Origin: an uncultured Clostridia bacterium
GTDB lineage: Bacteria > Bacillota > Clostridia > Oscillospirales > Ruminococcaceae
Assembly (NCBI GenBank): GCA_947627205.1
Contig: CANQVE010000013.1
Coordinates: 1-49,778, forward strand
Direction: 5' to 3'
Length of the DNA: 49,778 bases
Shown here piece by piece: positions 1 to 49,778 of the stretch. Position numbers and translations under genes: made by a program. Numbering within the stretch: the stretch's first letter is position 1; every line of letters begins with the position of its first letter. Below the pieces are notes generated by a model. The model had not been told where the DNA came from, did not search any database, and saw only the letters and a list, made by a program, of their open reading frames with translations.

Positions 1-483
1 ATATTCAGCAAATAACCTTTCGCCTTAAACTCTAACCTCTTACCTCTAACTTCTTACTTCTAGCAGGATAGGGCGAGTAAACGTTACTTAGAGAAACAAC
101 GTTTAAAAAGAACAACAAATAGAGGGGCTTATGTAAGCGGAGCGGATTTGCTTTCCCGCACTAAGGCAAATCCACTTTTAAGGCGGTTTTCCGCACAAAA
201 CATCTTTGTAAGATTGCCGAAATTAAAACGTAGTTTTAATTTCGGCAATGCGGGGAAAACTCTTGTTTTCCCCGCACCCTAGGTTCAATGCCGCAGGCAT
301 TTAACCTGATGCGCTTTTGCTAACGCGTTATTGAGGGAAAACTTTTTTGAAAAAAAGTTTTCCCTCAAACTCCCTTTCAAAAAACTTTCGTGCGACGCCC
401 GTGCAGTGCTTAAAAATTGTAACGCTGTTTTCCGCTCGAAACATCTAAATATTATCCGCCAAAGGCGAATAATGCGTCCGCTG
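1..483. repeat. Composite repeat island 1 (heptads, spacer K, hairpins A-B-C-E)
   Basis: No gene is supported here; reading frames through it are repeat-derived. In order it holds 7-nt-period CTCTTAC/CTCTAAC-type repeats (about 28-64), spacer module K (about 71-125), hairpin A (216-246, a variant with AAATTAAAAC arms), hairpin B (250-275), hairpin C (about 281-309) and the A/T-rich hairpin E closed by TTGAGGG/CCCTCAA (331-368). The block ends with a CTGTCAACTG-type heptad stretch that runs over the stop codon of the neighbouring transporter gene. Confidence 0.85.
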
Positions 484-1038
484 TCAACTGCCGACAGCGC
501 CGAAAACTATTCCCAAAACCGCCGAAATGCATATAAGCAGAATAGGCGATATTGCCTTTTTCCTTATTCCGAGAAAGATAAAGTAGACCGCCGAAAGTAT
601 CCCCGCGATAATGACAGAAACTGTATCCGTGAAAAATGCTGTCGAAGTGAACAGCATATAAATGCCCGTCGCAGTGATTATCCCCGCAATACAAGGCTTT
701 ACGCCCGACAGCACCGACGCCGCCGCAGGCTTTTCGAGTACCTTTTTCAGGAACACAGAAAACAATATCATCACAATAAACGCAGGAAGTATAACTCCGA
801 GCGTTGCGACTGCCGCGCCTAAAACGCCGCCCTGTGAGCTTCCGATATAAGTCGCGGTGTTTACCATTATAGGTCCGGGTGTGCTTTCGCTTATCGCGAG
901 CATATTCGAGAGCATTTCTTCGCTGAGCCAGCCGTTCCGCTCCACGCATTCCTTTATAAGCGGTATAGCGCCGTAGCCCCCGCCGAAAGTGAACAGCCCT
1001 ATCTTCAGAAATTCCCAGAAAAGTTTCAGATAGATCAT
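484..1038 (-). CDS. Chromate transporter family protein, second half-size subunit
   Basis: This 184-residue membrane protein belongs to the CHR (chromate transport) family in its short, one-domain form. Visible signatures are FTFGGGYGAIPLI near residues 17-28 and ESTPGPIMVNTATYIG at 51-66, followed by several hydrophobic segments. Short CHR proteins occur as adjacent pairs thought to make one transporter. Its start overlaps the stop of the upstream paralogue by 4 bp (ATGA), so the two are translationally coupled. The transported ion cannot be read from sequence; chromate resistance is known for some family members and is not assumed here. The last codons and the TGA stop lie in a CTGTCAACTG-type repeat. 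Confidence 0.9.
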   Translation of the reverse strand: MIYLKLFWEFLKIGLFTFGGGYGAIPLIKECVERNGWLSEEMLSNMLAISESTPGPIMVNTATYIGSSQGGVLGAAVATLGVILPAFIVMILFSVFLKKVLEKPAAASVLSGVKPCIAGIITATGIYMLFTSTAFFTDTVSVIIAGILSAVYFIFLGIRKKAISPILLICISAVLGIVFGAVGS

Positions 1039-1604
1039 TTGCTTTCTCTCCTTTTTCTGAAGAAGAACAGCCCGAGCGTTCCCGCTATGAGTATCATATA
1101 AATTGTCGAAAAGTCAATGCCGAAGAAATTGAGCGCAAGCATTGTTCCGAAAAAAACCGCCGAGAATATGATGTTCTCCGCGCGTTTTTCCCTTGTCTTG
1201 TACATTTTTACGAGCATTTTAACGCCTGCCTGAATGATGAGGATCGAGACGGCAATGCGTATGCCTTTAAATGCGTTTGCGACAATTTCAAATTTCAGGA
1301 AGTTCTCAAAAAACAGCGAGATGAGCAATATTATCAGAAACGACGGCAGGACAACTCCGAGCGTTGCGAGGACTGCGCCGATAAAGCCTGCTTGTTTATA
1401 GCCGACATAAGTTGCGCAGTTTATGGCAATAGGACCGGGAGTTGCTTCGGCAATTGCGGTCATATCGAGGAATTCGTCATGAGTGAGCCACTTTTTCTTT
1501 TCGACGCATTCGCTGTCGATAAGCGATATCATGGCATAACCGCCGCCGAAAGTGAAAGCGCCTATTTTGGCGAAAGTCAAAAAAAGATCAAGGGGTGTTT
1601 TCAT
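1035..1604 (-). CDS. Chromate transporter family protein, first half-size subunit
   Basis: A 189-residue CHR-domain membrane protein, paralogous to the gene that follows it. It carries FTFGGGYAMISLID (residues 17-30) and EATPGPIAINCATYVG (53-68), the family's two best-conserved motifs, and several transmembrane stretches. It probably pairs with the downstream half-size protein, with which it shares a 4-bp overlap. An AAAGGAG-type ribosome-binding site lies a few bases before the ATG. The ending SKRRE-rich tail is cytoplasmic by charge. The substrate is unknown; chromate or another oxyanion is the family-level guess. Confidence 0.9.
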   Translation of the reverse strand: MKTPLDLFLTFAKIGAFTFGGGYAMISLIDSECVEKKKWLTHDEFLDMTAIAEATPGPIAINCATYVGYKQAGFIGAVLATLGVVLPSFLIILLISLFFENFLKFEIVANAFKGIRIAVSILIIQAGVKMLVKMYKTREKRAENIIFSAVFFGTMLALNFFGIDFSTIYMILIAGTLGLFFFRKRRESK

Positions 1605-1607
1605 TGA

Positions 1608-1688
1608 TTACTCCTTTGTTGTCAGTTGGAACGCTGTTTGCCGCTCGAAACATCTAAATATTATCCGCAAAGCGGTTACCATAACTGA
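1608..1688. repeat. Short repeat fragment between the transporter pair and lysA
   Basis: An 80-bp gap made of pieces also found in the large islands: a GTTGTCAGTTGG heptad-like start, the GAACGCTGTTTGCCGCTCGAAACATC spacer (given here as a motif over about 1627-1652), a CCGCAAAGCGG mini-palindrome and a TAACTGACTACAG end abutting the lysA stop codon. Confidence 0.6.
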
Positions 1689-2954
1689 CTACAGGTCGTA
1701 ATCCTTATTGAAAATATCAAACGTCCTAAAATAGTCCTCGGGTGTTTCCGCTCGGCGAATGAGCTTTACACTGCCGTCCTCGCGCAGAAGAAGCTCCGCA
1801 CTTCTAAGTTTTCCGTTGTAGTTGTAGCCCATTGAAAAACCATGAGCGCCCGCGTCGTGAATTGCCACATAGTCGCCTATATCAATTTTCGGCAACATTC
1901 TGTCAACGGCAAACTTGTCGCAGTTTTCGCAAAGTCCTCCCGTAACGTCATACTTATGGTCAAGAGGAGCGTTTTCCTTGCCCAAAACAGTTATATGATG
2001 ATAAGCGCCGTAAATGGCGGGGCGCATAAGGTTCGCCGCGCACGCGTCAAGCCCTATGTATTCCTTATAAATGTGCTTTTCGCGGATAGCCTTTGCAATT
2101 AACATTCCGTAAGGCGCAAGCATAAACCGCCCAAGCTCGGTGAATACAGCAACATCGCCCATTCCCGCGGGAACAAGTATCTTTTCATACTGTTCCTTAA
2201 CTTTTTCACCGATAACGGCAATATCGTTCTGAGGCTGGTCGGGCTTGTATGCAATTCCCACGCCTCCGCTGAGATTGATAAATGACAGCTGAACGCCCGT
2301 CTTTTCCTTTATCTCTACCGCCGTTCTGAACAATATCCCCGCAAGCGTCGGATAATAGTCGTTTGTGAGCGTGTTCGACGCTAAAAACGCGTGCATTCCG
2401 AATTTCTTCGCGCCCTTTTCTTTAAGTATGCGGTAGCCCTCGATAAGCTGGTCGTGAGTAAAGCCGTATTTCGCGTCGCGCGGCGTGTCCATAACATTCG
2501 GCGAGCCGTCAGTCTTAAACTCTCCGCCGGGGTTGTAACGACAGCAGATAGTTTCGGGAATTCCCGTCAGCTTGTCAAGCACGTCAATGTGCGTGAAATC
2601 ATCAAGGTTTATAATTGCCCCAAGCTCAAACGCCTTTTTGAAATCCGCGTCGGGCGTGGCATTTGACGAGAACATTATGTCATGTCCCTTTGCTCCCACA
2701 TCATCTGACAGCATAAGCTCCGTAAGGCTCGAACAGTCGAACCCGCACCCCTCGCTCTGCAAGACTTTCATAATAAACGGGTTAGGCGTAGCCTTTACCG
2801 CGAAATATTCGCGGAAGCCCTTGTTCCACGAAAACGCTTTATAAAGCGCACGGGCGTTTTCGCGTATGCCCTTTTCGTCATAGATGTGAAAAGGCGTGGG
2901 ATAGGTCTTTGCTATCTCCTCTATCTGTTCTTTCGTTACAAACGGTTTTTTCAT
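1689..2954 (-). CDS. lysA: Diaminopimelate decarboxylase
   Basis: This 421-residue protein is a fold-type III PLP enzyme of the DapDC/ornithine decarboxylase family. It removes CO2 from meso-diaminopimelate to give lysine, in the cytoplasm. The PLP lysine is Lys54 in FAVKATPNP. Other family signatures are the SGGVGI stretch, ELGRFMLAPYG, the GLCENCDKF segment carrying the cysteine donated to the partner active site, and HGFSMGYNYNG near the C-terminus. Length is normal for the family. The gene is monocistronic with an exact-spacing sigma-A promoter and a palindrome over the start of transcription. A related carboxynorspermidine or other DapDC-like decarboxylase is possible but less likely. 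Confidence 0.9.
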   Translation of the reverse strand: MKKPFVTKEQIEEIAKTYPTPFHIYDEKGIRENARALYKAFSWNKGFREYFAVKATPNPFIMKVLQSEGCGFDCSSLTELMLSDDVGAKGHDIMFSSNATPDADFKKAFELGAIINLDDFTHIDVLDKLTGIPETICCRYNPGGEFKTDGSPNVMDTPRDAKYGFTHDQLIEGYRILKEKGAKKFGMHAFLASNTLTNDYYPTLAGILFRTAVEIKEKTGVQLSFINLSGGVGIAYKPDQPQNDIAVIGEKVKEQYEKILVPAGMGDVAVFTELGRFMLAPYGMLIAKAIREKHIYKEYIGLDACAANLMRPAIYGAYHHITVLGKENAPLDHKYDVTGGLCENCDKFAVDRMLPKIDIGDYVAIHDAGAHGFSMGYNYNGKLRSAELLLREDGSVKLIRRAETPEDYFRTFDIFNKDYDL

Positions 2955-2980
2955 AGCTGATGTTCCTTTCTTTATAATTT

Positions 2981-3033
2981 AGTTAGTCTAAGCTAACTGT
3001 CATTATTATACACTATTTCTCTTCATTTGTCAA
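2981..3033 (-). promoter_or_regulatory. lysA promoter with a palindrome downstream of the -10
   Basis: On the minus strand TTGACA (3028-3033) and TATAAT (3005-3010) are separated by exactly 17 bp. Just downstream lies a perfect inverted repeat, AGTTAG-6-CTAACT (2981-2998), covering the expected transcription start. A repressor bound there would block initiation. The half-site loosely recalls DtxR-family operators, but the regulator is unknown. Confidence 0.75.
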
Positions 3034-3140
3034 GGGGCATTATTCCGCCGAATTATCAACTTTTCTTTTTTGCATTTACAATTATCAACACCGCGTTCAA
3101 TAAACAATCAACGGCAAACAATAACCGGACGGGTTTTTGT

Positions 3141-3782
3141 TCATCTGTCGTCAAATTTCCTAAGAATAGGCTCCAATATACGCATGATAAGTCTCATAAA
3201 GAAGTTCGGTTTCTTTTTCTGTTTAGCGTGTTTTTCCTCCCATTCAGCGAGTTCCACCGCTATTTCCGCGGACATCTTTTCACATTCGCGGGCTTTTTCA
3301 TCCTGACCTGCAATACGGTAGGTATTTGCAAGATCCATATACCTAAGGTCAATACGGCGCTTTCTCTTAAGCTCCAATGTATCACATGCGTCTATGCAGA
3401 ACGTCAGACAGTCTATTGCGTCCTGCACGAGTTCGGGAGTGGAATATTTTTCATTCGGAATTATCTCCTCCAGCGTTGTGAAATACTCGAAATGAATATC
3501 ATACGAGTCGGGGCAAAGCTCGAGAGCCTTGTGATAATAAGGTATGCCTTGTTCGAGGTCTTGCCCGAAAACCACCGTCCAGCATCCGATATGCTGGCAG
3601 AATTTTCCAAGTCGAGCGCGGGCTTCACCCTCGGGATTTGGGTATTTTGAAACTATTTTTTCAACGTCCTCAAGATACCAACCGAGGAATTTTTCGTCCT
3701 CAAGCTCTCTGCCTACACCCTTGTACTTTGCGTTGAATTTCTCAATTTCGGCGGTCAGGGTTTCAATGTTGTTTTCGGGCAT
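3141..3782 (-). CDS. TPR-like hypothetical protein
   Basis: This 213-residue soluble, acidic protein is not one I can name. The middle contains helical pairs with tetratricopeptide-like spacing, for example GIPYYHKALELCPDSYDIHFEY (about residues 79-100) and YMDLANTYRIAGQDEKA later on. The C-terminus (about 190-213) switches to a basic, amphipathic segment with FFMRLIMRILEPILRKF, which could touch the membrane. It follows the HEPN gene by 17 bp on the same strand and probably shares its transcript. A protein-protein interaction role is an inference from the repeats only. Confidence 0.75.
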   Translation of the reverse strand: MPENNIETLTAEIEKFNAKYKGVGRELEDEKFLGWYLEDVEKIVSKYPNPEGEARARLGKFCQHIGCWTVVFGQDLEQGIPYYHKALELCPDSYDIHFEYFTTLEEIIPNEKYSTPELVQDAIDCLTFCIDACDTLELKRKRRIDLRYMDLANTYRIAGQDEKARECEKMSAEIAVELAEWEEKHAKQKKKPNFFMRLIMRILEPILRKFDDR

Positions 3783-3799
3783 TTTTCTTACCTTTCTGA

Positions 3800-4225
3800 T
3801 TAAAAATCCTTGCTCTCTATTTTGCCGATCTCCTCATCTGCTTTCTTAACAAAGTTGTCAACAAGTTTTATATACTCATTCTTGATAGCGTCGAAATAGA
3901 GTTCAATGTTTTCATTACGATAATCGTGGGTGGTATTGTTGCGGTCGATCATCATTTTCTTCCAGCGTGGACTGTCGACCAATCCTACTTCAAAGCTCAC
4001 CGCAAGCGTTCTCGCGGGACCTTTTATTGTCTGGTCGTCATTTGAATAACCGTAAACTGCTATCAAAAGCTCGTTCATCAGCTTCCAACATTCTTCAAAA
4101 AGATTATTGAACAAAAACGCCGCCGCAAGAGCTGCAACTCTGCTGTATTTATCTTTGGTTATCTGCCGAAGTTCGGCTATCGTTTCCTTGATTGCCTTAA
4201 GGCGTTCAACGTAATTGTATGACAT
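3800..4225 (-). CDS. HI0074-like nucleotidyltransferase partner / HEPN-type protein
   Basis: A helical protein of 141 residues (counting from the ATG at 4225) of the nucleotidyltransferase substrate-binding family, a relative of HEPN toxins. It contains RNNTTHDY at about residues 95-102, which fits R-X4-H-X-Y, the RNase motif of HepT-type toxins whose tyrosine is AMPylated by the paired MNT enzyme. I chose the ATG at 4225 because AAGGAG sits 10 bases before it; an upstream TTG at 4246 has no such site. It overlaps the MNT gene by 20 bp. Either a toxin-antitoxin pair or a non-toxic HI0073/HI0074-type enzyme complex would fit. Confidence 0.85.
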   Translation of the reverse strand: MSYNYVERLKAIKETIAELRQITKDKYSRVAALAAAFLFNNLFEECWKLMNELLIAVYGYSNDDQTIKGPARTLAVSFEVGLVDSPRWKKMMIDRNNTTHDYRNENIELYFDAIKNEYIKLVDNFVKKADEEIGKIESKDF

Positions 4226-4505
4226 CTCCCAACTTCTCCTTATCAAACTTAAACCCCGAATAATTTACATTATGCACATCAAACCTGCGTATAGTATCAA
4301 TGCTTTCAAGCCTTTCAACGATTTCAAAATACTCGTCTATCCCGCAGTCTATCATAATGTCAATATCGCTGAAACGGTTGTAATCCCCCTTGGCATACGA
4401 ACCGAAAATAAATGCGCTTTTTATTGTTGAAAAAGAGGACATCACCGCTTTGATGTTTTCAATCACGGCTTTTCGGTCGTCTGTTATGTTGTTAATTTCT
4501 GACAT
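4206..4505 (-). CDS. MNT-type minimal nucleotidyltransferase (antitoxin-like)
   Basis: A 99-residue minimal nucleotidyltransferase. The GSX10DXD signature is intact (G35-S36, D47-I-D49), and a third candidate carboxylate is D76 in RRFDVHNV. In characterised HepT/MntA pairs the MNT protein transfers AMP to the tyrosine of the HEPN RX4HXY motif, which silences the RNase. Its stop lies inside the start region of the HEPN partner (20-bp overlap), so the order is antitoxin-first. An AAAGGAA site precedes the ATG. A truncated paralogue lies 1 kb upstream in the same run of genes. Confidence 0.88.
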   Translation of the reverse strand: MSEINNITDDRKAVIENIKAVMSSFSTIKSAFIFGSYAKGDYNRFSDIDIMIDCGIDEYFEIVERLESIDTIRRFDVHNVNYSGFKFDKEKLGDVIQLR

Positions 4506-4534
4506 TTTGTGTTCCTTTCACTTATCTTAAAATG

Positions 4535-4867
4535 CTAATCGCTGAACCACGAACCATTGTATTTCTTCTGCGCCCTGTTTCCTATCAAAAAACAAACAGC
4601 AAATCCCGCGCCGAACAAAATCCACCCAAACTCGGCGCGTAAAATAAGGTCAACAATTCCGACAAGGCAGATGCAAATGCCCAAAATCACCATTCCCACG
4701 CCCCAAAGCGTTGTATACGGCTTTATGTCCTCGGTTTTTACGTTTTTACAGTGATAATCATGTATCAGCCGTATTTTCTGCTTTTTCCACAGCAATACCC
4801 CGACTGTGATAAACAAAATGCCTATCGGCAAAGTAATTATCATTTCAACTATTCCTGCGGCATACAT
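4535..4867 (-). CDS. Small membrane protein, DUF3784-like
   Basis: About 110 residues from the ATG at 4867, chosen because GGGAGG lies 8 bases upstream; a longer reading to 4939 has no comparable site. The N-terminus (IITLPIGILFITVGVLLW) is one transmembrane helix, followed by a short polar stretch with HDYHCKNV and then two more helices. This layout, a first helix followed by a polar HDYH/AGYN-like motif and paired helices, recalls DUF3784 proteins. Function is unknown. It sits between the MNT gene and another small membrane protein on the same strand. Confidence 0.75.
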   Translation of the reverse strand: MYAAGIVEMIITLPIGILFITVGVLLWKKQKIRLIHDYHCKNVKTEDIKPYTTLWGVGMVILGICICLVGIVDLILRAEFGWILFGAGFAVCFLIGNRAQKKYNGSWFSD

Positions 4868-4991
4868 TTTATTCACCCTCCCAACAGCACAGCGAGGTTT
4901 TAGATTTAAGGCGGGCGCAATGATGAACATTCCCGCCAAGACGTTCGGCTTTTTCGGTTAAGCTGCACCGTCGCATTAACCGTTCATATTT

Positions 4992-5321
4992 TTAATTAAG
5001 TCCGCTCACGGCAATCAAAAACATTGTTAAAACAAGCGCGATTTTCCCTATAATAAACCACCTGCGGGCATGGCGAAACTGTTTCTCCGTGCAGTTTTCG
5101 GGACACGAAAAAACGTTGGCGTGCTGTGGCGATACAGAGCAAAGCGTACATATGCCGTAGATAATGACCGTCAAAATCAACATTATTATTGCCTCGCCCG
5201 ATATTTTCCCAAGCGCAAACATCAAAATATATCCCGCGACAGCGCACGCCGTGACAATAATCGCCGCTATCTCAGCGAACTTTTCACCTTTAGTGTAAAT
5301 CAGCTTTTCATTAGCGTTCAT
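4992..5321 (-). CDS. Small three-helix membrane protein, unknown
   Basis: A 109-residue protein with predicted transmembrane segments at about 17-37, 42-62 and 87-107. A cytoplasmic or external Cys/His-containing loop (SVSPQHANVFSCPENCTEKQF) lies between helices two and three. I do not recognise the family. The ATG has AAAGGAG seven or so bases upstream and overlaps the TGA of the truncated MNT gene (ATGA), so its translation is likely coupled to that remnant. Confidence 0.75.
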   Translation of the reverse strand: MNANEKLIYTKGEKFAEIAAIIVTACAVAGYILMFALGKISGEAIIMLILTVIIYGICTLCSVSPQHANVFSCPENCTEKQFRHARRWFIIGKIALVLTMFLIAVSGLN

Positions 5322-5551
5322 AACGGTTCTCCTTTCGTCTTTGCAGTTAAGCCGCGCCGCTTGTTATTACAGCAAATCAATTCTATCCCGCAGTCTATCA
5401 TAATGTCAATATCGCTGAAACGGTTGTAATCCCCCTTGGCATACGAACCGAAAATAAATGCGCTTTTTATTGTTGAAAAAGGGGACAAGACCTCTCTGAT
5501 GTTTTCAATCACGGCTTTTCGTTCGTCTGTTTTGTTATTATATTTGGGCAT
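5318..5551 (-). pseudogene. Truncated second copy of the MNT nucleotidyltransferase
   Basis: The first 53 or so of 77 codons are a close copy of the MNT gene at 4206-4505, including GSX10DXD, its start and its ribosome-binding site. At DNA level 5382-5480 is nearly identical to 4336-4434. After the CGI codons the reading frame leaves the family and ends in 24 unrelated residues, so the third catalytic carboxylate is gone. It is probably inactive, left by a partial tandem duplication whose breakpoint is near 5382. It is still an open frame, coupled by ATGA to the next gene, and could act as a leader or as a regulator. Confidence 0.8.
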
Positions 5552-5575
5552 TTCGATTTCCTTTCGCTCAAATCT

Positions 5576-6382
5576 TCAGACCTCCATATACTTCCCCAAA
5601 AACTCGATTGAAAGCGGTATCCAGCGCCTTACGGACGGGCGCTGATAGTTTTCATCGCCCGCTACTTTATCGCAGGTAGCTATTCCGTGAGGTCCCTCGT
5701 CGAACATGTGAAACTCCACGGGAACTTTGTTTGAAATGCACGCCTTAGCCATAACGAGCGAGTTGTGCGCCGAAACGCTCTCGTCGTTTGCCGTACACCA
5801 GATAAACACGGGCGGTGTTTTCGGAGTAACGCGGTTTTCAAGCGACAATCTAGACAAATCCGAGCGGTTCATTTCTTCTCCGAGCAGTGTTTTAAAGCTC
5901 CCCTCGTGAGGCGCGGTAACTCCGCTTATAACGGGATAGCACAAAACCGCCGCATTCGGTCTCAGGTCCTCGGGAGTACATTCAAGCGATTTCGTAAGGA
6001 AATTGTCGTTCCACATTGTCGCAAGACAGCCCGCAAGATGTCCGCCCGCAGAAAATCCGAGAACGGCTATCTTTTCGGGATCTATCCCGAACTCCTCCGC
6101 TCTCTTGCGTATCTTTAAAAACGTATACGCCGCGTCAAGAAGCGGGGCAGGGAACCTTTCGTTTACCGAATAAGACACGACAAACGCCGTATATCCCGCC
6201 GCAAGATACTGAAGCGCGACAGGCTCGCCCTCTCTCGGGGAAATATGCTCGTAACCGCCGCCGGGGAATATAACGACCGACGGGCGCTTTTGGGTGAACT
6301 CTATCCCCGTAATGCTGTCGGGGAGATAAGCCTTTACAACAGCCGTCCTGTCCGAATTTATCGAAAATGTTTTAACTTTCAT
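5576..6382 (-). CDS. Alpha/beta-hydrolase, acetyl-esterase type
   Basis: A 268-residue cytoplasmic esterase of the BD-FAE/acetyl-esterase group; it has no signal peptide. It shows FPGGGY at residues 39-44 (oxyanion hole), the nucleophile elbow GFSAGG at 109-114 (Ser111), an acidic residue in the TANDESV stretch and the catalytic histidine in EGPHGIA. Family members remove acetyl or similar groups from sugars and oligosaccharides, which suits a plant-polysaccharide-using gut bacterium. It is the first gene of the minus-strand run that goes through the MNT remnant, with a 24-bp gap. The exact substrate cannot be read. Confidence 0.88.
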   Translation of the reverse strand: MKVKTFSINSDRTAVVKAYLPDSITGIEFTQKRPSVVIFPGGGYEHISPREGEPVALQYLAAGYTAFVVSYSVNERFPAPLLDAAYTFLKIRKRAEEFGIDPEKIAVLGFSAGGHLAGCLATMWNDNFLTKSLECTPEDLRPNAAVLCYPVISGVTAPHEGSFKTLLGEEMNRSDLSRLSLENRVTPKTPPVFIWCTANDESVSAHNSLVMAKACISNKVPVEFHMFDEGPHGIATCDKVAGDENYQRPSVRRWIPLSIEFLGKYMEV

Positions 6383-6399
6383 TTTTTACAACTTCCTTT

Positions 6400-6626
6400 C
6401 CGTTTCGCTGTTTTTCGACATGCAACAGCAAAAAAATATATCAGTTGGTATAAAATGCCTATTTTTTGTTCTTTTCAAACTCTAGTTTCTAACATCTTGC
6501 CTTTAAAACGGTATTTCTCTCAATAACGTTTACTCGCCCTTTTAGAGGTAAGAGGTTAGAGGTAAGAAGTAAGAGTTTAAACCCTTAACTCTTTTTCTTC
6601 GTTATATTCAACAACTGCCGACACGG
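6400..6626. repeat. Repeat island: reversed spacer K and heptads
   Basis: Upstream of the esterase, the gap contains a reversed spacer K piece (about 6463-6540, ending ACGTTTACTCGCCC) interrupted by heptads, then TTAGAGGTAAGAGG-type 7-nt repeats (about 6544-6582). The last part, AACAACTGCCGACA, resembles the second heptad family. No gene is seen. Confidence 0.7.
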
Positions 6627-7967
6627 CTATTTCTTTTTCCTTTTTTCCCTGAATTTACGCCATTTCTCGCGGTTTTTCTCGTTTGTTCTGCGTATGCCTG
6701 CGGGAATACTGCGAAAGCGCGTTATGCTGTCGGTTATATTGTCGATAGCGGAGAAAAATTCTTCCTGAATAACGCCCTCACGGCGCTGTGTCTTTCCGCT
6801 CATGCATTTTTCAATTACCGCGGGATAACGGTCGAACGCGCGCTTTACGGCGGTTTCCCATGAAATATAGACCTCGTTCATTGCGTTTTCGCCTATCTCA
6901 CGCAGTTTTTCACGGTTCTTCGCCGCAAATTCCAGCTTGTTCGCCATGTCCTCGGCGCTTGCTTTGCAGATAAATCCCGTTCTTCCGTCGGTTATGCCCT
7001 CCGCCGCGCAGCTCCCCTCGAGCAATACCGAGCTCACTCCGCAAGCCGCCGCCTCGCGCACGACAATGCCGTTTGTGTCATACTCCGACGGGAACAAGAA
7101 AAGCTCTCCTGCCGTATAGAACACCCTGAGTTCTTCGCGGTCGTATACTGCGCCCGTAAAAATGCACTTTTCGTCAAGATGAAGCTCTTCGGTGTACTGT
7201 TCAATTTCTTCGCGCTCCTGACCGTCGCCGACGAACATCATTCTGAAATCAACGTTCCTTTCGTCAAGGAGCTTGAGCGAATCGAGAATGAGCCTTATGC
7301 CCTTATACCACATAAGCCTGCCGACAAATAAAAACAAGACTGCGCTGTCGGGAATGTCAAAAGCGCTTCTAAGCGCCGCGGCGTCGTCCTCGTCGGCTCT
7401 GCCTTTCGGGAAATCAACTCCGTTTTCCATAACGATAATTTCTCCGTCATAGCCGATAGAGCGGAGATTGTCGCCCGCGCCCTTGCTTACCGTCCAGACC
7501 TCGTCGCAGGCATAGATATTATTGACAACAAATTTAATGACCTGATCCGCCATGAGCTTATTCGGGATAGCGTGGTAGATGTCGATGTCAAATTTTGTGT
7601 GATATGTAAAAACTATCGGGATATTGTTCTTTTCACGGAGAACTCTAGCCATTACGGTCGAGGCAAAAGGGCAGTGGCTGTGGATTATGTTGGGCTCGTT
7701 CATTGTGAGAGCGTTCAGCTTTCGGCTCGAAAACGGATAGCCCATTCTGTAGCCCCAGATCTTCTGCGTATTTATGCTTCTGTAGCGTATAACTTCAAAA
7801 GGATAGTCGTCTACGACTCCGGGATATTCGGGAGTAACGACGGTAGCTCTCCCGAGACCGTTTGAAATGATGCTTGCATAATTTATTACAACATTGGCAA
7901 CTCCGTCTATGGTAGGCGGAAATGAATCGTTCATAAGGCATACGCCGAGTTTATCGTTTTCGTTCAT
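6627..7967 (-). CDS. GT4 family glycosyltransferase
   Basis: A 446-residue glycosyltransferase of the GT-B fold, family GT4. The N-terminal domain has FPPTIDGVANVV, and an HSHCPFAS segment, both typical of glycolipid mannosyl/glucosyltransferases. The C-terminal domain has FLFVGRLMWYKG and the E-X7-E motif in SEYDTNGIVVREAAACG. The tail is very basic (KNREKWRKFREKRKKK), which suggests membrane association. I used the ATG at 7967 (MNENDKLG) because an AAGAGG site precedes it and the longer frame to 8054 crosses A/T-rich promoter-like sequence. It likely glycosylates a diacylglycerol or a surface polymer precursor. Confidence 0.9.
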   Translation of the reverse strand: MNENDKLGVCLMNDSFPPTIDGVANVVINYASIISNGLGRATVVTPEYPGVVDDYPFEVIRYRSINTQKIWGYRMGYPFSSRKLNALTMNEPNIIHSHCPFASTVMARVLREKNNIPIVFTYHTKFDIDIYHAIPNKLMADQVIKFVVNNIYACDEVWTVSKGAGDNLRSIGYDGEIIVMENGVDFPKGRADEDDAAALRSAFDIPDSAVLFLFVGRLMWYKGIRLILDSLKLLDERNVDFRMMFVGDGQEREEIEQYTEELHLDEKCIFTGAVYDREELRVFYTAGELFLFPSEYDTNGIVVREAAACGVSSVLLEGSCAAEGITDGRTGFICKASAEDMANKLEFAAKNREKLREIGENAMNEVYISWETAVKRAFDRYPAVIEKCMSGKTQRREGVIQEEFFSAIDNITDSITRFRSIPAGIRRTNEKNREKWRKFREKRKKK

Positions 7968-7980
7968 AATATATTGACCT

Positions 7981-8043
7981 CTTGAATTTTTCGTATAGTA
8001 TTGTATTATAGTATCATAATATAATATTTTACCATAATTCAAG
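7981..8043 (-). promoter_or_regulatory. A/T-rich control region of the GT4 gene with short inverted repeat
   Basis: The stretch contains TTGAAT and TATGAT spaced by 18 bp on the minus strand and further TATAAT-like words, bracketed by CTTGAATT (7981-7988) and AATTCAAG (8036-8043). Promoter position is uncertain because the sequence is A/T-rich. Confidence 0.35.
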
Positions 8044-8094
8044 AAAAAAAACAAGGGGTTATTTCAATTTGTTTCCGCCTTTATATAAAGCCAC

Positions 8095-8240
8095 ATCTGC
8101 TAGAGGCTGGAGGTTAGAAGCAAGAGGCAAGAATAAGTTTCGAGCGGGGAACAGCGTTTCAAATTTCAAGCACTGCACGGGCGTCGCACGTTAAGTGGTT
8201 TGTGAGTAAAACGTTGTTTCCCGCTTATATCATCCCTGCT
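8095..8240. repeat. Repeat fragment downstream of sigF
   Basis: Heptads (TAGAGGCTGGAGGTTAGAAG and following, about 8100-8132), then the AGCGGGGAACAGCG spacer and the GCACGGGCGTCGCACG spacer also found in other islands. It ends at the sigF stop codon. Confidence 0.7.
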
Positions 8241-8885
8241 TCAAATCAGCTGTTCTCTGAGCTGTCCTAAAATTTTCCGCTCACGGCGGGAAACGCTGAC
8301 CTGTGAAATGCCGAGGAGCTGTGCGGTCTCCGTCTGCGACTTATTGCAAAAATACCGAAGCACAATAAGTCTTCGGTCGTCCTTTTCGAGAGAGCTTATG
8401 CACTGCTCCAGCGCCAGGCGGTCTATAATGCTGTTTTCATGGCTCTCTTCGGGGAGGGATATCTCGTTTTTCTCGTCGTCGCAGGTAAGCGAAAGCGCGG
8501 GCATAAGCGCGGAAATTGCCTCCGCAACGTCGCTTTCATCTGCACCGAGCCTTTGTGCAAGCTCGCTCACCGTCGGCTCCCGTCCCTCTTTTGAAAGCTC
8601 TTCGCGAAGTTTTGACACTTTCATTGACAGTGATTTTATCGAACGACTTATTTTGACCGCACCGCCGTCGCGGAAAAGCCGTTTTATTTCTCCGAGTATA
8701 ACGGGCACGGCGTATGTCGAAAAGCACAAACCCCTGCTTTCGTCAAAGTTCGCGCAGGCTTTTACAAGCCCCGCGCACCCCGCCGCATAAAGCTCCTCGT
8801 ATTCAATTCCGCGCCCTCGGAAACGGTTTGCGAGAGAATGAACGAGAGGGAGATTTGCTTTTACAAACTCGTCATTGTTTTTCAT
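8241..8885 (-). CDS. sigF: Sporulation sigma factor F
   Basis: A 214-residue sigma-70 family factor of the SigF/SigG/SigB group, lacking region 1. Region 2 reads GRGIEYEELYAAGCAGLVKA with the FSTYAVPVILGEIKR helix, and region 4 carries the SQTETAQLLGISQVSVSRRERK helix-turn-helix. It directs early forespore transcription. It is the third gene of an intact spoIIA operon and overlaps spoIIAB by 14 bp, so stoichiometric control by coupling is likely. SigG is the closest alternative, but SigG genes are not in this operon context. Confidence 0.95.
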   Translation of the reverse strand: MKNNDEFVKANLPLVHSLANRFRGRGIEYEELYAAGCAGLVKACANFDESRGLCFSTYAVPVILGEIKRLFRDGGAVKISRSIKSLSMKVSKLREELSKEGREPTVSELAQRLGADESDVAEAISALMPALSLTCDDEKNEISLPEESHENSIIDRLALEQCISSLEKDDRRLIVLRYFCNKSQTETAQLLGISQVSVSRRERKILGQLREQLI

Positions 8886-9339
8886 TTTCGTATGTAGAAA
8901 GCTGTTTTTCGAGAATGACGGATGTTCCTTTTCCGACCGCCGAACGAACCTTTACTTTGTCCATAAAACTTGACATAACCGTAAATCCCAGCCCCGAACG
9001 TTCTTCGCTTTCGGGAGCGGTCGAAAATTCGGGCTTCATAGCCTGTTCAATATCGGCAATTCCGCTTCCCCTGTCTTTTATGATTATTTTCAGAAGCCCG
9101 CCCTCGTAAAGACGCATTGTCATTTCAACAACGCGCTTTTCGGCTCTGCTTTCATTTCGGTAGGCATGAACGACCGCATTTGTAACAGCCTCCGACACGG
9201 CAATTTTTACCGCCGCGATATCCGAAGCCATAGGATCGGTCTGCGCCGCAAATCCCGCCGCCGCAGAGCGCGAAATGCTTTCGTTTCTTGAAAGTGCGGG
9301 AAACCGCATAATACATTCGTTTAAAAGTTTTTGTTTCAT
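8872..9339 (-). CDS. spoIIAB: Anti-sigma F factor, serine kinase SpoIIAB
   Basis: A 155-residue GHKL-fold ATPase. The N box is SEAVTNAVVHAY, the G1 box is DRGSGIADI and the G2 box is ERSGLGFTVM. SpoIIAB binds and holds sigma F in the pre-divisional cell and mother cell, and phosphorylates SpoIIAA to prevent partner switching. Length and motif order match the family. It lies 18 bp after spoIIAA and overlaps sigF, the canonical order. Confidence 0.95.
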   Translation of the reverse strand: MKQKLLNECIMRFPALSRNESISRSAAAGFAAQTDPMASDIAAVKIAVSEAVTNAVVHAYRNESRAEKRVVEMTMRLYEGGLLKIIIKDRGSGIADIEQAMKPEFSTAPESEERSGLGFTVMSSFMDKVKVRSAVGKGTSVILEKQLSTYENEKQ

Positions 9340-9357
9340 TGTTTTCGTTCCTGCTCC

Positions 9358-9696
9358 TTAAAGCGTCTGTAGATTTCGTTTTTCACTGCGCGGCGCGGCA
9401 ATGACATAAGACATTCCCGAAAGCGCAATCATATCGGCAATTTCTTTCCGCGCATTTTTAACGGCAAGCTCGCCACCTACTGCTTTTACAGCTTTTGCCC
9501 GTCCTATTATCAGCCCCACGCCCGAGCTGTCCATAAATCCGACGTTTTCCATATCCATTATAAGCAGCTCGGGGCGGGAATTTTCTATGACCTCGTCTAT
9601 GCTTATACGCAGTTCCCGCGCGGAATGGTGGTCTATATCGCCGAAGATAGAAACGGTTATCCGCCGTCCGTCGTTGTAGATCTTTAGCAAATTCAT
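9358..9696 (-). CDS. spoIIAA: Anti-anti-sigma F factor SpoIIAA
   Basis: A STAS-domain protein of about 112 residues with GDIDHHSARELR and the phosphorylation-site motif FMDSSGVGLIIGR. Unphosphorylated SpoIIAA displaces sigma F from SpoIIAB. The start is ambiguous: GGGAGG sits directly against the ATG at 9696, which is too close, whereas the TTG at 9690 (third codon) is 6 bases from it and has ideal spacing. The TTG may therefore be the true start. In Bacilli this operon is driven by sigma H; I could not identify a convincing sigma H site. Confidence 0.93.
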   Translation of the reverse strand: MNLLKIYNDGRRITVSIFGDIDHHSARELRISIDEVIENSRPELLIMDMENVGFMDSSGVGLIIGRAKAVKAVGGELAVKNARKEIADMIALSGMSYVIAAPRSEKRNLQTL

Positions 9697-9990
9697 TCCT
9701 CCCGTTTTAACAATTCCCGTTTTAAAGAATTATCCGCATCCTTTACTCCGATCATGTCCCGAAAATACCAGCGCGCAGTCAGCGGATATATTTTATTATA
9801 CCGCGGTGCCTGTGAGATTTTTGTCGTTATTCATAAGCGAAAATAATTTTTATATGCAACTTTTTGGAAAGCCGAGAAGAATTTGCTCAAATTTGGTTAA
9901 ATTGTGTAAAATGTATATTTTATCTATGCAATTTTCATTAAATTTTCACAAACAGCGCTTTTGTTTATCACATTAACGGTTTATACTCTA
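9697..9990. other. Upstream region of spoIIA, no gene seen
   Basis: A/T-rich intergenic sequence. A TATAAT word occurs on the minus strand (9795-9800) without a good -35 at 17 bp, and a TATGAAT word lies further upstream. The spoIIA promoter must be here but I cannot place it. Confidence 0.4.
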
Positions 9991-10829
9991 ATCAGAACAA
10001 AAGAAAGTTACATAATTTTGACAACCAACCTTTTCATAAATTACCAACCAGCATCGGCGCCCCAAAGGAAACTTTGGGGCGCAGGTGTTTGTAGACAGTT
10101 AACAGTGTACAGTATACAGTTTCGGTGTCCGCCTTTCGGCGGACATTTTTATTTAGATTGTTTTTGAACAATAGGCACACGAGCATACCTTTTACGGTTT
10201 TTTTTTAAACGTTTCAGTTTGATAACAATCTAATATTGTCCGCGAAGCGGACACATTTTACTGACTACTGTACCCTGTTTACTGTCAGCTGCCACGAAGC
10301 CACGCTTCCGCTTAAAATCAGCCTCTAAAAAGGTGGGGCGCGGGGCGAGTGAGCGTTATTTAGAAAAACAACTTTTAAAAAGGACAACAAATGGGTTTTA
10401 CCCTCTTGCTTTCCCGCATTATAGTAAATTCATTTTTGAAGTTATTTCCCGCTCAAACCATCTTTGTAAAATTGCCTTTTCAAAAAACTTTCGTACCGCG
10501 CCTTACGGCGCGGTTGGATAGCGGAAACGCTGTTCATCTCTCAAAACTTATTCTTGCCTCTTGCCCCTAGCCTCTTTCTCTGAACACCAAACAACTTTAT
10601 CTCCAAAACTGCCTTTCTTACCTCTTACATCTTATCTCTTACTTCTGGCAGGACTCCCTTTTCAAAAAACTTTCGTACCGCGCCTTACGGCGCGGTTGGA
10701 TAGCGGAAACGCTGTTCATCTCTCAAAACTTATTCTTGCCTCTTGCTTCTAACCTCTTGCCTCTTGCTTCTAACCTCTTGCCTCTTGCTTCTAACCTCTT
10801 GCCTCTTGCTTCTAACCTCTAGCCTCTAA
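9990..10829. repeat. Composite repeat island with an exact 90-bp direct duplication and a tandem 21-mer
   Basis: No gene is supported. Contents: a CCCCAAAG/CTTTGGGG hairpin (about 10060-10080); ACAGTGTACAGTATACAG heptads (about 10094-10118); GTCCGCC-TTT-CGGCGGAC and TGTCCGC-GAA-GCGGACA palindromes; spacer K (about 10342-10392); and a block at 10475-10564 repeated exactly at 10657-10746, each carrying hairpin G (CCGCGCCTTACGGCGCGG). It ends in four consecutive copies of a 21-bp unit (10738-10821), itself three heptads. Confidence 0.85.
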
Positions 10830-12200
10830 TCAGCCAAACCGCTCCGTCCCGAAACGGATAAAGTTATACTCTCTCCCCACTGCGTCCCATGTAAGGCTTC
10901 CGACCGCGCCCGTGGGTTCTATCCCGTAAAGCTCCTGAAAGCGCAATACCGCGCGCTCGGTATCAGGTCCGTAATAGCCCGTGACCTCAACTATCGGTAT
11001 CGCCGCGATATTCTGCCCGACTACCCGAAGATACGTCTGAAATTCCCTCACATCATCATTCCGCATTCCGGGTGTAAGATTATACCCCGGGTACAGCGCA
11101 GCTGTCGAGCCCTCATACCCCTCGGGAAGATTATTCAGGATATTCCTGTAAATTTCATTTATCAACTGCCATGTCCTGAAATCAACAATGCCGTCGGGAT
11201 TAAGCCCGTAAAACCGCTCGAACGCCTTTACCTGATTTTCCATCTGCTCGTTGAAAACTCCGCTCGCGGGAACAGACGGTATTTCGGGATTGAAATATGC
11301 AATAACATTAAGGAAATACTGAACTATCCTGACGCGCTCGCCCGTATCTCCGCGCCTAAGCGGATCTCCGAAAATATTCTCCGTCTCCTCTGCGGTAAGT
11401 CCCTCGCTCGAAAGCTCTGAAAGCCGTTTAACCGCCGTAAAGATGTACTTTATCTGATACCATGTAGCTTTATTTACAATTCCCGTCTGCGGAAGTCCGA
11501 AAACGCTCTGGAACACCCTTACAGCCTCGGCGGTGCTTTCGCCGTAAATTCCGTTTGCGGGAACAATTTTCGGTATGGCGGGATAGTTTGTGCTTATCCT
11601 GTTCAATTCGACCTGAATTCTTCTTACCTCGTTTCCCGTTGAACCAAACCCGAACGGCGTTCCGGGATAGCTCGGGATATTCGGAGAAACAGGCGCGTTA
11701 TAAACTATGTCGATATCGTTGCCGTAATAATACTGAAGAATTTCATAGGGCGTATATCCGCGGTTTGCGAGAGTGACTGTTCCCCACTGCGAAAGACCGC
11801 TGCAGGTGACTGTCGTTCCGTTGCAGAACGCCGTAAAAAGCGGTTCGATATTTCCCCGGCGGACAACGTAGTTATTGAAAATTTCGTCCACAATATCGCT
11901 TATATTCGCAAAAATATCTCTCCCGTAAACAAACGCCTGGTCATACTGTGTAGAAGAAGTAATATCGAAATCATACCCGCGCGAGCGGTACCATTCGTTA
12001 TAAACACGGTTGAGCGCAAATGTTATCTGCGCATAGATATTCGCGCGGAGCGCCGCCTCGGGCCATGTCGGGAATATCTCGCTCGAAGCGACGTTTTTTA
12101 TATAATCGGGAAAAGACACGGTAACATTCCGCGCGTTTGAGTTGGGCGGTCCTAGATGTACCGTTATCGTTTCGGGGATAAAAGGAAGATTATCGGGCAT
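10830..12200 (-). CDS. SpoIID-like protein with three peptidoglycan-binding domains
   Basis: A 456-residue protein. The N-terminal ~165 residues resemble a SpoIID/LytB-type domain: WPEAALRANIYAQ near 46-58, a QAF motif at 88-90 and a CSGLSQWG...ANRGYTPYEILQYYYG block at 133-160. Three PG_binding_1-type repeats follow (about 187-248, 275-350 and 381-447), each with the D/G...V..FQ pattern and a closing G.V...TW. SpoIID trims peptidoglycan during engulfment, so a spore-wall role is plausible. No signal peptide or transmembrane helix is visible, so it would act inside the forespore or be exported otherwise. GGGGAGG precedes the ATG. It overlaps the upstream gene by 11 bp. Confidence 0.82.
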   Translation of the reverse strand: MPDNLPFIPETITVHLGPPNSNARNVTVSFPDYIKNVASSEIFPTWPEAALRANIYAQITFALNRVYNEWYRSRGYDFDITSSTQYDQAFVYGRDIFANISDIVDEIFNNYVVRRGNIEPLFTAFCNGTTVTCSGLSQWGTVTLANRGYTPYEILQYYYGNDIDIVYNAPVSPNIPSYPGTPFGFGSTGNEVRRIQVELNRISTNYPAIPKIVPANGIYGESTAEAVRVFQSVFGLPQTGIVNKATWYQIKYIFTAVKRLSELSSEGLTAEETENIFGDPLRRGDTGERVRIVQYFLNVIAYFNPEIPSVPASGVFNEQMENQVKAFERFYGLNPDGIVDFRTWQLINEIYRNILNNLPEGYEGSTAALYPGYNLTPGMRNDDVREFQTYLRVVGQNIAAIPIVEVTGYYGPDTERAVLRFQELYGIEPTGAVGSLTWDAVGREYNFIRFGTERFG

Positions 12201-13350
12201 TTGTATTTTCCTCCCCTGTTATGTTCATTCTCGGCGCGGGTATCATGCTGACCTGCTGGACAGAGCTTACTCCGTCAAACACGGGAATTTCTTTCAGCTC
12301 GACGTCCGCATAGCCCTCGCGTGTAACAAGCGCGTCATAAAGCGAAAACGGCTGAATAAGGTTTTCCGATTGCTGTGAAAGCTCCTTTGAGGGAGCGGGG
12401 AGCGGGCGGGCGGGCGTTTTTCCGCTTTCGTCCGTCACAAGCGTATAAAACGTGTGAACGTCGCCGTTAAAAATCTTTGTCACCTTGCAGACGGCGTTTT
12501 CCACTGGCAGAGCCTCCCGCGCGGTATAAACGCGGAAAACTATCGTTCCGCTCCCGCGGTTGTTCCGTTCAAATTCTTCCAAGTTATCATAGCTCGGCAT
12601 GGGAAAATTTGAGATATCCGACCTGCTTCCGTTCTGCTCCATTACGTCGTTCGGATCGTTTTGCGGGATGCGTTCGTCCTCGAAACTCCGCCCCGTCAGC
12701 TGTTCGTCTATGCTCGTTCCGCTTATGGGCTGCTGTGTTAATCGCTCGGCTTGTTCTTCGGACACGGTAGCGTTATTTCCATACTCCGCTCTGGGAACGT
12801 TTGCGGAATTGTCGGTTACTCCCGAAGTATTTTCGGTTGCGACATTCTCGTTCGGTTTGCTGTCCTCGGTTATCTGCCCGCGCGTATCACTGAAAGACGG
12901 GTTTTCGGTATAGCCGGGCGCAATGTTTCCCTGCGCTTCGCTTTCCTCTGCGGGGGCGTTTTCCTGTGAACTTTCGCTTTCTTGCGGACTCTCGTTTTCA
13001 TTTTCATCGGGGAAATCATAAGTTACCGTTTCATTATCTTCGGTTTGAGGAACGGCAGTATCGGGAGCTGTTATACTTTCAACAATTTCCTCGGGCACGT
13101 TCATTTTCGCAAGCTCACCGCGTGCGTCCTCCGAAACATAGCCTATGACCTGCGGTTTTCCCGCGGGCTTTTTTGTTTCCCCTTTTTCGCTAACTTCGGT
13201 CAATTTGGTCAATTCGGATAATTCGGATAAATCGGACAAATCGGGCTTTTCCGTTTCTTTCGGCTTCTCGGAAACAGGCTTTCCGCTTGACTTGCTGTAT
13301 TCAAGAAGCTCTCTCTTATAACGTTCAATCATTTTTTTCATATCTTCCAT
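12190..13350 (-). CDS. Acidic low-complexity protein with C-terminal regulatory-like domain
   Basis: A 386-residue protein I cannot assign to a named family. Residues 1-18 form a basic helix, 37-60 a Leu/Ser/Glu repeat (LSDLSELSELTKLTEV), and about 80-265 are disordered and rich in E, S, N, P and D. From about 270 a folded domain appears (GTIVFRVYTAREALPVENAV ... TLVTDESGKT ... DALVTREGYADVELKEIPV), which looks like a carboxypeptidase-regulatory or Cna-B-like beta-sandwich. It is co-transcribed with the SpoIID-like gene and overlaps it. A spore surface or cortex structural role is an inference from that neighbour. GGAGG lies 7 bp before the ATG. Confidence 0.78.
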   Translation of the reverse strand: MEDMKKMIERYKRELLEYSKSSGKPVSEKPKETEKPDLSDLSELSELTKLTEVSEKGETKKPAGKPQVIGYVSEDARGELAKMNVPEEIVESITAPDTAVPQTEDNETVTYDFPDENENESPQESESSQENAPAEESEAQGNIAPGYTENPSFSDTRGQITEDSKPNENVATENTSGVTDNSANVPRAEYGNNATVSEEQAERLTQQPISGTSIDEQLTGRSFEDERIPQNDPNDVMEQNGSRSDISNFPMPSYDNLEEFERNNRGSGTIVFRVYTAREALPVENAVCKVTKIFNGDVHTFYTLVTDESGKTPARPLPAPSKELSQQSENLIQPFSLYDALVTREGYADVELKEIPVFDGVSSVQQVSMIPAPRMNITGEENTNAR

Positions 13351-13469
13351 AAAATTACCTCCGTAAAAATATTCTCGTTAATTTATATGATAAGAATTTC
13401 AGTAAAATGCAGTGACAATAAAGATAATCTCATGCTGATATAAAGCATAACAGCTTGTATAAAAGCCCA

Positions 13470-14225
13470 AGGGCGCTGTCGGCAGTTGACAGTAAACAGG
13501 GTACGCATTGAACGCTTTGCGTACAACGCTGTATTCAGTAATAACCGAAAGGCAGTTCTCTCATTATACATTGTTGAAAGCCTTAACGCTCTTGCTTTCC
13601 GCTCACCCCCCACTCTAAAAACAGGGGTTGCGGGGACGAAGTCCCCGCAAATTTCCCCCTTTCCCCTCGGGAAAGGGGGCAGGGGGATTGGGCGAGTGAG
13701 CGTTATTAAGAGAAATATCGTTTGAGAAGAACAACAAATAGGTTTTTCCCCTTGCTTTCCCGCTCAAAGGGTTTTTCATACTGAATGTATTTCCACGCCC
13801 AACACTTGTTTCAGGATTGCCGTTTTAAAAACATAGTTTTTAAAACGGCAATGCGGGGAAAACTCTTGTTTTCCCCGCACCCCAGGTTCAATGCCGTAGG
13901 CATTTAACCTGATGCGCTAGCTGACGCGTTTGCGGGGGCTTTGCCCCCGCACCCCTGCCAGAGGGCAAAAATTTTTTGAAAAAAATTTTTTCCCTCTGGA
14001 CTCCTTTTTCAAAAAACTTTCGTGCGACGCCCGTTAGGTTGTTTTAAAGGAAATGCGCTTTCCCGCTCAAAACAGCTTCTTGCCTCTTGCTTCTAACTTC
14101 TTGCCTCCAGCAGGTTAAGGGCGCATTATTTGGAAAACAGCCGTTTAAAATGCAAATGGTTTTCTATACAAACTGTTATGCCGATATTAAGCATTTTGCT
14201 TCAACAATTAACAGGAAAGGAGGAA
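13470..14225. repeat. Composite repeat island with hairpins A-B-C-D-E
   Basis: Order on the plus strand: CTGTCGGCAGTTGACAG heptads and a CATTGAACGC/GCGTACAACG motif; hairpin D-like GCGGGGAC/GTCCCCGC (about 13631-13649); a CCCCCTTTCCCC-TCGG-GAAAGGGGG hairpin; spacer K; hairpin A variant with GTTTTAAAAAC arms (13819-13849); B (13853-13878); C; D (about 13931-13952); E closed by CCAGAGGG (about 13958-13999); conserved spacer ACTTTCGTGCGACGCCCG; heptads (about 14081-14111). No gene is seen before the small gene at 14231. Confidence 0.85.
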
Positions 14226-14230
14226 CTTTT

Positions 14231-14497
14231 ATGAAAAGAAAAATAGTAACAGTAAAAGAGTTTTTTGAAAAGAACAACCGTGTGCTTATAAAATTCGGAA
14301 ACTCGGTTCTAAAAGAACTGTCGAGCGAGGAGCTTATCACGTCGCTTGCGGAAAAAGATCCCGAAAAACTCGCGAAAGTCTTTAAGCTCGTTTTCGAGCT
14401 GATGAGCGAAAACACCGAAGAAAACACCGACGGCAAGCTCGGCGAGCTTATCGGCATTTATCGGGATATAGGAAAGGAGGAAGATGATGAAAATTGA
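14231..14497 (+). CDS. Small acidic protein upstream of terminase
   Basis: An 88-residue helical protein, strongly acidic at the C-terminus (GKEEDDEN). I do not recognise the family. It is placed where phages encode the small terminase subunit, directly before and overlapping the large terminase gene by 11-14 bp, and its size is close to the small end for such subunits, but no DNA-binding helix-turn-helix is obvious. The ATG at 14231 has AAAGGAGG eight bases upstream; a longer reading from 14087 runs into repeats and was rejected. Confidence 0.7.
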   Translation: MKRKIVTVKEFFEKNNRVLIKFGNSVLKELSSEELITSLAEKDPEKLAKVFKLVFELMSENTEENTDGKLGELIGIYRDIGKEEDDEN

Positions 14498-15725
14498 CGG
14501 CGGGCTTTCTCCGAAGCAGAAAGAAGTATTCGGAATGCTGAAAAAAGGGAAAATGCAAAGAATAAACATATTCGAGGGAAGCGTCAGAAGCGGAAAGACC
14601 TATATCTCCATGATAATATGGGGGTTCTGGGTGGCGGGTTCTCCGAAAAACAAGGCTTATCTTATGGCTGGAAAGACGCTGAGAACGCTCAAACGAAACG
14701 TTCTCGATCCTATGTCGGAGATATTCGGGAGCGCGTTTTCCTATAACATATACAAAAAAGAAGCCGACCTTTTCGGTCGGAGGGTTTATCTTGAAAGCGC
14801 GGCAAACGCCGACTCGGAAAACAAGCTCCGCGGAATGACGCTTATGGGCGCATACTGCGACGAGCTTACCCTTTTTTCGGAGAGTTTTTTTACAATGCTT
14901 TTGTCAAGGCTTTCGGAAAGAGGAGCAAAGCTGTTTGCTACTACAAATCCCGACGATCCCGACCACTGGCTCAAAAGAAACTATCTTGACAACAAAAAAG
15001 CCGATCTTTTGTCGATAAAATTCAAGCTGGAGGACAATGTTTTCCTGCCCAAAGAATATATAAGGCAGTTGCGGAATGAATTTCACGGGGTGTTTTATGA
15101 CCGTTTTATTCTCGGAAAATGGACGAAAGCAGAGGGCAGGATATACGACGGGTTTTCGGCGAAAAATATTATCGGCAGGAAAGAATTGAACGAAAGGCTA
15201 ATGCAGAAAAAGCTGATACTGTCGGCGGTCGGGGTGGACTACGGCGGGAGCGGGAGCGCTTCGGCGTTTGCGCATGTAGGGTTTGACGAGGAATTTTCAA
15301 ACGTTTATGTTCTTTCGGAATATTACGACAAGGAAAACCGTTCGGCGGAAAATCTTATCTCGGCGTTTTCGGAGTTTGTACAGAGGGAAAAGGAGCGGTA
15401 TCCTATGCTTAACATTGCATACTGCGACAGTGCCGAACAGCTTTTGGTAAAGAGTTTTCGCAGGGCGGTAAGGATAGAAGTTTCAAATGCGAAAAAGCGA
15501 CCGATAAACACGCGGATAAATATGCTCAACAGGCTTATTGCTTCGGGGAGATTTTTTGTTTTAAGCGAGTGCAGGAGGACGATAAACGCGATAGAAAGCG
15601 CGGTCTGGGACGAGCATTATCCCTCGCTGAATAAGCGTCTTGATAACGGCACATCGAACATTGACAGCCTAGACGCGCTGGAATATGCGATAGAGAGGTT
15701 TGAGAACCAGCTGTTCAAGTTTTAA
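14487..15725 (+). CDS. Phage terminase large subunit, PBSX-like
   Basis: A 412-residue terminase large subunit. The ATPase half has Walker A GSVRSGKT near residues 31-38 and Walker B GAYCDEL with D124-E125; an ATTNPD coupling segment follows. The nuclease half shows the RNase-H-like acidic residues in GVDYGG (about D250), YCDSAEQ (about D313) and the DSLDALEYA helix near the end. All motifs are intact. I prefer the ATG at 14487, which is 6 bp from AGGAGG; the adjacent ATG at 14484 is only 3 bp away. No portal, capsid, tail or integrase genes surround it, so it is an orphan: a prophage remnant or a domesticated packaging motor. Confidence 0.88.
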   Translation: MKIDGGLSPKQKEVFGMLKKGKMQRINIFEGSVRSGKTYISMIIWGFWVAGSPKNKAYLMAGKTLRTLKRNVLDPMSEIFGSAFSYNIYKKEADLFGRRVYLESAANADSENKLRGMTLMGAYCDELTLFSESFFTMLLSRLSERGAKLFATTNPDDPDHWLKRNYLDNKKADLLSIKFKLEDNVFLPKEYIRQLRNEFHGVFYDRFILGKWTKAEGRIYDGFSAKNIIGRKELNERLMQKKLILSAVGVDYGGSGSASAFAHVGFDEEFSNVYVLSEYYDKENRSAENLISAFSEFVQREKERYPMLNIAYCDSAEQLLVKSFRRAVRIEVSNAKKRPINTRINMLNRLIASGRFFVLSECRRTINAIESAVWDEHYPSLNKRLDNGTSNIDSLDALEYAIERFENQLFKF

Positions 15726-16197
15726 AAAGCTGTTTTGAGCGGAAAACAACGTTTCCACTATCCGACCGCGCCGTAAGGCGCGGTATTTGGGTTTCCAAAG
15801 GGCGCATTGCGCCCTTTGGTGGGGGCGCGGGGGCAAAGCCCCCGCAATCGCGTTAGCAGGCGCATCAGGTTAAATGCCTACGGCATTGAACCTGGGGATG
15901 CGGGGAAAACAAGAGTTTTCCCCGCATTGCCTTTTCAAAGCCATGCTTTGAAAAGGCAATCCTAGGAGAGGTATAGAGCGAGAAACGACCTCAAAAGTGA
16001 AACCGCCTTGGAACGGGAAAGAAGTTCTTTAAGGTTTTTCAAAAGTTATAAATAAGCGGACTGCTTTTAGGCTGTTACTGAATACTGTACCCTATCTACT
16101 GTCAACTGTCAACAGGCGCGGTCGGATAGCGGAAACGTTTTTTTGTCTTTCGTCCGCCGCGTTAGCGGCGGGAAGTAAAAGTTTTGGAAAGAGGGTT
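15726..16197. repeat. Composite repeat island, reverse order G-F-D-C-B-A
   Basis: The same modules as other islands but in the opposite orientation: G (about 15762-15783), F (15795-15819), D (15827-15845), C (15866-15894), B (15900-15925) and A (15929-15957). After them come a spacer, ACTGTACC/ACTGTCAACTGTC heptads (about 16077-16113) and a CCGCCGCG-TTA-GCGGCGG hairpin (about 16153-16171). It lies between the convergent terminase and groEL genes. Confidence 0.88.
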
Positions 16198-16235
16198 CAA
16201 GGGGGAAAACCTTTTTTAAAAGGTTTTCCCCCTTG
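16198..16235 (-). terminator. groEL terminator, E-type hairpin
   Basis: A perfect inverted repeat with 18-bp arms (CAAGGGGGAAAACCTTTT and its complement) and a 2-bp loop, about 20 bp after the groEL stop. The T-run lies inside the arm, as in all E-type modules. It probably terminates both groESL and transcription from the opposite side. Confidence 0.75.
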
Positions 16236-16256
16236 CGTTCTTTGTTCTTTATTGTA

Positions 16257-17894
<1,638 letters not shown>

Positions 17895-17945
17895 TTATCT
17901 CCTTTAATTATAAATTAAGTTCACTTTAATCAATTATTTGCCTTA

Positions 17946-18296
<351 letters not shown>

Positions 18297-18312
18297 TTAT
18301 GCTCAATATAAT

Positions 18313-18339
18313 TTAGCACTCTCTTTCTTTGAGTGCTAA
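18313..18339 (-). promoter_or_regulatory. CIRCE operator
   Basis: Perfect CIRCE: TTAGCACTC, 9 bp, GAGTGCTAA. It is the binding site of the heat-shock repressor HrcA and lies between the promoter and groES. A TTGATT (18366-18371), 16 bp, TAAAAT (18344-18349) promoter fits just upstream, placing transcription start in or near the operator. hrcA itself is not in the window. Confidence 0.97.
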
Positions 18340-18645
18340 TTATATTTTACCCTATTTTATAAAAAAATCAATAGGTATTAGGGAAAAATTTTACACTTTT
18401 GTATATTTCCACAATACAAGCATTAAAACAAGAAAACTTATTGTGCAATATACCCGTAAAACATTTCCATAAGTGATATATAGATTTTAACATATTATAT
18501 TGTAATTGTCAACAAAAAATTTTGGGAAAGGGAAATATTGAGCGGAAAACGTTGTTCACTGCTCGAAACTTCTTCTTGCCTCTTGCTTCCGAACTGTCAT
18601 AAATTATCTTCGGCGCAATATAATGTACAAAGGGGGAAGTTGGAA

Positions 18646-19281
18646 ATGGAAAATGTAATTGACTTAACAAATTCGGACAAGCCTTTTCTTTCGGAAACGG
18701 CAGTAAACTCGGAAAGTGAACAGAACGAAACAAATGCCGAACAAAATGCACGCCAGAGCATTCCGAAAGTTCGCGAAGCCTCGCGCGCTTCGGAGCGGAT
18801 AGTAATGACAATAACAGCGCTTTGCGGAGCGGCGGCAGGCGTTATACTCGTCCTCGGCGGAAAAGCAGACGGCGGCGCGGCAACTGCGCTCTCGGAGCAT
18901 TTATCGGGAGGTTTCGGAGAGATTTTTTTCGGCAGGCTCGTTGTCGGCGCGGCAGTTTTATTCGCCGAATTCCTGCTGGGATTTTTTGCATTCGGCGATC
19001 ATTTTTCGTGGTTGCTTCCGCTTTTTATGGGGATAGGAGCAGGGGTGTATTCAGCCGCGGAGCCTGTCTTTATTCCGTCGGAAATTGCGTTATTGCTTGC
19101 GGTCATTTTTTCGGGAGCAAGGTCGGCGCTTTTTTCAAGAAAGCTCTTGGGTTTAGCTTCGGGCGACCGCGCCTTTATGCGCGGTATGACAGCAAAAGAA
19201 TACGCCGTGAAATTTGCACTGACTGTGCCGATCGTGCTTGCCGCGGCGGTTTATGAAGCCGTGATGGCGGTCAACATCTAA
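18646..19281 (+). CDS. Membrane protein, weakly SpoIIM-like
   Basis: A 211-residue protein with a ~50-residue soluble acidic N-terminus and five or so transmembrane segments from about residue 52. The closing region (AKEYAVKFALTVPIVLAAAVYEAVM) and the FIPSEIALLLAVIFSG segment resemble the end of SpoIIM-type membrane proteins, but similarity is weak and I would not assign it. I used the ATG at 18646, preceded by AAAGGGGGA; upstream in-frame sequence overlaps a repeat remnant (about 18538-18600). The gene stands alone between groESL and tRNA-Gln. Confidence 0.72.
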   Translation: MENVIDLTNSDKPFLSETAVNSESEQNETNAEQNARQSIPKVREASRASERIVMTITALCGAAAGVILVLGGKADGGAATALSEHLSGGFGEIFFGRLVVGAAVLFAEFLLGFFAFGDHFSWLLPLFMGIGAGVYSAAEPVFIPSEIALLLAVIFSGARSALFSRKLLGLASGDRAFMRGMTAKEYAVKFALTVPIVLAAAVYEAVMAVNI

Positions 19282-19299
19282 TAAAGATTTTTTGCAAGT

Positions 19300-19470
19300 T
19301 AGAATTTAAAACCACTTTTCGGGAAGTGCGCATTTTTACGGTTTTGCGAGCGTAGCGAGCAAAATTGAATTGCCCTTTTAGATTTAAGAAATAAGAAGTA
19401 AGAGGTAAGAAATGAGCGAACAACTGTTCGGTATAAATTCTTACCTCTAATCTCTAACCTCTTACCTCTA
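19300..19470. repeat. Heptad repeats before tRNA-Gln
   Basis: TTTTGCGAGCG-TA-GCGAGCAAAA palindrome (about 19341-19363), then heptads in both orientations: GAAGTAAGAGGTAAGAAATG (about 19388-19410) and CTTACCTCTAATCTCTAACC (about 19439-19470). No gene. Confidence 0.7.
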
Positions 19471-19511
19471 AATCTTTGAACCCCGCCGTAAAACGGCGGG
19501 GTTCAAAGATT
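19471..19511 (-). terminator. Perfect 19-bp-arm hairpin after tRNA-Gln
   Basis: A perfect inverted repeat (arms AATCTTTGAACCCCGCCGT and complement, 3-bp loop) that begins at the very end of the tRNA CCA. Its position fits a terminator or 3' processing structure, although no long T-run follows. Confidence 0.65.
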
Positions 19512-19585
19512 GGTTGGGGTAGAGGGATTTGAACCCCCGAATGACGGAGTCAGAGTCCGTTGCCTTACCGCTTGGCGACACCCCA
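19511..19585 (-). tRNA. tRNA-Gln (anticodon CTG)
   Basis: On the minus strand the gene reads TGGGGTG...; the 7-bp acceptor stem pairs TGGGGTG with TACCCCA (one G-T). The anticodon arm is ACGGA-CTCTGAC-TCCGT giving anticodon CTG (codon CAG). The T arm reads GGGGGTTCAAATCCC. The discriminator is A and CCA is encoded. Length 75 with CCA. Confidence 0.95.
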
Positions 19586-19689
19586 GCAATTAACAGTAAA
19601 ATTATACCACAACGGCTTTTATTTGTCAAGTACATTTTTCTAAAAATTACGAAAATATTATTTCCGCAGTGAACCGAAATATACGAAAA

Positions 19690-19845
19690 ACGCTGTTAGA
19701 GGCTGGAGGTTAGAAGCAAGAGGCAAGAGTTTTAGGCGAAAGGCTGTTTGCCAATATTACTGCATACTGTACCCAGCGTTGCATGCGAAGCGTTCAATGC
19801 GGTTACTGTCAACTGTCAACAGCGCTTCCGGCGCGTTTTTTCACA
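19690..19845. repeat. Heptad repeats of both families upstream of the acyl-CoA synthetase
   Basis: AGAGGCTGGAGGTTAGAAGC (about 19695-19714) and following heptads, then ACTGCATACTGTACCC and ACTGTCAACTGTCAACAG (about 19759-19821) with the CATGCGAAGCGTTCAATG motif between them. No gene; the promoter of the next gene follows. Confidence 0.75.
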
Positions 19846-19884
19846 CTATGTTTCTTTATTGTTGAAAATATTCCCATAATTTGC

Positions 19885-19913
19885 TTGACAAATGCATAAA
19901 TTAGTATTATAAT
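19885..19913 (+). promoter_or_regulatory. Sigma-A promoter of the acyl-CoA synthetase
   Basis: Consensus TTGACA (19885-19890), 17-bp spacer, consensus TATAAT (19908-19913). The start codon at 19952 is 39 bp from the -10, leaving a short leader. Confidence 0.88.
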
Positions 19914-19951
19914 TATCTTGATACCATAAAATGCGGGGGGATAAAGGGATC

Positions 19952-21619
19952 ATGGATGTAGAGTCATATCATCTTAATTTTGTGACAGAAGAATACGGCG
20001 AGGACGGTATCCTCAAAAAATTCGGAATAAAATATCCCGAAAATTATAATTTCGGCTATGATATAATAGATAAATTCGCCGAAATGGAACCCGACAGGCG
20101 CGCCGTTTTCTGGGTTGACCTGAAAGGCAACGAAAAGCTCCTGACTTTCGGCGACCTTTCTAGGCTGTCGAACAAAGCCGCTAATATGTTTATAAAAATG
20201 GGAATTAAAAAGGGCGACCATGTTATTTTGCTTATGAAAAGGCATTATCAGTTCTGGTATGTCCTTGTCGCGCTTATGAAAATAGGCGCTGTCGCTGTTC
20301 CAGCGACTTATCTTCTTACAACAAAAGACCTTGTCTACCGTTTTGACGCCGCTGACGTAAGGGCAGTTGTCTGCACCCATGACGGCGAAGTTGCGGATTT
20401 TGTTGACGAGGCGGATAAACTTGCAAAAGATCCGCTTTTGTGCAAGTATATCGTAAACGGCACTAAAGAGGGCTGGACGGATTTTGACAGTGAAATTGAA
20501 AAATATCCCGACACTTTAGAGCGTATCCCGACAAAAGCCGAGGAAATTTTCCTCATGTATTTTACAAGCGGTACAACGGGCTATCCCAAAATGGCGATAC
20601 ACGACCACACCTTGTCGCTGGCTCACATTCAAACCGCGAAGCACTGGCACAAAGTTGATCCGAACGGCTTGCACTTTACAATTTCCGACACGGGCTGGGC
20701 GAAAGCCGCGTGGGGGAAGATATACGGTCAGCTCGCTATGGGAACTTGCATTTTTGTTTATGATTTCAACAAGTTCATTCCAGAGGACGTTCTTGCGATG
20801 ATAGAAAAATACAGGATAACGACGCTGTGCGCGCCGCCTACTATGTTCAGATTTTTCATCAGTGTAGGTCCCGAAAAATATGACCTTTCGTCGCTTAAAT
20901 ACTGCAACATTGCGGGAGAAGCGCTTTCGGCAGAGGTATTCAACCGCTGGAAAGAAATTACGGGGCTTTCGCTTATGGAGGGCTTTGGACAGAGCGAGAG
21001 CACCTGTCTTATCGGAAACATAATCGGAATGACGCCAAAGCCCGGTTCTATGGGAAAGCCCACACCGCTTTATGACATTGACCTTGTTGACGCGGACGGA
21101 AAGTCCGTGCCTCCGGGAGTTGTGGGGGAAATTGTCGTAAAAGGCGAATACACGCACACGCCCGGGCTGTTCAGAGGTTACTATAAAAACAAGGAAGTCA
21201 CCGACAAGGTCTGGTATGACGGAATGTACCACACGGGCGATACTGCAACGCGCGACGAGGACGGGTATTATTGGTATGTCGGAAGAAATGATGATGTTAT
21301 AAAATCGAGCGGTTACAGGATAGGTCCGTTTGAGATAGAAAACGTTCTCGCCATGCACCCCGCGGTGCTTGAAAGCGCAGTTACGGGCGCACCGCACCCG
21401 ATACGCGGAGAGGTAGTAAAGGCGACTATCGTTCTTGAAAAGGGATACGAGCCGTCAGAGGAGCTTAAAAAAGAGATACAGGAGTTTGTAAAGCATAATA
21501 CGGCGCCGTATAAATACCCGAGAATAGTGGAGTTTGTAGACGAACTTCCGAAAACAACAAGCGGAAAAATACGCCGTGTCGAGATACGCGAGAATGACCG
21601 AAAAAGCGGAGAGAAATAA
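19952..21619 (+). CDS. Medium-chain acyl-CoA synthetase-like AMP-forming ligase
   Basis: A 555-residue ANL-superfamily ligase that activates a carboxylic acid with ATP to an acyl-adenylate and then to acyl-CoA. The P-loop-like motif MYFTSGTTGYPK is near residues 202-213; later motifs are EGFGQSE, YHTGDTATRDEDGYYWYVGR, and the A10 lysine in PKTTSGKIRR. The overall pattern (Y-L-L-T-T-K-D, HWHKVDPNG, DTGWAKA) is that of medium-chain/acetyl-CoA-like synthetases. The ATG at 19952 (MDVESYH) has GGGGGGATAAAGGG upstream; the ATG at 19931 has none. It stands alone with its own promoter, but could feed acids to the acyl-carrier operon 4 kb away. Confidence 0.9.
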   Translation: MDVESYHLNFVTEEYGEDGILKKFGIKYPENYNFGYDIIDKFAEMEPDRRAVFWVDLKGNEKLLTFGDLSRLSNKAANMFIKMGIKKGDHVILLMKRHYQFWYVLVALMKIGAVAVPATYLLTTKDLVYRFDAADVRAVVCTHDGEVADFVDEADKLAKDPLLCKYIVNGTKEGWTDFDSEIEKYPDTLERIPTKAEEIFLMYFTSGTTGYPKMAIHDHTLSLAHIQTAKHWHKVDPNGLHFTISDTGWAKAAWGKIYGQLAMGTCIFVYDFNKFIPEDVLAMIEKYRITTLCAPPTMFRFFISVGPEKYDLSSLKYCNIAGEALSAEVFNRWKEITGLSLMEGFGQSESTCLIGNIIGMTPKPGSMGKPTPLYDIDLVDADGKSVPPGVVGEIVVKGEYTHTPGLFRGYYKNKEVTDKVWYDGMYHTGDTATRDEDGYYWYVGRNDDVIKSSGYRIGPFEIENVLAMHPAVLESAVTGAPHPIRGEVVKATIVLEKGYEPSEELKKEIQEFVKHNTAPYKYPRIVEFVDELPKTTSGKIRRVEIRENDRKSGEK

Positions 21620-21627
21620 GAACGCAA

Positions 21628-21778
21628 GGGCTTCTAGAGGTTAGAGGTAAGAAGTAAGAGGTAAGAGTATAAACGAACTTTTTGGAGATAAAGTTTTTGA
21701 TATTCAGAGAAAGAGGCAAGAAGCTAGAGTTTAAGCTCTAGCCTCTTTTTCTTTTTATGCGTTATATTCGGCAAACAG
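21628..21778. repeat. 151-bp inverted repeat, copy 1, with terminator
   Basis: Starts 9 bp after the synthetase stop. It holds heptads, a unique middle (about 21668-21710) and a terminator hairpin GCTAGAG-TTTAAG-CTCTAGC followed by T-rich sequence (about 21722-21757). It is identical, except for one base, to the reverse complement of 25652-25802. Confidence 0.92.
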
Positions 21779-22628
21779 TGCCTGAAAAGGGCAACTATTA
21801 TACAAGCGGAGCGTAATTTCTTTCCCGCTCAAAAGTTTTTTCATACTGAATGTGCTTGCCCGCTCAAAACATCTTTGTAAGATTGCCTTTTCAAAGCATA
21901 GCTTTGAAAAGGCAATGCGGGGAAAACTCTTGTTTTCCCCGCAACTGTTGACAGTTGACAGTGTACGCGTTGAACGCTTCGCGTACAACGCTGTGTACAG
22001 TATTCAGTAATAACCGAAAGGCAGTCCTCTCATTATGCACCGTTGAATAGCCTTAACGCTCTTGCTTTCACGCTCTATTGTAAATCTATTTTTTAGGTGG
22101 CTCCCCGCTCAAAACATCTTTGTAAGATTGCCTTTTCAAAGCATAGCTTTGAAAAGGCAATGCGGGGAAAACTCTTGTTTTCCCCGCACCCCAGGTTCAA
22201 TGCCGTAGGCATTTAACCTGATGCGCTAGCTGACGCGTTTGCGGGGACTCCGTCCCCGCACCCCTGCCAGAGGGCAAAAATTTTTTGAAAAAAATTTTTT
22301 CCCTCTGGACTCCCTTTTCAAAAAACTTTCGTGCGACGCCCGTTAGGTCGTTTGAAAATTTAAAGTGCTTTTACGCTCAAAACATCTTTGTAGGATTGCC
22401 TTTTCAAAGCATAGCTTTGAAAAGGCAATGCGGGGAAAACTCTTGTTTTCCCCGCACCCTTTAGCGCTTTTGAAGCGGATTGCGGGGGCTTTGCCCCCGC
22501 GCCCCCACCAAAGGGCGCAATGCGCCCTTTGGAAACCCAAATACCGCGCCTTACGGCGCGGTCGGATAAAGAAAACGTTGCTTTCCGCTCAAAACTTATT
22601 CTTGCCTCTTGCTTCTAACCTCTAGCCT
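21779..22628. repeat. Composite repeat island between the synthetase and yfhO
   Basis: Three tandem hairpin blocks: A (21885-21913) with B (21917-21942); A (about 22130-22158), B (22162-22187), C, D, E (about 22266-22307); A (about 22398-22426), B (22430-22455), D (about 22481-22499), F (22508-22532), G (about 22543-22562). GTTGACAGTTGACAGTGTAC heptads lie at about 21946-21965 and CTTGCTTCTAACC heptads at the end. No gene. It abuts and overlaps the last codons of the yfhO-like gene. Confidence 0.88.
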
Positions 22629-25190
22629 CTAGCCCCTAGCCCTCTTCTTTCTTCTCCTAACTCTCACCGCTATCATTCCTGCGAGCAAGACCGCTCCGCA
22701 GAGCGAAACTATTGCCCCTACAGAAAATCCCTCGGGCAAGTAGACCAGCTTTACCGTATGCTCGCCCTCCGGCACCTCTATGCACATAAACGCGCCGTTT
22801 ATACCCGTCTGCACTTCGCTTTTCTTTCCGTCAACATACGCGCTCCAGCCCTTTTCATACGGTATGGTCGTAAACAGCGCGCTCCCCTCTTCGGCTTTTA
22901 CCGTAACTTCAAGCGTACAGCTGTTCGTTTTCTTTACCTCGTTATGGGGAATTTTCTCATTGAATGCTTCGAGCGCCTCGCTGTCGCAAACACAGAACAC
23001 GGGCTCTTTAAATTCCGCTTCGTCCGAATACAGCCTTATCTCAACGCTTATCTGTTCTCCCTCGGAGAAATTGCCCAGAAAGGCAGTATTATATTCAAAG
23101 CCGTTGAAATAATTCCTAAGATATTTCCCGTTTACATAAAGCGCACAGGTGTATTCGCGGTCGGTCGGGATATAGGCATAGACCGCTCCGCTTTTCGGCG
23201 CCGTAAATGTGTACATAACAATACCGTCGGAATGATGGTCTTTTTTTGTCAAATGGTCGCCGCGATGTGTGATGTTATTCGACGAGTATTCGGCGTCGGT
23301 TATCCGCGTGAAGATATCTTCATCTTCCCCCGTCACTGCCGAAGCAAGACTTTGCTGTAACGCAAAAGGATCTCCGCCCTCTATCTCACTGTTTATAATT
23401 GCCTTGTCTGCAAGAAATGCAACAGGGAGCGCGTCGGGGTTTTCGTATACGTTGCCGTCATTTTCGGTATACGGCACAAGCGCGCCGTCCTTTGAGATAA
23501 TGTATTTTATTCCGAAAAGGTCGTCCGTAAACATTGTAGAGCCGTTATAGCGCGTGTGCCAGTCGTATTGTCCGAAACCCATTTTCTTCATTAGTTCAAG
23601 AACGTCCGTATTATAAACGCTCGAAGAAAACGAAACGCCGTATATTCCCGCGCCGATATTGTCGTTAAATGCACGGTGGAATGTCTTTTCAATGCGGTAA
23701 AATCCGCTGTCATTTTCCTTTATTTTATCGGCATAATCTTTAAGTTCACTCATAAACGGCGCGTAATCGTCACGCTTCTGATAGCCGAAATCACTGTCAA
23801 TGTCTGTAATATAGCTTTGCATATTAGTAAACAGTTCAATGCACACAAGCGTTATAACAGCGCCTTTGACGACATTTTTCTGCTTATATTTTATAAGAAG
23901 TGCCAGACCTCCCGCAATTGCAAGGAAAACAAGCACAACAAGCGCGATATATTCGGCATGCTTATATTCCCTTGTCTTAAAGCCGTTTGCAATAAGGAAC
24001 AGTCCGAGCAATATCAAAAACGCCGCGCCTATGTGCTTTTGACGAATGAGCTTTATATTCTCAAAAGCCCTCGCGGCGATCATTATCAGCACAAAAATGA
24101 GGATAAACGAATACCTGTGCTCAAACCAGACAGGCGCGCGTCCGCCGTGCCAGAGGTTGTCCAATGGTTTAAAATACATTGAGAACATCAGAAATCCGCA
24201 CAAAATGCCGTTTGATATCCTCTCACGGAATGAAAATTTTCCGCTGATAAAATATGCAATTACGAAAATGAGCGTAAACAGTCCGCAGTAGATAAACGGA
24301 AGCCCGTTGTATCGCTGGCTGTCATAAACGGTGGGGAAGAATTTTAAAAACCCGTCCATTATGTTGAAGCACTCGCGGAATTCTATCCTGTCAAATCCGC
24401 CGTCGAGCTTTCCGCTGAAAAGCGAAAGCACCGAGGGGATAATTATTATTCCCGACATCATGACCGCGCTTGCGGACGAAAGCGCGAAAACGCCGATCTT
24501 ATGCTTTTTTGCGGGCATTGTTCTTGACAATATAAAATAGATGAAATAAAGTCCCGAAAAGACGCAGAGCATATATCCCGTATAATAGTTTGCAATAATT
24601 GCAAGAAACAGCGTTACGGTATACAGCAAAAAGCCTTGTTTTCTGCAAATGCGCTCAATTCCCATTGTAACAAGCGGTAGAGCAATTACAGCGTCGAGCC
24701 ACATGGGATTTATCGTGTTTGCCGCGGCATATCCGCACATGGCGTAGATAAGCGAAAACAACACGGAAGTAAACTCGGAATACTTTCGGTGTTTCCTAAG
24801 AAAAACGGACATAGCAAGACCTGCGCAAGCTGTTTTTGCGAGGAGCATTGTAAGAAGTCCCTCGGTTATGTTCTCTCTCGGGAACAGCAGGACAATGAGG
24901 TCAAACGGGCTTGCGAGATAATAGGCGAAAGTCCCGTAAAACCCGCCTGACGGCGAACCGCTCCAATTGTAGAAAAGGCTTTCTTGTCCCGAAAAAACGC
25001 TGCGCAGGTAATCGAAAAAATAAACGTACTGACTGCTGAAATCCACCGCAAGCACGGACTTTTCCCCGAACGGGAATATTCCTGCCGCGGCATAAGCGGT
25101 CAGAAGAAACAGGGGAGGCACGATAAAAGCAATAAAGTGGATCTTATTTGCAAATAAAAAATCTTTGATGTTATGCAGGATAGTTTTCAT
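22629..25190 (-). CDS. YfhO-like polytopic membrane protein
   Basis: An 853-residue membrane protein of the YfhO family. The N-terminal ~490 residues hold about a dozen transmembrane helices, beginning with FIAFIVPPLFLLTAYAAAGIFP, and include the family's acidic loop SVLAVDFSSQYVYFFDYLR. A large extracellular domain (about 500-820) follows, and a final helix plus a basic RRRKKRARG tail ends it. YfhO proteins are GT-C-like enzymes that help glycosylate lipoteichoic acid or other surface polymers. The last residues (ARG) and TAG stop come from a heptad repeat. It lies between the two 151-bp inverted copies. Confidence 0.88.
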   Translation of the reverse strand: MKTILHNIKDFLFANKIHFIAFIVPPLFLLTAYAAAGIFPFGEKSVLAVDFSSQYVYFFDYLRSVFSGQESLFYNWSGSPSGGFYGTFAYYLASPFDLIVLLFPRENITEGLLTMLLAKTACAGLAMSVFLRKHRKYSEFTSVLFSLIYAMCGYAAANTINPMWLDAVIALPLVTMGIERICRKQGFLLYTVTLFLAIIANYYTGYMLCVFSGLYFIYFILSRTMPAKKHKIGVFALSSASAVMMSGIIIIPSVLSLFSGKLDGGFDRIEFRECFNIMDGFLKFFPTVYDSQRYNGLPFIYCGLFTLIFVIAYFISGKFSFRERISNGILCGFLMFSMYFKPLDNLWHGGRAPVWFEHRYSFILIFVLIMIAARAFENIKLIRQKHIGAAFLILLGLFLIANGFKTREYKHAEYIALVVLVFLAIAGGLALLIKYKQKNVVKGAVITLVCIELFTNMQSYITDIDSDFGYQKRDDYAPFMSELKDYADKIKENDSGFYRIEKTFHRAFNDNIGAGIYGVSFSSSVYNTDVLELMKKMGFGQYDWHTRYNGSTMFTDDLFGIKYIISKDGALVPYTENDGNVYENPDALPVAFLADKAIINSEIEGGDPFALQQSLASAVTGEDEDIFTRITDAEYSSNNITHRGDHLTKKDHHSDGIVMYTFTAPKSGAVYAYIPTDREYTCALYVNGKYLRNYFNGFEYNTAFLGNFSEGEQISVEIRLYSDEAEFKEPVFCVCDSEALEAFNEKIPHNEVKKTNSCTLEVTVKAEEGSALFTTIPYEKGWSAYVDGKKSEVQTGINGAFMCIEVPEGEHTVKLVYLPEGFSVGAIVSLCGAVLLAGMIAVRVRRRKKRARG

Positions 25191-25359
25191 TATAGCTCCT
25201 TTTTGTAATAAAATGGTTGTTGGGAATATTTTCCGAAGTATATTGCTTATAAAAAGTTTGCTGAATTTATTATAGCATTTATAAGTTTTATTTCATAGAT
25301 GCAACTTATACAAATTTTATTTCCTTTTTCAAGGTTTTTTTATTTTTAATGCAAAGAAA

Positions 25360-25651
25360 AACGCCTGCAGTCAGTTGACAGGAGACAGTATGCAGTAAGA
25401 GCCGAAAGGCTGTCCGCTCATTTATCACTTTTGAATAATTGTAGGAACTTCTTTCCCGCTCAAAAGTTTTTTCATACTGAATGTACTTTTACGTTCAAAA
25501 CCTCTTTTAGGATTGCCGTTTTAAAAACACAGTTTTTAAAACGGCAATGCGGGGAAAACTCTTGTTTTCCCCGCACCCCCACCAAAGGGCGCAATGCGCC
25601 CTTTGGAAACCCAAATACCGCGCCTTACGGCGCGGTTGGATAGCGGAAAGG
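25360..25651. repeat. Composite repeat island upstream of yfhO
   Basis: GTCAGTTGACAGGAGACAG heptads (about 25371-25395), a CCGCTCAAAAG spacer, hairpin A variant with GTTTTAAAAAC arms (25515-25545), B (25549-25574), F (25582-25606) and G (about 25617-25636). No gene. 25191-25355 upstream of the YfhO start is A/T-rich with a TATAAT word (minus, 25269-25274) but no good -35. Confidence 0.85.
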
Positions 25652-25802
25652 CTGTTTGCCGAATATAACGCATAAAAAGAAAAAGAGGCTAGAGCTTAAA
25701 CTCTAGCCTCTTGCCTCTTTCTCTGAATATCAAAAACTTTATCTCCAAAAAGTTCGTTTATACTCTTACCTCTTACTTCTTACCTCTAACCTCTAGAAGC
25801 CC
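25652..25802. repeat. 151-bp inverted repeat, copy 2
   Basis: Reverse complement of 21628-21778 with one mismatch. It includes the terminator hairpin AAGAGGCTAGAG-6-CTCTAGCCTCTT (25683-25712) with an A-run on the plus side, so it terminates the minus-strand operon. It overlaps the last five codons and the stop of the flavodoxin-fold gene. Confidence 0.92.
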
Positions 25803-26493
25803 AATGCGCCAGCGTTATCGTTTCAAACCCTTTCGGCGAAAGTATCGGTCTTGATATGCGCTTTTTCGTTTCCTCGGACAACGCCCTGTTTTGCGCAAAC
25901 TCCGCACCCGCCGCCTTTATGTCCGCAAGATACCCCTCGCGCTGTCTCTTCGCCTTTTCGGCTATAAATAATTCCCCCTCGGGGCAGAGTATCGCCGTAT
26001 AATGCCCGTCTCCGCAGATAAGATCGTATTCCTTTAAAAGCGCAGGGAACATCGGCTTTTCGTCCACATATCCGCAGGTCGAGATCACCACAAGCCTCTT
26101 TTCGTGCATCGTTTCATCTCTAAGCTCATGGAACGACGCGTTCTTGTCCTCTACAAGATTTCCCATATACGGGAGCATAAACGGCAGACACCTGTCCGTC
26201 ATTGCCTTTAGCTGCGACGGCATACCGAAAAAGTACAGCGGAAAGCTCTCGATTATTATGTCCGCCACCTTTATCTTTTCATAAAGCCCCTGCATGTCGT
26301 CGTTTATAACACAATGCCCCTGCGTCTTGCTCCAGCAGGAAAAACACCCCACGCACGGCTTTATGTTCATTTTATAAAGATTTGCATATTCAACTTCCGT
26401 ATCGCTCGGAAAACCGCTTATAAACGCTTTTGTTATGTTCAGCGTATTCGACCTCTCGGTTTTCGGACTGCCGTTTAAAACCAGAATTTTCAT
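25786..26493 (-). CDS. Flavodoxin-fold NAD(P)H-dependent oxidoreductase
   Basis: A 235-residue FMN-binding protein of the NADPH-dependent FMN reductase/flavodoxin-like group. The FMN phosphate loop is GSPKTERSNT at 8-17, and a CVGCFSCW cysteine pair (about 52-59) follows, as in iron-sulfur-flavoprotein-type reductases. Last gene of the acyl-carrier operon, 18 bp after the phosphopantetheinyl transferase gene. It may supply reduction to the product, for example of double bonds or quinone-like groups, but the substrate is unknown. Its last residues (ASRG) and TAG stop are encoded by the repeat. Confidence 0.85.
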   Translation of the reverse strand: MKILVLNGSPKTERSNTLNITKAFISGFPSDTEVEYANLYKMNIKPCVGCFSCWSKTQGHCVINDDMQGLYEKIKVADIIIESFPLYFFGMPSQLKAMTDRCLPFMLPYMGNLVEDKNASFHELRDETMHEKRLVVISTCGYVDEKPMFPALLKEYDLICGDGHYTAILCPEGELFIAEKAKRQREGYLADIKAAGAEFAQNRALSEETKKRISRPILSPKGFETITLAHWASRG

Positions 26494-26511
26494 AACTTCT
26501 CCTTGTTTAAT

Positions 26512-27174
26512 TTACTTACATTCAACAGTTTCTTTTTCGCCTTTTGCTATACTTCCAAGCGGAACACTGATACTGTAATAGTAATTTTTACCGCTCGCTC
26601 TGATAACACCGCCCAGAAGCTCTCCGTCCGAAAGGTCAACGTCCTTAAAGCTCCCGAAAATATCCAAACCAGCGCGCTTTATATAAGCCTCTCTGCGTGT
26701 CCACGCTCCGAAAAACGCCGCGCTCTTGTCCGAGGAATTATTGAACTCCATAAGCTCTTTTTCGTTCATAAACGCCCATGCAAGCTCGGACATTTTCTCC
26801 GCCGAATACTCCCTCGCATACTGAACGTCACAGCCGACCTGTGCAGTTTCTCCGTTTTCGGACAGCGCCAGAACGCAGAATGCACAGCCCTCACTGTGCG
26901 AAACGCTGAAATCGACCTTATCGCCTACGACATACGGGCGGTTTTTTTCGTCATGTGCAATTATAAGCTCCGCGCGGTTTATCCTGTTTTTTACAAGCAG
27001 TCCGTCAAGCAGAAGAAATCCGCACGCGCTCTCGCAGAAAGCCTCTTTTCTCCTGCTCATTATCTCGCCGAAATAGTTCGCGCAGGCGGGGGAATAAAGC
27101 TCTCTTGCGCTTTCGATACGGCTTCTAAGTCCGCTCCCACCCGTTACAAAACAAGCCGAATAGTCAATTTTCAT
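26512..27174 (-). CDS. 4'-phosphopantetheinyl transferase, Sfp type
   Basis: A 220-residue Sfp-type enzyme that transfers phosphopantetheine from CoA to the serine of a carrier protein. Motifs are FSVSHSEG at 89-96, GCDVQ at 114-118 in place of the usual G(I/C)D(V/I)E, and WTRREAYIKRAG at 158-169. The Glu of the second motif is Gln here, an unusual change at a Mg-binding position, though the next Glu (REYSAEK) could compensate. Overlaps the dehydratase gene by 11 bp. It is a dedicated activator for the ACP of this operon; the general AcpS is expected elsewhere. Confidence 0.88.
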   Translation of the reverse strand: MKIDYSACFVTGGSGLRSRIESARELYSPACANYFGEIMSRRKEAFCESACGFLLLDGLLVKNRINRAELIIAHDEKNRPYVVGDKVDFSVSHSEGCAFCVLALSENGETAQVGCDVQYAREYSAEKMSELAWAFMNEKELMEFNNSSDKSAAFFGAWTRREAYIKRAGLDIFGSFKDVDLSDGELLGGVIRASGKNYYYSISVPLGSIAKGEKETVECK

Positions 27175-27619
27175 CTTCGTACACCAAGCTCTTGTCTATC
27201 GCAGTAAACAGCATTCTTCCCTTTGCTCTTACGCTTCCGTCGACGGAAATTTTCGCGTCGAACTCGCATGCCGCCTCGCTCATAAGCACGCACTCAACGC
27301 TTATTTCAAGCGTGTCTCCCGGGATAACGGGCTTTAAAAACTTAAAGTCCTTTACTCTAAGAAGCACATACAGCTTGCTTTCGTCGTCCGCCGCGCCCTC
27401 GGGCGCAATTACGAGACTGCAAAGCTGTGCCGCGGATTCAATAAGAAGCACCCCCGGCATTATCGGTGCGTCGGGAAAATGCCCCATAAAATAAGGCTCG
27501 TTTACCGAAACGTTCTTTATGCCCTTTGCGCTTTTGTTGGGAACAAGCTCCGTTACGCGCTCTATCATCTGAAAGGGCGGGCGCTGTTTAATGCGCTTGT
27601 TTATTTCAAGTATGTTCAT
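27164..27619 (-). CDS. FabZ-like hotdog 3-hydroxyacyl-ACP dehydratase
   Basis: A 151-residue hotdog-fold dehydratase. The catalytic histidine is His47 in FMGHFPDAP and the acid Glu61 in MPGVLLIESAAQL, both intact, and the opening PPFQMIERV is standard. It removes water from 3-hydroxyacyl-ACP to give the trans-2-enoyl chain. It is the only dehydratase of the operon and lies 77 bp after the ketoreductase. Length matches FabZ. Confidence 0.93.
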   Translation of the reverse strand: MNILEINKRIKQRPPFQMIERVTELVPNKSAKGIKNVSVNEPYFMGHFPDAPIMPGVLLIESAAQLCSLVIAPEGAADDESKLYVLLRVKDFKFLKPVIPGDTLEISVECVLMSEAACEFDAKISVDGSVRAKGRMLFTAIDKSLVYEDEN

Positions 27620-27696
27620 AATAAATTCACTTCTCCGAATATCGGGCTGTTATGAATGCCCGAATAATTTACCTTATGTTCAATTATTTAAACTCT

Positions 27697-28440
27697 TTAC
27701 AGGCTAAGTCCGCCGTCCAGCACTATAACTTGTCCCGTCATATAATCGAATGCACCCGAACAAAGCGCCGCTACGGTATCTGCGACCTGTTCTGCCGTGC
27801 CGAATTTTCCCATAGGAACGGCTTTTATATACTCCGCTTTTTTCTCCTCGGGGATATTGTTCATCATTTCCGTTTCGATAAATCCCGGAGCAACGGCGTT
27901 TACGGTGATGTTTCTCGGAGCAAGCTCTTTTGCGAGCGTCGCGGTCATTGAATTCACCGCGCCTTTTGTCGCGGAATAAACGCCCTGCCCCTCGACTGCA
28001 AGCACGGAGCTTACGGAAGAAACGTTTATTATCTTCCCGCCCGTTTTCATCATTTTTAGAGCCGCCTGCTGTGCGCAGTGAAAATAGCCCTTTATGTTTA
28101 TGTCAAGGCTTCTGGAAAGGCTCTCCTCGTTTATCATCAGCAGATAAGCGTCGTCTACCACGCCCGCATTGTTTACAAGTACGTCAATTCTCCCGAAAGT
28201 TTTCCATATCTCCCTGAACATATTCTGAACGGCTTTGAGGTCGGAAGTGTCAGCCTTTACGGAAAGCGCTTTCTGTCCGAGCTTTTCGATTTGAGCGCAG
28301 ACCTCGTTTGCCTTTGCGTCGTTTGAAACATAGTTCACCGCTATGTCATACCCGCACTCTGCGAGCTTTATCGCGCAGGCTCTGCCTATTCCTCTTGAAG
28401 CGCCCGTTACGAGCGCGACTTTGCTGTTGTTTGCTTCCAT
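27697..28440 (-). CDS. FabG-like 3-oxoacyl-ACP reductase
   Basis: A 247-residue short-chain dehydrogenase. The cofactor motif is TGASRGIG (12-19), NNAG lies at 90-93, and the catalytic set is Ser141/142, Tyr155 (YSATK) and Lys159. It reduces the beta-keto group on the carrier protein using NADPH. The gene starts 1 bp after the ketosynthase fusion gene's stop, so translation is coupled. It may be specialised for the product of this operon rather than for housekeeping fatty acids. Confidence 0.95.
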   Translation of the reverse strand: MEANNSKVALVTGASRGIGRACAIKLAECGYDIAVNYVSNDAKANEVCAQIEKLGQKALSVKADTSDLKAVQNMFREIWKTFGRIDVLVNNAGVVDDAYLLMINEESLSRSLDINIKGYFHCAQQAALKMMKTGGKIINVSSVSSVLAVEGQGVYSATKGAVNSMTATLAKELAPRNITVNAVAPGFIETEMMNNIPEEKKAEYIKAVPMGKFGTAEQVADTVAALCSGAFDYMTGQVIVLDGGLSL

Positions 28441-28441
28441 T

Positions 28442-30682
28442 TTACACCACCTTTTTCAGAATTACCGCCGAATACTGTCCGCCCGTGCCGAATGAAACAG
28501 CCAGACCGTATTTGTACATATCGCTTTCGCGGAGCGTAACTGCTAATTGCATTGCCTGCTTTGCCGCGCCTGCCGCTCTCGCTTCGCCTGTCTCGTCTTT
28601 TATTGTCACATAAGTGCAGTTTTTGAGCAATTCGCCGAGGACTTCCTTTTCGGCATTGTCCACTTCTTCAAGACCGTCCGAAGCTCCGCATACAAGGTCA
28701 ATATCATCAGCGCTTATCCCCGCACATTCGCATGCCTTTAAAACGGCTTCTTTAAGCGCACTCTCCGAGCCTTTGAGTTTTCCGAACTCTACCGCCTTGT
28801 GTGCCGAAGCGTAGCCTATAAGCTCCGCATATTTCTGCGCGCCGCGCTTTTCGGCGGAGCTTTCCTTTTCGAGGATAAGCGACACAGCACCCTCTCCAAG
28901 CTCCATCTTTCCTCCGAGCAAGCCGAGCTTTCCGTAAAGATACTCGGTGACATCCGTGTTTTCGTCAACGCCTGCCGCGACCATGATATCCTCGTCGCCG
29001 TTCTTTAAAACGTCCGCCGCGTAGCATATACTCTGAAGTCCTGCCTGAACGCCGTTTGCGTTAGTCACGTTATAGCCCTTTATTCCCGCGAATATCGAGA
29101 AATAACCGCCCGCGGCGTTGTATACGGTATTCGGGAAAGAGAACGCCGAACCGCTCGCCGTTCCGTTTGCGACAACGTTTTTCTGAAAGTTTACTATCTC
29201 CGTCATAGGACCGTCCGAAGTTCCTATTATAATTCCTATATCGCGCTCGTTGTCCTCGGATACGGTAATATTCGCGTCCGAAAGCGCCCTCATTCCGCTT
29301 ACCAGCATAAGCTGAGAAAACCTGTCGAGTTTTCTCCAGAACGCCATTTTTATTCCCAAATTCTTATAATCGTCCGACTGTATGTCGATTTTTCCCTTTG
29401 CGGTGTAATCGCCCAAGCCCGTAACGAAAATGTGCTCGTTATTCGTCCTGTCGGGAATTTCATGCGGATTTTTCGCAAAGACAACGGAAGCGTTGTTCCC
29501 GCCGAAAGCAAAAGAATTTGACGCCGCGTAGTTTACGGCCTTTTCACGCTTTGTATTTGAAATGAAATCAATGTTCCCCGCTTTTTCTTTAAGAACGGCA
29601 AGGTCCTCTTCGGTGTAGCCTATTGTCGGGGGAAGAACGTTTTCGCAGACAGCCTTTACCGTCAGTACCGCTTCGATAGATCCCGCCGCGCCGAGACAAT
29701 GCCCCGTCATTGACTTTGTGGAGCTTACGGAAAGCCCGTCACTGCCGTCGAAAATAGTATGGAGCGAAAGGAATTCGGCTTCGTCGTTCTTTGCTGTACC
29801 CGTGCCGTGAGCGTTTATATAGTCAATGTCCGAGGGTTTAAGCCCCGAATTTTCAATTGCTCTGTTTATCGCGAGCATCTGTCCTTGTCCGTCGGGACGG
29901 GGAGCGGTTATGTGGTGAGCGTCGGAGCTTACTCCCGAGCCTAAAATTTCGCAGTAGATATGCGCGCCCCTTGCTTTTGCATGCTCATAACTTTCAACAA
30001 CGAGTATTCCCGCGCCCTCTCCGAGCGTTATGCCGTGGCTTTTGTTAAACGGCGAGCAGGAGTTTTCGTCAAGCGCATGGAGCGCGTGAAATCCCGCGAA
30101 CGCAAGAGATGAAAAGCTGTCCGAACCGCCTGCGCAGAAAGCGTCAGCCTTTCCCGCGCGGATAAGGTCGCATGCATACGCAATTGAAATAGTTCCCGCG
30201 GCGCAGGCGTTTACGATATTAGCGGTCGTTCCGTTAAGTCCGAAATGGAGCGCTACATTGTTTGCGATAGCCGAAGCGGGCATTTTCAGAACGTCCGAAG
30301 CCTTGCCGCCGCCGTTTTTAAGCTCGTCGGTAAAATACTTGTCGATAGAAGCCGCACCGCCTACGCAGTTTCCGACAATAACGCCTATTCTCGCCGAATT
30401 TTCGGTAGTAATTTCATACTTTGCGTCTGCGAGGGCTTCTTCCGCGGCTTTTATGCACAAAAGCGACGAACGGTCGCAGTCCTTGTCCGAAAGTTTATCA
30501 TCGGAAATTTTAGCCTCCGCGCCGAGCTTTGCATAACAGCCGTCGGTGTTTACCGACTTTACTTCTTCTATTCCCGATTTTCCGTTTACCGCATTTTTAA
30601 AGCATTCTTCAACATTGTCGCCGAGCGCGCAGACAATACCCAGCCCCGTTACGACAACGCGCCTTTTATCCGAATTTTCCAT
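28442..30682 (-). CDS. Ketosynthase/chain-length-factor fusion (type II KS-CLF in one protein)
   Basis: A 746-residue protein with two tandem thiolase-fold modules. Module 1 (about 8-405) is an intact KAS II-type ketosynthase: Cys160 in VNACAAG, His292 in HGTGTAKND, His328 in GHCLGAAG. Module 2 (about 418-746) keeps the fold (TGLGDYT, IIIGTSDGPM, FSFPNTVYNAAGGYFS) but its nucleophile is Asn543 (TNANGVQAG) and both histidine motifs are lost, so it is catalytically dead, as in chain-length factors. In type II systems KS and CLF are separate subunits; here they are fused, giving fixed 1:1 stoichiometry. It elongates acyl-ACP chains. A product cannot be predicted confidently. Confidence 0.93.
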   Translation of the reverse strand: MENSDKRRVVVTGLGIVCALGDNVEECFKNAVNGKSGIEEVKSVNTDGCYAKLGAEAKISDDKLSDKDCDRSSLLCIKAAEEALADAKYEITTENSARIGVIVGNCVGGAASIDKYFTDELKNGGGKASDVLKMPASAIANNVALHFGLNGTTANIVNACAAGTISIAYACDLIRAGKADAFCAGGSDSFSSLAFAGFHALHALDENSCSPFNKSHGITLGEGAGILVVESYEHAKARGAHIYCEILGSGVSSDAHHITAPRPDGQGQMLAINRAIENSGLKPSDIDYINAHGTGTAKNDEAEFLSLHTIFDGSDGLSVSSTKSMTGHCLGAAGSIEAVLTVKAVCENVLPPTIGYTEEDLAVLKEKAGNIDFISNTKREKAVNYAASNSFAFGGNNASVVFAKNPHEIPDRTNNEHIFVTGLGDYTAKGKIDIQSDDYKNLGIKMAFWRKLDRFSQLMLVSGMRALSDANITVSEDNERDIGIIIGTSDGPMTEIVNFQKNVVANGTASGSAFSFPNTVYNAAGGYFSIFAGIKGYNVTNANGVQAGLQSICYAADVLKNGDEDIMVAAGVDENTDVTEYLYGKLGLLGGKMELGEGAVSLILEKESSAEKRGAQKYAELIGYASAHKAVEFGKLKGSESALKEAVLKACECAGISADDIDLVCGASDGLEEVDNAEKEVLGELLKNCTYVTIKDETGEARAAGAAKQAMQLAVTLRESDMYKYGLAVSFGTGGQYSAVILKKVV

Positions 30683-30740
30683 GATACCTCCAAGAGTGAA
30701 ACTGAAAATTAAAATTCAATCTTTATAAAAAGTCCTGATT

Positions 30741-30869
30741 CAGCCTGTAGAGAAAGCCCCAGATACCGCATTGAACGCTACGCGTACAACGCTGAAGCGG
30801 TGCTGCGGCTAGGCTTTGTGCCTGCCTCAGCACCGCTGACGCCGTAGATGGGGCTTTATATACAGTCTG
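30741..30869 (-). repeat. Structured inverted-repeat element, copy 1 (after ACP)
   Basis: 129 bp. Outer inverted ends are CAGCCTGTAGAGAAAGCCCC-like and its complement CAGACTGTATATAAAGCCCC-like. Inside is a second strong hairpin (AGCGGTGCTG ... CAGCACCGCT) with AGGC/GCCT loops. It starts 4 bp after the ACP stop. A 24-bp CATTGAACGC...GTACAACG insert lies in one arm. Confidence 0.85.
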
Positions 30870-30873
30870 ATTA

Positions 30874-31119
30874 TTACTGCTGATGTTCTTCTACAAACTT
30901 TGCAAGAGTGTTTATGCTCTGAAAGTTTTCTCTTGCCGCGCCCGTCATCTGAACGCCGAAAAGGTTGTCAATGCCCGCGATTATCTCAATTGAATCAATA
31001 GAGTCAAGCCCGATGTCGTCGCCGAAAAGCTCCGAATCATATTCAAGCTCGTCCTCGGGTATTCTCAGGTTTTCTACCAGCATTGCCTTGATCTTCGCGC
31101 AAATTTCCTCATTAGCCAT
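30874..31119 (-). CDS. Acyl carrier protein
   Basis: An 81-residue acidic ACP with four-helix pattern. The phosphopantetheine attachment site is Ser40 in GLDSIDSIEI. It carries the growing chain for the KS/CLF, KR and DH of this operon. Most ACPs have DSL at the site; here it is DSI. It lies 20 bp after the acyltransferase gene and is followed by the structured repeat element. Confidence 0.93.
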   Translation of the reverse strand: MANEEICAKIKAMLVENLRIPEDELEYDSELFGDDIGLDSIDSIEIIAGIDNLFGVQMTGAARENFQSINTLAKFVEEHQQ

Positions 31120-31139
31120 AATACATATCCTCCATATAT

Positions 31140-31808
31140 TTATTTCTCGGCATATTGACCGATTTTTCCGAATTTGTTTTCGAGCTCCGCATAGTTTGCT
31201 TCAACGGCGGTCTGCGCCTTTGTCATAAGCTCTCTTGCGTACTTTCCGTGCCTCATGTTTTCGGGGCATTTGCTTTCTATAGGCTCGCCTATAAGAATTT
31301 TCTGCCTCATTCCGAAAACAGGCTCGTATGTGCCGTAAATTGCACAGGGAACTATCATTGCGCCCGTTTTTGCGGATATAAGCCCTGCGCCGGGCTTAAA
31401 CTCGTTTATTTTTCCGTTCTTTGACAGAGCTCCCTCGGGGAAGATGAGGAGCGAGCCGTTTTCGCCGATTATTTCCTCGCACTCTTCAAACCATTTTCCG
31501 TCAGCCTCGTCGAGCGAAATGGAAATGCATCTGCACCAGGAGATCATTTTTCCCGTGCGTTTTTTCTCGAACCATTTTTTAGTGACAAGCACCCACGGTT
31601 TATAGCGCCAAAGCACTGCGCCGCCGTAAGCTCCGTCGAAATGGTGGGTGTGATTTGCGACAAACACACAAGGTTTTCCTTTAAGGTAATTTTTCAGATC
31701 CTTGTTTGCGTATAATATCTTTGGTCTGAACAGGAAATAGACTGTCCAGGTTATGAGTATCTGAAAAAACTTTCCCCACAAGCTCTGCCTTGATTTTTTT
31801 TTGCTCAA
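31140..31808 (-). CDS. PlsC-like 1-acylglycerol-phosphate acyltransferase
   Basis: A 222-residue LPLAT-family acyltransferase. It shows the HX4D motif in NHTHHFD (His53, Asp58) and FPEGALSKNG near the middle, with an N-terminal hydrophobic anchor (FFQILITWTVYFLFR). It is the first gene of the operon and probably hands the finished acyl-ACP to a lipid or glycan acceptor at the membrane. I use a TTG start at 31808: GGGGAG sits 7 bp upstream. The ATG at 31835 lacks a ribosome-binding site and is where the promoter predicts transcription to begin. Confidence 0.85.
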   Translation of the reverse strand: MSKKKSRQSLWGKFFQILITWTVYFLFRPKILYANKDLKNYLKGKPCVFVANHTHHFDGAYGGAVLWRYKPWVLVTKKWFEKKRTGKMISWCRCISISLDEADGKWFEECEEIIGENGSLLIFPEGALSKNGKINEFKPGAGLISAKTGAMIVPCAIYGTYEPVFGMRQKILIGEPIESKCPENMRHGKYARELMTKAQTAVEANYAELENKFGKIGQYAEK

Positions 31809-31839
31809 TAGATCACTCCCCGAATTGCTGTACATTATT

Positions 31840-31930
31840 ATTATAGCGCAAATGCCCGAGCTTTTTCAATGGACAATATGCAACAAAACCGCCCTTAAAG
31901 GACAAACTTAATACATTTTGTTGCATATTG
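31840..31930 (-). promoter_or_regulatory. Promoter and long palindrome of the acyl-carrier operon
   Basis: Minus strand: TTGAAA (31864-31869), 18 bp, TATAAT (31840-31845). Immediately upstream of the -35 is a perfect 15-bp-arm inverted repeat, CAATATGCAACAAAA (31874-31888) and its complement (31916-31930), 27 bp apart. The distance suits an activator or DNA-looping repressor. Regulator unknown. Confidence 0.7.
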
Positions 31931-31969
31931 ATTTTTTGTTAATGGAAATTCGGTTATAATTCACAAAAA

Positions 31970-32240
31970 GAGGGGAGCGCTACGCGCGGGAATTGTAATT
32001 AAGCACAAAACGCCCTAAAAAGCCCGGGAGGCTAAAAGCTGTTTCGAGCGGGGAACAACCCAAAGAGTAAAACCGCTTTGGAGCGGGAAAAAAGTTCACG
32101 ATAATTATTCAAAAGTGACAAATGAGCGGACAGCCTTTCGCCTAAAACTCTTGCATCTTGCCTCTTTCTCTGAAAGCCAGAAAACTTTGTCTCCCGAAAG
32201 TTCCTCGAAATTCTTACCTCTTACATCTTACCTCTTGCCT
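31970..32240. repeat. Repeat island upstream of the DUF4258/YgiT pair
   Basis: AGCGCTACGCGC palindrome near 31978, spacer modules (TTTCGAGCGGGGAACAAC, about 32042-32059), then CTCTTGCATCTTGCCTC and CTTACCTCTTACATC heptads (about 32149-32237) with the same unique middle as the 151-bp copies but more diverged. No gene. Confidence 0.72.
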
Positions 32241-32285
32241 ATAATTTGCCCAAATAGTTGCGCGCGTATTTGTGCAAACAGTACA

Positions 32286-32314
32286 TTGTTTTTCGTTTGA
32301 TTATTTAGTATAAT
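32286..32314 (+). promoter_or_regulatory. Promoter of the DUF4258/YgiT pair
   Basis: TTGTTT (32286-32291), 17 bp, TATAAT (32309-32314), 45 bp before the first start codon. Confidence 0.7.
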
Positions 32315-32359
32315 AAACAGAGAGCAATATTCAAACAGGCAACACAGACAGGACGTGAT

Positions 32360-32686
32360 TTGTTGATCGACATTAAGGAGCTGCGAGCCATAGCCTCCGA
32401 CAGAAAGAATATCGAGGTCAGCGCGCACACAATATTACGGCTTAGAGAGCGGAAAATTAAACTCGCCGACATTTACGCAGGCATTGAAAACGGTGAAATT
32501 ATAGAGCAATATCCGAACGACAAGTATTTTCCGAGTTGTCTGATATTGTATTTCAGAGTGAACGGCGAACCGTTGCATTTTGTTTGCAGTATGGGGAATA
32601 ATAAAATTTACATCATAACGGTATACGTTCCCGATTTTGAACATTGGGAAAGCGATTTTAAAACAAGAAAGAGGGTATCACAATGA
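32360..32686 (+). CDS. DUF4258 family protein, probable RelE-like toxin
   Basis: A 108-residue protein with the DUF4258 pattern: SAHTILRLRERKI (H22 and arginines), DIYAGIENGEIIEQYPNDKYFPS, and the strand LHFVCSMGNNKIYIITVY followed by P-D-W-E. DUF4258 proteins are often encoded with YgiT-type zinc-finger antitoxins, as here, and are thought to be RNases. The start is a TTG at 32360 or the next codon TTG at 32363; AGGA lies 6 or 9 bp upstream. It overlaps the partner by 4 bp (ATGA). Toxicity is inferred. Confidence 0.85.
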   Translation: MLIDIKELRAIASDRKNIEVSAHTILRLRERKIKLADIYAGIENGEIIEQYPNDKYFPSCLILYFRVNGEPLHFVCSMGNNKIYIITVYVPDFEHWESDFKTRKRVSQ

Positions 32687-32907
32687 CTTGTTGCTATTGC
32701 GGCGGCGATATGGCGGAAACAACTACTACCTATTTTGAACAGCTTGAAAACACGATCGTTATTATAAAAAACGTGCCTTGTCATAAGTGCAGGCAGTGCG
32801 GCGAGGTTGTGTACAACGCCGTTGTTGCGGAAAGGCTCATGCAGATCACCGAGCAACTCCAAAAGTCACTTACCGAGATCGCAGTGGTTAATTACTCGGT
32901 TGCATAA
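32683..32907 (+). CDS. YgiT-type zinc-finger antitoxin-like protein
   Basis: A 74-residue protein with paired zinc ligands CCYCGG and CHKCRQCGE, the YgiT/MqsA N-terminal pattern, then a C-terminal helix (AERLMQITEQLQKSL). No helix-turn-helix is present, so it is shorter than full MqsA. It is likely the antitoxin of the upstream DUF4258 toxin and follows it with an ATGA overlap. Confidence 0.85.
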   Translation: MTCCYCGGDMAETTTTYFEQLENTIVIIKNVPCHKCRQCGEVVYNAVVAERLMQITEQLQKSLTEIAVVNYSVA

Positions 32908-33440
32908 AGACTGTCGGCTGTTGACAGTGTACAATGTACAGGGTACAGTATTCAGTAATTACCGAAAAGCAGTACTCTGAATATAATAATGTATGAATAA
33001 AAAAGAGGCTAAAGTTTAAACTCCTTTTAGAAGTAAGAGGTAAGAAGTAAGAAGTAAGAATTCAACCAAAATGCTGTCCTTTGAATATGACACATTAAAA
33101 AGAGGCTAAAGTTTAAACTCTAGCCTCTTGCTTCTTTCTATGAAAATCAGATAACTTTTTCTCCAAAACAACCTTTGATTTCTTACCTCTTACATCTAAC
33201 CTCTTACCTCTAAAAGGGAAACTCTTGTTTTCCCCGCACCCCAGGTTCAATGCCGTAGGCATTTAACCTGATGCGCCTTGTGCCGTTTGCGGGGACTCCG
33301 TCCCCGCACCCCTGCCAGAGAGGAAACTTTTTTGAAAAAAAGTTTCCTCTCTGAACTCTTCTTCAAAAAACTTTCGTGCGACGCTCGTTAGGTCGTTTGA
33401 TAATTTAAAGCACTTTCCCGTTCAAAACTTTTTCTTGCCC
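32908..33440. repeat. Composite repeat island between the toxin pair and secA
   Basis: CTGTCGGCTGTTGACAG and GTACAATGTACAGGGTAC heptads (about 32911-32948), GAAGTAAGAGG heptads and a hairpin GAGGCTAAAG-TTTAA-ACTC-type terminator twice (about 33001-33022 and 33097-33130), a truncated B (about 33217-33238), C, D-like GCGGGGACTCCGTCCCCGC (33290-33308), E (about 33318-33356) and the TTCGTGCGACGC spacer. No gene. Confidence 0.82.
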
Positions 33441-33451
33441 TTGCTTTGTGT

Positions 33452-36133
33452 TCATTTTTTAGCCTTGGTCTTTTTGGCGGCGCGTTTCTGGGCGCGGTTT
33501 CCGCCGGTGACGTTCGCGTTAGGAGCATCGGGGTTCATAACACGCTGGCGCACGGGCATAACATTCGCCCTCACCGGCATTGTCAATACCAGCCTTACCG
33601 TCTCCTCGCGTATCATCGCTATCATCTCGTCAAACATGTTATAGCCCTGAAAACGGTATTCCTCTACGGGGTTCCTCTGCGCATACGCCGAAAGCCCTAT
33701 TCCGCTCTTCAGCTCGTCCATTGCGTCTATATGATCCATCCAATGCCTGTCAACAACTTTAAGCAGGCTCACGCGCTCAAGCTCGCGCATGCTCTCGCTT
33801 CCCACTTCGGCTTCTTTCGCCCTGTACAGCAGTTCTCCGCGCTTTATTATCTCCGCCGTAACGTCTTTCGGGCTTATTTGGTTCAGCTCGTCTACCGTAT
33901 ATCTCAGATCCGTCTGCATAAGCAGGAAATTATAGAAATGCGCGCGCAGTCCGTCCAAGTTCCAATTGTCCGCAACGCTGTCCGAGCAGAAAGTCTTTAC
34001 GTTTTCATCAATGTCCTGCCTCATCATCTGCATGACATTCTCATGAATATCCTCTCCGTCAAGCACTTTCTTTCTCTGGCTGTATATCGTCTGGCGCATC
34101 TGCGACATTACATCATCATAATCGAGAACGTATTTTCTCGCGGCAAAGTTGTTCGCTTCTATCTTCATCTGCGCCGATTCTATCGCACGGTTCAAAAATC
34201 CCGCTTCTATCGGGATATCCTCGTCGAAGTTCATGGTTTCCATTATCTTCTGCACTTTTTCGCCGCCGAACAGTCTCATAAGATCGTCCTCGAGCGAAAT
34301 ATAAAAACAGCTTTCTCCCGGATCGCCCTGACGTCCCGAACGTCCGCGGAGCTGGTTGTCTATACGGCGGGACTCGTGACGCTCCGTTCCGATTATAAAC
34401 AGACCGCCGAGCTTTCTGACTTCTTCGGCTTCGGGAGCAATTTCCGCGTCAAACTTTTTGTTAAGCTCCTGATACTTGTTTCTTGCTTCGATTATCTCTT
34501 CATTGTCAGTCTCCGCAAAGCCCGTGGCTTCCTGGATTATCTCTTCGGAATAGCCCTGTCTCCTCATTTCTGCAAGAGCAAGGAACTCCGCGTTTCCGCC
34601 GAGCTTTATATCCGTTCCGCGTCCCGCCATGTTGGTTGCAATAGTAACAGCGTTTTTCTTTCCCGCCTGGGCTACTATCTCGGCTTCGCGCTCGTGGTTC
34701 TTTGCGTTCAGGACTTCGTGCTTTATGCCTCTTGCTTTCAGAAGTTTTGAAAGCTGTTCGGACTTTTCGATAGTGACCGTTCCGACAAGCACGGGCTGTC
34801 CTTTTGCATGACATTCTTCAACTTGGTCGCAGACGCTTTTCAGCTTGCCCCTGATGTTTTTATAAACGCGGTCGTGGTCGTCTATTCTTATAACGGGCTT
34901 GTTCGTGGGAATTACAATAACATCAAGCGAATATATCTGCCTGAACTCGTCCTCTTCGGTTATACCCGTACCTGTCATTCCAGAAAGTTTCTTGTACAGA
35001 CGGAAGAAGTTCTGGAAAGTAATGGTAGCGAGCGTCTTGCTCTCGTGCTTTACCTGAACGCCCTCTTTGGCTTCTATCGCCTGATGAAGTCCTTGGTTGA
35101 AGCGTCTGCCGAACATAAGACGTCCCGTAAATTCATCAACAATAACTATCTCGCCGTCTTTAATGACATAGTCAACGTCGCGCTTCATATATCCGTTTGC
35201 GCGGATAGCCTGGTTTATGTGGTGGAGAAGCGTTATGTTGTCCGAATCCATAAGGTTTTCGACATTGAAATACTTTTCCGCTTTTGCTACACCGCTCGGA
35301 AGAAGCGTACAGCTTTTTGCCTTTTCATCAACAAGATAGTCGCCGTCATATTCGGTGTCATATTGAACGGAGTTATCAACCTCGGCCGTTACGCATTTTT
35401 TAAGCGTTTTTGCAAACTTGTCGGCTTTCGTGTACATATCCGAAGAATTATCGCCCTGTCCCGAGATAATGAGCGGTGTTCTTGCTTCGTCTATCAATAT
35501 GGAATCGACCTCGTCCACTATTGCGAAATTCGGCTCGCGCTGTACAAGGTCTTTCTTGAAAATGCACATATTATCGCGCAGATAGTCAAAGCCGAATTCG
35601 TTGTTCGTACCGTAGGTTATGTCGCAGGCATAGGCGGCGCGGCGGGCGTCATTGTCCATATCATGAGCAATAAGACCTACAGTAAGCCCCAAAAACCTGT
35701 GGACCTTTGCCATAAGCTCGCTGTCGCGCTTTGCGAGGTAGTCGTTTACCGTTACGATATGAACGCCTTTTCCCGTAAGACCGTTGAGGTAAGACGGGAG
35801 CGCCGCGACAAACGTTTTGCCCTCGCCCGTTTTCATTTCGGCAATTCGCCCCTGGTGGAGCACAATACCGCCTATTATCTGAACGGGATAGTGCCGAATA
35901 CCTATAACTCTGGCCGAAGCCTCGCGGCACACCGCAAAAGCGTCGGGCAGGATATCGTCGAGCGTTTCGCCCTTTGCGAGCCTTTCTTTAAGGATAGGAG
36001 TCTGCTCTTTAAGCTCCTTGTCGGACATTGCTTTATATTTAGGTTCGAGGTCAAGCACCGCCTGCTTGATAGGCTCGATCCTCTTTAGTTCTCTTTGTGA
36101 ATAACTTCCGAAAAGTGATTTTATTATTCCCAT
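33452..36133 (-). CDS. secA: Preprotein translocase ATPase SecA
   Basis: An 893-residue SecA that drives proteins through SecYEG at the membrane. It shows MKTGEGKT (Walker A), DEVDSILIDEARTPL (Walker B), GMTGTGITEEDEF, the ATNMAGRGTDIKLGG motif and LRGRSGRQGDPG. The usual C-terminal CXCXSG...CH zinc tail is missing; the protein ends in a Lys/Ala-rich KRAAKKTKAKK. Long open frames on the opposite strand are antisense shadows. It has an exact consensus promoter upstream. Confidence 0.97.
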   Translation of the reverse strand: MGIIKSLFGSYSQRELKRIEPIKQAVLDLEPKYKAMSDKELKEQTPILKERLAKGETLDDILPDAFAVCREASARVIGIRHYPVQIIGGIVLHQGRIAEMKTGEGKTFVAALPSYLNGLTGKGVHIVTVNDYLAKRDSELMAKVHRFLGLTVGLIAHDMDNDARRAAYACDITYGTNNEFGFDYLRDNMCIFKKDLVQREPNFAIVDEVDSILIDEARTPLIISGQGDNSSDMYTKADKFAKTLKKCVTAEVDNSVQYDTEYDGDYLVDEKAKSCTLLPSGVAKAEKYFNVENLMDSDNITLLHHINQAIRANGYMKRDVDYVIKDGEIVIVDEFTGRLMFGRRFNQGLHQAIEAKEGVQVKHESKTLATITFQNFFRLYKKLSGMTGTGITEEDEFRQIYSLDVIVIPTNKPVIRIDDHDRVYKNIRGKLKSVCDQVEECHAKGQPVLVGTVTIEKSEQLSKLLKARGIKHEVLNAKNHEREAEIVAQAGKKNAVTIATNMAGRGTDIKLGGNAEFLALAEMRRQGYSEEIIQEATGFAETDNEEIIEARNKYQELNKKFDAEIAPEAEEVRKLGGLFIIGTERHESRRIDNQLRGRSGRQGDPGESCFYISLEDDLMRLFGGEKVQKIMETMNFDEDIPIEAGFLNRAIESAQMKIEANNFAARKYVLDYDDVMSQMRQTIYSQRKKVLDGEDIHENVMQMMRQDIDENVKTFCSDSVADNWNLDGLRAHFYNFLLMQTDLRYTVDELNQISPKDVTAEIIKRGELLYRAKEAEVGSESMRELERVSLLKVVDRHWMDHIDAMDELKSGIGLSAYAQRNPVEEYRFQGYNMFDEMIAMIREETVRLVLTMPVRANVMPVRQRVMNPDAPNANVTGGNRAQKRAAKKTKAKK

Positions 36134-36177
36134 TTTTAAAACCTTTCTACTATGGATAGATACAAATATACTTATAT

Positions 36178-36206
36178 ATTATACAATAAAACAAACTTTT
36201 TGTCAA
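36178..36206 (-). promoter_or_regulatory. secA promoter
   Basis: Minus strand TTGACA (36201-36206), 17 bp, TATAAT (36178-36183), 44 bp before the start codon. Confidence 0.88.
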
Positions 36207-36265
36207 CAGAATTTTTCCGTCATTTCCGCTAATAATAACTAAAAATACCCGAAAGGAGTGATAAA

Positions 36266-36457
36266 ATGCCGAAAGAGGACAAATTCCCCGTAAAGGACGA
36301 ACTTGACGAGGACGACTTTGTAATGAACGCGCAGAGCGGGACGGACTGCACGGGGCTTATGCCTACGCCTCCTCTCACCGAAGCCGAAGCCGAAAGCTAT
36401 GACGATGTCTACGACTTTCTGCCGAACGCCGTTAAAAAACAGCCCCGTGAACAGTAA
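36266..36457 (+). CDS. Small acidic protein, unknown
   Basis: A 63-residue acidic protein (MPKEDKFPVKDELDEDDF...). It has a central CTGLMPTPP stretch and ESYDDVYDFLP near the end. AAAGGAGTGATAAA precedes the ATG, a good site at about 8 bp. I do not recognise a named family; short proteins with a similar TGL.P..P...E.E.Y motif are something I recall from Clostridia genomes, unverified. It faces away from secA and its promoter region is short. Confidence 0.75.
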   Translation: MPKEDKFPVKDELDEDDFVMNAQSGTDCTGLMPTPPLTEAEAESYDDVYDFLPNAVKKQPREQ

Positions 36458-36631
36458 ACGTTTTCAATCTCTGTTGAAAATGTTGAAAACAGCTCGGGCA
36501 GGGCTTGTATCGGAAAGAAAAATTGTTGAAAAGTGCGTTGAAAGTATTTAAAACTTTTTGACACCAAAAAATAATAGACAAAAATCGAGGGAAAAATTCT
36601 CTCTTTCCAAATTGACCACAAAAGGTGTCTC

Positions 36632-36807
36632 AAATTAGGGTTGTTTTGAATTTGTGTAGTTTCACTAGTTTTCGCCCGCGCTTTTTGTGTATTATACACT
36701 AATTTTCCCCCGAAATTCCCCTGTTTTCAGAGGGGGCAAAATTAGGGTTGTTTTGGATTTGTGTATTATCAATAATTTCTGGGAACTTATTTTTGTGTAT
36801 TGTGCAC
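36632..36807. repeat. Diverged tandem repeat with GTGTATTATACAC palindromes
   Basis: A 27-bp motif (AAATTAGGGTTGTTTTG and following) at 36632-36658 recurs with one mismatch at 36739-36765, and a 13-bp palindrome GTGTATTATACAC (36687-36699) recurs as GTGTATTGTGCAC (36795-36807). The offset is 107-108 bp, so this is a diverged tandem duplication. No gene. Confidence 0.7.
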
Positions 36808-36828
36808 TATTTTCGGAAAAACGAGCAT

Positions 36829-36872
36829 AAAAAGAGATCGGAAATTGTCCTCTCGAACAAATTCCGATCTCT
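36829..36872 (-). terminator. Terminator of the GH26-like gene
   Basis: Minus strand hairpin AGAGATCGG...CCGATCTCT (36833-36872) followed by TTTTTA. It is 21 bp after the stop. Confidence 0.85.
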
Positions 36873-36893
36873 AAGTCTATAAGTGCCGAACCG

Positions 36894-38420
36894 TTAATAT
36901 TCTCTCAAAGCATAGCCGTTTATATCGGGAAGCTCGTCTTTTGTCAGCATTACGGATGAATAATAAGCGCTTTTAAGCTCCTCGTCCGTATAGCCCGAAG
37001 CCCCGTTTTCAAGCGCCGTCCAGAGCCAGAACGCATTGTCCCTGCTCATATAGTCCGCTTTCGGCATAATGTCGCACGCCGAGACCGCAAGCATTTTCTT
37101 TGTGGGAAAAGCCTTTGCCAGCGCCAAAAACCTCCCCGCAAACGCCGAATTTGAGGCTTCATTGAAGCTCTGCCCGATTATGTCGCAATACTGCGCGCCG
37201 GGATAATATTCCGCATTCCCGCTGTAGACAAAGATGAGGTTGGAAAGCCTGTGGAAATTGCAAAGCCTGTCAAATACCAGCCTGTACAGCTTTTTAAAGC
37301 TCTCCCTGTCGTCGCCCCACCAATAAAGCCCCGAATCCGCATTCGGCATAGGCTCGAATATTGTCACAACGTCCTTGTATTTCAGCTTTAAAAGATACTG
37401 CGCGAGCGTGTCAATGTCCGAAATCAAAGCGCGAAGCTCGGCGGTCACTTCTCCTTTTTCATAAAGCGCTTTTATTTCCTCGCCCGTCATTGTTGATAAC
37501 TTGTCAATATCCGCCGTTCTGATTGCCTTTCTAAGGTCAAAATCTCCCGTCTTTACGGAGCGAAGAACATTCGGAGAATACCAATGCCATTTATATGAAA
37601 CTATTCCCCCGCTTTTGCTCCATTCTTCCGCGAGCGCAATGTCGTCCAAAAGAAGCTGTTCTTTGTCGGCATTTCCCGAAAGCGCGAAAGCAAGCTGTGA
37701 ACCGCGTATCGCAGGATATCTCCCCGTTATTTTATAAATTTCGTCAATTTTATCGTTTATGCCGACGGTGACATTCGCTGCCGTAAGCGAATTTATCCCG
37801 TAAATGTCCGAAAAATAGTTCATAGCGCCTATTACTCCGAGGCTAGCGTATGCATTTTGCGAGGCAGTTTCGGTTCTGTAGCAGGAAACGTCCGCGCCCG
37901 AGGAATTTTCAATTATTATACAGTCAATGTCCGCCGTGCCCGTGCAGACTTCGAGCGCAATTTCATTTTCCCCACCCGCAAGATAAACGCAGTCTACCGC
38001 TTCATAGCCGAACTCGCTCCCCGAAGTTACATAGAACATTCCCTCGGTTTTTCCGTTTATTTTAAGTTTAACCGCCGAACCTGTTTTTGAGCGCACGGAT
38101 AAAACGAAGCGATAGTGCTGGGGCATTTCGATTTCCGCAGAACAGCCGAGTTTTCCGCCCTCCTGAAATTGAACATAACCCTCGCCCTCGGGAATTTCGG
38201 CATTTTCAAAAGTCCCGTCCGAGGCTTTTATTTTTGTGATGAATTCGCTGTCGCCGATCTCAAATATTTCGGGTTCGTATTCCAGATAAAAATCGGGCGC
38301 GGAAGAGCTGTCTTCCGAGGAATTTTCCGTTAAGATGACCTCGGGAACAGCACTGCACCCGCATAAGCCGAAAATGCCTGTCAGGCAGAGCGAAGCAATT
38401 ATTTTAGTTAATTTTTTCAT
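36894..38420 (-). CDS. GH26-like lipoprotein, catalytic residues missing
   Basis: A 508-residue secreted lipoprotein: signal peptide, lipobox LCGC with Cys22. Residues ~50-172 resemble a CBM35-type beta-sandwich. From ~195 the fold signatures match beta-mannanase family GH26: GGIVSYKWHWYSP (271-283), the WWG block at 355-369 and NLIFVYSGNAEYYPGAQYCDIIGQSF (394-419). In GH26 the block normally reads R-P-L-H-E; here it is E-P-M-P-N, so the acid/base Glu is Asn360. The nucleophile strand reads MLAVSACD with Ala448 in place of Glu. It should therefore be non-catalytic, perhaps a polysaccharide-binding surface protein. Confidence 0.8.
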   Translation of the reverse strand: MKKLTKIIASLCLTGIFGLCGCSAVPEVILTENSSEDSSSAPDFYLEYEPEIFEIGDSEFITKIKASDGTFENAEIPEGEGYVQFQEGGKLGCSAEIEMPQHYRFVLSVRSKTGSAVKLKINGKTEGMFYVTSGSEFGYEAVDCVYLAGGENEIALEVCTGTADIDCIIIENSSGADVSCYRTETASQNAYASLGVIGAMNYFSDIYGINSLTAANVTVGINDKIDEIYKITGRYPAIRGSQLAFALSGNADKEQLLLDDIALAEEWSKSGGIVSYKWHWYSPNVLRSVKTGDFDLRKAIRTADIDKLSTMTGEEIKALYEKGEVTAELRALISDIDTLAQYLLKLKYKDVVTIFEPMPNADSGLYWWGDDRESFKKLYRLVFDRLCNFHRLSNLIFVYSGNAEYYPGAQYCDIIGQSFNEASNSAFAGRFLALAKAFPTKKMLAVSACDIMPKADYMSRDNAFWLWTALENGASGYTDEELKSAYYSSVMLTKDELPDINGYALREY

Positions 38421-38478
38421 ATCTTGTTCAGACCTTATTATTTATTATGTACAGTGATTTAAACTAAAAAAACTAAAT

Positions 38479-39141
38479 TTAATCCTTTATCTTCAGGGCT
38501 TTTCTAAGCTCCTTTTCCCTTGAATTGAATATTACGCAAAGTATAACATCTCCGCTCAAAAGCATTGTACCACCCCGCGGGATTATAACTCTGTCGTCTC
38601 TGCTTATGCAGGCAAGGTTGCAGTCGGGCGGAAGCGAGATTTCGGATATCTGCTTTCCCTCTAAGGCATAGTTTTCGGGGAGCGTTATCTCAATAAGCGA
38701 CGCTTCGTCTCCGTCGAGCCTCATAAGGCGCTTTATAGCGCTGAATTCGACTTCGCTTTCGAGAAGCTGAATGATGTTGTCCGTTGCGGAAATTACAATG
38801 TCAATTCCGAGAGCTTTCAGAGCGTCGGTGTTTTTGGGGTTGTTTACCTTTGCTATGGTCTTCTTTACGCCGAAGACCTGCTTTGCCGTCTGACAGCAGA
38901 CGAGGTTTCTCTCGTCCTTGCCCATAACGGCAATAACGCAGTCGGCTTTCGCACACCCGCAGGCTTCGAGAGCCTCGACTGTCGTGCCGTCGCCTCGGCT
39001 TACTTCAGCGTCTAAATTGTTCGCGCAGTAACGGCTCTGCTCTTTGTCAATTTCTATCATAACAACGTCATAGCCGTTTTCGCAGAGCGTTTTTGCGAGA
39101 TAAAACCCGACTTTTCCGCCTCCGACAATTATTGTTTTCAT
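38479..39141 (-). CDS. TrkA-family potassium uptake regulator
   Basis: A 220-residue RCK protein. The NAD-binding motif GGGKVGFYLAKTL lies at 6-18, and the RCK-C half (from ~140) ends with PRGGTMLLSGDVILCV. It gates a K+ transporter by binding nucleotide. It is the second of two adjacent TrkA genes, 13 bp after the first. No TrkH/KtrB channel gene is in the window. Confidence 0.92.
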   Translation of the reverse strand: MKTIIVGGGKVGFYLAKTLCENGYDVVMIEIDKEQSRYCANNLDAEVSRGDGTTVEALEACGCAKADCVIAVMGKDERNLVCCQTAKQVFGVKKTIAKVNNPKNTDALKALGIDIVISATDNIIQLLESEVEFSAIKRLMRLDGDEASLIEITLPENYALEGKQISEISLPPDCNLACISRDDRVIIPRGGTMLLSGDVILCVIFNSREKELRKALKIKD

Positions 39142-39154
39142 TCAATTTCCCCCT

Positions 39155-39769
39155 TTACTTGTCCGCAAAGATGAGCTTGTCGCCCGCTTCAAGCGGAGTC
39201 TGCTGTCCTCTGTAAAGAATAAGCATGCTTCCGCGCAGAACGGCGAACAAAACTTCGCTCCCCACGAGCTGAATATCCTCGGGCAGAGAGCCTACAAGGT
39301 CATCGGGCACCTCTATCGTTGAAAAATGAACGGTATGGCTTCCGAAAATAAGCTCCTTTCCAGCTCCGTCGTCCTCTTCTATCGCGGCGCGCGCGGCGCT
39401 CACCGTCAGCTTTACGGGGCATATAACGTTTATCCCGAGCTTTTCAAAGACCTCGCCTTTGCTTATGTTGTTAACTCTGGCGTAAATTTTCGGAACATTG
39501 AACGCCTGCTTTGCGAGCTGTGAGACCATTATGTTCATGTCGTCGTCCTCCGTAACGGCATAAAGCGCGTCGCAGGTCGTTATTCCCGCGCGCTTTAAAA
39601 CTTCCTGGTCAATGGCAACGCCCGTTGTCGTAAATCCCCCGAAATCCGCGGGAAGCGCTTCAAACGCGTCCTCGCTTTTTTCTACGACAGAAACGTCGTG
39701 TCCTGTCTTGTCGAAATCACTTGCAAGAGCGCTTCCTACAAGCCCGCACCCGATTATAAGTATGTTCAT
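39155..39769 (-). CDS. TrkA-family potassium uptake regulator
   Basis: A 204-residue RCK protein with GCGLVGSALASDF near 7-19, an acidic end of strand two (VVEKSEDAF) and an RCK-C domain. It is co-transcribed with the next TrkA gene, and two TrkA subunits may act together on a distant channel. The start has no clear unusual features. Confidence 0.92.
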   Translation of the reverse strand: MNILIIGCGLVGSALASDFDKTGHDVSVVEKSEDAFEALPADFGGFTTTGVAIDQEVLKRAGITTCDALYAVTEDDDMNIMVSQLAKQAFNVPKIYARVNNISKGEVFEKLGINVICPVKLTVSAARAAIEEDDGAGKELIFGSHTVHFSTIEVPDDLVGSLPEDIQLVGSEVLFAVLRGSMLILYRGQQTPLEAGDKLIFADK

Positions 39770-39848
39770 GGATTATTCTGCACTTCCTTTGCACTATATT
39801 TAAACACAGAATTGTATTCTGCTTAAAATTGTATAAAAAATCAAACTA

Positions 39849-39953
39849 CAGACTGTATAGAAAGTCCCAGATGCAAGGAAGCGGTGCTGCGGCTAGGCTT
39901 TGTGCCTGCCGCAGTGCCGCTGACACAGCAGATGGGGCTTTATATACAGTCTG
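39849..39953 (-). repeat. Structured inverted-repeat element, copy 2 (after mnmE)
   Basis: 105 bp. Ends CAGACTGTATAGAAAGTCCC and its complement CAGACTGTATATAAAGCCCC-like. The core hairpin AGCGG...CCGCT contains the same AGGCACAAAGCCT loop as copy 1. It begins 1 bp after the mnmE stop. Confidence 0.88.
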
Positions 39954-39954
39954 C

Positions 39955-41313
39955 TTATTTTCCTACGCAAAACTTCTCAAATACCCTTGCTATTACTTCC
40001 TCGCTTGCAGACTTTCCCGAAAGCTCGAAAACGGCATTCAAGGCTTCTTCAAGCTCCACGCCTACCGCGTCGGGAGTTATCCCCGATTTCACCGCCATAA
40101 GTGCGTTTTCTACCGCCGTCTTTGCTCTAAGAACACATCCGCGCTGGCGCTCGTTTGCGAGAAAGCCTGCGTTTGCGTCAAAGTTCGAGATATTTAAACG
40201 AGCTGTTATTTCTTTTCCGAGCGTTTCAATGCTCGTTTCGTCCTTTGCCGAGATAACAATGCACTTTCCGAGCCTTTCTTCCAGCCGTTTTATGTCCATC
40301 TTCTGCGAAAGATCGCTTTTGTTTATGACGGGTATCACCGTCTTATCTTCAATAAGCCCGAACAACCGCTCGTCCTCTTCGGAAATTTCCCGCGAGCCGT
40401 CGAATACCGCCAGCACGATATCCGCATTTTCCAGCTTTTTAAGCATTATCCCGACGCCTATTCTTTCGACCTCGTCGCTTGTTTCGCGTATCCCCGCGCA
40501 GTCGGAGAGTTTTAACACCGCTCCGCCGAGATTTACCGTTTCTTCCACGACGTCGCGCGTTGTTCCCTCAACGGCGCTCACTATGCTCCGTTCTTCGCCC
40601 GAAAGCAGGTTCATAAGCGTGGATTTTCCGACATTCGGCTTTCCGACAATTGCACAGCTTATCCCCTCGCGAATGAGCTTTCCCGTGTCGTAGTTTTTGA
40701 GCAGGCGGGAAAAGTCGCTGTTTACATCTTCAAGCCTTTCTGCAAGCCATTCGGGAGTAACAACGGGCGTGTCGTCGTCGGGATAGTCTATCCATGCGGA
40801 GATATACGAGGAAATTTCCGTCAGCTTTTCGCCTATCCTCTCGCACTCGCGGAACAGCGCTCCCTCGCGCATTGTGTTTGAGCATGAAAGGCTCTGCTCT
40901 CCCTGTGCGGAGATTATATCCGCTACGGCTTCGGCTTGGGTGAGGGACATTTTCCCGTTAAGCAGAGCGCGCTTTGTAAATTCTCCCGCTTCCGCAGGCT
41001 CCGCTCCCGCTTTTATGCATGCGCTCACTACCCTGCGCGTTACATAAATTCCCCCATGACAGGAAATTTCGCAGACGTCCTCGCCCGTGTATGAATAAGG
41101 CGCGCGGAAAACCAGCAAAACGCCGTCGTCGAGCCGTTCTTCTCCGTCGAAAATTTTCCCGTAAGAGGCGGTATATCCCCGCATTTCGCGGACGCTTCTG
41201 TTTATCGGCTTAAAGACCTTTTCGGCTATTTCAAAAGCCTTTTCTCCCGAAATCCTAACCACCGAAATTCCCCCGACAGCCGCGGGAGTAGCTATAGCGC
41301 AAACGGTAGACAA
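39955..41313 (-). CDS. mnmE: tRNA modification GTPase MnmE
   Basis: A 452-residue GTPase that, with MnmG, installs the carboxymethylaminomethyl group at U34 of tRNA. It begins ATPAAVGGISVVRISG, has GKPNVGKS (about 224-231, G1), the DCAG and NKSD motifs, and ends FEKFCVGK, with the conserved C-terminal Cys. I use the TTG start at 41313 because GAGGTGA lies a few bases upstream; an ATG at 41436 would lie in secA2. It begins 11 bp after the secA2 stop. Confidence 0.93.
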   Translation of the reverse strand: MSTVCAIATPAAVGGISVVRISGEKAFEIAEKVFKPINRSVREMRGYTASYGKIFDGEERLDDGVLLVFRAPYSYTGEDVCEISCHGGIYVTRRVVSACIKAGAEPAEAGEFTKRALLNGKMSLTQAEAVADIISAQGEQSLSCSNTMREGALFRECERIGEKLTEISSYISAWIDYPDDDTPVVTPEWLAERLEDVNSDFSRLLKNYDTGKLIREGISCAIVGKPNVGKSTLMNLLSGEERSIVSAVEGTTRDVVEETVNLGGAVLKLSDCAGIRETSDEVERIGVGIMLKKLENADIVLAVFDGSREISEEDERLFGLIEDKTVIPVINKSDLSQKMDIKRLEERLGKCIVISAKDETSIETLGKEITARLNISNFDANAGFLANERQRGCVLRAKTAVENALMAVKSGITPDAVGVELEEALNAVFELSGKSASEEVIARVFEKFCVGK

Positions 41314-41323
41314 TCCGCTCACC

Positions 41324-43585
41324 TCACTTTTTTCCGAACAGTTTTTTGAAAAATCCCTTTTTTTCATTTTCGGCATTGTCAGTATTATCCGAACTTTTCG
41401 GAGCTTTCTCCTCAAATTCATCTTCATTAAAGACATTTAGCAAGATAGGCTTCGCCTTGAATTCCTCTGCCATGTCATTTAAGAGATATGTGTAGATTTT
41501 TGTCGGCGTTTCAATTTTATAATCCTCTATATGCTCACATTCGAGGACATCTGCGAGCTTTTCTTCCATTCTTTCGGGAATGCTCTGCGCCGAGCTTTCA
41601 TAGTATTCTTCGCAGGCAATATTGTATTCTTCCGCGGGATTTCTCCCCGCGATCTGCGTGAGGTGTATTCCCTCGCGGAGATAGGCGGTATAGTCGAGGT
41701 AGTCGCTGTGGAATTCGTTTAACAGCGCCGCAAGGACCTTGTTTTCAAGCATTCCGAGAGGTTCTTCTCCGAACTTTTCGACTGCCTTTTCATAAAGCGG
41801 ACTTTTCTTCCACATTCCGCTGTCATGCGTTCCGAGAAGCAGGGAAGTCCTGCGCGAAAAGGTTATCTCGCGGTGCTTTTCGCCTATGAGCGTGTATTTC
41901 ATGAGTTTAACTCTGTCGTCAAATGTGTCGCCCTCGGAAATGCGCTGGACTCTCTGCGCTTCTTTAATAAGCGTCTTGTCCGCCAGCATTCCGCTTGTTT
42001 TCTCGCTCGGATAATGCTTTCCGCACAGCTTTTTCAGATCGTTTTTTATCATTATGTCCTCGTCGAGGCTCACGAAAAACCTGCTTTCGCCGACATCGCC
42101 CTGCCTGCCCGAGCGTCCGCGGAGCTGTAAAGCCATTCTCTCGCTTTCGCGCATGGACACGATAATTACGAGCAGACCGCCCGCTTCTTCCGCAAAGCTC
42201 TTTTCCGCGCCGTCCTCTCCGCCGAGCTTTATATCAACGCCGCGCCCCGCCATATTCGTGGAAATGGTGACAGCCCCGCGCTTTCCCGCGTTTGCTATTA
42301 CTATGGCTTCTTCCGCGTCGTTTTTGGCATTTAAGACACTGCACGGAATACCGAGCTTTAAAAGTTCCTCTGCGAACCATTCGCTTTCTTCTATGCTTTC
42401 CGTCCCGACAAGAACGGGGCGCCCAATGTCATACGCTTCTTTAATTGCCGAAACGACAGCCTTTCGCTTTTCGTCCTTGTCATAATAAAGCTCAATAGGA
42501 CGGTCAATTCTCCTTAAAGGAAGCCTTGTAGGGATAACTTCCGTCAGAATGCCGTAAAACTTTTCAAATTCTTCTCTTGCCGTTTCGGCAGTTCCCGTCA
42601 TGCCTGCGAGTTTGGGATAAAGCCTCGCAAAATACTGTAAAGCTATGCTTCCGATTATTCTTCCCCTTGAAGTTATTTTTAAGCCGTGCTTCGCTTCCGC
42701 CGCCGACTGAAGCTCTCCCGGGAATACGCGCCCGGGCGCTGTTCTTCCCGTAAATTCGTCTACAAGGACTATTTTCCCGTCCTTTACTATATAGTCCTTG
42801 TCCTCTTTAAGAACTTCTCTCGCTTTCAGACAGGCGCATATTTTCGCCAGAAGCCCTGCGTTGTCCGCAGAGTATATCATTCTGACGCCGAAAAGGCTTT
42901 CGGCTTTGTCCGCGCCCTCGTCCGTGAGATAAACGTTTTTGGTTTCTTCGTCAATCTCAAAACCGCAAAAGCCCTCCAGCTTTTTATATATCTCTCCGAC
43001 AGAGCCGTCGTCTTTTACCGCAACATCTCCCGCAATAACCAGCGGTATCCTCGCTTCGTCTATGAGTATGCTGTCGGCTTCGTCGAAAATGGCGAAGTCG
43101 GGCTTCGGAAAACAGAGCTTTTCAGAGTCAAGCTCCGTAAAATCCCTCAGATAGTCAAACCCCGCGGTCTTTGCGGTGGTATAGACTACCTGTTTTTGGT
43201 AGATGAGCGCGCGTTCTTCGCGGGGCGTTTTTTCGGTTATTACCCCGAGAGAAACCCCCATTTCGTCATATACGGGCTTCATCCATTTATAGTCGCGGTC
43301 GGCGAGATAGTCGTTAAAGGTCATTATATGCACCCGACCGCCGTTTATAGCGTGAGCGCACGCCGCGAACACCGCGCAGAGCGTTTTTCCCTCGCCCGTG
43401 GCCATCTGCACCATTCTGCCTTTATTAAGCGCCAGCGCCGCCGCCAGCTGTTCGTCAAAAGGCGTTATGCCGAGCGTTTTCTTTACGGCATTATAACAGC
43501 GCGCATAAATTTCTTCGGTCGAATTTCCCGAAGCCGAGCCGTTATCTGCAAGCGTTTTGATTTCGGATATTGCTTTATTGTCCAC
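41324..43585 (-). CDS. secA2: Second SecA ATPase (SecA2-like)
   Basis: A 753-residue SecA paralogue. It shows MATGEGKT, DEADSILIDEARIPL, GMTGTAETAREEF, STNMAGRGVDIKLGG and LRGRSGRQGDVG. It is ~140 residues shorter than SecA1 and diverges strongly in the middle and at the C-terminus, where an acidic stretch is followed by FFKKLFGKK. SecA2 proteins export a restricted set of substrates. No secY2, Asp or glycosyltransferase genes are near, so it probably uses the standard SecYEG. It is the first gene of a pair with mnmE. Confidence 0.9.
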   Translation of the reverse strand: MDNKAISEIKTLADNGSASGNSTEEIYARCYNAVKKTLGITPFDEQLAAALALNKGRMVQMATGEGKTLCAVFAACAHAINGGRVHIMTFNDYLADRDYKWMKPVYDEMGVSLGVITEKTPREERALIYQKQVVYTTAKTAGFDYLRDFTELDSEKLCFPKPDFAIFDEADSILIDEARIPLVIAGDVAVKDDGSVGEIYKKLEGFCGFEIDEETKNVYLTDEGADKAESLFGVRMIYSADNAGLLAKICACLKAREVLKEDKDYIVKDGKIVLVDEFTGRTAPGRVFPGELQSAAEAKHGLKITSRGRIIGSIALQYFARLYPKLAGMTGTAETAREEFEKFYGILTEVIPTRLPLRRIDRPIELYYDKDEKRKAVVSAIKEAYDIGRPVLVGTESIEESEWFAEELLKLGIPCSVLNAKNDAEEAIVIANAGKRGAVTISTNMAGRGVDIKLGGEDGAEKSFAEEAGGLLVIIVSMRESERMALQLRGRSGRQGDVGESRFFVSLDEDIMIKNDLKKLCGKHYPSEKTSGMLADKTLIKEAQRVQRISEGDTFDDRVKLMKYTLIGEKHREITFSRRTSLLLGTHDSGMWKKSPLYEKAVEKFGEEPLGMLENKVLAALLNEFHSDYLDYTAYLREGIHLTQIAGRNPAEEYNIACEEYYESSAQSIPERMEEKLADVLECEHIEDYKIETPTKIYTYLLNDMAEEFKAKPILLNVFNEDEFEEKAPKSSDNTDNAENEKKGFFKKLFGKK

Positions 43586-43664
43586 AATTTTTTCCTCGTT
43601 CTCACTTTAGGACAGCCGAAAACGAATTAAATCCCGACTGCCTTTTTATTGTCAATTATTATTA

Positions 43665-44201
43665 TCAATTATTATCAATTATTGATTTAGCCTTTATCTG
43701 TTCAATTATCTCCGCCAATTCCTGTCCTCTGCTATTAAGCCAGCGGGTAACGGTCCTGGTTGTCTGCCCGTTCTGCGACATTTCGAGGAGCCTGTCAAAA
43801 GACACCAATTTCGCCGCGGAGACTTCTATTGACTGAAGTTTAAGTTTTGTCAGGGGAATGTCTCTTTCGAGAACGTAAAAATCTCTTAGCATGCTGTCGG
43901 TCGTCATGGACCAATTGAGGCGAAGTTCGTCCTGTTCGGCGGATATGCCTGTTTCCTCGAATAGCTCGCGTATCGCCGCCGCGCGCGAGGTCTCTCCCGA
44001 AATCGCACAGCCCCCCGAGCATTCCCATTTTCCCCCGCTTGTTTTTTCAGGAACTCTCTGTGTTACAAGTATCTCGCCCTTGTGATTTACGGTCATTACC
44101 TGAACGACAATGTGATACTCTCCGAACGGTATGGGCGCGCCGCGCAGTACTTTTTTTCCGAGCGGTTTTCTGTCAAAGGTGTATAAGTCGAAATATTCCA
44201 T
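43665..44201 (-). CDS. NUDIX hydrolase
   Basis: A 178-residue NUDIX protein. The NUDIX box is GCAISGETSRAAAIRELFEETGI, and the opening MEYFDLYTFDRKPLGKKVLRG is typical of the IPP-isomerase-like/ADP-ribose group. I use the ATG at 44201, preceded by GGGGAG; ATGs at 44237 and 44258 give short N-terminal extensions and one also has a site (AAAGGA). It hydrolyses a nucleoside-diphosphate derivative, substrate unknown. Confidence 0.88.
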   Translation of the reverse strand: MEYFDLYTFDRKPLGKKVLRGAPIPFGEYHIVVQVMTVNHKGEILVTQRVPEKTSGGKWECSGGCAISGETSRAAAIRELFEETGISAEQDELRLNWSMTTDSMLRDFYVLERDIPLTKLKLQSIEVSAAKLVSFDRLLEMSQNGQTTRTVTRWLNSRGQELAEIIEQIKAKSIIDNN

Positions 44202-44339
44202 TTTATCTCCCCGCTCCCCGATAGTTATTTCTGTCATTTTATTTCCTTTCAATTGCAAGTACTGTTATAACTTGCACATAAGATATATCATTTACGGTAT
44301 AATTGTCCATTAAAGCACAGAACATTTTTTGCACAAATT

Positions 44340-44870
44340 TGTATGAAAACCTGTTTGTTGTCCTTTTCAAACGTTATTTCCCTAAATAAACCTTTACTCG
44401 CCCTATCCCCCTGCCCCCTTTCCCGAGGGGAAAGGGGGAGAGAGCCGGGCGCCGGCGCGCCCTGCCTCGGGGCAAAGCCCCAAACCCCCTCACGACGCGA
44501 AAATCAGGCGGGCAATTGCTTTTCGGCTGTTACTGCATACTGTACCCAACCAGAAGCTAGAGGCTGGAAGCAAGAGACTAGAGTTTTAGGCAAAAGGCTG
44601 TTTGCCGATATTACTGCATACTGTACTCTGCCCCTGTCAACCGCCAACGGAGGCGGGGAAGTGCTTTCATTTTTAAAATTGCCAAACAGGCGGGGCGCGG
44701 GGCGCGCAGCGCCCCGCATTCTCCCCCTTTCCCTCCGGGAAAGGGGGCAGGGGGATAGGGCGAGTAAACGACATTTAAAAAAATAACGTTTAAAAAGAAC
44801 AACAAATGGGGGTACGTCACATTCAGCGAATAACCTCTCATTTTAAACTCTTGCCCCTAATCTCAAAACT
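44340..44870. repeat. Composite repeat island
   Basis: Reversed spacer K (about 44345-44405), CCCCCTTTCCC-type hairpin (about 44409-44431), CTAGAGGCTGGAAGCAAG heptads, ACTGCATACTGTAC heptads (twice), GGGGCGCG/CGCGCCCC hairpin, CCCCCTTTCCC hairpin again, and spacer K (about 44758-44808). No gene. Confidence 0.82.
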
Positions 44871-44981
44871 CCGAAAAGATTTTCTGTACAGATCGAGCAA
44901 AATTTTGCGGATATGTGCGGACATAGATTTTTAATTATAACCCTGTGATTATTATATCATATATTTATGGCAATTTCAAGA

Positions 44982-45010
44982 TTGACAAAATATTTTTTCT
45001 GTATTATAAT
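44982..45010 (+). promoter_or_regulatory. Promoter of the HAD phosphatase
   Basis: TTGACA (44982-44987), 17 bp, TATAAT (45005-45010), 38 bp before the start codon. Confidence 0.88.
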
Positions 45011-45047
45011 AATTGTAACTTAAAAACAGGAAACGGAGATGTTTTTT

Positions 45048-45695
45048 ATGTACGATCCCGTGATATTTGATCTGGACGGAACGCTTTTAAATACAATAGG
45101 CGACCTTGCCGAAGCGGGAAACCATACGCTAAAGGAGCTTGGTTTTCCCGTGCATGATATACAGGAATACAAGCTGTTTGTGGGAAACGGCATACCGAAG
45201 CTGGTAGAGCGTTTTCTGCCGAAAGGCTTTTCGGAAGAGACCTTTAAAATTGCCTACGGGATATTCGGGGAATATTACGGAAAGCATTTTGCCGACAGGA
45301 CGGTGCCGTATGAGGGCATTCCCGAGCTTATAAAAGAGCTTAGGGATAAAGGTGTCAATTGCCTTTGCAATACCAACAAATCGCATAAATACGCTGTAGA
45401 GCTTATTGAAAAGTTTTTCGGCTCGGATATTCGTGAAACTATAGGCGGGGAGAACGGCTATCCGCGAAAGCCCTCGCCGGAAGCGGTGCTCTATCTTTGT
45501 GAGAAATACGGGAAAGCGGACTTTAAGGCGCTTTACATAGGCGACAGCTCTGTTGATATGCAGACCGCCCAAAATGCGGGCATCGACGCCTGCGGGGTGC
45601 TGTGGGGGTTTAGGACGCGCGCGGAGCTGGAGAGCTATAAGCCGAGGTTTCTGGCGGAGAATGTTGAGGAGTTAAAAAAGGTTGTCGGCTGTTGA
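45048..45695 (+). CDS. HAD hydrolase, phosphoglycolate phosphatase type
   Basis: A 215-residue HAD phosphatase. Motif I is IFDLDGTLLNT (Asp8 and Asp10), motif II CNTNKS, the Lys is in RKPSPEAV and motif IV is GDSSVDMQTA. Family members act on phosphoglycolate or similar sugar phosphates. I used the ATG at 45048; CGGAG is 9 bp upstream. The ATG at 45039 touches the ribosome-binding site. Its last codons (VVGC) and TGA lie in the CTGTTGAC repeat. Confidence 0.9.
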   Translation: MYDPVIFDLDGTLLNTIGDLAEAGNHTLKELGFPVHDIQEYKLFVGNGIPKLVERFLPKGFSEETFKIAYGIFGEYYGKHFADRTVPYEGIPELIKELRDKGVNCLCNTNKSHKYAVELIEKFFGSDIRETIGGENGYPRKPSPEAVLYLCEKYGKADFKALYIGDSSVDMQTAQNAGIDACGVLWGFRTRAELESYKPRFLAENVEELKKVVGC

Positions 45696-46760
45696 CTGCG
45701 CGCGTCCTAGTATACAGTATACAGGGTAAAGTATTCAGCAGTAGGTGTCCGCTTCGCGGACAATATTAGATTGTTTTGGGCGGGGAACAACGTTTCCTGT
45801 TAAAACAACTAAACGGGCGTCGCACGAAAGTTTTTTGAAAGGGAGCCATGCTAGAGGCTAGAAGCAAGAGGCAAGAAGCTGTTTTGGGCGGAGAACAACG
45901 TTTCTGCTATCCAACCGCGCCGTAAGGCGCGGTATATGGGTTTCCAAAGGGCGCATTGCGCCCTTTGGTGGGGGCGCGGGGGCAAAGCCCCCGCAAACGC
46001 TTCAAAGGCGCTAAAGGGTGCGGGGAAAACAAGAGTTTTCCCCGCATTGCCGTTTCAAAGCCATGCTTTGAAACGGCAATCTTAAAAGAGGTTTTGAGCG
46101 GGGAACCAACCTTTCCTTTATCCGACCGCCCCACAAGGCGGGTTCATTTTACTGCATACTGTACCCTATCTCCTGTCAATTGTCAACAGCGGGTACAGGG
46201 CGCGCAGCGCCCTGCATTCTCCCCCCCTTTCCCCTCGGGAAAGGGGGTTAGGGGGATAGGGCGAGTAAACGTTATTTAGAGAAACAACGTTTGAAAAGGA
46301 TAACAAATAGGCTCTGTATAAGGGGAGCGGATTTACTTTCCCGCTCTAAAGTTTTCCCATAATTAAAGAACTTTCCCGTTCAAACCCCCTTTTAGGATTG
46401 CCTTTCCAAATGCAAGCATTTGGAAAGGCAATGCGGGGAAAACTCTTGTTTTCCCCGCACCCCAGGTTCAATGCCGTAGGCATTTAACCTGATGCGCCTA
46501 GCTAGCGCCGTTTCGCGGCTTCGCCGCGACCAGAGGGCAAAAATTTTTTGAAAAAATTTTTCCCTCTGGACTCCCTTTTCAAAAAACTTTCTTGTCGCCG
46601 CCCATTAGGTTGTTTGATAATTTAAAGCGCTTTGCCACTCTGAACAGCTTCTTACCTCTTGCTTCTACCCTATAGCCTCTAGCAGGGCTCCCTTTTCAAA
46701 AAACTTTCGTGCGCCCGCTCGTTAGGTGGTTCGTAAGTCGAGCATTGTTCCCCGCTCGAA
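45696..46760. repeat. Composite repeat island before flotillin
   Basis: About 1 kb of modules: TATACAGTATACAGGG heptads, GTCCGCTTCGCGGAC palindrome, heptads, G, F (45944-45968), D, B (46020-46045), A variant with GTTTCAAAG arms (46049-46077), then ACTGCATACTG heptads, CCCCCTTTCCC hairpin, spacer K (about 46259-46309), A variant with CTTTCCAAATGC arms (46400-46429), B (46433-46458), C, D-like CGCGGC-TTC-GCCGCG, E (about 46530-46569) and heptads. No gene. Confidence 0.88.
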
Positions 46761-46778
46761 ACAAATTTTACCGTTCTA

Positions 46779-46807
46779 TTGACAACAGCTGTCACTTGTT
46801 GTATAAT
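46779..46807 (+). promoter_or_regulatory. Flotillin promoter
   Basis: TTGACA (46779-46784), 17 bp, TATAAT (46802-46807). Confidence 0.88.
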
Positions 46808-46814
46808 ATGTATA

Positions 46815-46848
46815 GTGCAGTCGGCTTGATGGTTGAGCCTGTCTGCAC
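46815..46848 (+). promoter_or_regulatory. Leader hairpin before the flotillin ribosome-binding site
   Basis: GTGCAG ... CTGCAC with inner GGCT ... AGCC lies just after the expected transcript start and ends about 10 bp before AAAGGAG. It could stabilise the mRNA or regulate it. Confidence 0.5.
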
Positions 46849-46870
46849 CGTATTTTGAAAGGAGTTTATT

Positions 46871-48391
46871 ATGCCCGAAAATCTTGTTGCACCGATAGTT
46901 ATTGCGGCAATAGTCCTCGTGGTAATTATCATCATGTTCGCGGCGGGTTACCGCAAAGCCCCGCCCGATAAGGCTTTCATCATCAGCGGTCTGCGCAGAA
47001 AAGCTAAGGTCGTTATCGGTAAAGCCGCAGTTAAACTGCCGTTTTTTGAAAGATGCGATACCCTGGAGCTCGCCCTTATGTCCGTTGACGTAAAGACCGC
47101 CCAGGCCGTTCCTACCGCCGATTATATCAATATCACAATTGACGCGGTAGTAAACGTTAAAATTTCCCCCGCACCCGAGACAATTGAAAAAGCACAGCAG
47201 AACTTCTTAAACAAAAATGTTCAGTACATAACAAGCGTCGCCCGCGAAGTTCTCGAGGGCAATATGCGTGAAATTGTCGGACAGATGCGCCTGGAAGAAA
47301 TGATATCAAACCGCCAGGCTTTCGCCGATAAGGTACGCCAGAATGCCGATCCCGACTTAAAGGCTATGGGCTTGGAAATTGTTTCGTTCAATGTCCAGAA
47401 TTTCGTTGACGACAACGGCGTCATAAACGACATGGGTATTGACAATACCATGCAGATACGCAAAAAAGCCGCTATCTCCAAGGCAGAAGCCGAGCGCGAT
47501 ATCAGGATCGCACAAGCCGAAGCCAACCGCAAGGCTAACGACGCGAAAGTTGACAGTGAAACAGCTATCGCCGTGCGTCAGAATGAACTTGAAATAAAGC
47601 AGGCAGAGCTTAAACGTGCCGCTGATATAAAGCAGGCGGAAGCTGACGCTGCGTATAAAATTCAGGAAGAAGAACAGCGCAGGACCATTGAGATAACCAC
47701 TGCCAACGCAAACCTTGCGCGTCAGGAAAAAGAAGTTGAAATAAAGGCGAAAGAAGCCGAGATAAAAGAGCGTGCTCTTGAAGCTGAAGTTAAAAAGACA
47801 GCTGAAGCGCAGAAATACGCCGCACAGCAGAAAGCTGACGCGGAATTGTACACAATTTCCAAAAACGCCGACGCGAAGAAGTATGAGGACATCAGAAACG
47901 CCGAAGCGGAGCTTGAAATTAAAAAGAACGAAGCCGCGGCAATTCTTGTGACGGCTGAAAACGAAGCCGCCGCGGCAAAGGCAAAGGCGGAAGCAGCGCG
48001 TTTTGCGGCGGAGCAGGAAGCCGAGGGTATCAGGGCGAAAGGTCTTGCAGAAGCCGAGGCGGTAAGGGCAAAGGCTCTTGCGGAAGCCGAGGGACTTGAC
48101 AAAAAAGCCGAAGCAATGCGCAAAATGGAAGAAGCGGCGGTATTGCAGATGTACTTCGAGCAAATGCCTGCTATAGCGCAGGCGATAGCAAAGCCTCTTG
48201 AAAACGTTGACAAGATAACGATGTACGGCGACGGAAACACGGCGAAGCTGGTAAAGGACATAACCGAAGCGACAACGCAGGCTTCTTCGGGACTGCTTGA
48301 CGGTCTGGGAATTGACATAAAGGATATGTTAAGTTCATTTGTTGAGAAGAAAGTGCGCTCGGATAGTGAGAAGCCGAAACAGAATGTATAA
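46871..48391 (+). CDS. Flotillin-like membrane scaffold protein
   Basis: A 506-residue SPFH/flotillin family protein. A single hydrophobic N-terminal segment (about 6-25) anchors it, the SPFH domain covers ~28-200, and ~200-420 is a long coiled coil with many AEA/KAEAE repeats typical of flotillins. It organises membrane microdomains and affects fluidity, secretion and division. AAAGGAG is 9 bp before the ATG. Confidence 0.93.
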   Translation: MPENLVAPIVIAAIVLVVIIIMFAAGYRKAPPDKAFIISGLRRKAKVVIGKAAVKLPFFERCDTLELALMSVDVKTAQAVPTADYINITIDAVVNVKISPAPETIEKAQQNFLNKNVQYITSVAREVLEGNMREIVGQMRLEEMISNRQAFADKVRQNADPDLKAMGLEIVSFNVQNFVDDNGVINDMGIDNTMQIRKKAAISKAEAERDIRIAQAEANRKANDAKVDSETAIAVRQNELEIKQAELKRAADIKQAEADAAYKIQEEEQRRTIEITTANANLARQEKEVEIKAKEAEIKERALEAEVKKTAEAQKYAAQQKADAELYTISKNADAKKYEDIRNAEAELEIKKNEAAAILVTAENEAAAAKAKAEAARFAAEQEAEGIRAKGLAEAEAVRAKALAEAEGLDKKAEAMRKMEEAAVLQMYFEQMPAIAQAIAKPLENVDKITMYGDGNTAKLVKDITEATTQASSGLLDGLGIDIKDMLSSFVEKKVRSDSEKPKQNV

Positions 48392-48403
48392 GGAGTGACA
48401 ACA

Positions 48404-48640
48404 ATGTTAATTTTTTCGCAGGACAAAAATCAGATAATGGATTGCAAAACGCTTTCTGTCACGAAGAATTACGGTGGAAAAAAAGAAGATAAGTTTGCTA
48501 TAGTAGGTTCTGCAGGAATAGCGACCGAGCTTAACGGAAACAGAATACTTGCTTCATTCCCCGATGAAAAGACGGCGCTGGACACGCTGGAAAAGATATT
48601 CACGGCGTTTGAAAACGGAGCGAAGTCGTATAGATTGTGA
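48404..48640 (+). CDS. Small protein downstream of flotillin
   Basis: A 78-residue soluble protein with no family I recognise. It has a beta-rich pattern (AIVGSAGIATELNGNRILASFPDEKTA) and a C-terminal helix. It starts 12 bp after the flotillin stop with AAGGAG 8 bp before the ATG; the GTG at 48395 is less likely. Probably co-transcribed with flotillin. Confidence 0.75.
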   Translation: MLIFSQDKNQIMDCKTLSVTKNYGGKKEDKFAIVGSAGIATELNGNRILASFPDEKTALDTLEKIFTAFENGAKSYRL

Positions 48641-49215
48641 GGGCAAGAGGATAGAAGCTGTTCCGAGCGGCGAAGCGCTTTTCCGTTCAAAAAACTTTCG
48701 GGCGGGCGCACGAAAGTTTTTTGAAAGGGAGTTTGAGGGAAAACTTTTTTTCAAAAAAGTTTTCCCTCAATAACGGCAAAATAGCGCATCAGGTTCAATG
48801 CCTACGGCATTGAACCTGGGGTGCGGGGAAAACAAGAGTTTTCCCCGCATTGCCTTTTCAAAGCATAGCTTTGAAAAGGCAATCCTAAAACAAGTTTTGA
48901 GCGGGGAACTACCTAAAAAATGGATTTACAATAGAACGGGAAAGAAGTTCCCTATAATTATTCAAAAGTGATAAATGAGCGGACTGCTTTTCGGCTGTTA
49001 CTGAATACTGTACCTTGTCAACTGTCAACTGCCGACAGCACCCCGCGCCCCGCCTTGGGGTTTCGCCCCGTTTCCCTTAAACGCGCGTTCGACGCCAAAT
49101 ACAGAGAACGCGCAAATCGGGCGGGTGAGTTGGGTTGGGGATTTGTGAGGGTGCGGGCGGACAATTGTTACTGCATATTGTACCCTGTACACTGTATACT
49201 GCTGTCGCCCTTATA
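48641..49215. repeat. Composite repeat island
   Basis: GGCAAGAGGATAGAAGC heptads, E closed by TTGAGGG (about 48731-48769), C as a perfect CAGGTTCAATGCC...GGCATTGAACCTG hairpin (48790-48818), B (48823-48848), A (48852-48880), ACTGTCAACTGCCGAC heptads, a GGGGCG repeat stretch and ACTGTATACTGC heptads. No gene. Confidence 0.85.
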
Positions 49216-49230
49216 TTCACAAAAAACTGA

Positions 49231-49271
49231 ATAATAAAAACAACGGGAAGACTTCAAAAAATCTTCCCGTT
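49231..49271 (-). terminator. RNase P RNA terminator
   Basis: Minus strand hairpin AACGGGAAGA...TCTTCCCGTT (49242-49271) followed by GTTTTTATTAT. Confidence 0.92.
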
Positions 49272-49286
49272 AGCTTTGGCGACAGC

Positions 49287-49630
49287 AAAGCGGTGCGTCT
49301 ATAAGCCGGGTTCTGTCTTGCACGGTCATCTATCTACCCTTTTCGTTGCCGAAAAGGTCTAGCCGCCTTAAGCGGGGAGCGCCGAGCAGACGCTTTGTTC
49401 CCCGCACCAATCGGCGTTGCATCGGATAGGGTTTACATGGCGATATGCTCTCGCATATCCCGGTGAGCTCTTGCCTCGCCTTTCCACCCTTACAGCAAAC
49501 ACTGCGGTATATTTCTGTTGCACTAGCCCTAAGGTTGCCCTCGGCCGACGTTATCGGTTATCCTGCTCTGTGATGCCCGGACTTTCCTCATGACGCTCTC
49601 GCGCCCCGCGATCGTGCGACGCGCCGCTTT
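49287..49630 (-). ncRNA. rnpB: RNase P RNA (bacterial class A)
   Basis: On the minus strand the RNA carries the universal GAGGAAAGTCCGGGC and ACAGAACCCGGCTTATAG segments and AGGGTAGATAGATGACCG-type P4/J. The P1 stem pairs AAAGCGG(c)GCGTC at 49618-49630 with GACGC(a)CCGCTTT at 49287-49299. The exact 5' end may extend a few bases. Confidence 0.97.
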
Positions 49631-49644
49631 GACCGTCAATTTGC

Positions 49645-49673
49645 ATTATAACATATTTCTCCGAAAATTGCAA
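49645..49673 (-). promoter_or_regulatory. rnpB promoter
   Basis: TTGCAA (49668-49673), 17 bp, TATAAT (49645-49650) on the minus strand. The rest to 49778 is A/T-rich with a short heptad (AGAAGTAAGAGATAAGATG) and no gene. Confidence 0.85.
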
Positions 49674-49778
49674 GAGCTTTTAGAAGTAAGAGATAAGATG
49701 TATGTTATGTTACAATAGATGTGAGACAAAAGGTATAGAAAAAGTGGTTGAGATATGTTAAAATAAAGTTGTCACACC

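What the first reader, a model, noticed from the sequence alone, without database searches (positions are those of the whole stretch)
25786..31930. Compact type II polyketide-like operon with a fused KS-CLF
Seven consecutive minus-strand genes encode PlsC-like acyltransferase, ACP, KS-CLF fusion, ketoreductase, FabZ dehydratase, Sfp phosphopantetheinyl transferase and a flavodoxin-fold reductase. Seen directly: Cys160/His292/His328 in module 1, and Asn543 with lost histidine motifs in module 2. There is one KR and one DH but no enoyl reductase or malonyltransferase, so chains would stay unsaturated unless the flavodoxin-fold enzyme reduces them. Known type II systems (aryl polyenes, aromatic polyketides, ladderane- or flexirubin-type) have separate KS and CLF. 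The product, perhaps an acylated polyene lipid, is inference.
Basis: partly seen in the sequence, partly recalled or inferred. Interest (0 to 1): 0.8.

Follow-up and report, generated by a model that had tools for sequence, protein, structure and literature searches.

The report
Gut-bacterium operon with fused ketosynthase
This gut bacterium carries a compact set of genes, built around one double-length enzyme, that probably makes an unsaturated (polyene-like) fatty chain and attaches it to a lipid; similar sets occur in other gut Clostridia, and the product is not known.

Summary
Seven minus-strand genes (25786-31835) encode a PlsC-like acyltransferase, ACP, a 746-aa fused ketosynthase/chain-length-factor (KS-CLF), ketoreductase, FabZ-type dehydratase, PPTase and a flavodoxin-fold protein with a conserved four-cysteine motif. 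The fusion is no accident: 37 of 43 genomes of the genus match it, and 88 rows, mostly Clostridia including Ruminococcus bromii and Lachnospiraceae, keep the KS triad (87 as one double-length frame). Lachnospira eligens has one too. Module 2 lacks a nucleophile but is under purifying selection. AlphaFold2 predicts one intramolecular KS/CLF pair; among the 50 PDB rows shown only PfaC of PUFA synthase spans both modules. A tree keeps both modules outside the sampled FabFs, beside fused proteins of Priestia and Streptomyces. Corrections: Asn543 is not the active-site position (Val545 is), and fused KS-CLF is not unprecedented; two Lactobacillus reuteri polyene-type clusters have single KS genes of 688 and 798 aa, by length possibly fused as well. 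Most likely function: a dedicated polyene or polyunsaturated acyl synthase whose chain goes to a lipid. The product is inferred. New variant of a known kind.

The parts
31840..31869 (-). sigma-70-type promoter-like site, TTGAAA-18-TATAAT (11 of 12)
   Evidence: pattern match only, the scan found 9 such sites in 25600-32300 against 6.5 (sd 3.0) in shuffles
31140..31835 (-). PlsC-like (lyso)glycerophospholipid-type acyltransferase, 231 aa from ATG; likely true start TTG 31808 behind GGGGAG
   Evidence: PF01553 62.7 bits, cut-off 23; HX4D motif His62 72/72, Asp67 69/72 rows; start judged by eye
30874..31119 (-). acyl carrier protein, 81 aa; phosphopantetheine Ser40 in DSID
   Evidence: PF00550; Ser40 84 of 84 rows
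30736..30874 (-). palindromic dispersed repeat between ACP and KS-CLF genes; strong RNA hairpin; probably not specific to the operon
   Evidence: z -7.2; 62 matches in own genome, the window copy included
28442..30682 (-). fused ketosynthase-chain length factor, 746 aa
29459..30682 (-). module 1 (residues 1-408): active ketosynthase; Cys160 (30203-30205), His292 (29807-29809), His328 (29699-29701)
28445..29425 (-). module 2 (residues 420-746): chain-length-factor-like, no nucleophile (Cys position = Val545, 29048-29050), histidines lost; N-terminal part short
   Evidence: dN/dS 0.044-0.156 in 10 pairs
27697..28440 (-). 3-ketoacyl-ACP reductase (FabG/SDR), 247 aa
   Evidence: Asn115, Ser142, Tyr155, Lys159 82/82 rows
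27164..27619 (-). FabZ-type 3-hydroxyacyl-ACP dehydratase, 151 aa
   Evidence: His47 and Glu61 73/73 rows
26512..27174 (-). Sfp-type 4'-phosphopantetheinyl transferase, 220 aa (overlaps the dehydratase gene by 11 bp)
   Evidence: PF01648; W158/E162/K166 31/31 rows
25786..26493 (-). flavodoxin-fold NAD(P)H:FMN reductase family protein with C-x2-C-x2-C-x7-C (Cys47/50/53/61), probable Fe-S flavoprotein
   Evidence: the four Cys 71 of 71 rows
25683..25712 (-). terminator-like hairpin followed by a T-rich run, just after the last gene
   Evidence: 13 pairs, tail TTTCTTTTTA; pattern match only, 12 found in the scan against 8.6 in shuffles

Best explanation
The operon encodes a dedicated, iterative, dissociated acyl synthase. 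The PPTase arms the operon's own ACP. FabD of the housekeeping FAS loads malonyl groups. In the fused protein the KS module condenses and the catalytically dead CLF module completes the acyl tunnel and sets chain length, as one covalently tied pseudo-heterodimer. The ketoreductase and FabZ-type dehydratase act each round, and because the operon has no enoyl reductase the chain keeps its double bonds, giving a conjugated polyenoyl-ACP. The PlsC-like enzyme then moves the chain onto a glycerol-type lipid. The four-cysteine flavoprotein does a redox step whose substrate is unknown. Shown from sequence: gene content, active-site residues, conservation, selection; predicted: fold. Inferred: polyene nature, lipid acceptor, chain length, role of the flavoprotein.
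For: Active-site residues of KS, KR, DH, ACP and PPTase are kept in every aligned row, those of the acyltransferase in 72/72 (His) and 69/72 (Asp). AF2 of the whole protein gives pLDDT 88.4 and pTM 0.92; its first PDB match is the PfaC KS-CLF didomain (E 4e-51, TMq 0.79), while the other 49 rows shown are single FabF-type chains (TMq about 0.51). The tree of 65 rows keeps fused KS (97/93), fused CLF (100/99) and FabF (100/97) apart. Module 2 is under purifying selection, dN/dS 0.044-0.156. The genome holds malonyltransferase, KASIII, FabG-like, FabF, FabZ-like and ACC genes in a separate cluster. In 11 loci a malonyltransferase gene follows the operon within 1.2-1.8 kb of the KS-CLF, and in 9 of them also a fused AccD-AccA, so malonyl units are the likely substrate; L. 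eligens has an annotated malonyltransferase and AccD there. Two published Lactobacillus reuteri clusters with one KS of 688 or 798 aa, KR and no ER (a DH in pks only) are predicted to make conjugated polyenes; strains without pks lose the 405-409 nm absorption (PMC6498181). Aryl polyene clusters also carry a lysophospholipid acyltransferase, ApeD (PMC8253772 passages).
Against: No product, pigment or lipid is known to me for any of these operons. An enoyl reductase could act in trans, or the flavoprotein could be one. The L090-type loci (L032-L034, L090, L092, L093) have no PlsC beside the KS-CLF and no dehydratase between KR and flavoprotein; in 19 kb around one of them no PlsC was found and the only dehydratase lies in a FAS-like cluster (L122). 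PPTase is in the operon in only 31 of 88 loci. Homology of L. reuteri PksB/FunB to this protein was not tested, only length and gene content. The Priestia and Streptomyces fused proteins are no more identical to this one (34-35%) than the own FabF is (36%), so that link rests on tree and architecture.
Confidence: 0.55

Rival explanations
1. A dissociated PUFA-like or unusual fatty acid synthase: double bonds are skipped, isomerised or partly reduced (by the flavoprotein or the housekeeping enoyl reductase), and PlsC puts an unusual unsaturated or hydroxy acyl chain into membrane phospholipid.
For: The one PDB row spanning both modules among the 50 shown is PfaC of PUFA synthase; a figure legend lists an AGPAT domain among domains of prokaryotic PUFA synthases (PMC9702510 passages), matching the PlsC-like gene here; a flavin/Fe-S-type redox protein is common in the operon (73 of 88 loci; four Cys 71 of 71 rows).
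Against: The dehydratase is FabZ-like rather than FabA-like; no ER, tandem ACP or second KS in the operon; by sequence module 2 is no closer to PfaC (73 bits) than to FabF (170 bits).
Confidence: 0.27
2. A short-chain specialised metabolite: the KS-CLF makes a short unsaturated acyl chain that is cyclised or transferred to a small molecule, as in cispentacin-type or lactone-forming systems.
For: NCBIfam cispentacin models match weakly: AmcF 257.6 bits (KS-CLF), AmcE 57.2 bits (dehydratase), AmcB 38.3 bits (ACP); the L. reuteri pks product was hypothesised to be a lactone (PMC6498181).
Against: These scores are under the curated cut-offs (325, 140 and 80 bits); no recognisable cyclase or aminotransferase in the operon; the PlsC-like gene argues for a lipid acceptor.
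Confidence: 0.12
3. A redundant copy of housekeeping fatty acid synthesis with a FabF duplication.
For: Module 1 scores 479.4 bits against the FabF model (cut-off 493.75) and is 42% identical to B. subtilis FabF.
Against: A separate FAS cluster with its own FabF exists; both modules fall outside the FabF group of the tree; module 2 has lost its catalytic residues yet is conserved.
Confidence: 0.05

Closest known systems
Lactobacillus reuteri R2lc pks and fun clusters, and granadaene-type clusters (PMC6498181: abstract, passages, parts 2 and 3 of 7 of the main text)
   Same: Bacillota; one KS gene of 688 or 798 aa, KR, PPTase, ACP, no enoyl reductase, DH in pks; [quoted passage not shown] fun has a TetR regulator, and both have ACC and malonyltransferase functions as some Lachnospiraceae versions here
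   Different: carry biotin ligase, transporter (pks) or amino-acid-conjugating (fun) genes; no PlsC-like gene is listed in the tables; the paper names the KS simply as ketosynthase; sequence homology to the window protein not tested here
PfaC KS-CLF didomain of PUFA synthase (PDB 6riw)
   Same: KS and CLF in one polypeptide, both modules aligned
   Different: part of a multidomain megasynthase; sequence not specially close
Aryl polyene clusters (ApeO/ApeC; PMC8253772 and PMC8358021 passages)
   Same: KS plus CLF, KR, DH, ACP, lysophospholipid acyltransferase ApeD; no ER in the gene table
   [quoted passage not shown] Gram-negative
Ishigamide and actinorhodin KS/CLF (6kxd, 1tqy)
   Same: KS/CLF fold
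   Different: discrete subunits; the actinorhodin CLF has Gln at the Cys position (alignment), here Val545
Fused KS-CLF of Priestia megaterium pBM500 and Streptomyces plasmids (L128-L131)
   Same: double-length KS-CLF in clusters with MAT and ACP (KR and DH in L128-L130); group with this family in the tree
   Different: 34-35% identical; other neighbouring genes (GcvT-like, MFS; KASIII, aldo/keto reductase, FAD oxidoreductase); products not stated in the records

Membership tests
Type II PKS minimal system (KS-CLF-ACP) | active KS with Cys-His-His | tested here: met
   88 of 88 rows
Type II PKS minimal system (KS-CLF-ACP) | paired KS-like subunit without active Cys | tested here: met
   Cys position is Val545, variable in relatives; histidines lost
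Type II PKS minimal system (KS-CLF-ACP) | KS and CLF as separate polypeptides | tested here: not met
   one 746-aa frame; 87 of 88 rows are one frame of 700 aa or more
Type II PKS minimal system (KS-CLF-ACP) | dedicated ACP and a malonyl source | tested here: met
   ACP 30874-31119; malonyltransferase-family gene in own FAS cluster L119:5479-6402
Aryl polyene cluster | aryl starter activation, second KS (ApeR), two ACPs, thioesterase and export genes | tested here: not met
   none in the seven-gene operon against Table 1 of PMC8253772
Aryl polyene cluster | lysophospholipid acyltransferase and no enoyl reductase | tested here: met
PUFA synthase (Pfa) | KS-CLF as one didomain | tested here: met
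   Foldseek rank 1 6riw, TMq 0.79
PUFA synthase (Pfa) | multidomain megasynthase with tandem ACPs, FabA-type DH and ER | tested here: not met
   discrete genes, one ACP, FabZ-like DH, no ER in the operon
Bacillota polyene clusters (L. reuteri pks/fun, granadaene type) | single double-length KS, KR, DH or borrowed DH, PPTase, no ER | tested here: met
   window genes against Tables 2-3 and text of PMC6498181; likeness of architecture only
Bacillota polyene clusters (L. reuteri pks/fun, granadaene type) | sequence homology of the KS proteins | not tested
   PksB/FunB sequences were not obtained; Priestia relative L128 compared instead
Bacillota polyene clusters (L. reuteri pks/fun, granadaene type) | coloured polyene product | not testable with these tools
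   needs culture or expression
Iron-sulfur flavoprotein (flavodoxin fold with compact Cys motif; motif recalled) | C-x2-C-x2-C-x4-7-C in a flavodoxin-fold protein | tested here: met
   C-x2-C-x2-C-x7-C 71 of 71 rows, PF02525/PF03358; cluster binding not testable

The most novel reading that the evidence does not exclude
Many obligately anaerobic gut Clostridia, including Ruminococcus bromii and Lachnospira eligens, make a so far unrecognised class of membrane-anchored polyene lipids with a single-chain KS-CLF synthase, finished by a four-cysteine Fe-S flavoprotein acting directly on the acyl chain. The single-chain KS-CLF would be an old architecture shared with Priestia and Streptomyces clusters and missed by surveys that pair separate KS and CLF genes.
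Probability: 0.4. Interest if true: 0.75.

Novelty: new variant of a known kind. Interest (0 to 1): 0.55.

Why it matters
If right, gut Clostridia, among them R. bromii, called a keystone starch degrader in an abstract seen, carry a pathway for a polyene or polyunsaturated lipid that I did not find described in the listings of my searches; in the window's genus it is nearly fixed. Elsewhere polyene clusters are tied to protection from reactive oxygen (PMC8253772 passages) and to pigment and host AhR sensing (PMC6498181). Relatives lie in named species (R. bromii, L. eligens), so the product can be sought directly, and a single-chain KS-CLF is a convenient protein for studying how a CLF sets chain length.

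Tried and rejected
Celluxanthene/flavoaffinin (yellow affinity substance) as the product: passages of the two papers describe a PKS cluster with KAS III, ligase and a type I PKS, unlike this operon. Cispentacin-type: scores under the cut-offs. Housekeeping FabF duplication: contradicted by the tree. A discrete-KS/CLF version in Clostridia: a module-2 profile at E<=1e-60 found only fused proteins, 4 of 391 class genomes and 1 of 398 phylum genomes, the window's own included; strict threshold, so distant discrete CLFs are not excluded. PDB 9s5h (two KS-like chains, 285 bits to module 1, 161 bits to the module-2 profile) may be a KS/CLF pair, but its organism and title were not obtained. The intergenic hairpin as an operon-specific riboregulator: rejected, it is a dispersed repeat with 62 matches in the genome; no Rfam match in the operon at gathering thresholds. 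VIA-align lists show mostly FabF-type chains; the absence of PfaC there proves nothing. Literature: ten searches; I saw only listings of at most 20 papers each (one search had 4,968 matches), and in those listings nothing on this operon or on a natural fused KS-CLF other than PUFA synthases; the library lacks most subscription journals.

Rows dropped: one search tried 15 relative FabF loci; six were dropped and two (L013, L031) came in as nonsense because I translated the wrong strand; one search was run without those two, leaving 7 relatives plus the own FabF. One search warns of long CLF branches meeting, so the join of Clostridial with Streptomyces CLFs is less sure than its support. Of the 257 relatives only the best 80 were returned and studied. 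L003 and L044 appear to be the same genome, L071-L074 are near-copies, L088 is interrupted (654-aa frame), and L070 (labelled Bacteroides) may be a misbinned contig, so the 88 rows are not independent. The dN/dS pair with L003 has a saturated dS in module 2 (2.84).
Full report
What is there. The region holds seven minus-strand ORFs in one direction: PlsC-like acyltransferase 31140-31835, ACP 30874-31119, a 746-aa protein 28442-30682, ketoreductase 27697-28440, FabZ-type dehydratase 27164-27619, Sfp-type PPTase 26512-27174 and a flavodoxin-fold protein 25786-26493. Gaps are short except for 191 bases between the ACP and the double-length gene, which hold a dispersed repeat. Pfam and NCBIfam agree with the names. 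A promoter-like site with 11 of 12 matches (31869-31840) and a terminator-like hairpin with a T-rich run (25712-25683) bracket the set; these are pattern matches only, and the scan found few more sites than shuffles (9 against 6.5; 12 against 8.6). The better-looking ribosome-binding site precedes a TTG at 31808, nine codons inside the ATG ORF (read). The stated end of 31930 lies upstream of the first gene.

The double-length protein. Module 1 (1-408) is a FabF-like ketosynthase with Cys160, His292 and His328, unchanged in 88 of 88 rows. Module 2 (420-746) is a ketosynthase relative without catalytic residues. The actinorhodin CLF has Gln there (alignment). The second His aligns to Glu in a conserved GEAR motif. 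Across 10 pairs with relatives module 2 evolves at dN/dS 0.044-0.156 and module 1 at 0.045-0.087, so the inactive module is maintained, with somewhat more freedom.

How widespread. In the genus 37 of 43 genomes match at E<=1e-150, and 25 of the 27 that are at least 90% complete and at most 5% contaminated; in one of the 37 the frame is split and in one the match is partial. In the family sample 5 of 197 genomes have the fused form among the matches listed, and in the class sample 4 of 391 (the other four rows of that tally are FabF-length); both counts include the window's own genome. The scan of named GTDB genomes found 257 relatives, of which the best 80 were returned; they include Ruminococcus bromii (L067, L084, L113), Eubacterium sp. 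MSJ-21 (L102), Ruminococcaceae bacterium P7 (L087), a Saccharofermentans MAG (L093) and many Lachnospiraceae MAGs. Lachnospira eligens carries a 797-aa version on its megaplasmid.

Neighbourhood. In 88 loci, many cut by contig ends, gene clusters by similarity were: KR 82, ACP 78, DH 77, flavoprotein 73, PlsC-like 71, PPTase 31. A TetR-type regulator lies near 19 and a patatin-like phospholipase near 16 (one representative of each typed by Pfam). A malonyltransferase-type gene is near 14: in 11 it follows within 1.2-1.8 kb of the KS-CLF end, in 9 of these with a fused AccD-AccA behind it, while in three (L090, L092, L093) it lies 3.7 kb off in a FAS-like cluster. L. eligens has a malonyltransferase and AccD annotated beside its operon. 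The six L090-type loci have two other genes in place of PlsC and no dehydratase between KR and flavoprotein; 19 kb around one of them show no PlsC. Active-site residues of KR, DH, ACP and PPTase that I checked are kept in every aligned row, the acyltransferase Asp in 69 of 72, and the flavoprotein has C-x2-C-x2-C-x7-C in 71 of 71 rows, the pattern of iron-sulfur flavoproteins (recalled).

Own genome. A separate cluster encodes a malonyltransferase, KASIII, FabG-like reductase, FabF, biotin carrier, FabZ-like dehydratase, biotin carboxylase and the two carboxyltransferase subunits, with an ACP-like ORF next to it. A second PPTase-family and two other PlsC-family proteins exist. No FabK passes its cut-off (the cut-off is strict, 13 of 14 control genomes ring but only one over it), and none of six SDR hits is clearly FabI by motif, so the housekeeping enoyl reductase was not identified.

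Phylogeny. A 65-row tree puts 25 fused KS modules on one side of a 97/93 branch, 25 fused CLF modules on one side of a 100/99 branch and 8 FabFs on one side of a 100/97 branch. The fused proteins of Priestia and Streptomyces fall with the Clostridial ones in both modules, which fits one old fusion, but the program warns that long CLF branches meet, and pairwise identity (34-35%) is no higher than to the own FabF (36%).

Known systems. Fused KS-CLF is known in PUFA synthases (PMC9702510 passages). A 2023 catalogue paired KS and CLF genes by proximity, 2000 bp being named (PMC10132072, Results section 13 read); single-gene fusions would be expected to be missed (inference). Most telling, two Lactobacillus reuteri clusters with a single KS of 688 and 798 aa, without enoyl reductase, are predicted to make conjugated polyenes, and strains without pks lose the pigment absorption (PMC6498181). 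These lengths fit a KS-CLF fusion, though the parts I read do not say so and I could not test the sequences. Aryl polyene clusters share KS/CLF, KR, DH and a lysophospholipid acyltransferase but have many parts missing here.

Interpretation. The best-supported reading is an iterative synthase that leaves its double bonds in place and hands the chain to a lipid acceptor. Shown: enzyme types, active-site residues, conservation. Predicted: fold. Inferred: polyene product, acceptor, chain length, flavoprotein role. The PUFA-like and short-chain alternatives remain open. I rate it a new variant of a known kind: the chemistry class is known, while the combination of single-chain KS-CLF, PlsC-like acyltransferase and four-cysteine flavoprotein, and its spread in gut Clostridia, did not appear in the listings of ten searches of an open-access library.

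Noticed in passing
window 30736-30874: Palindromic repeat between ACP and KS-CLF genes; 62 matches in the own genome, RNA fold z -7.2. Some other lineages have unrelated hairpin-rich gaps at the same place.
   Followed up: partly
own genome G000: No FabK over its cut-off and no clear FabI among six SDR hits, so the enoyl reductase of housekeeping fatty acid synthesis was not found.
   Followed up: partly
L128 (Priestia megaterium pBM500), 387-8414: Plasmid cluster with fused KS-CLF, MAT, FabG, phosphopantetheine-binding protein, FabZ, GcvT-like barrel protein, thioesterase and PPTase; looks like a granadaene-type polyene cluster (resemblance recalled).
   Followed up: no
L129, L130, L131 (Streptomyces plasmids): Clusters with two discrete KS genes plus a fused KS-CLF of 784-788 aa, KASIII, aldo/keto reductase and an FAD enzyme; product not stated in the records.
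   Followed up: no
L032-L034, L090, L092, L093: Variant operons with an asparaginase-fold protein and a 210-aa protein without Pfam match where PlsC would be.
   Followed up: partly
window 49286-49627 (-): RNase P class A RNA (Rfam RF00010, 261 bits).
   Followed up: no
G965:C44:11451-13564: In one genus member the KS-CLF gene is split into two frames; left as found.
   Followed up: no
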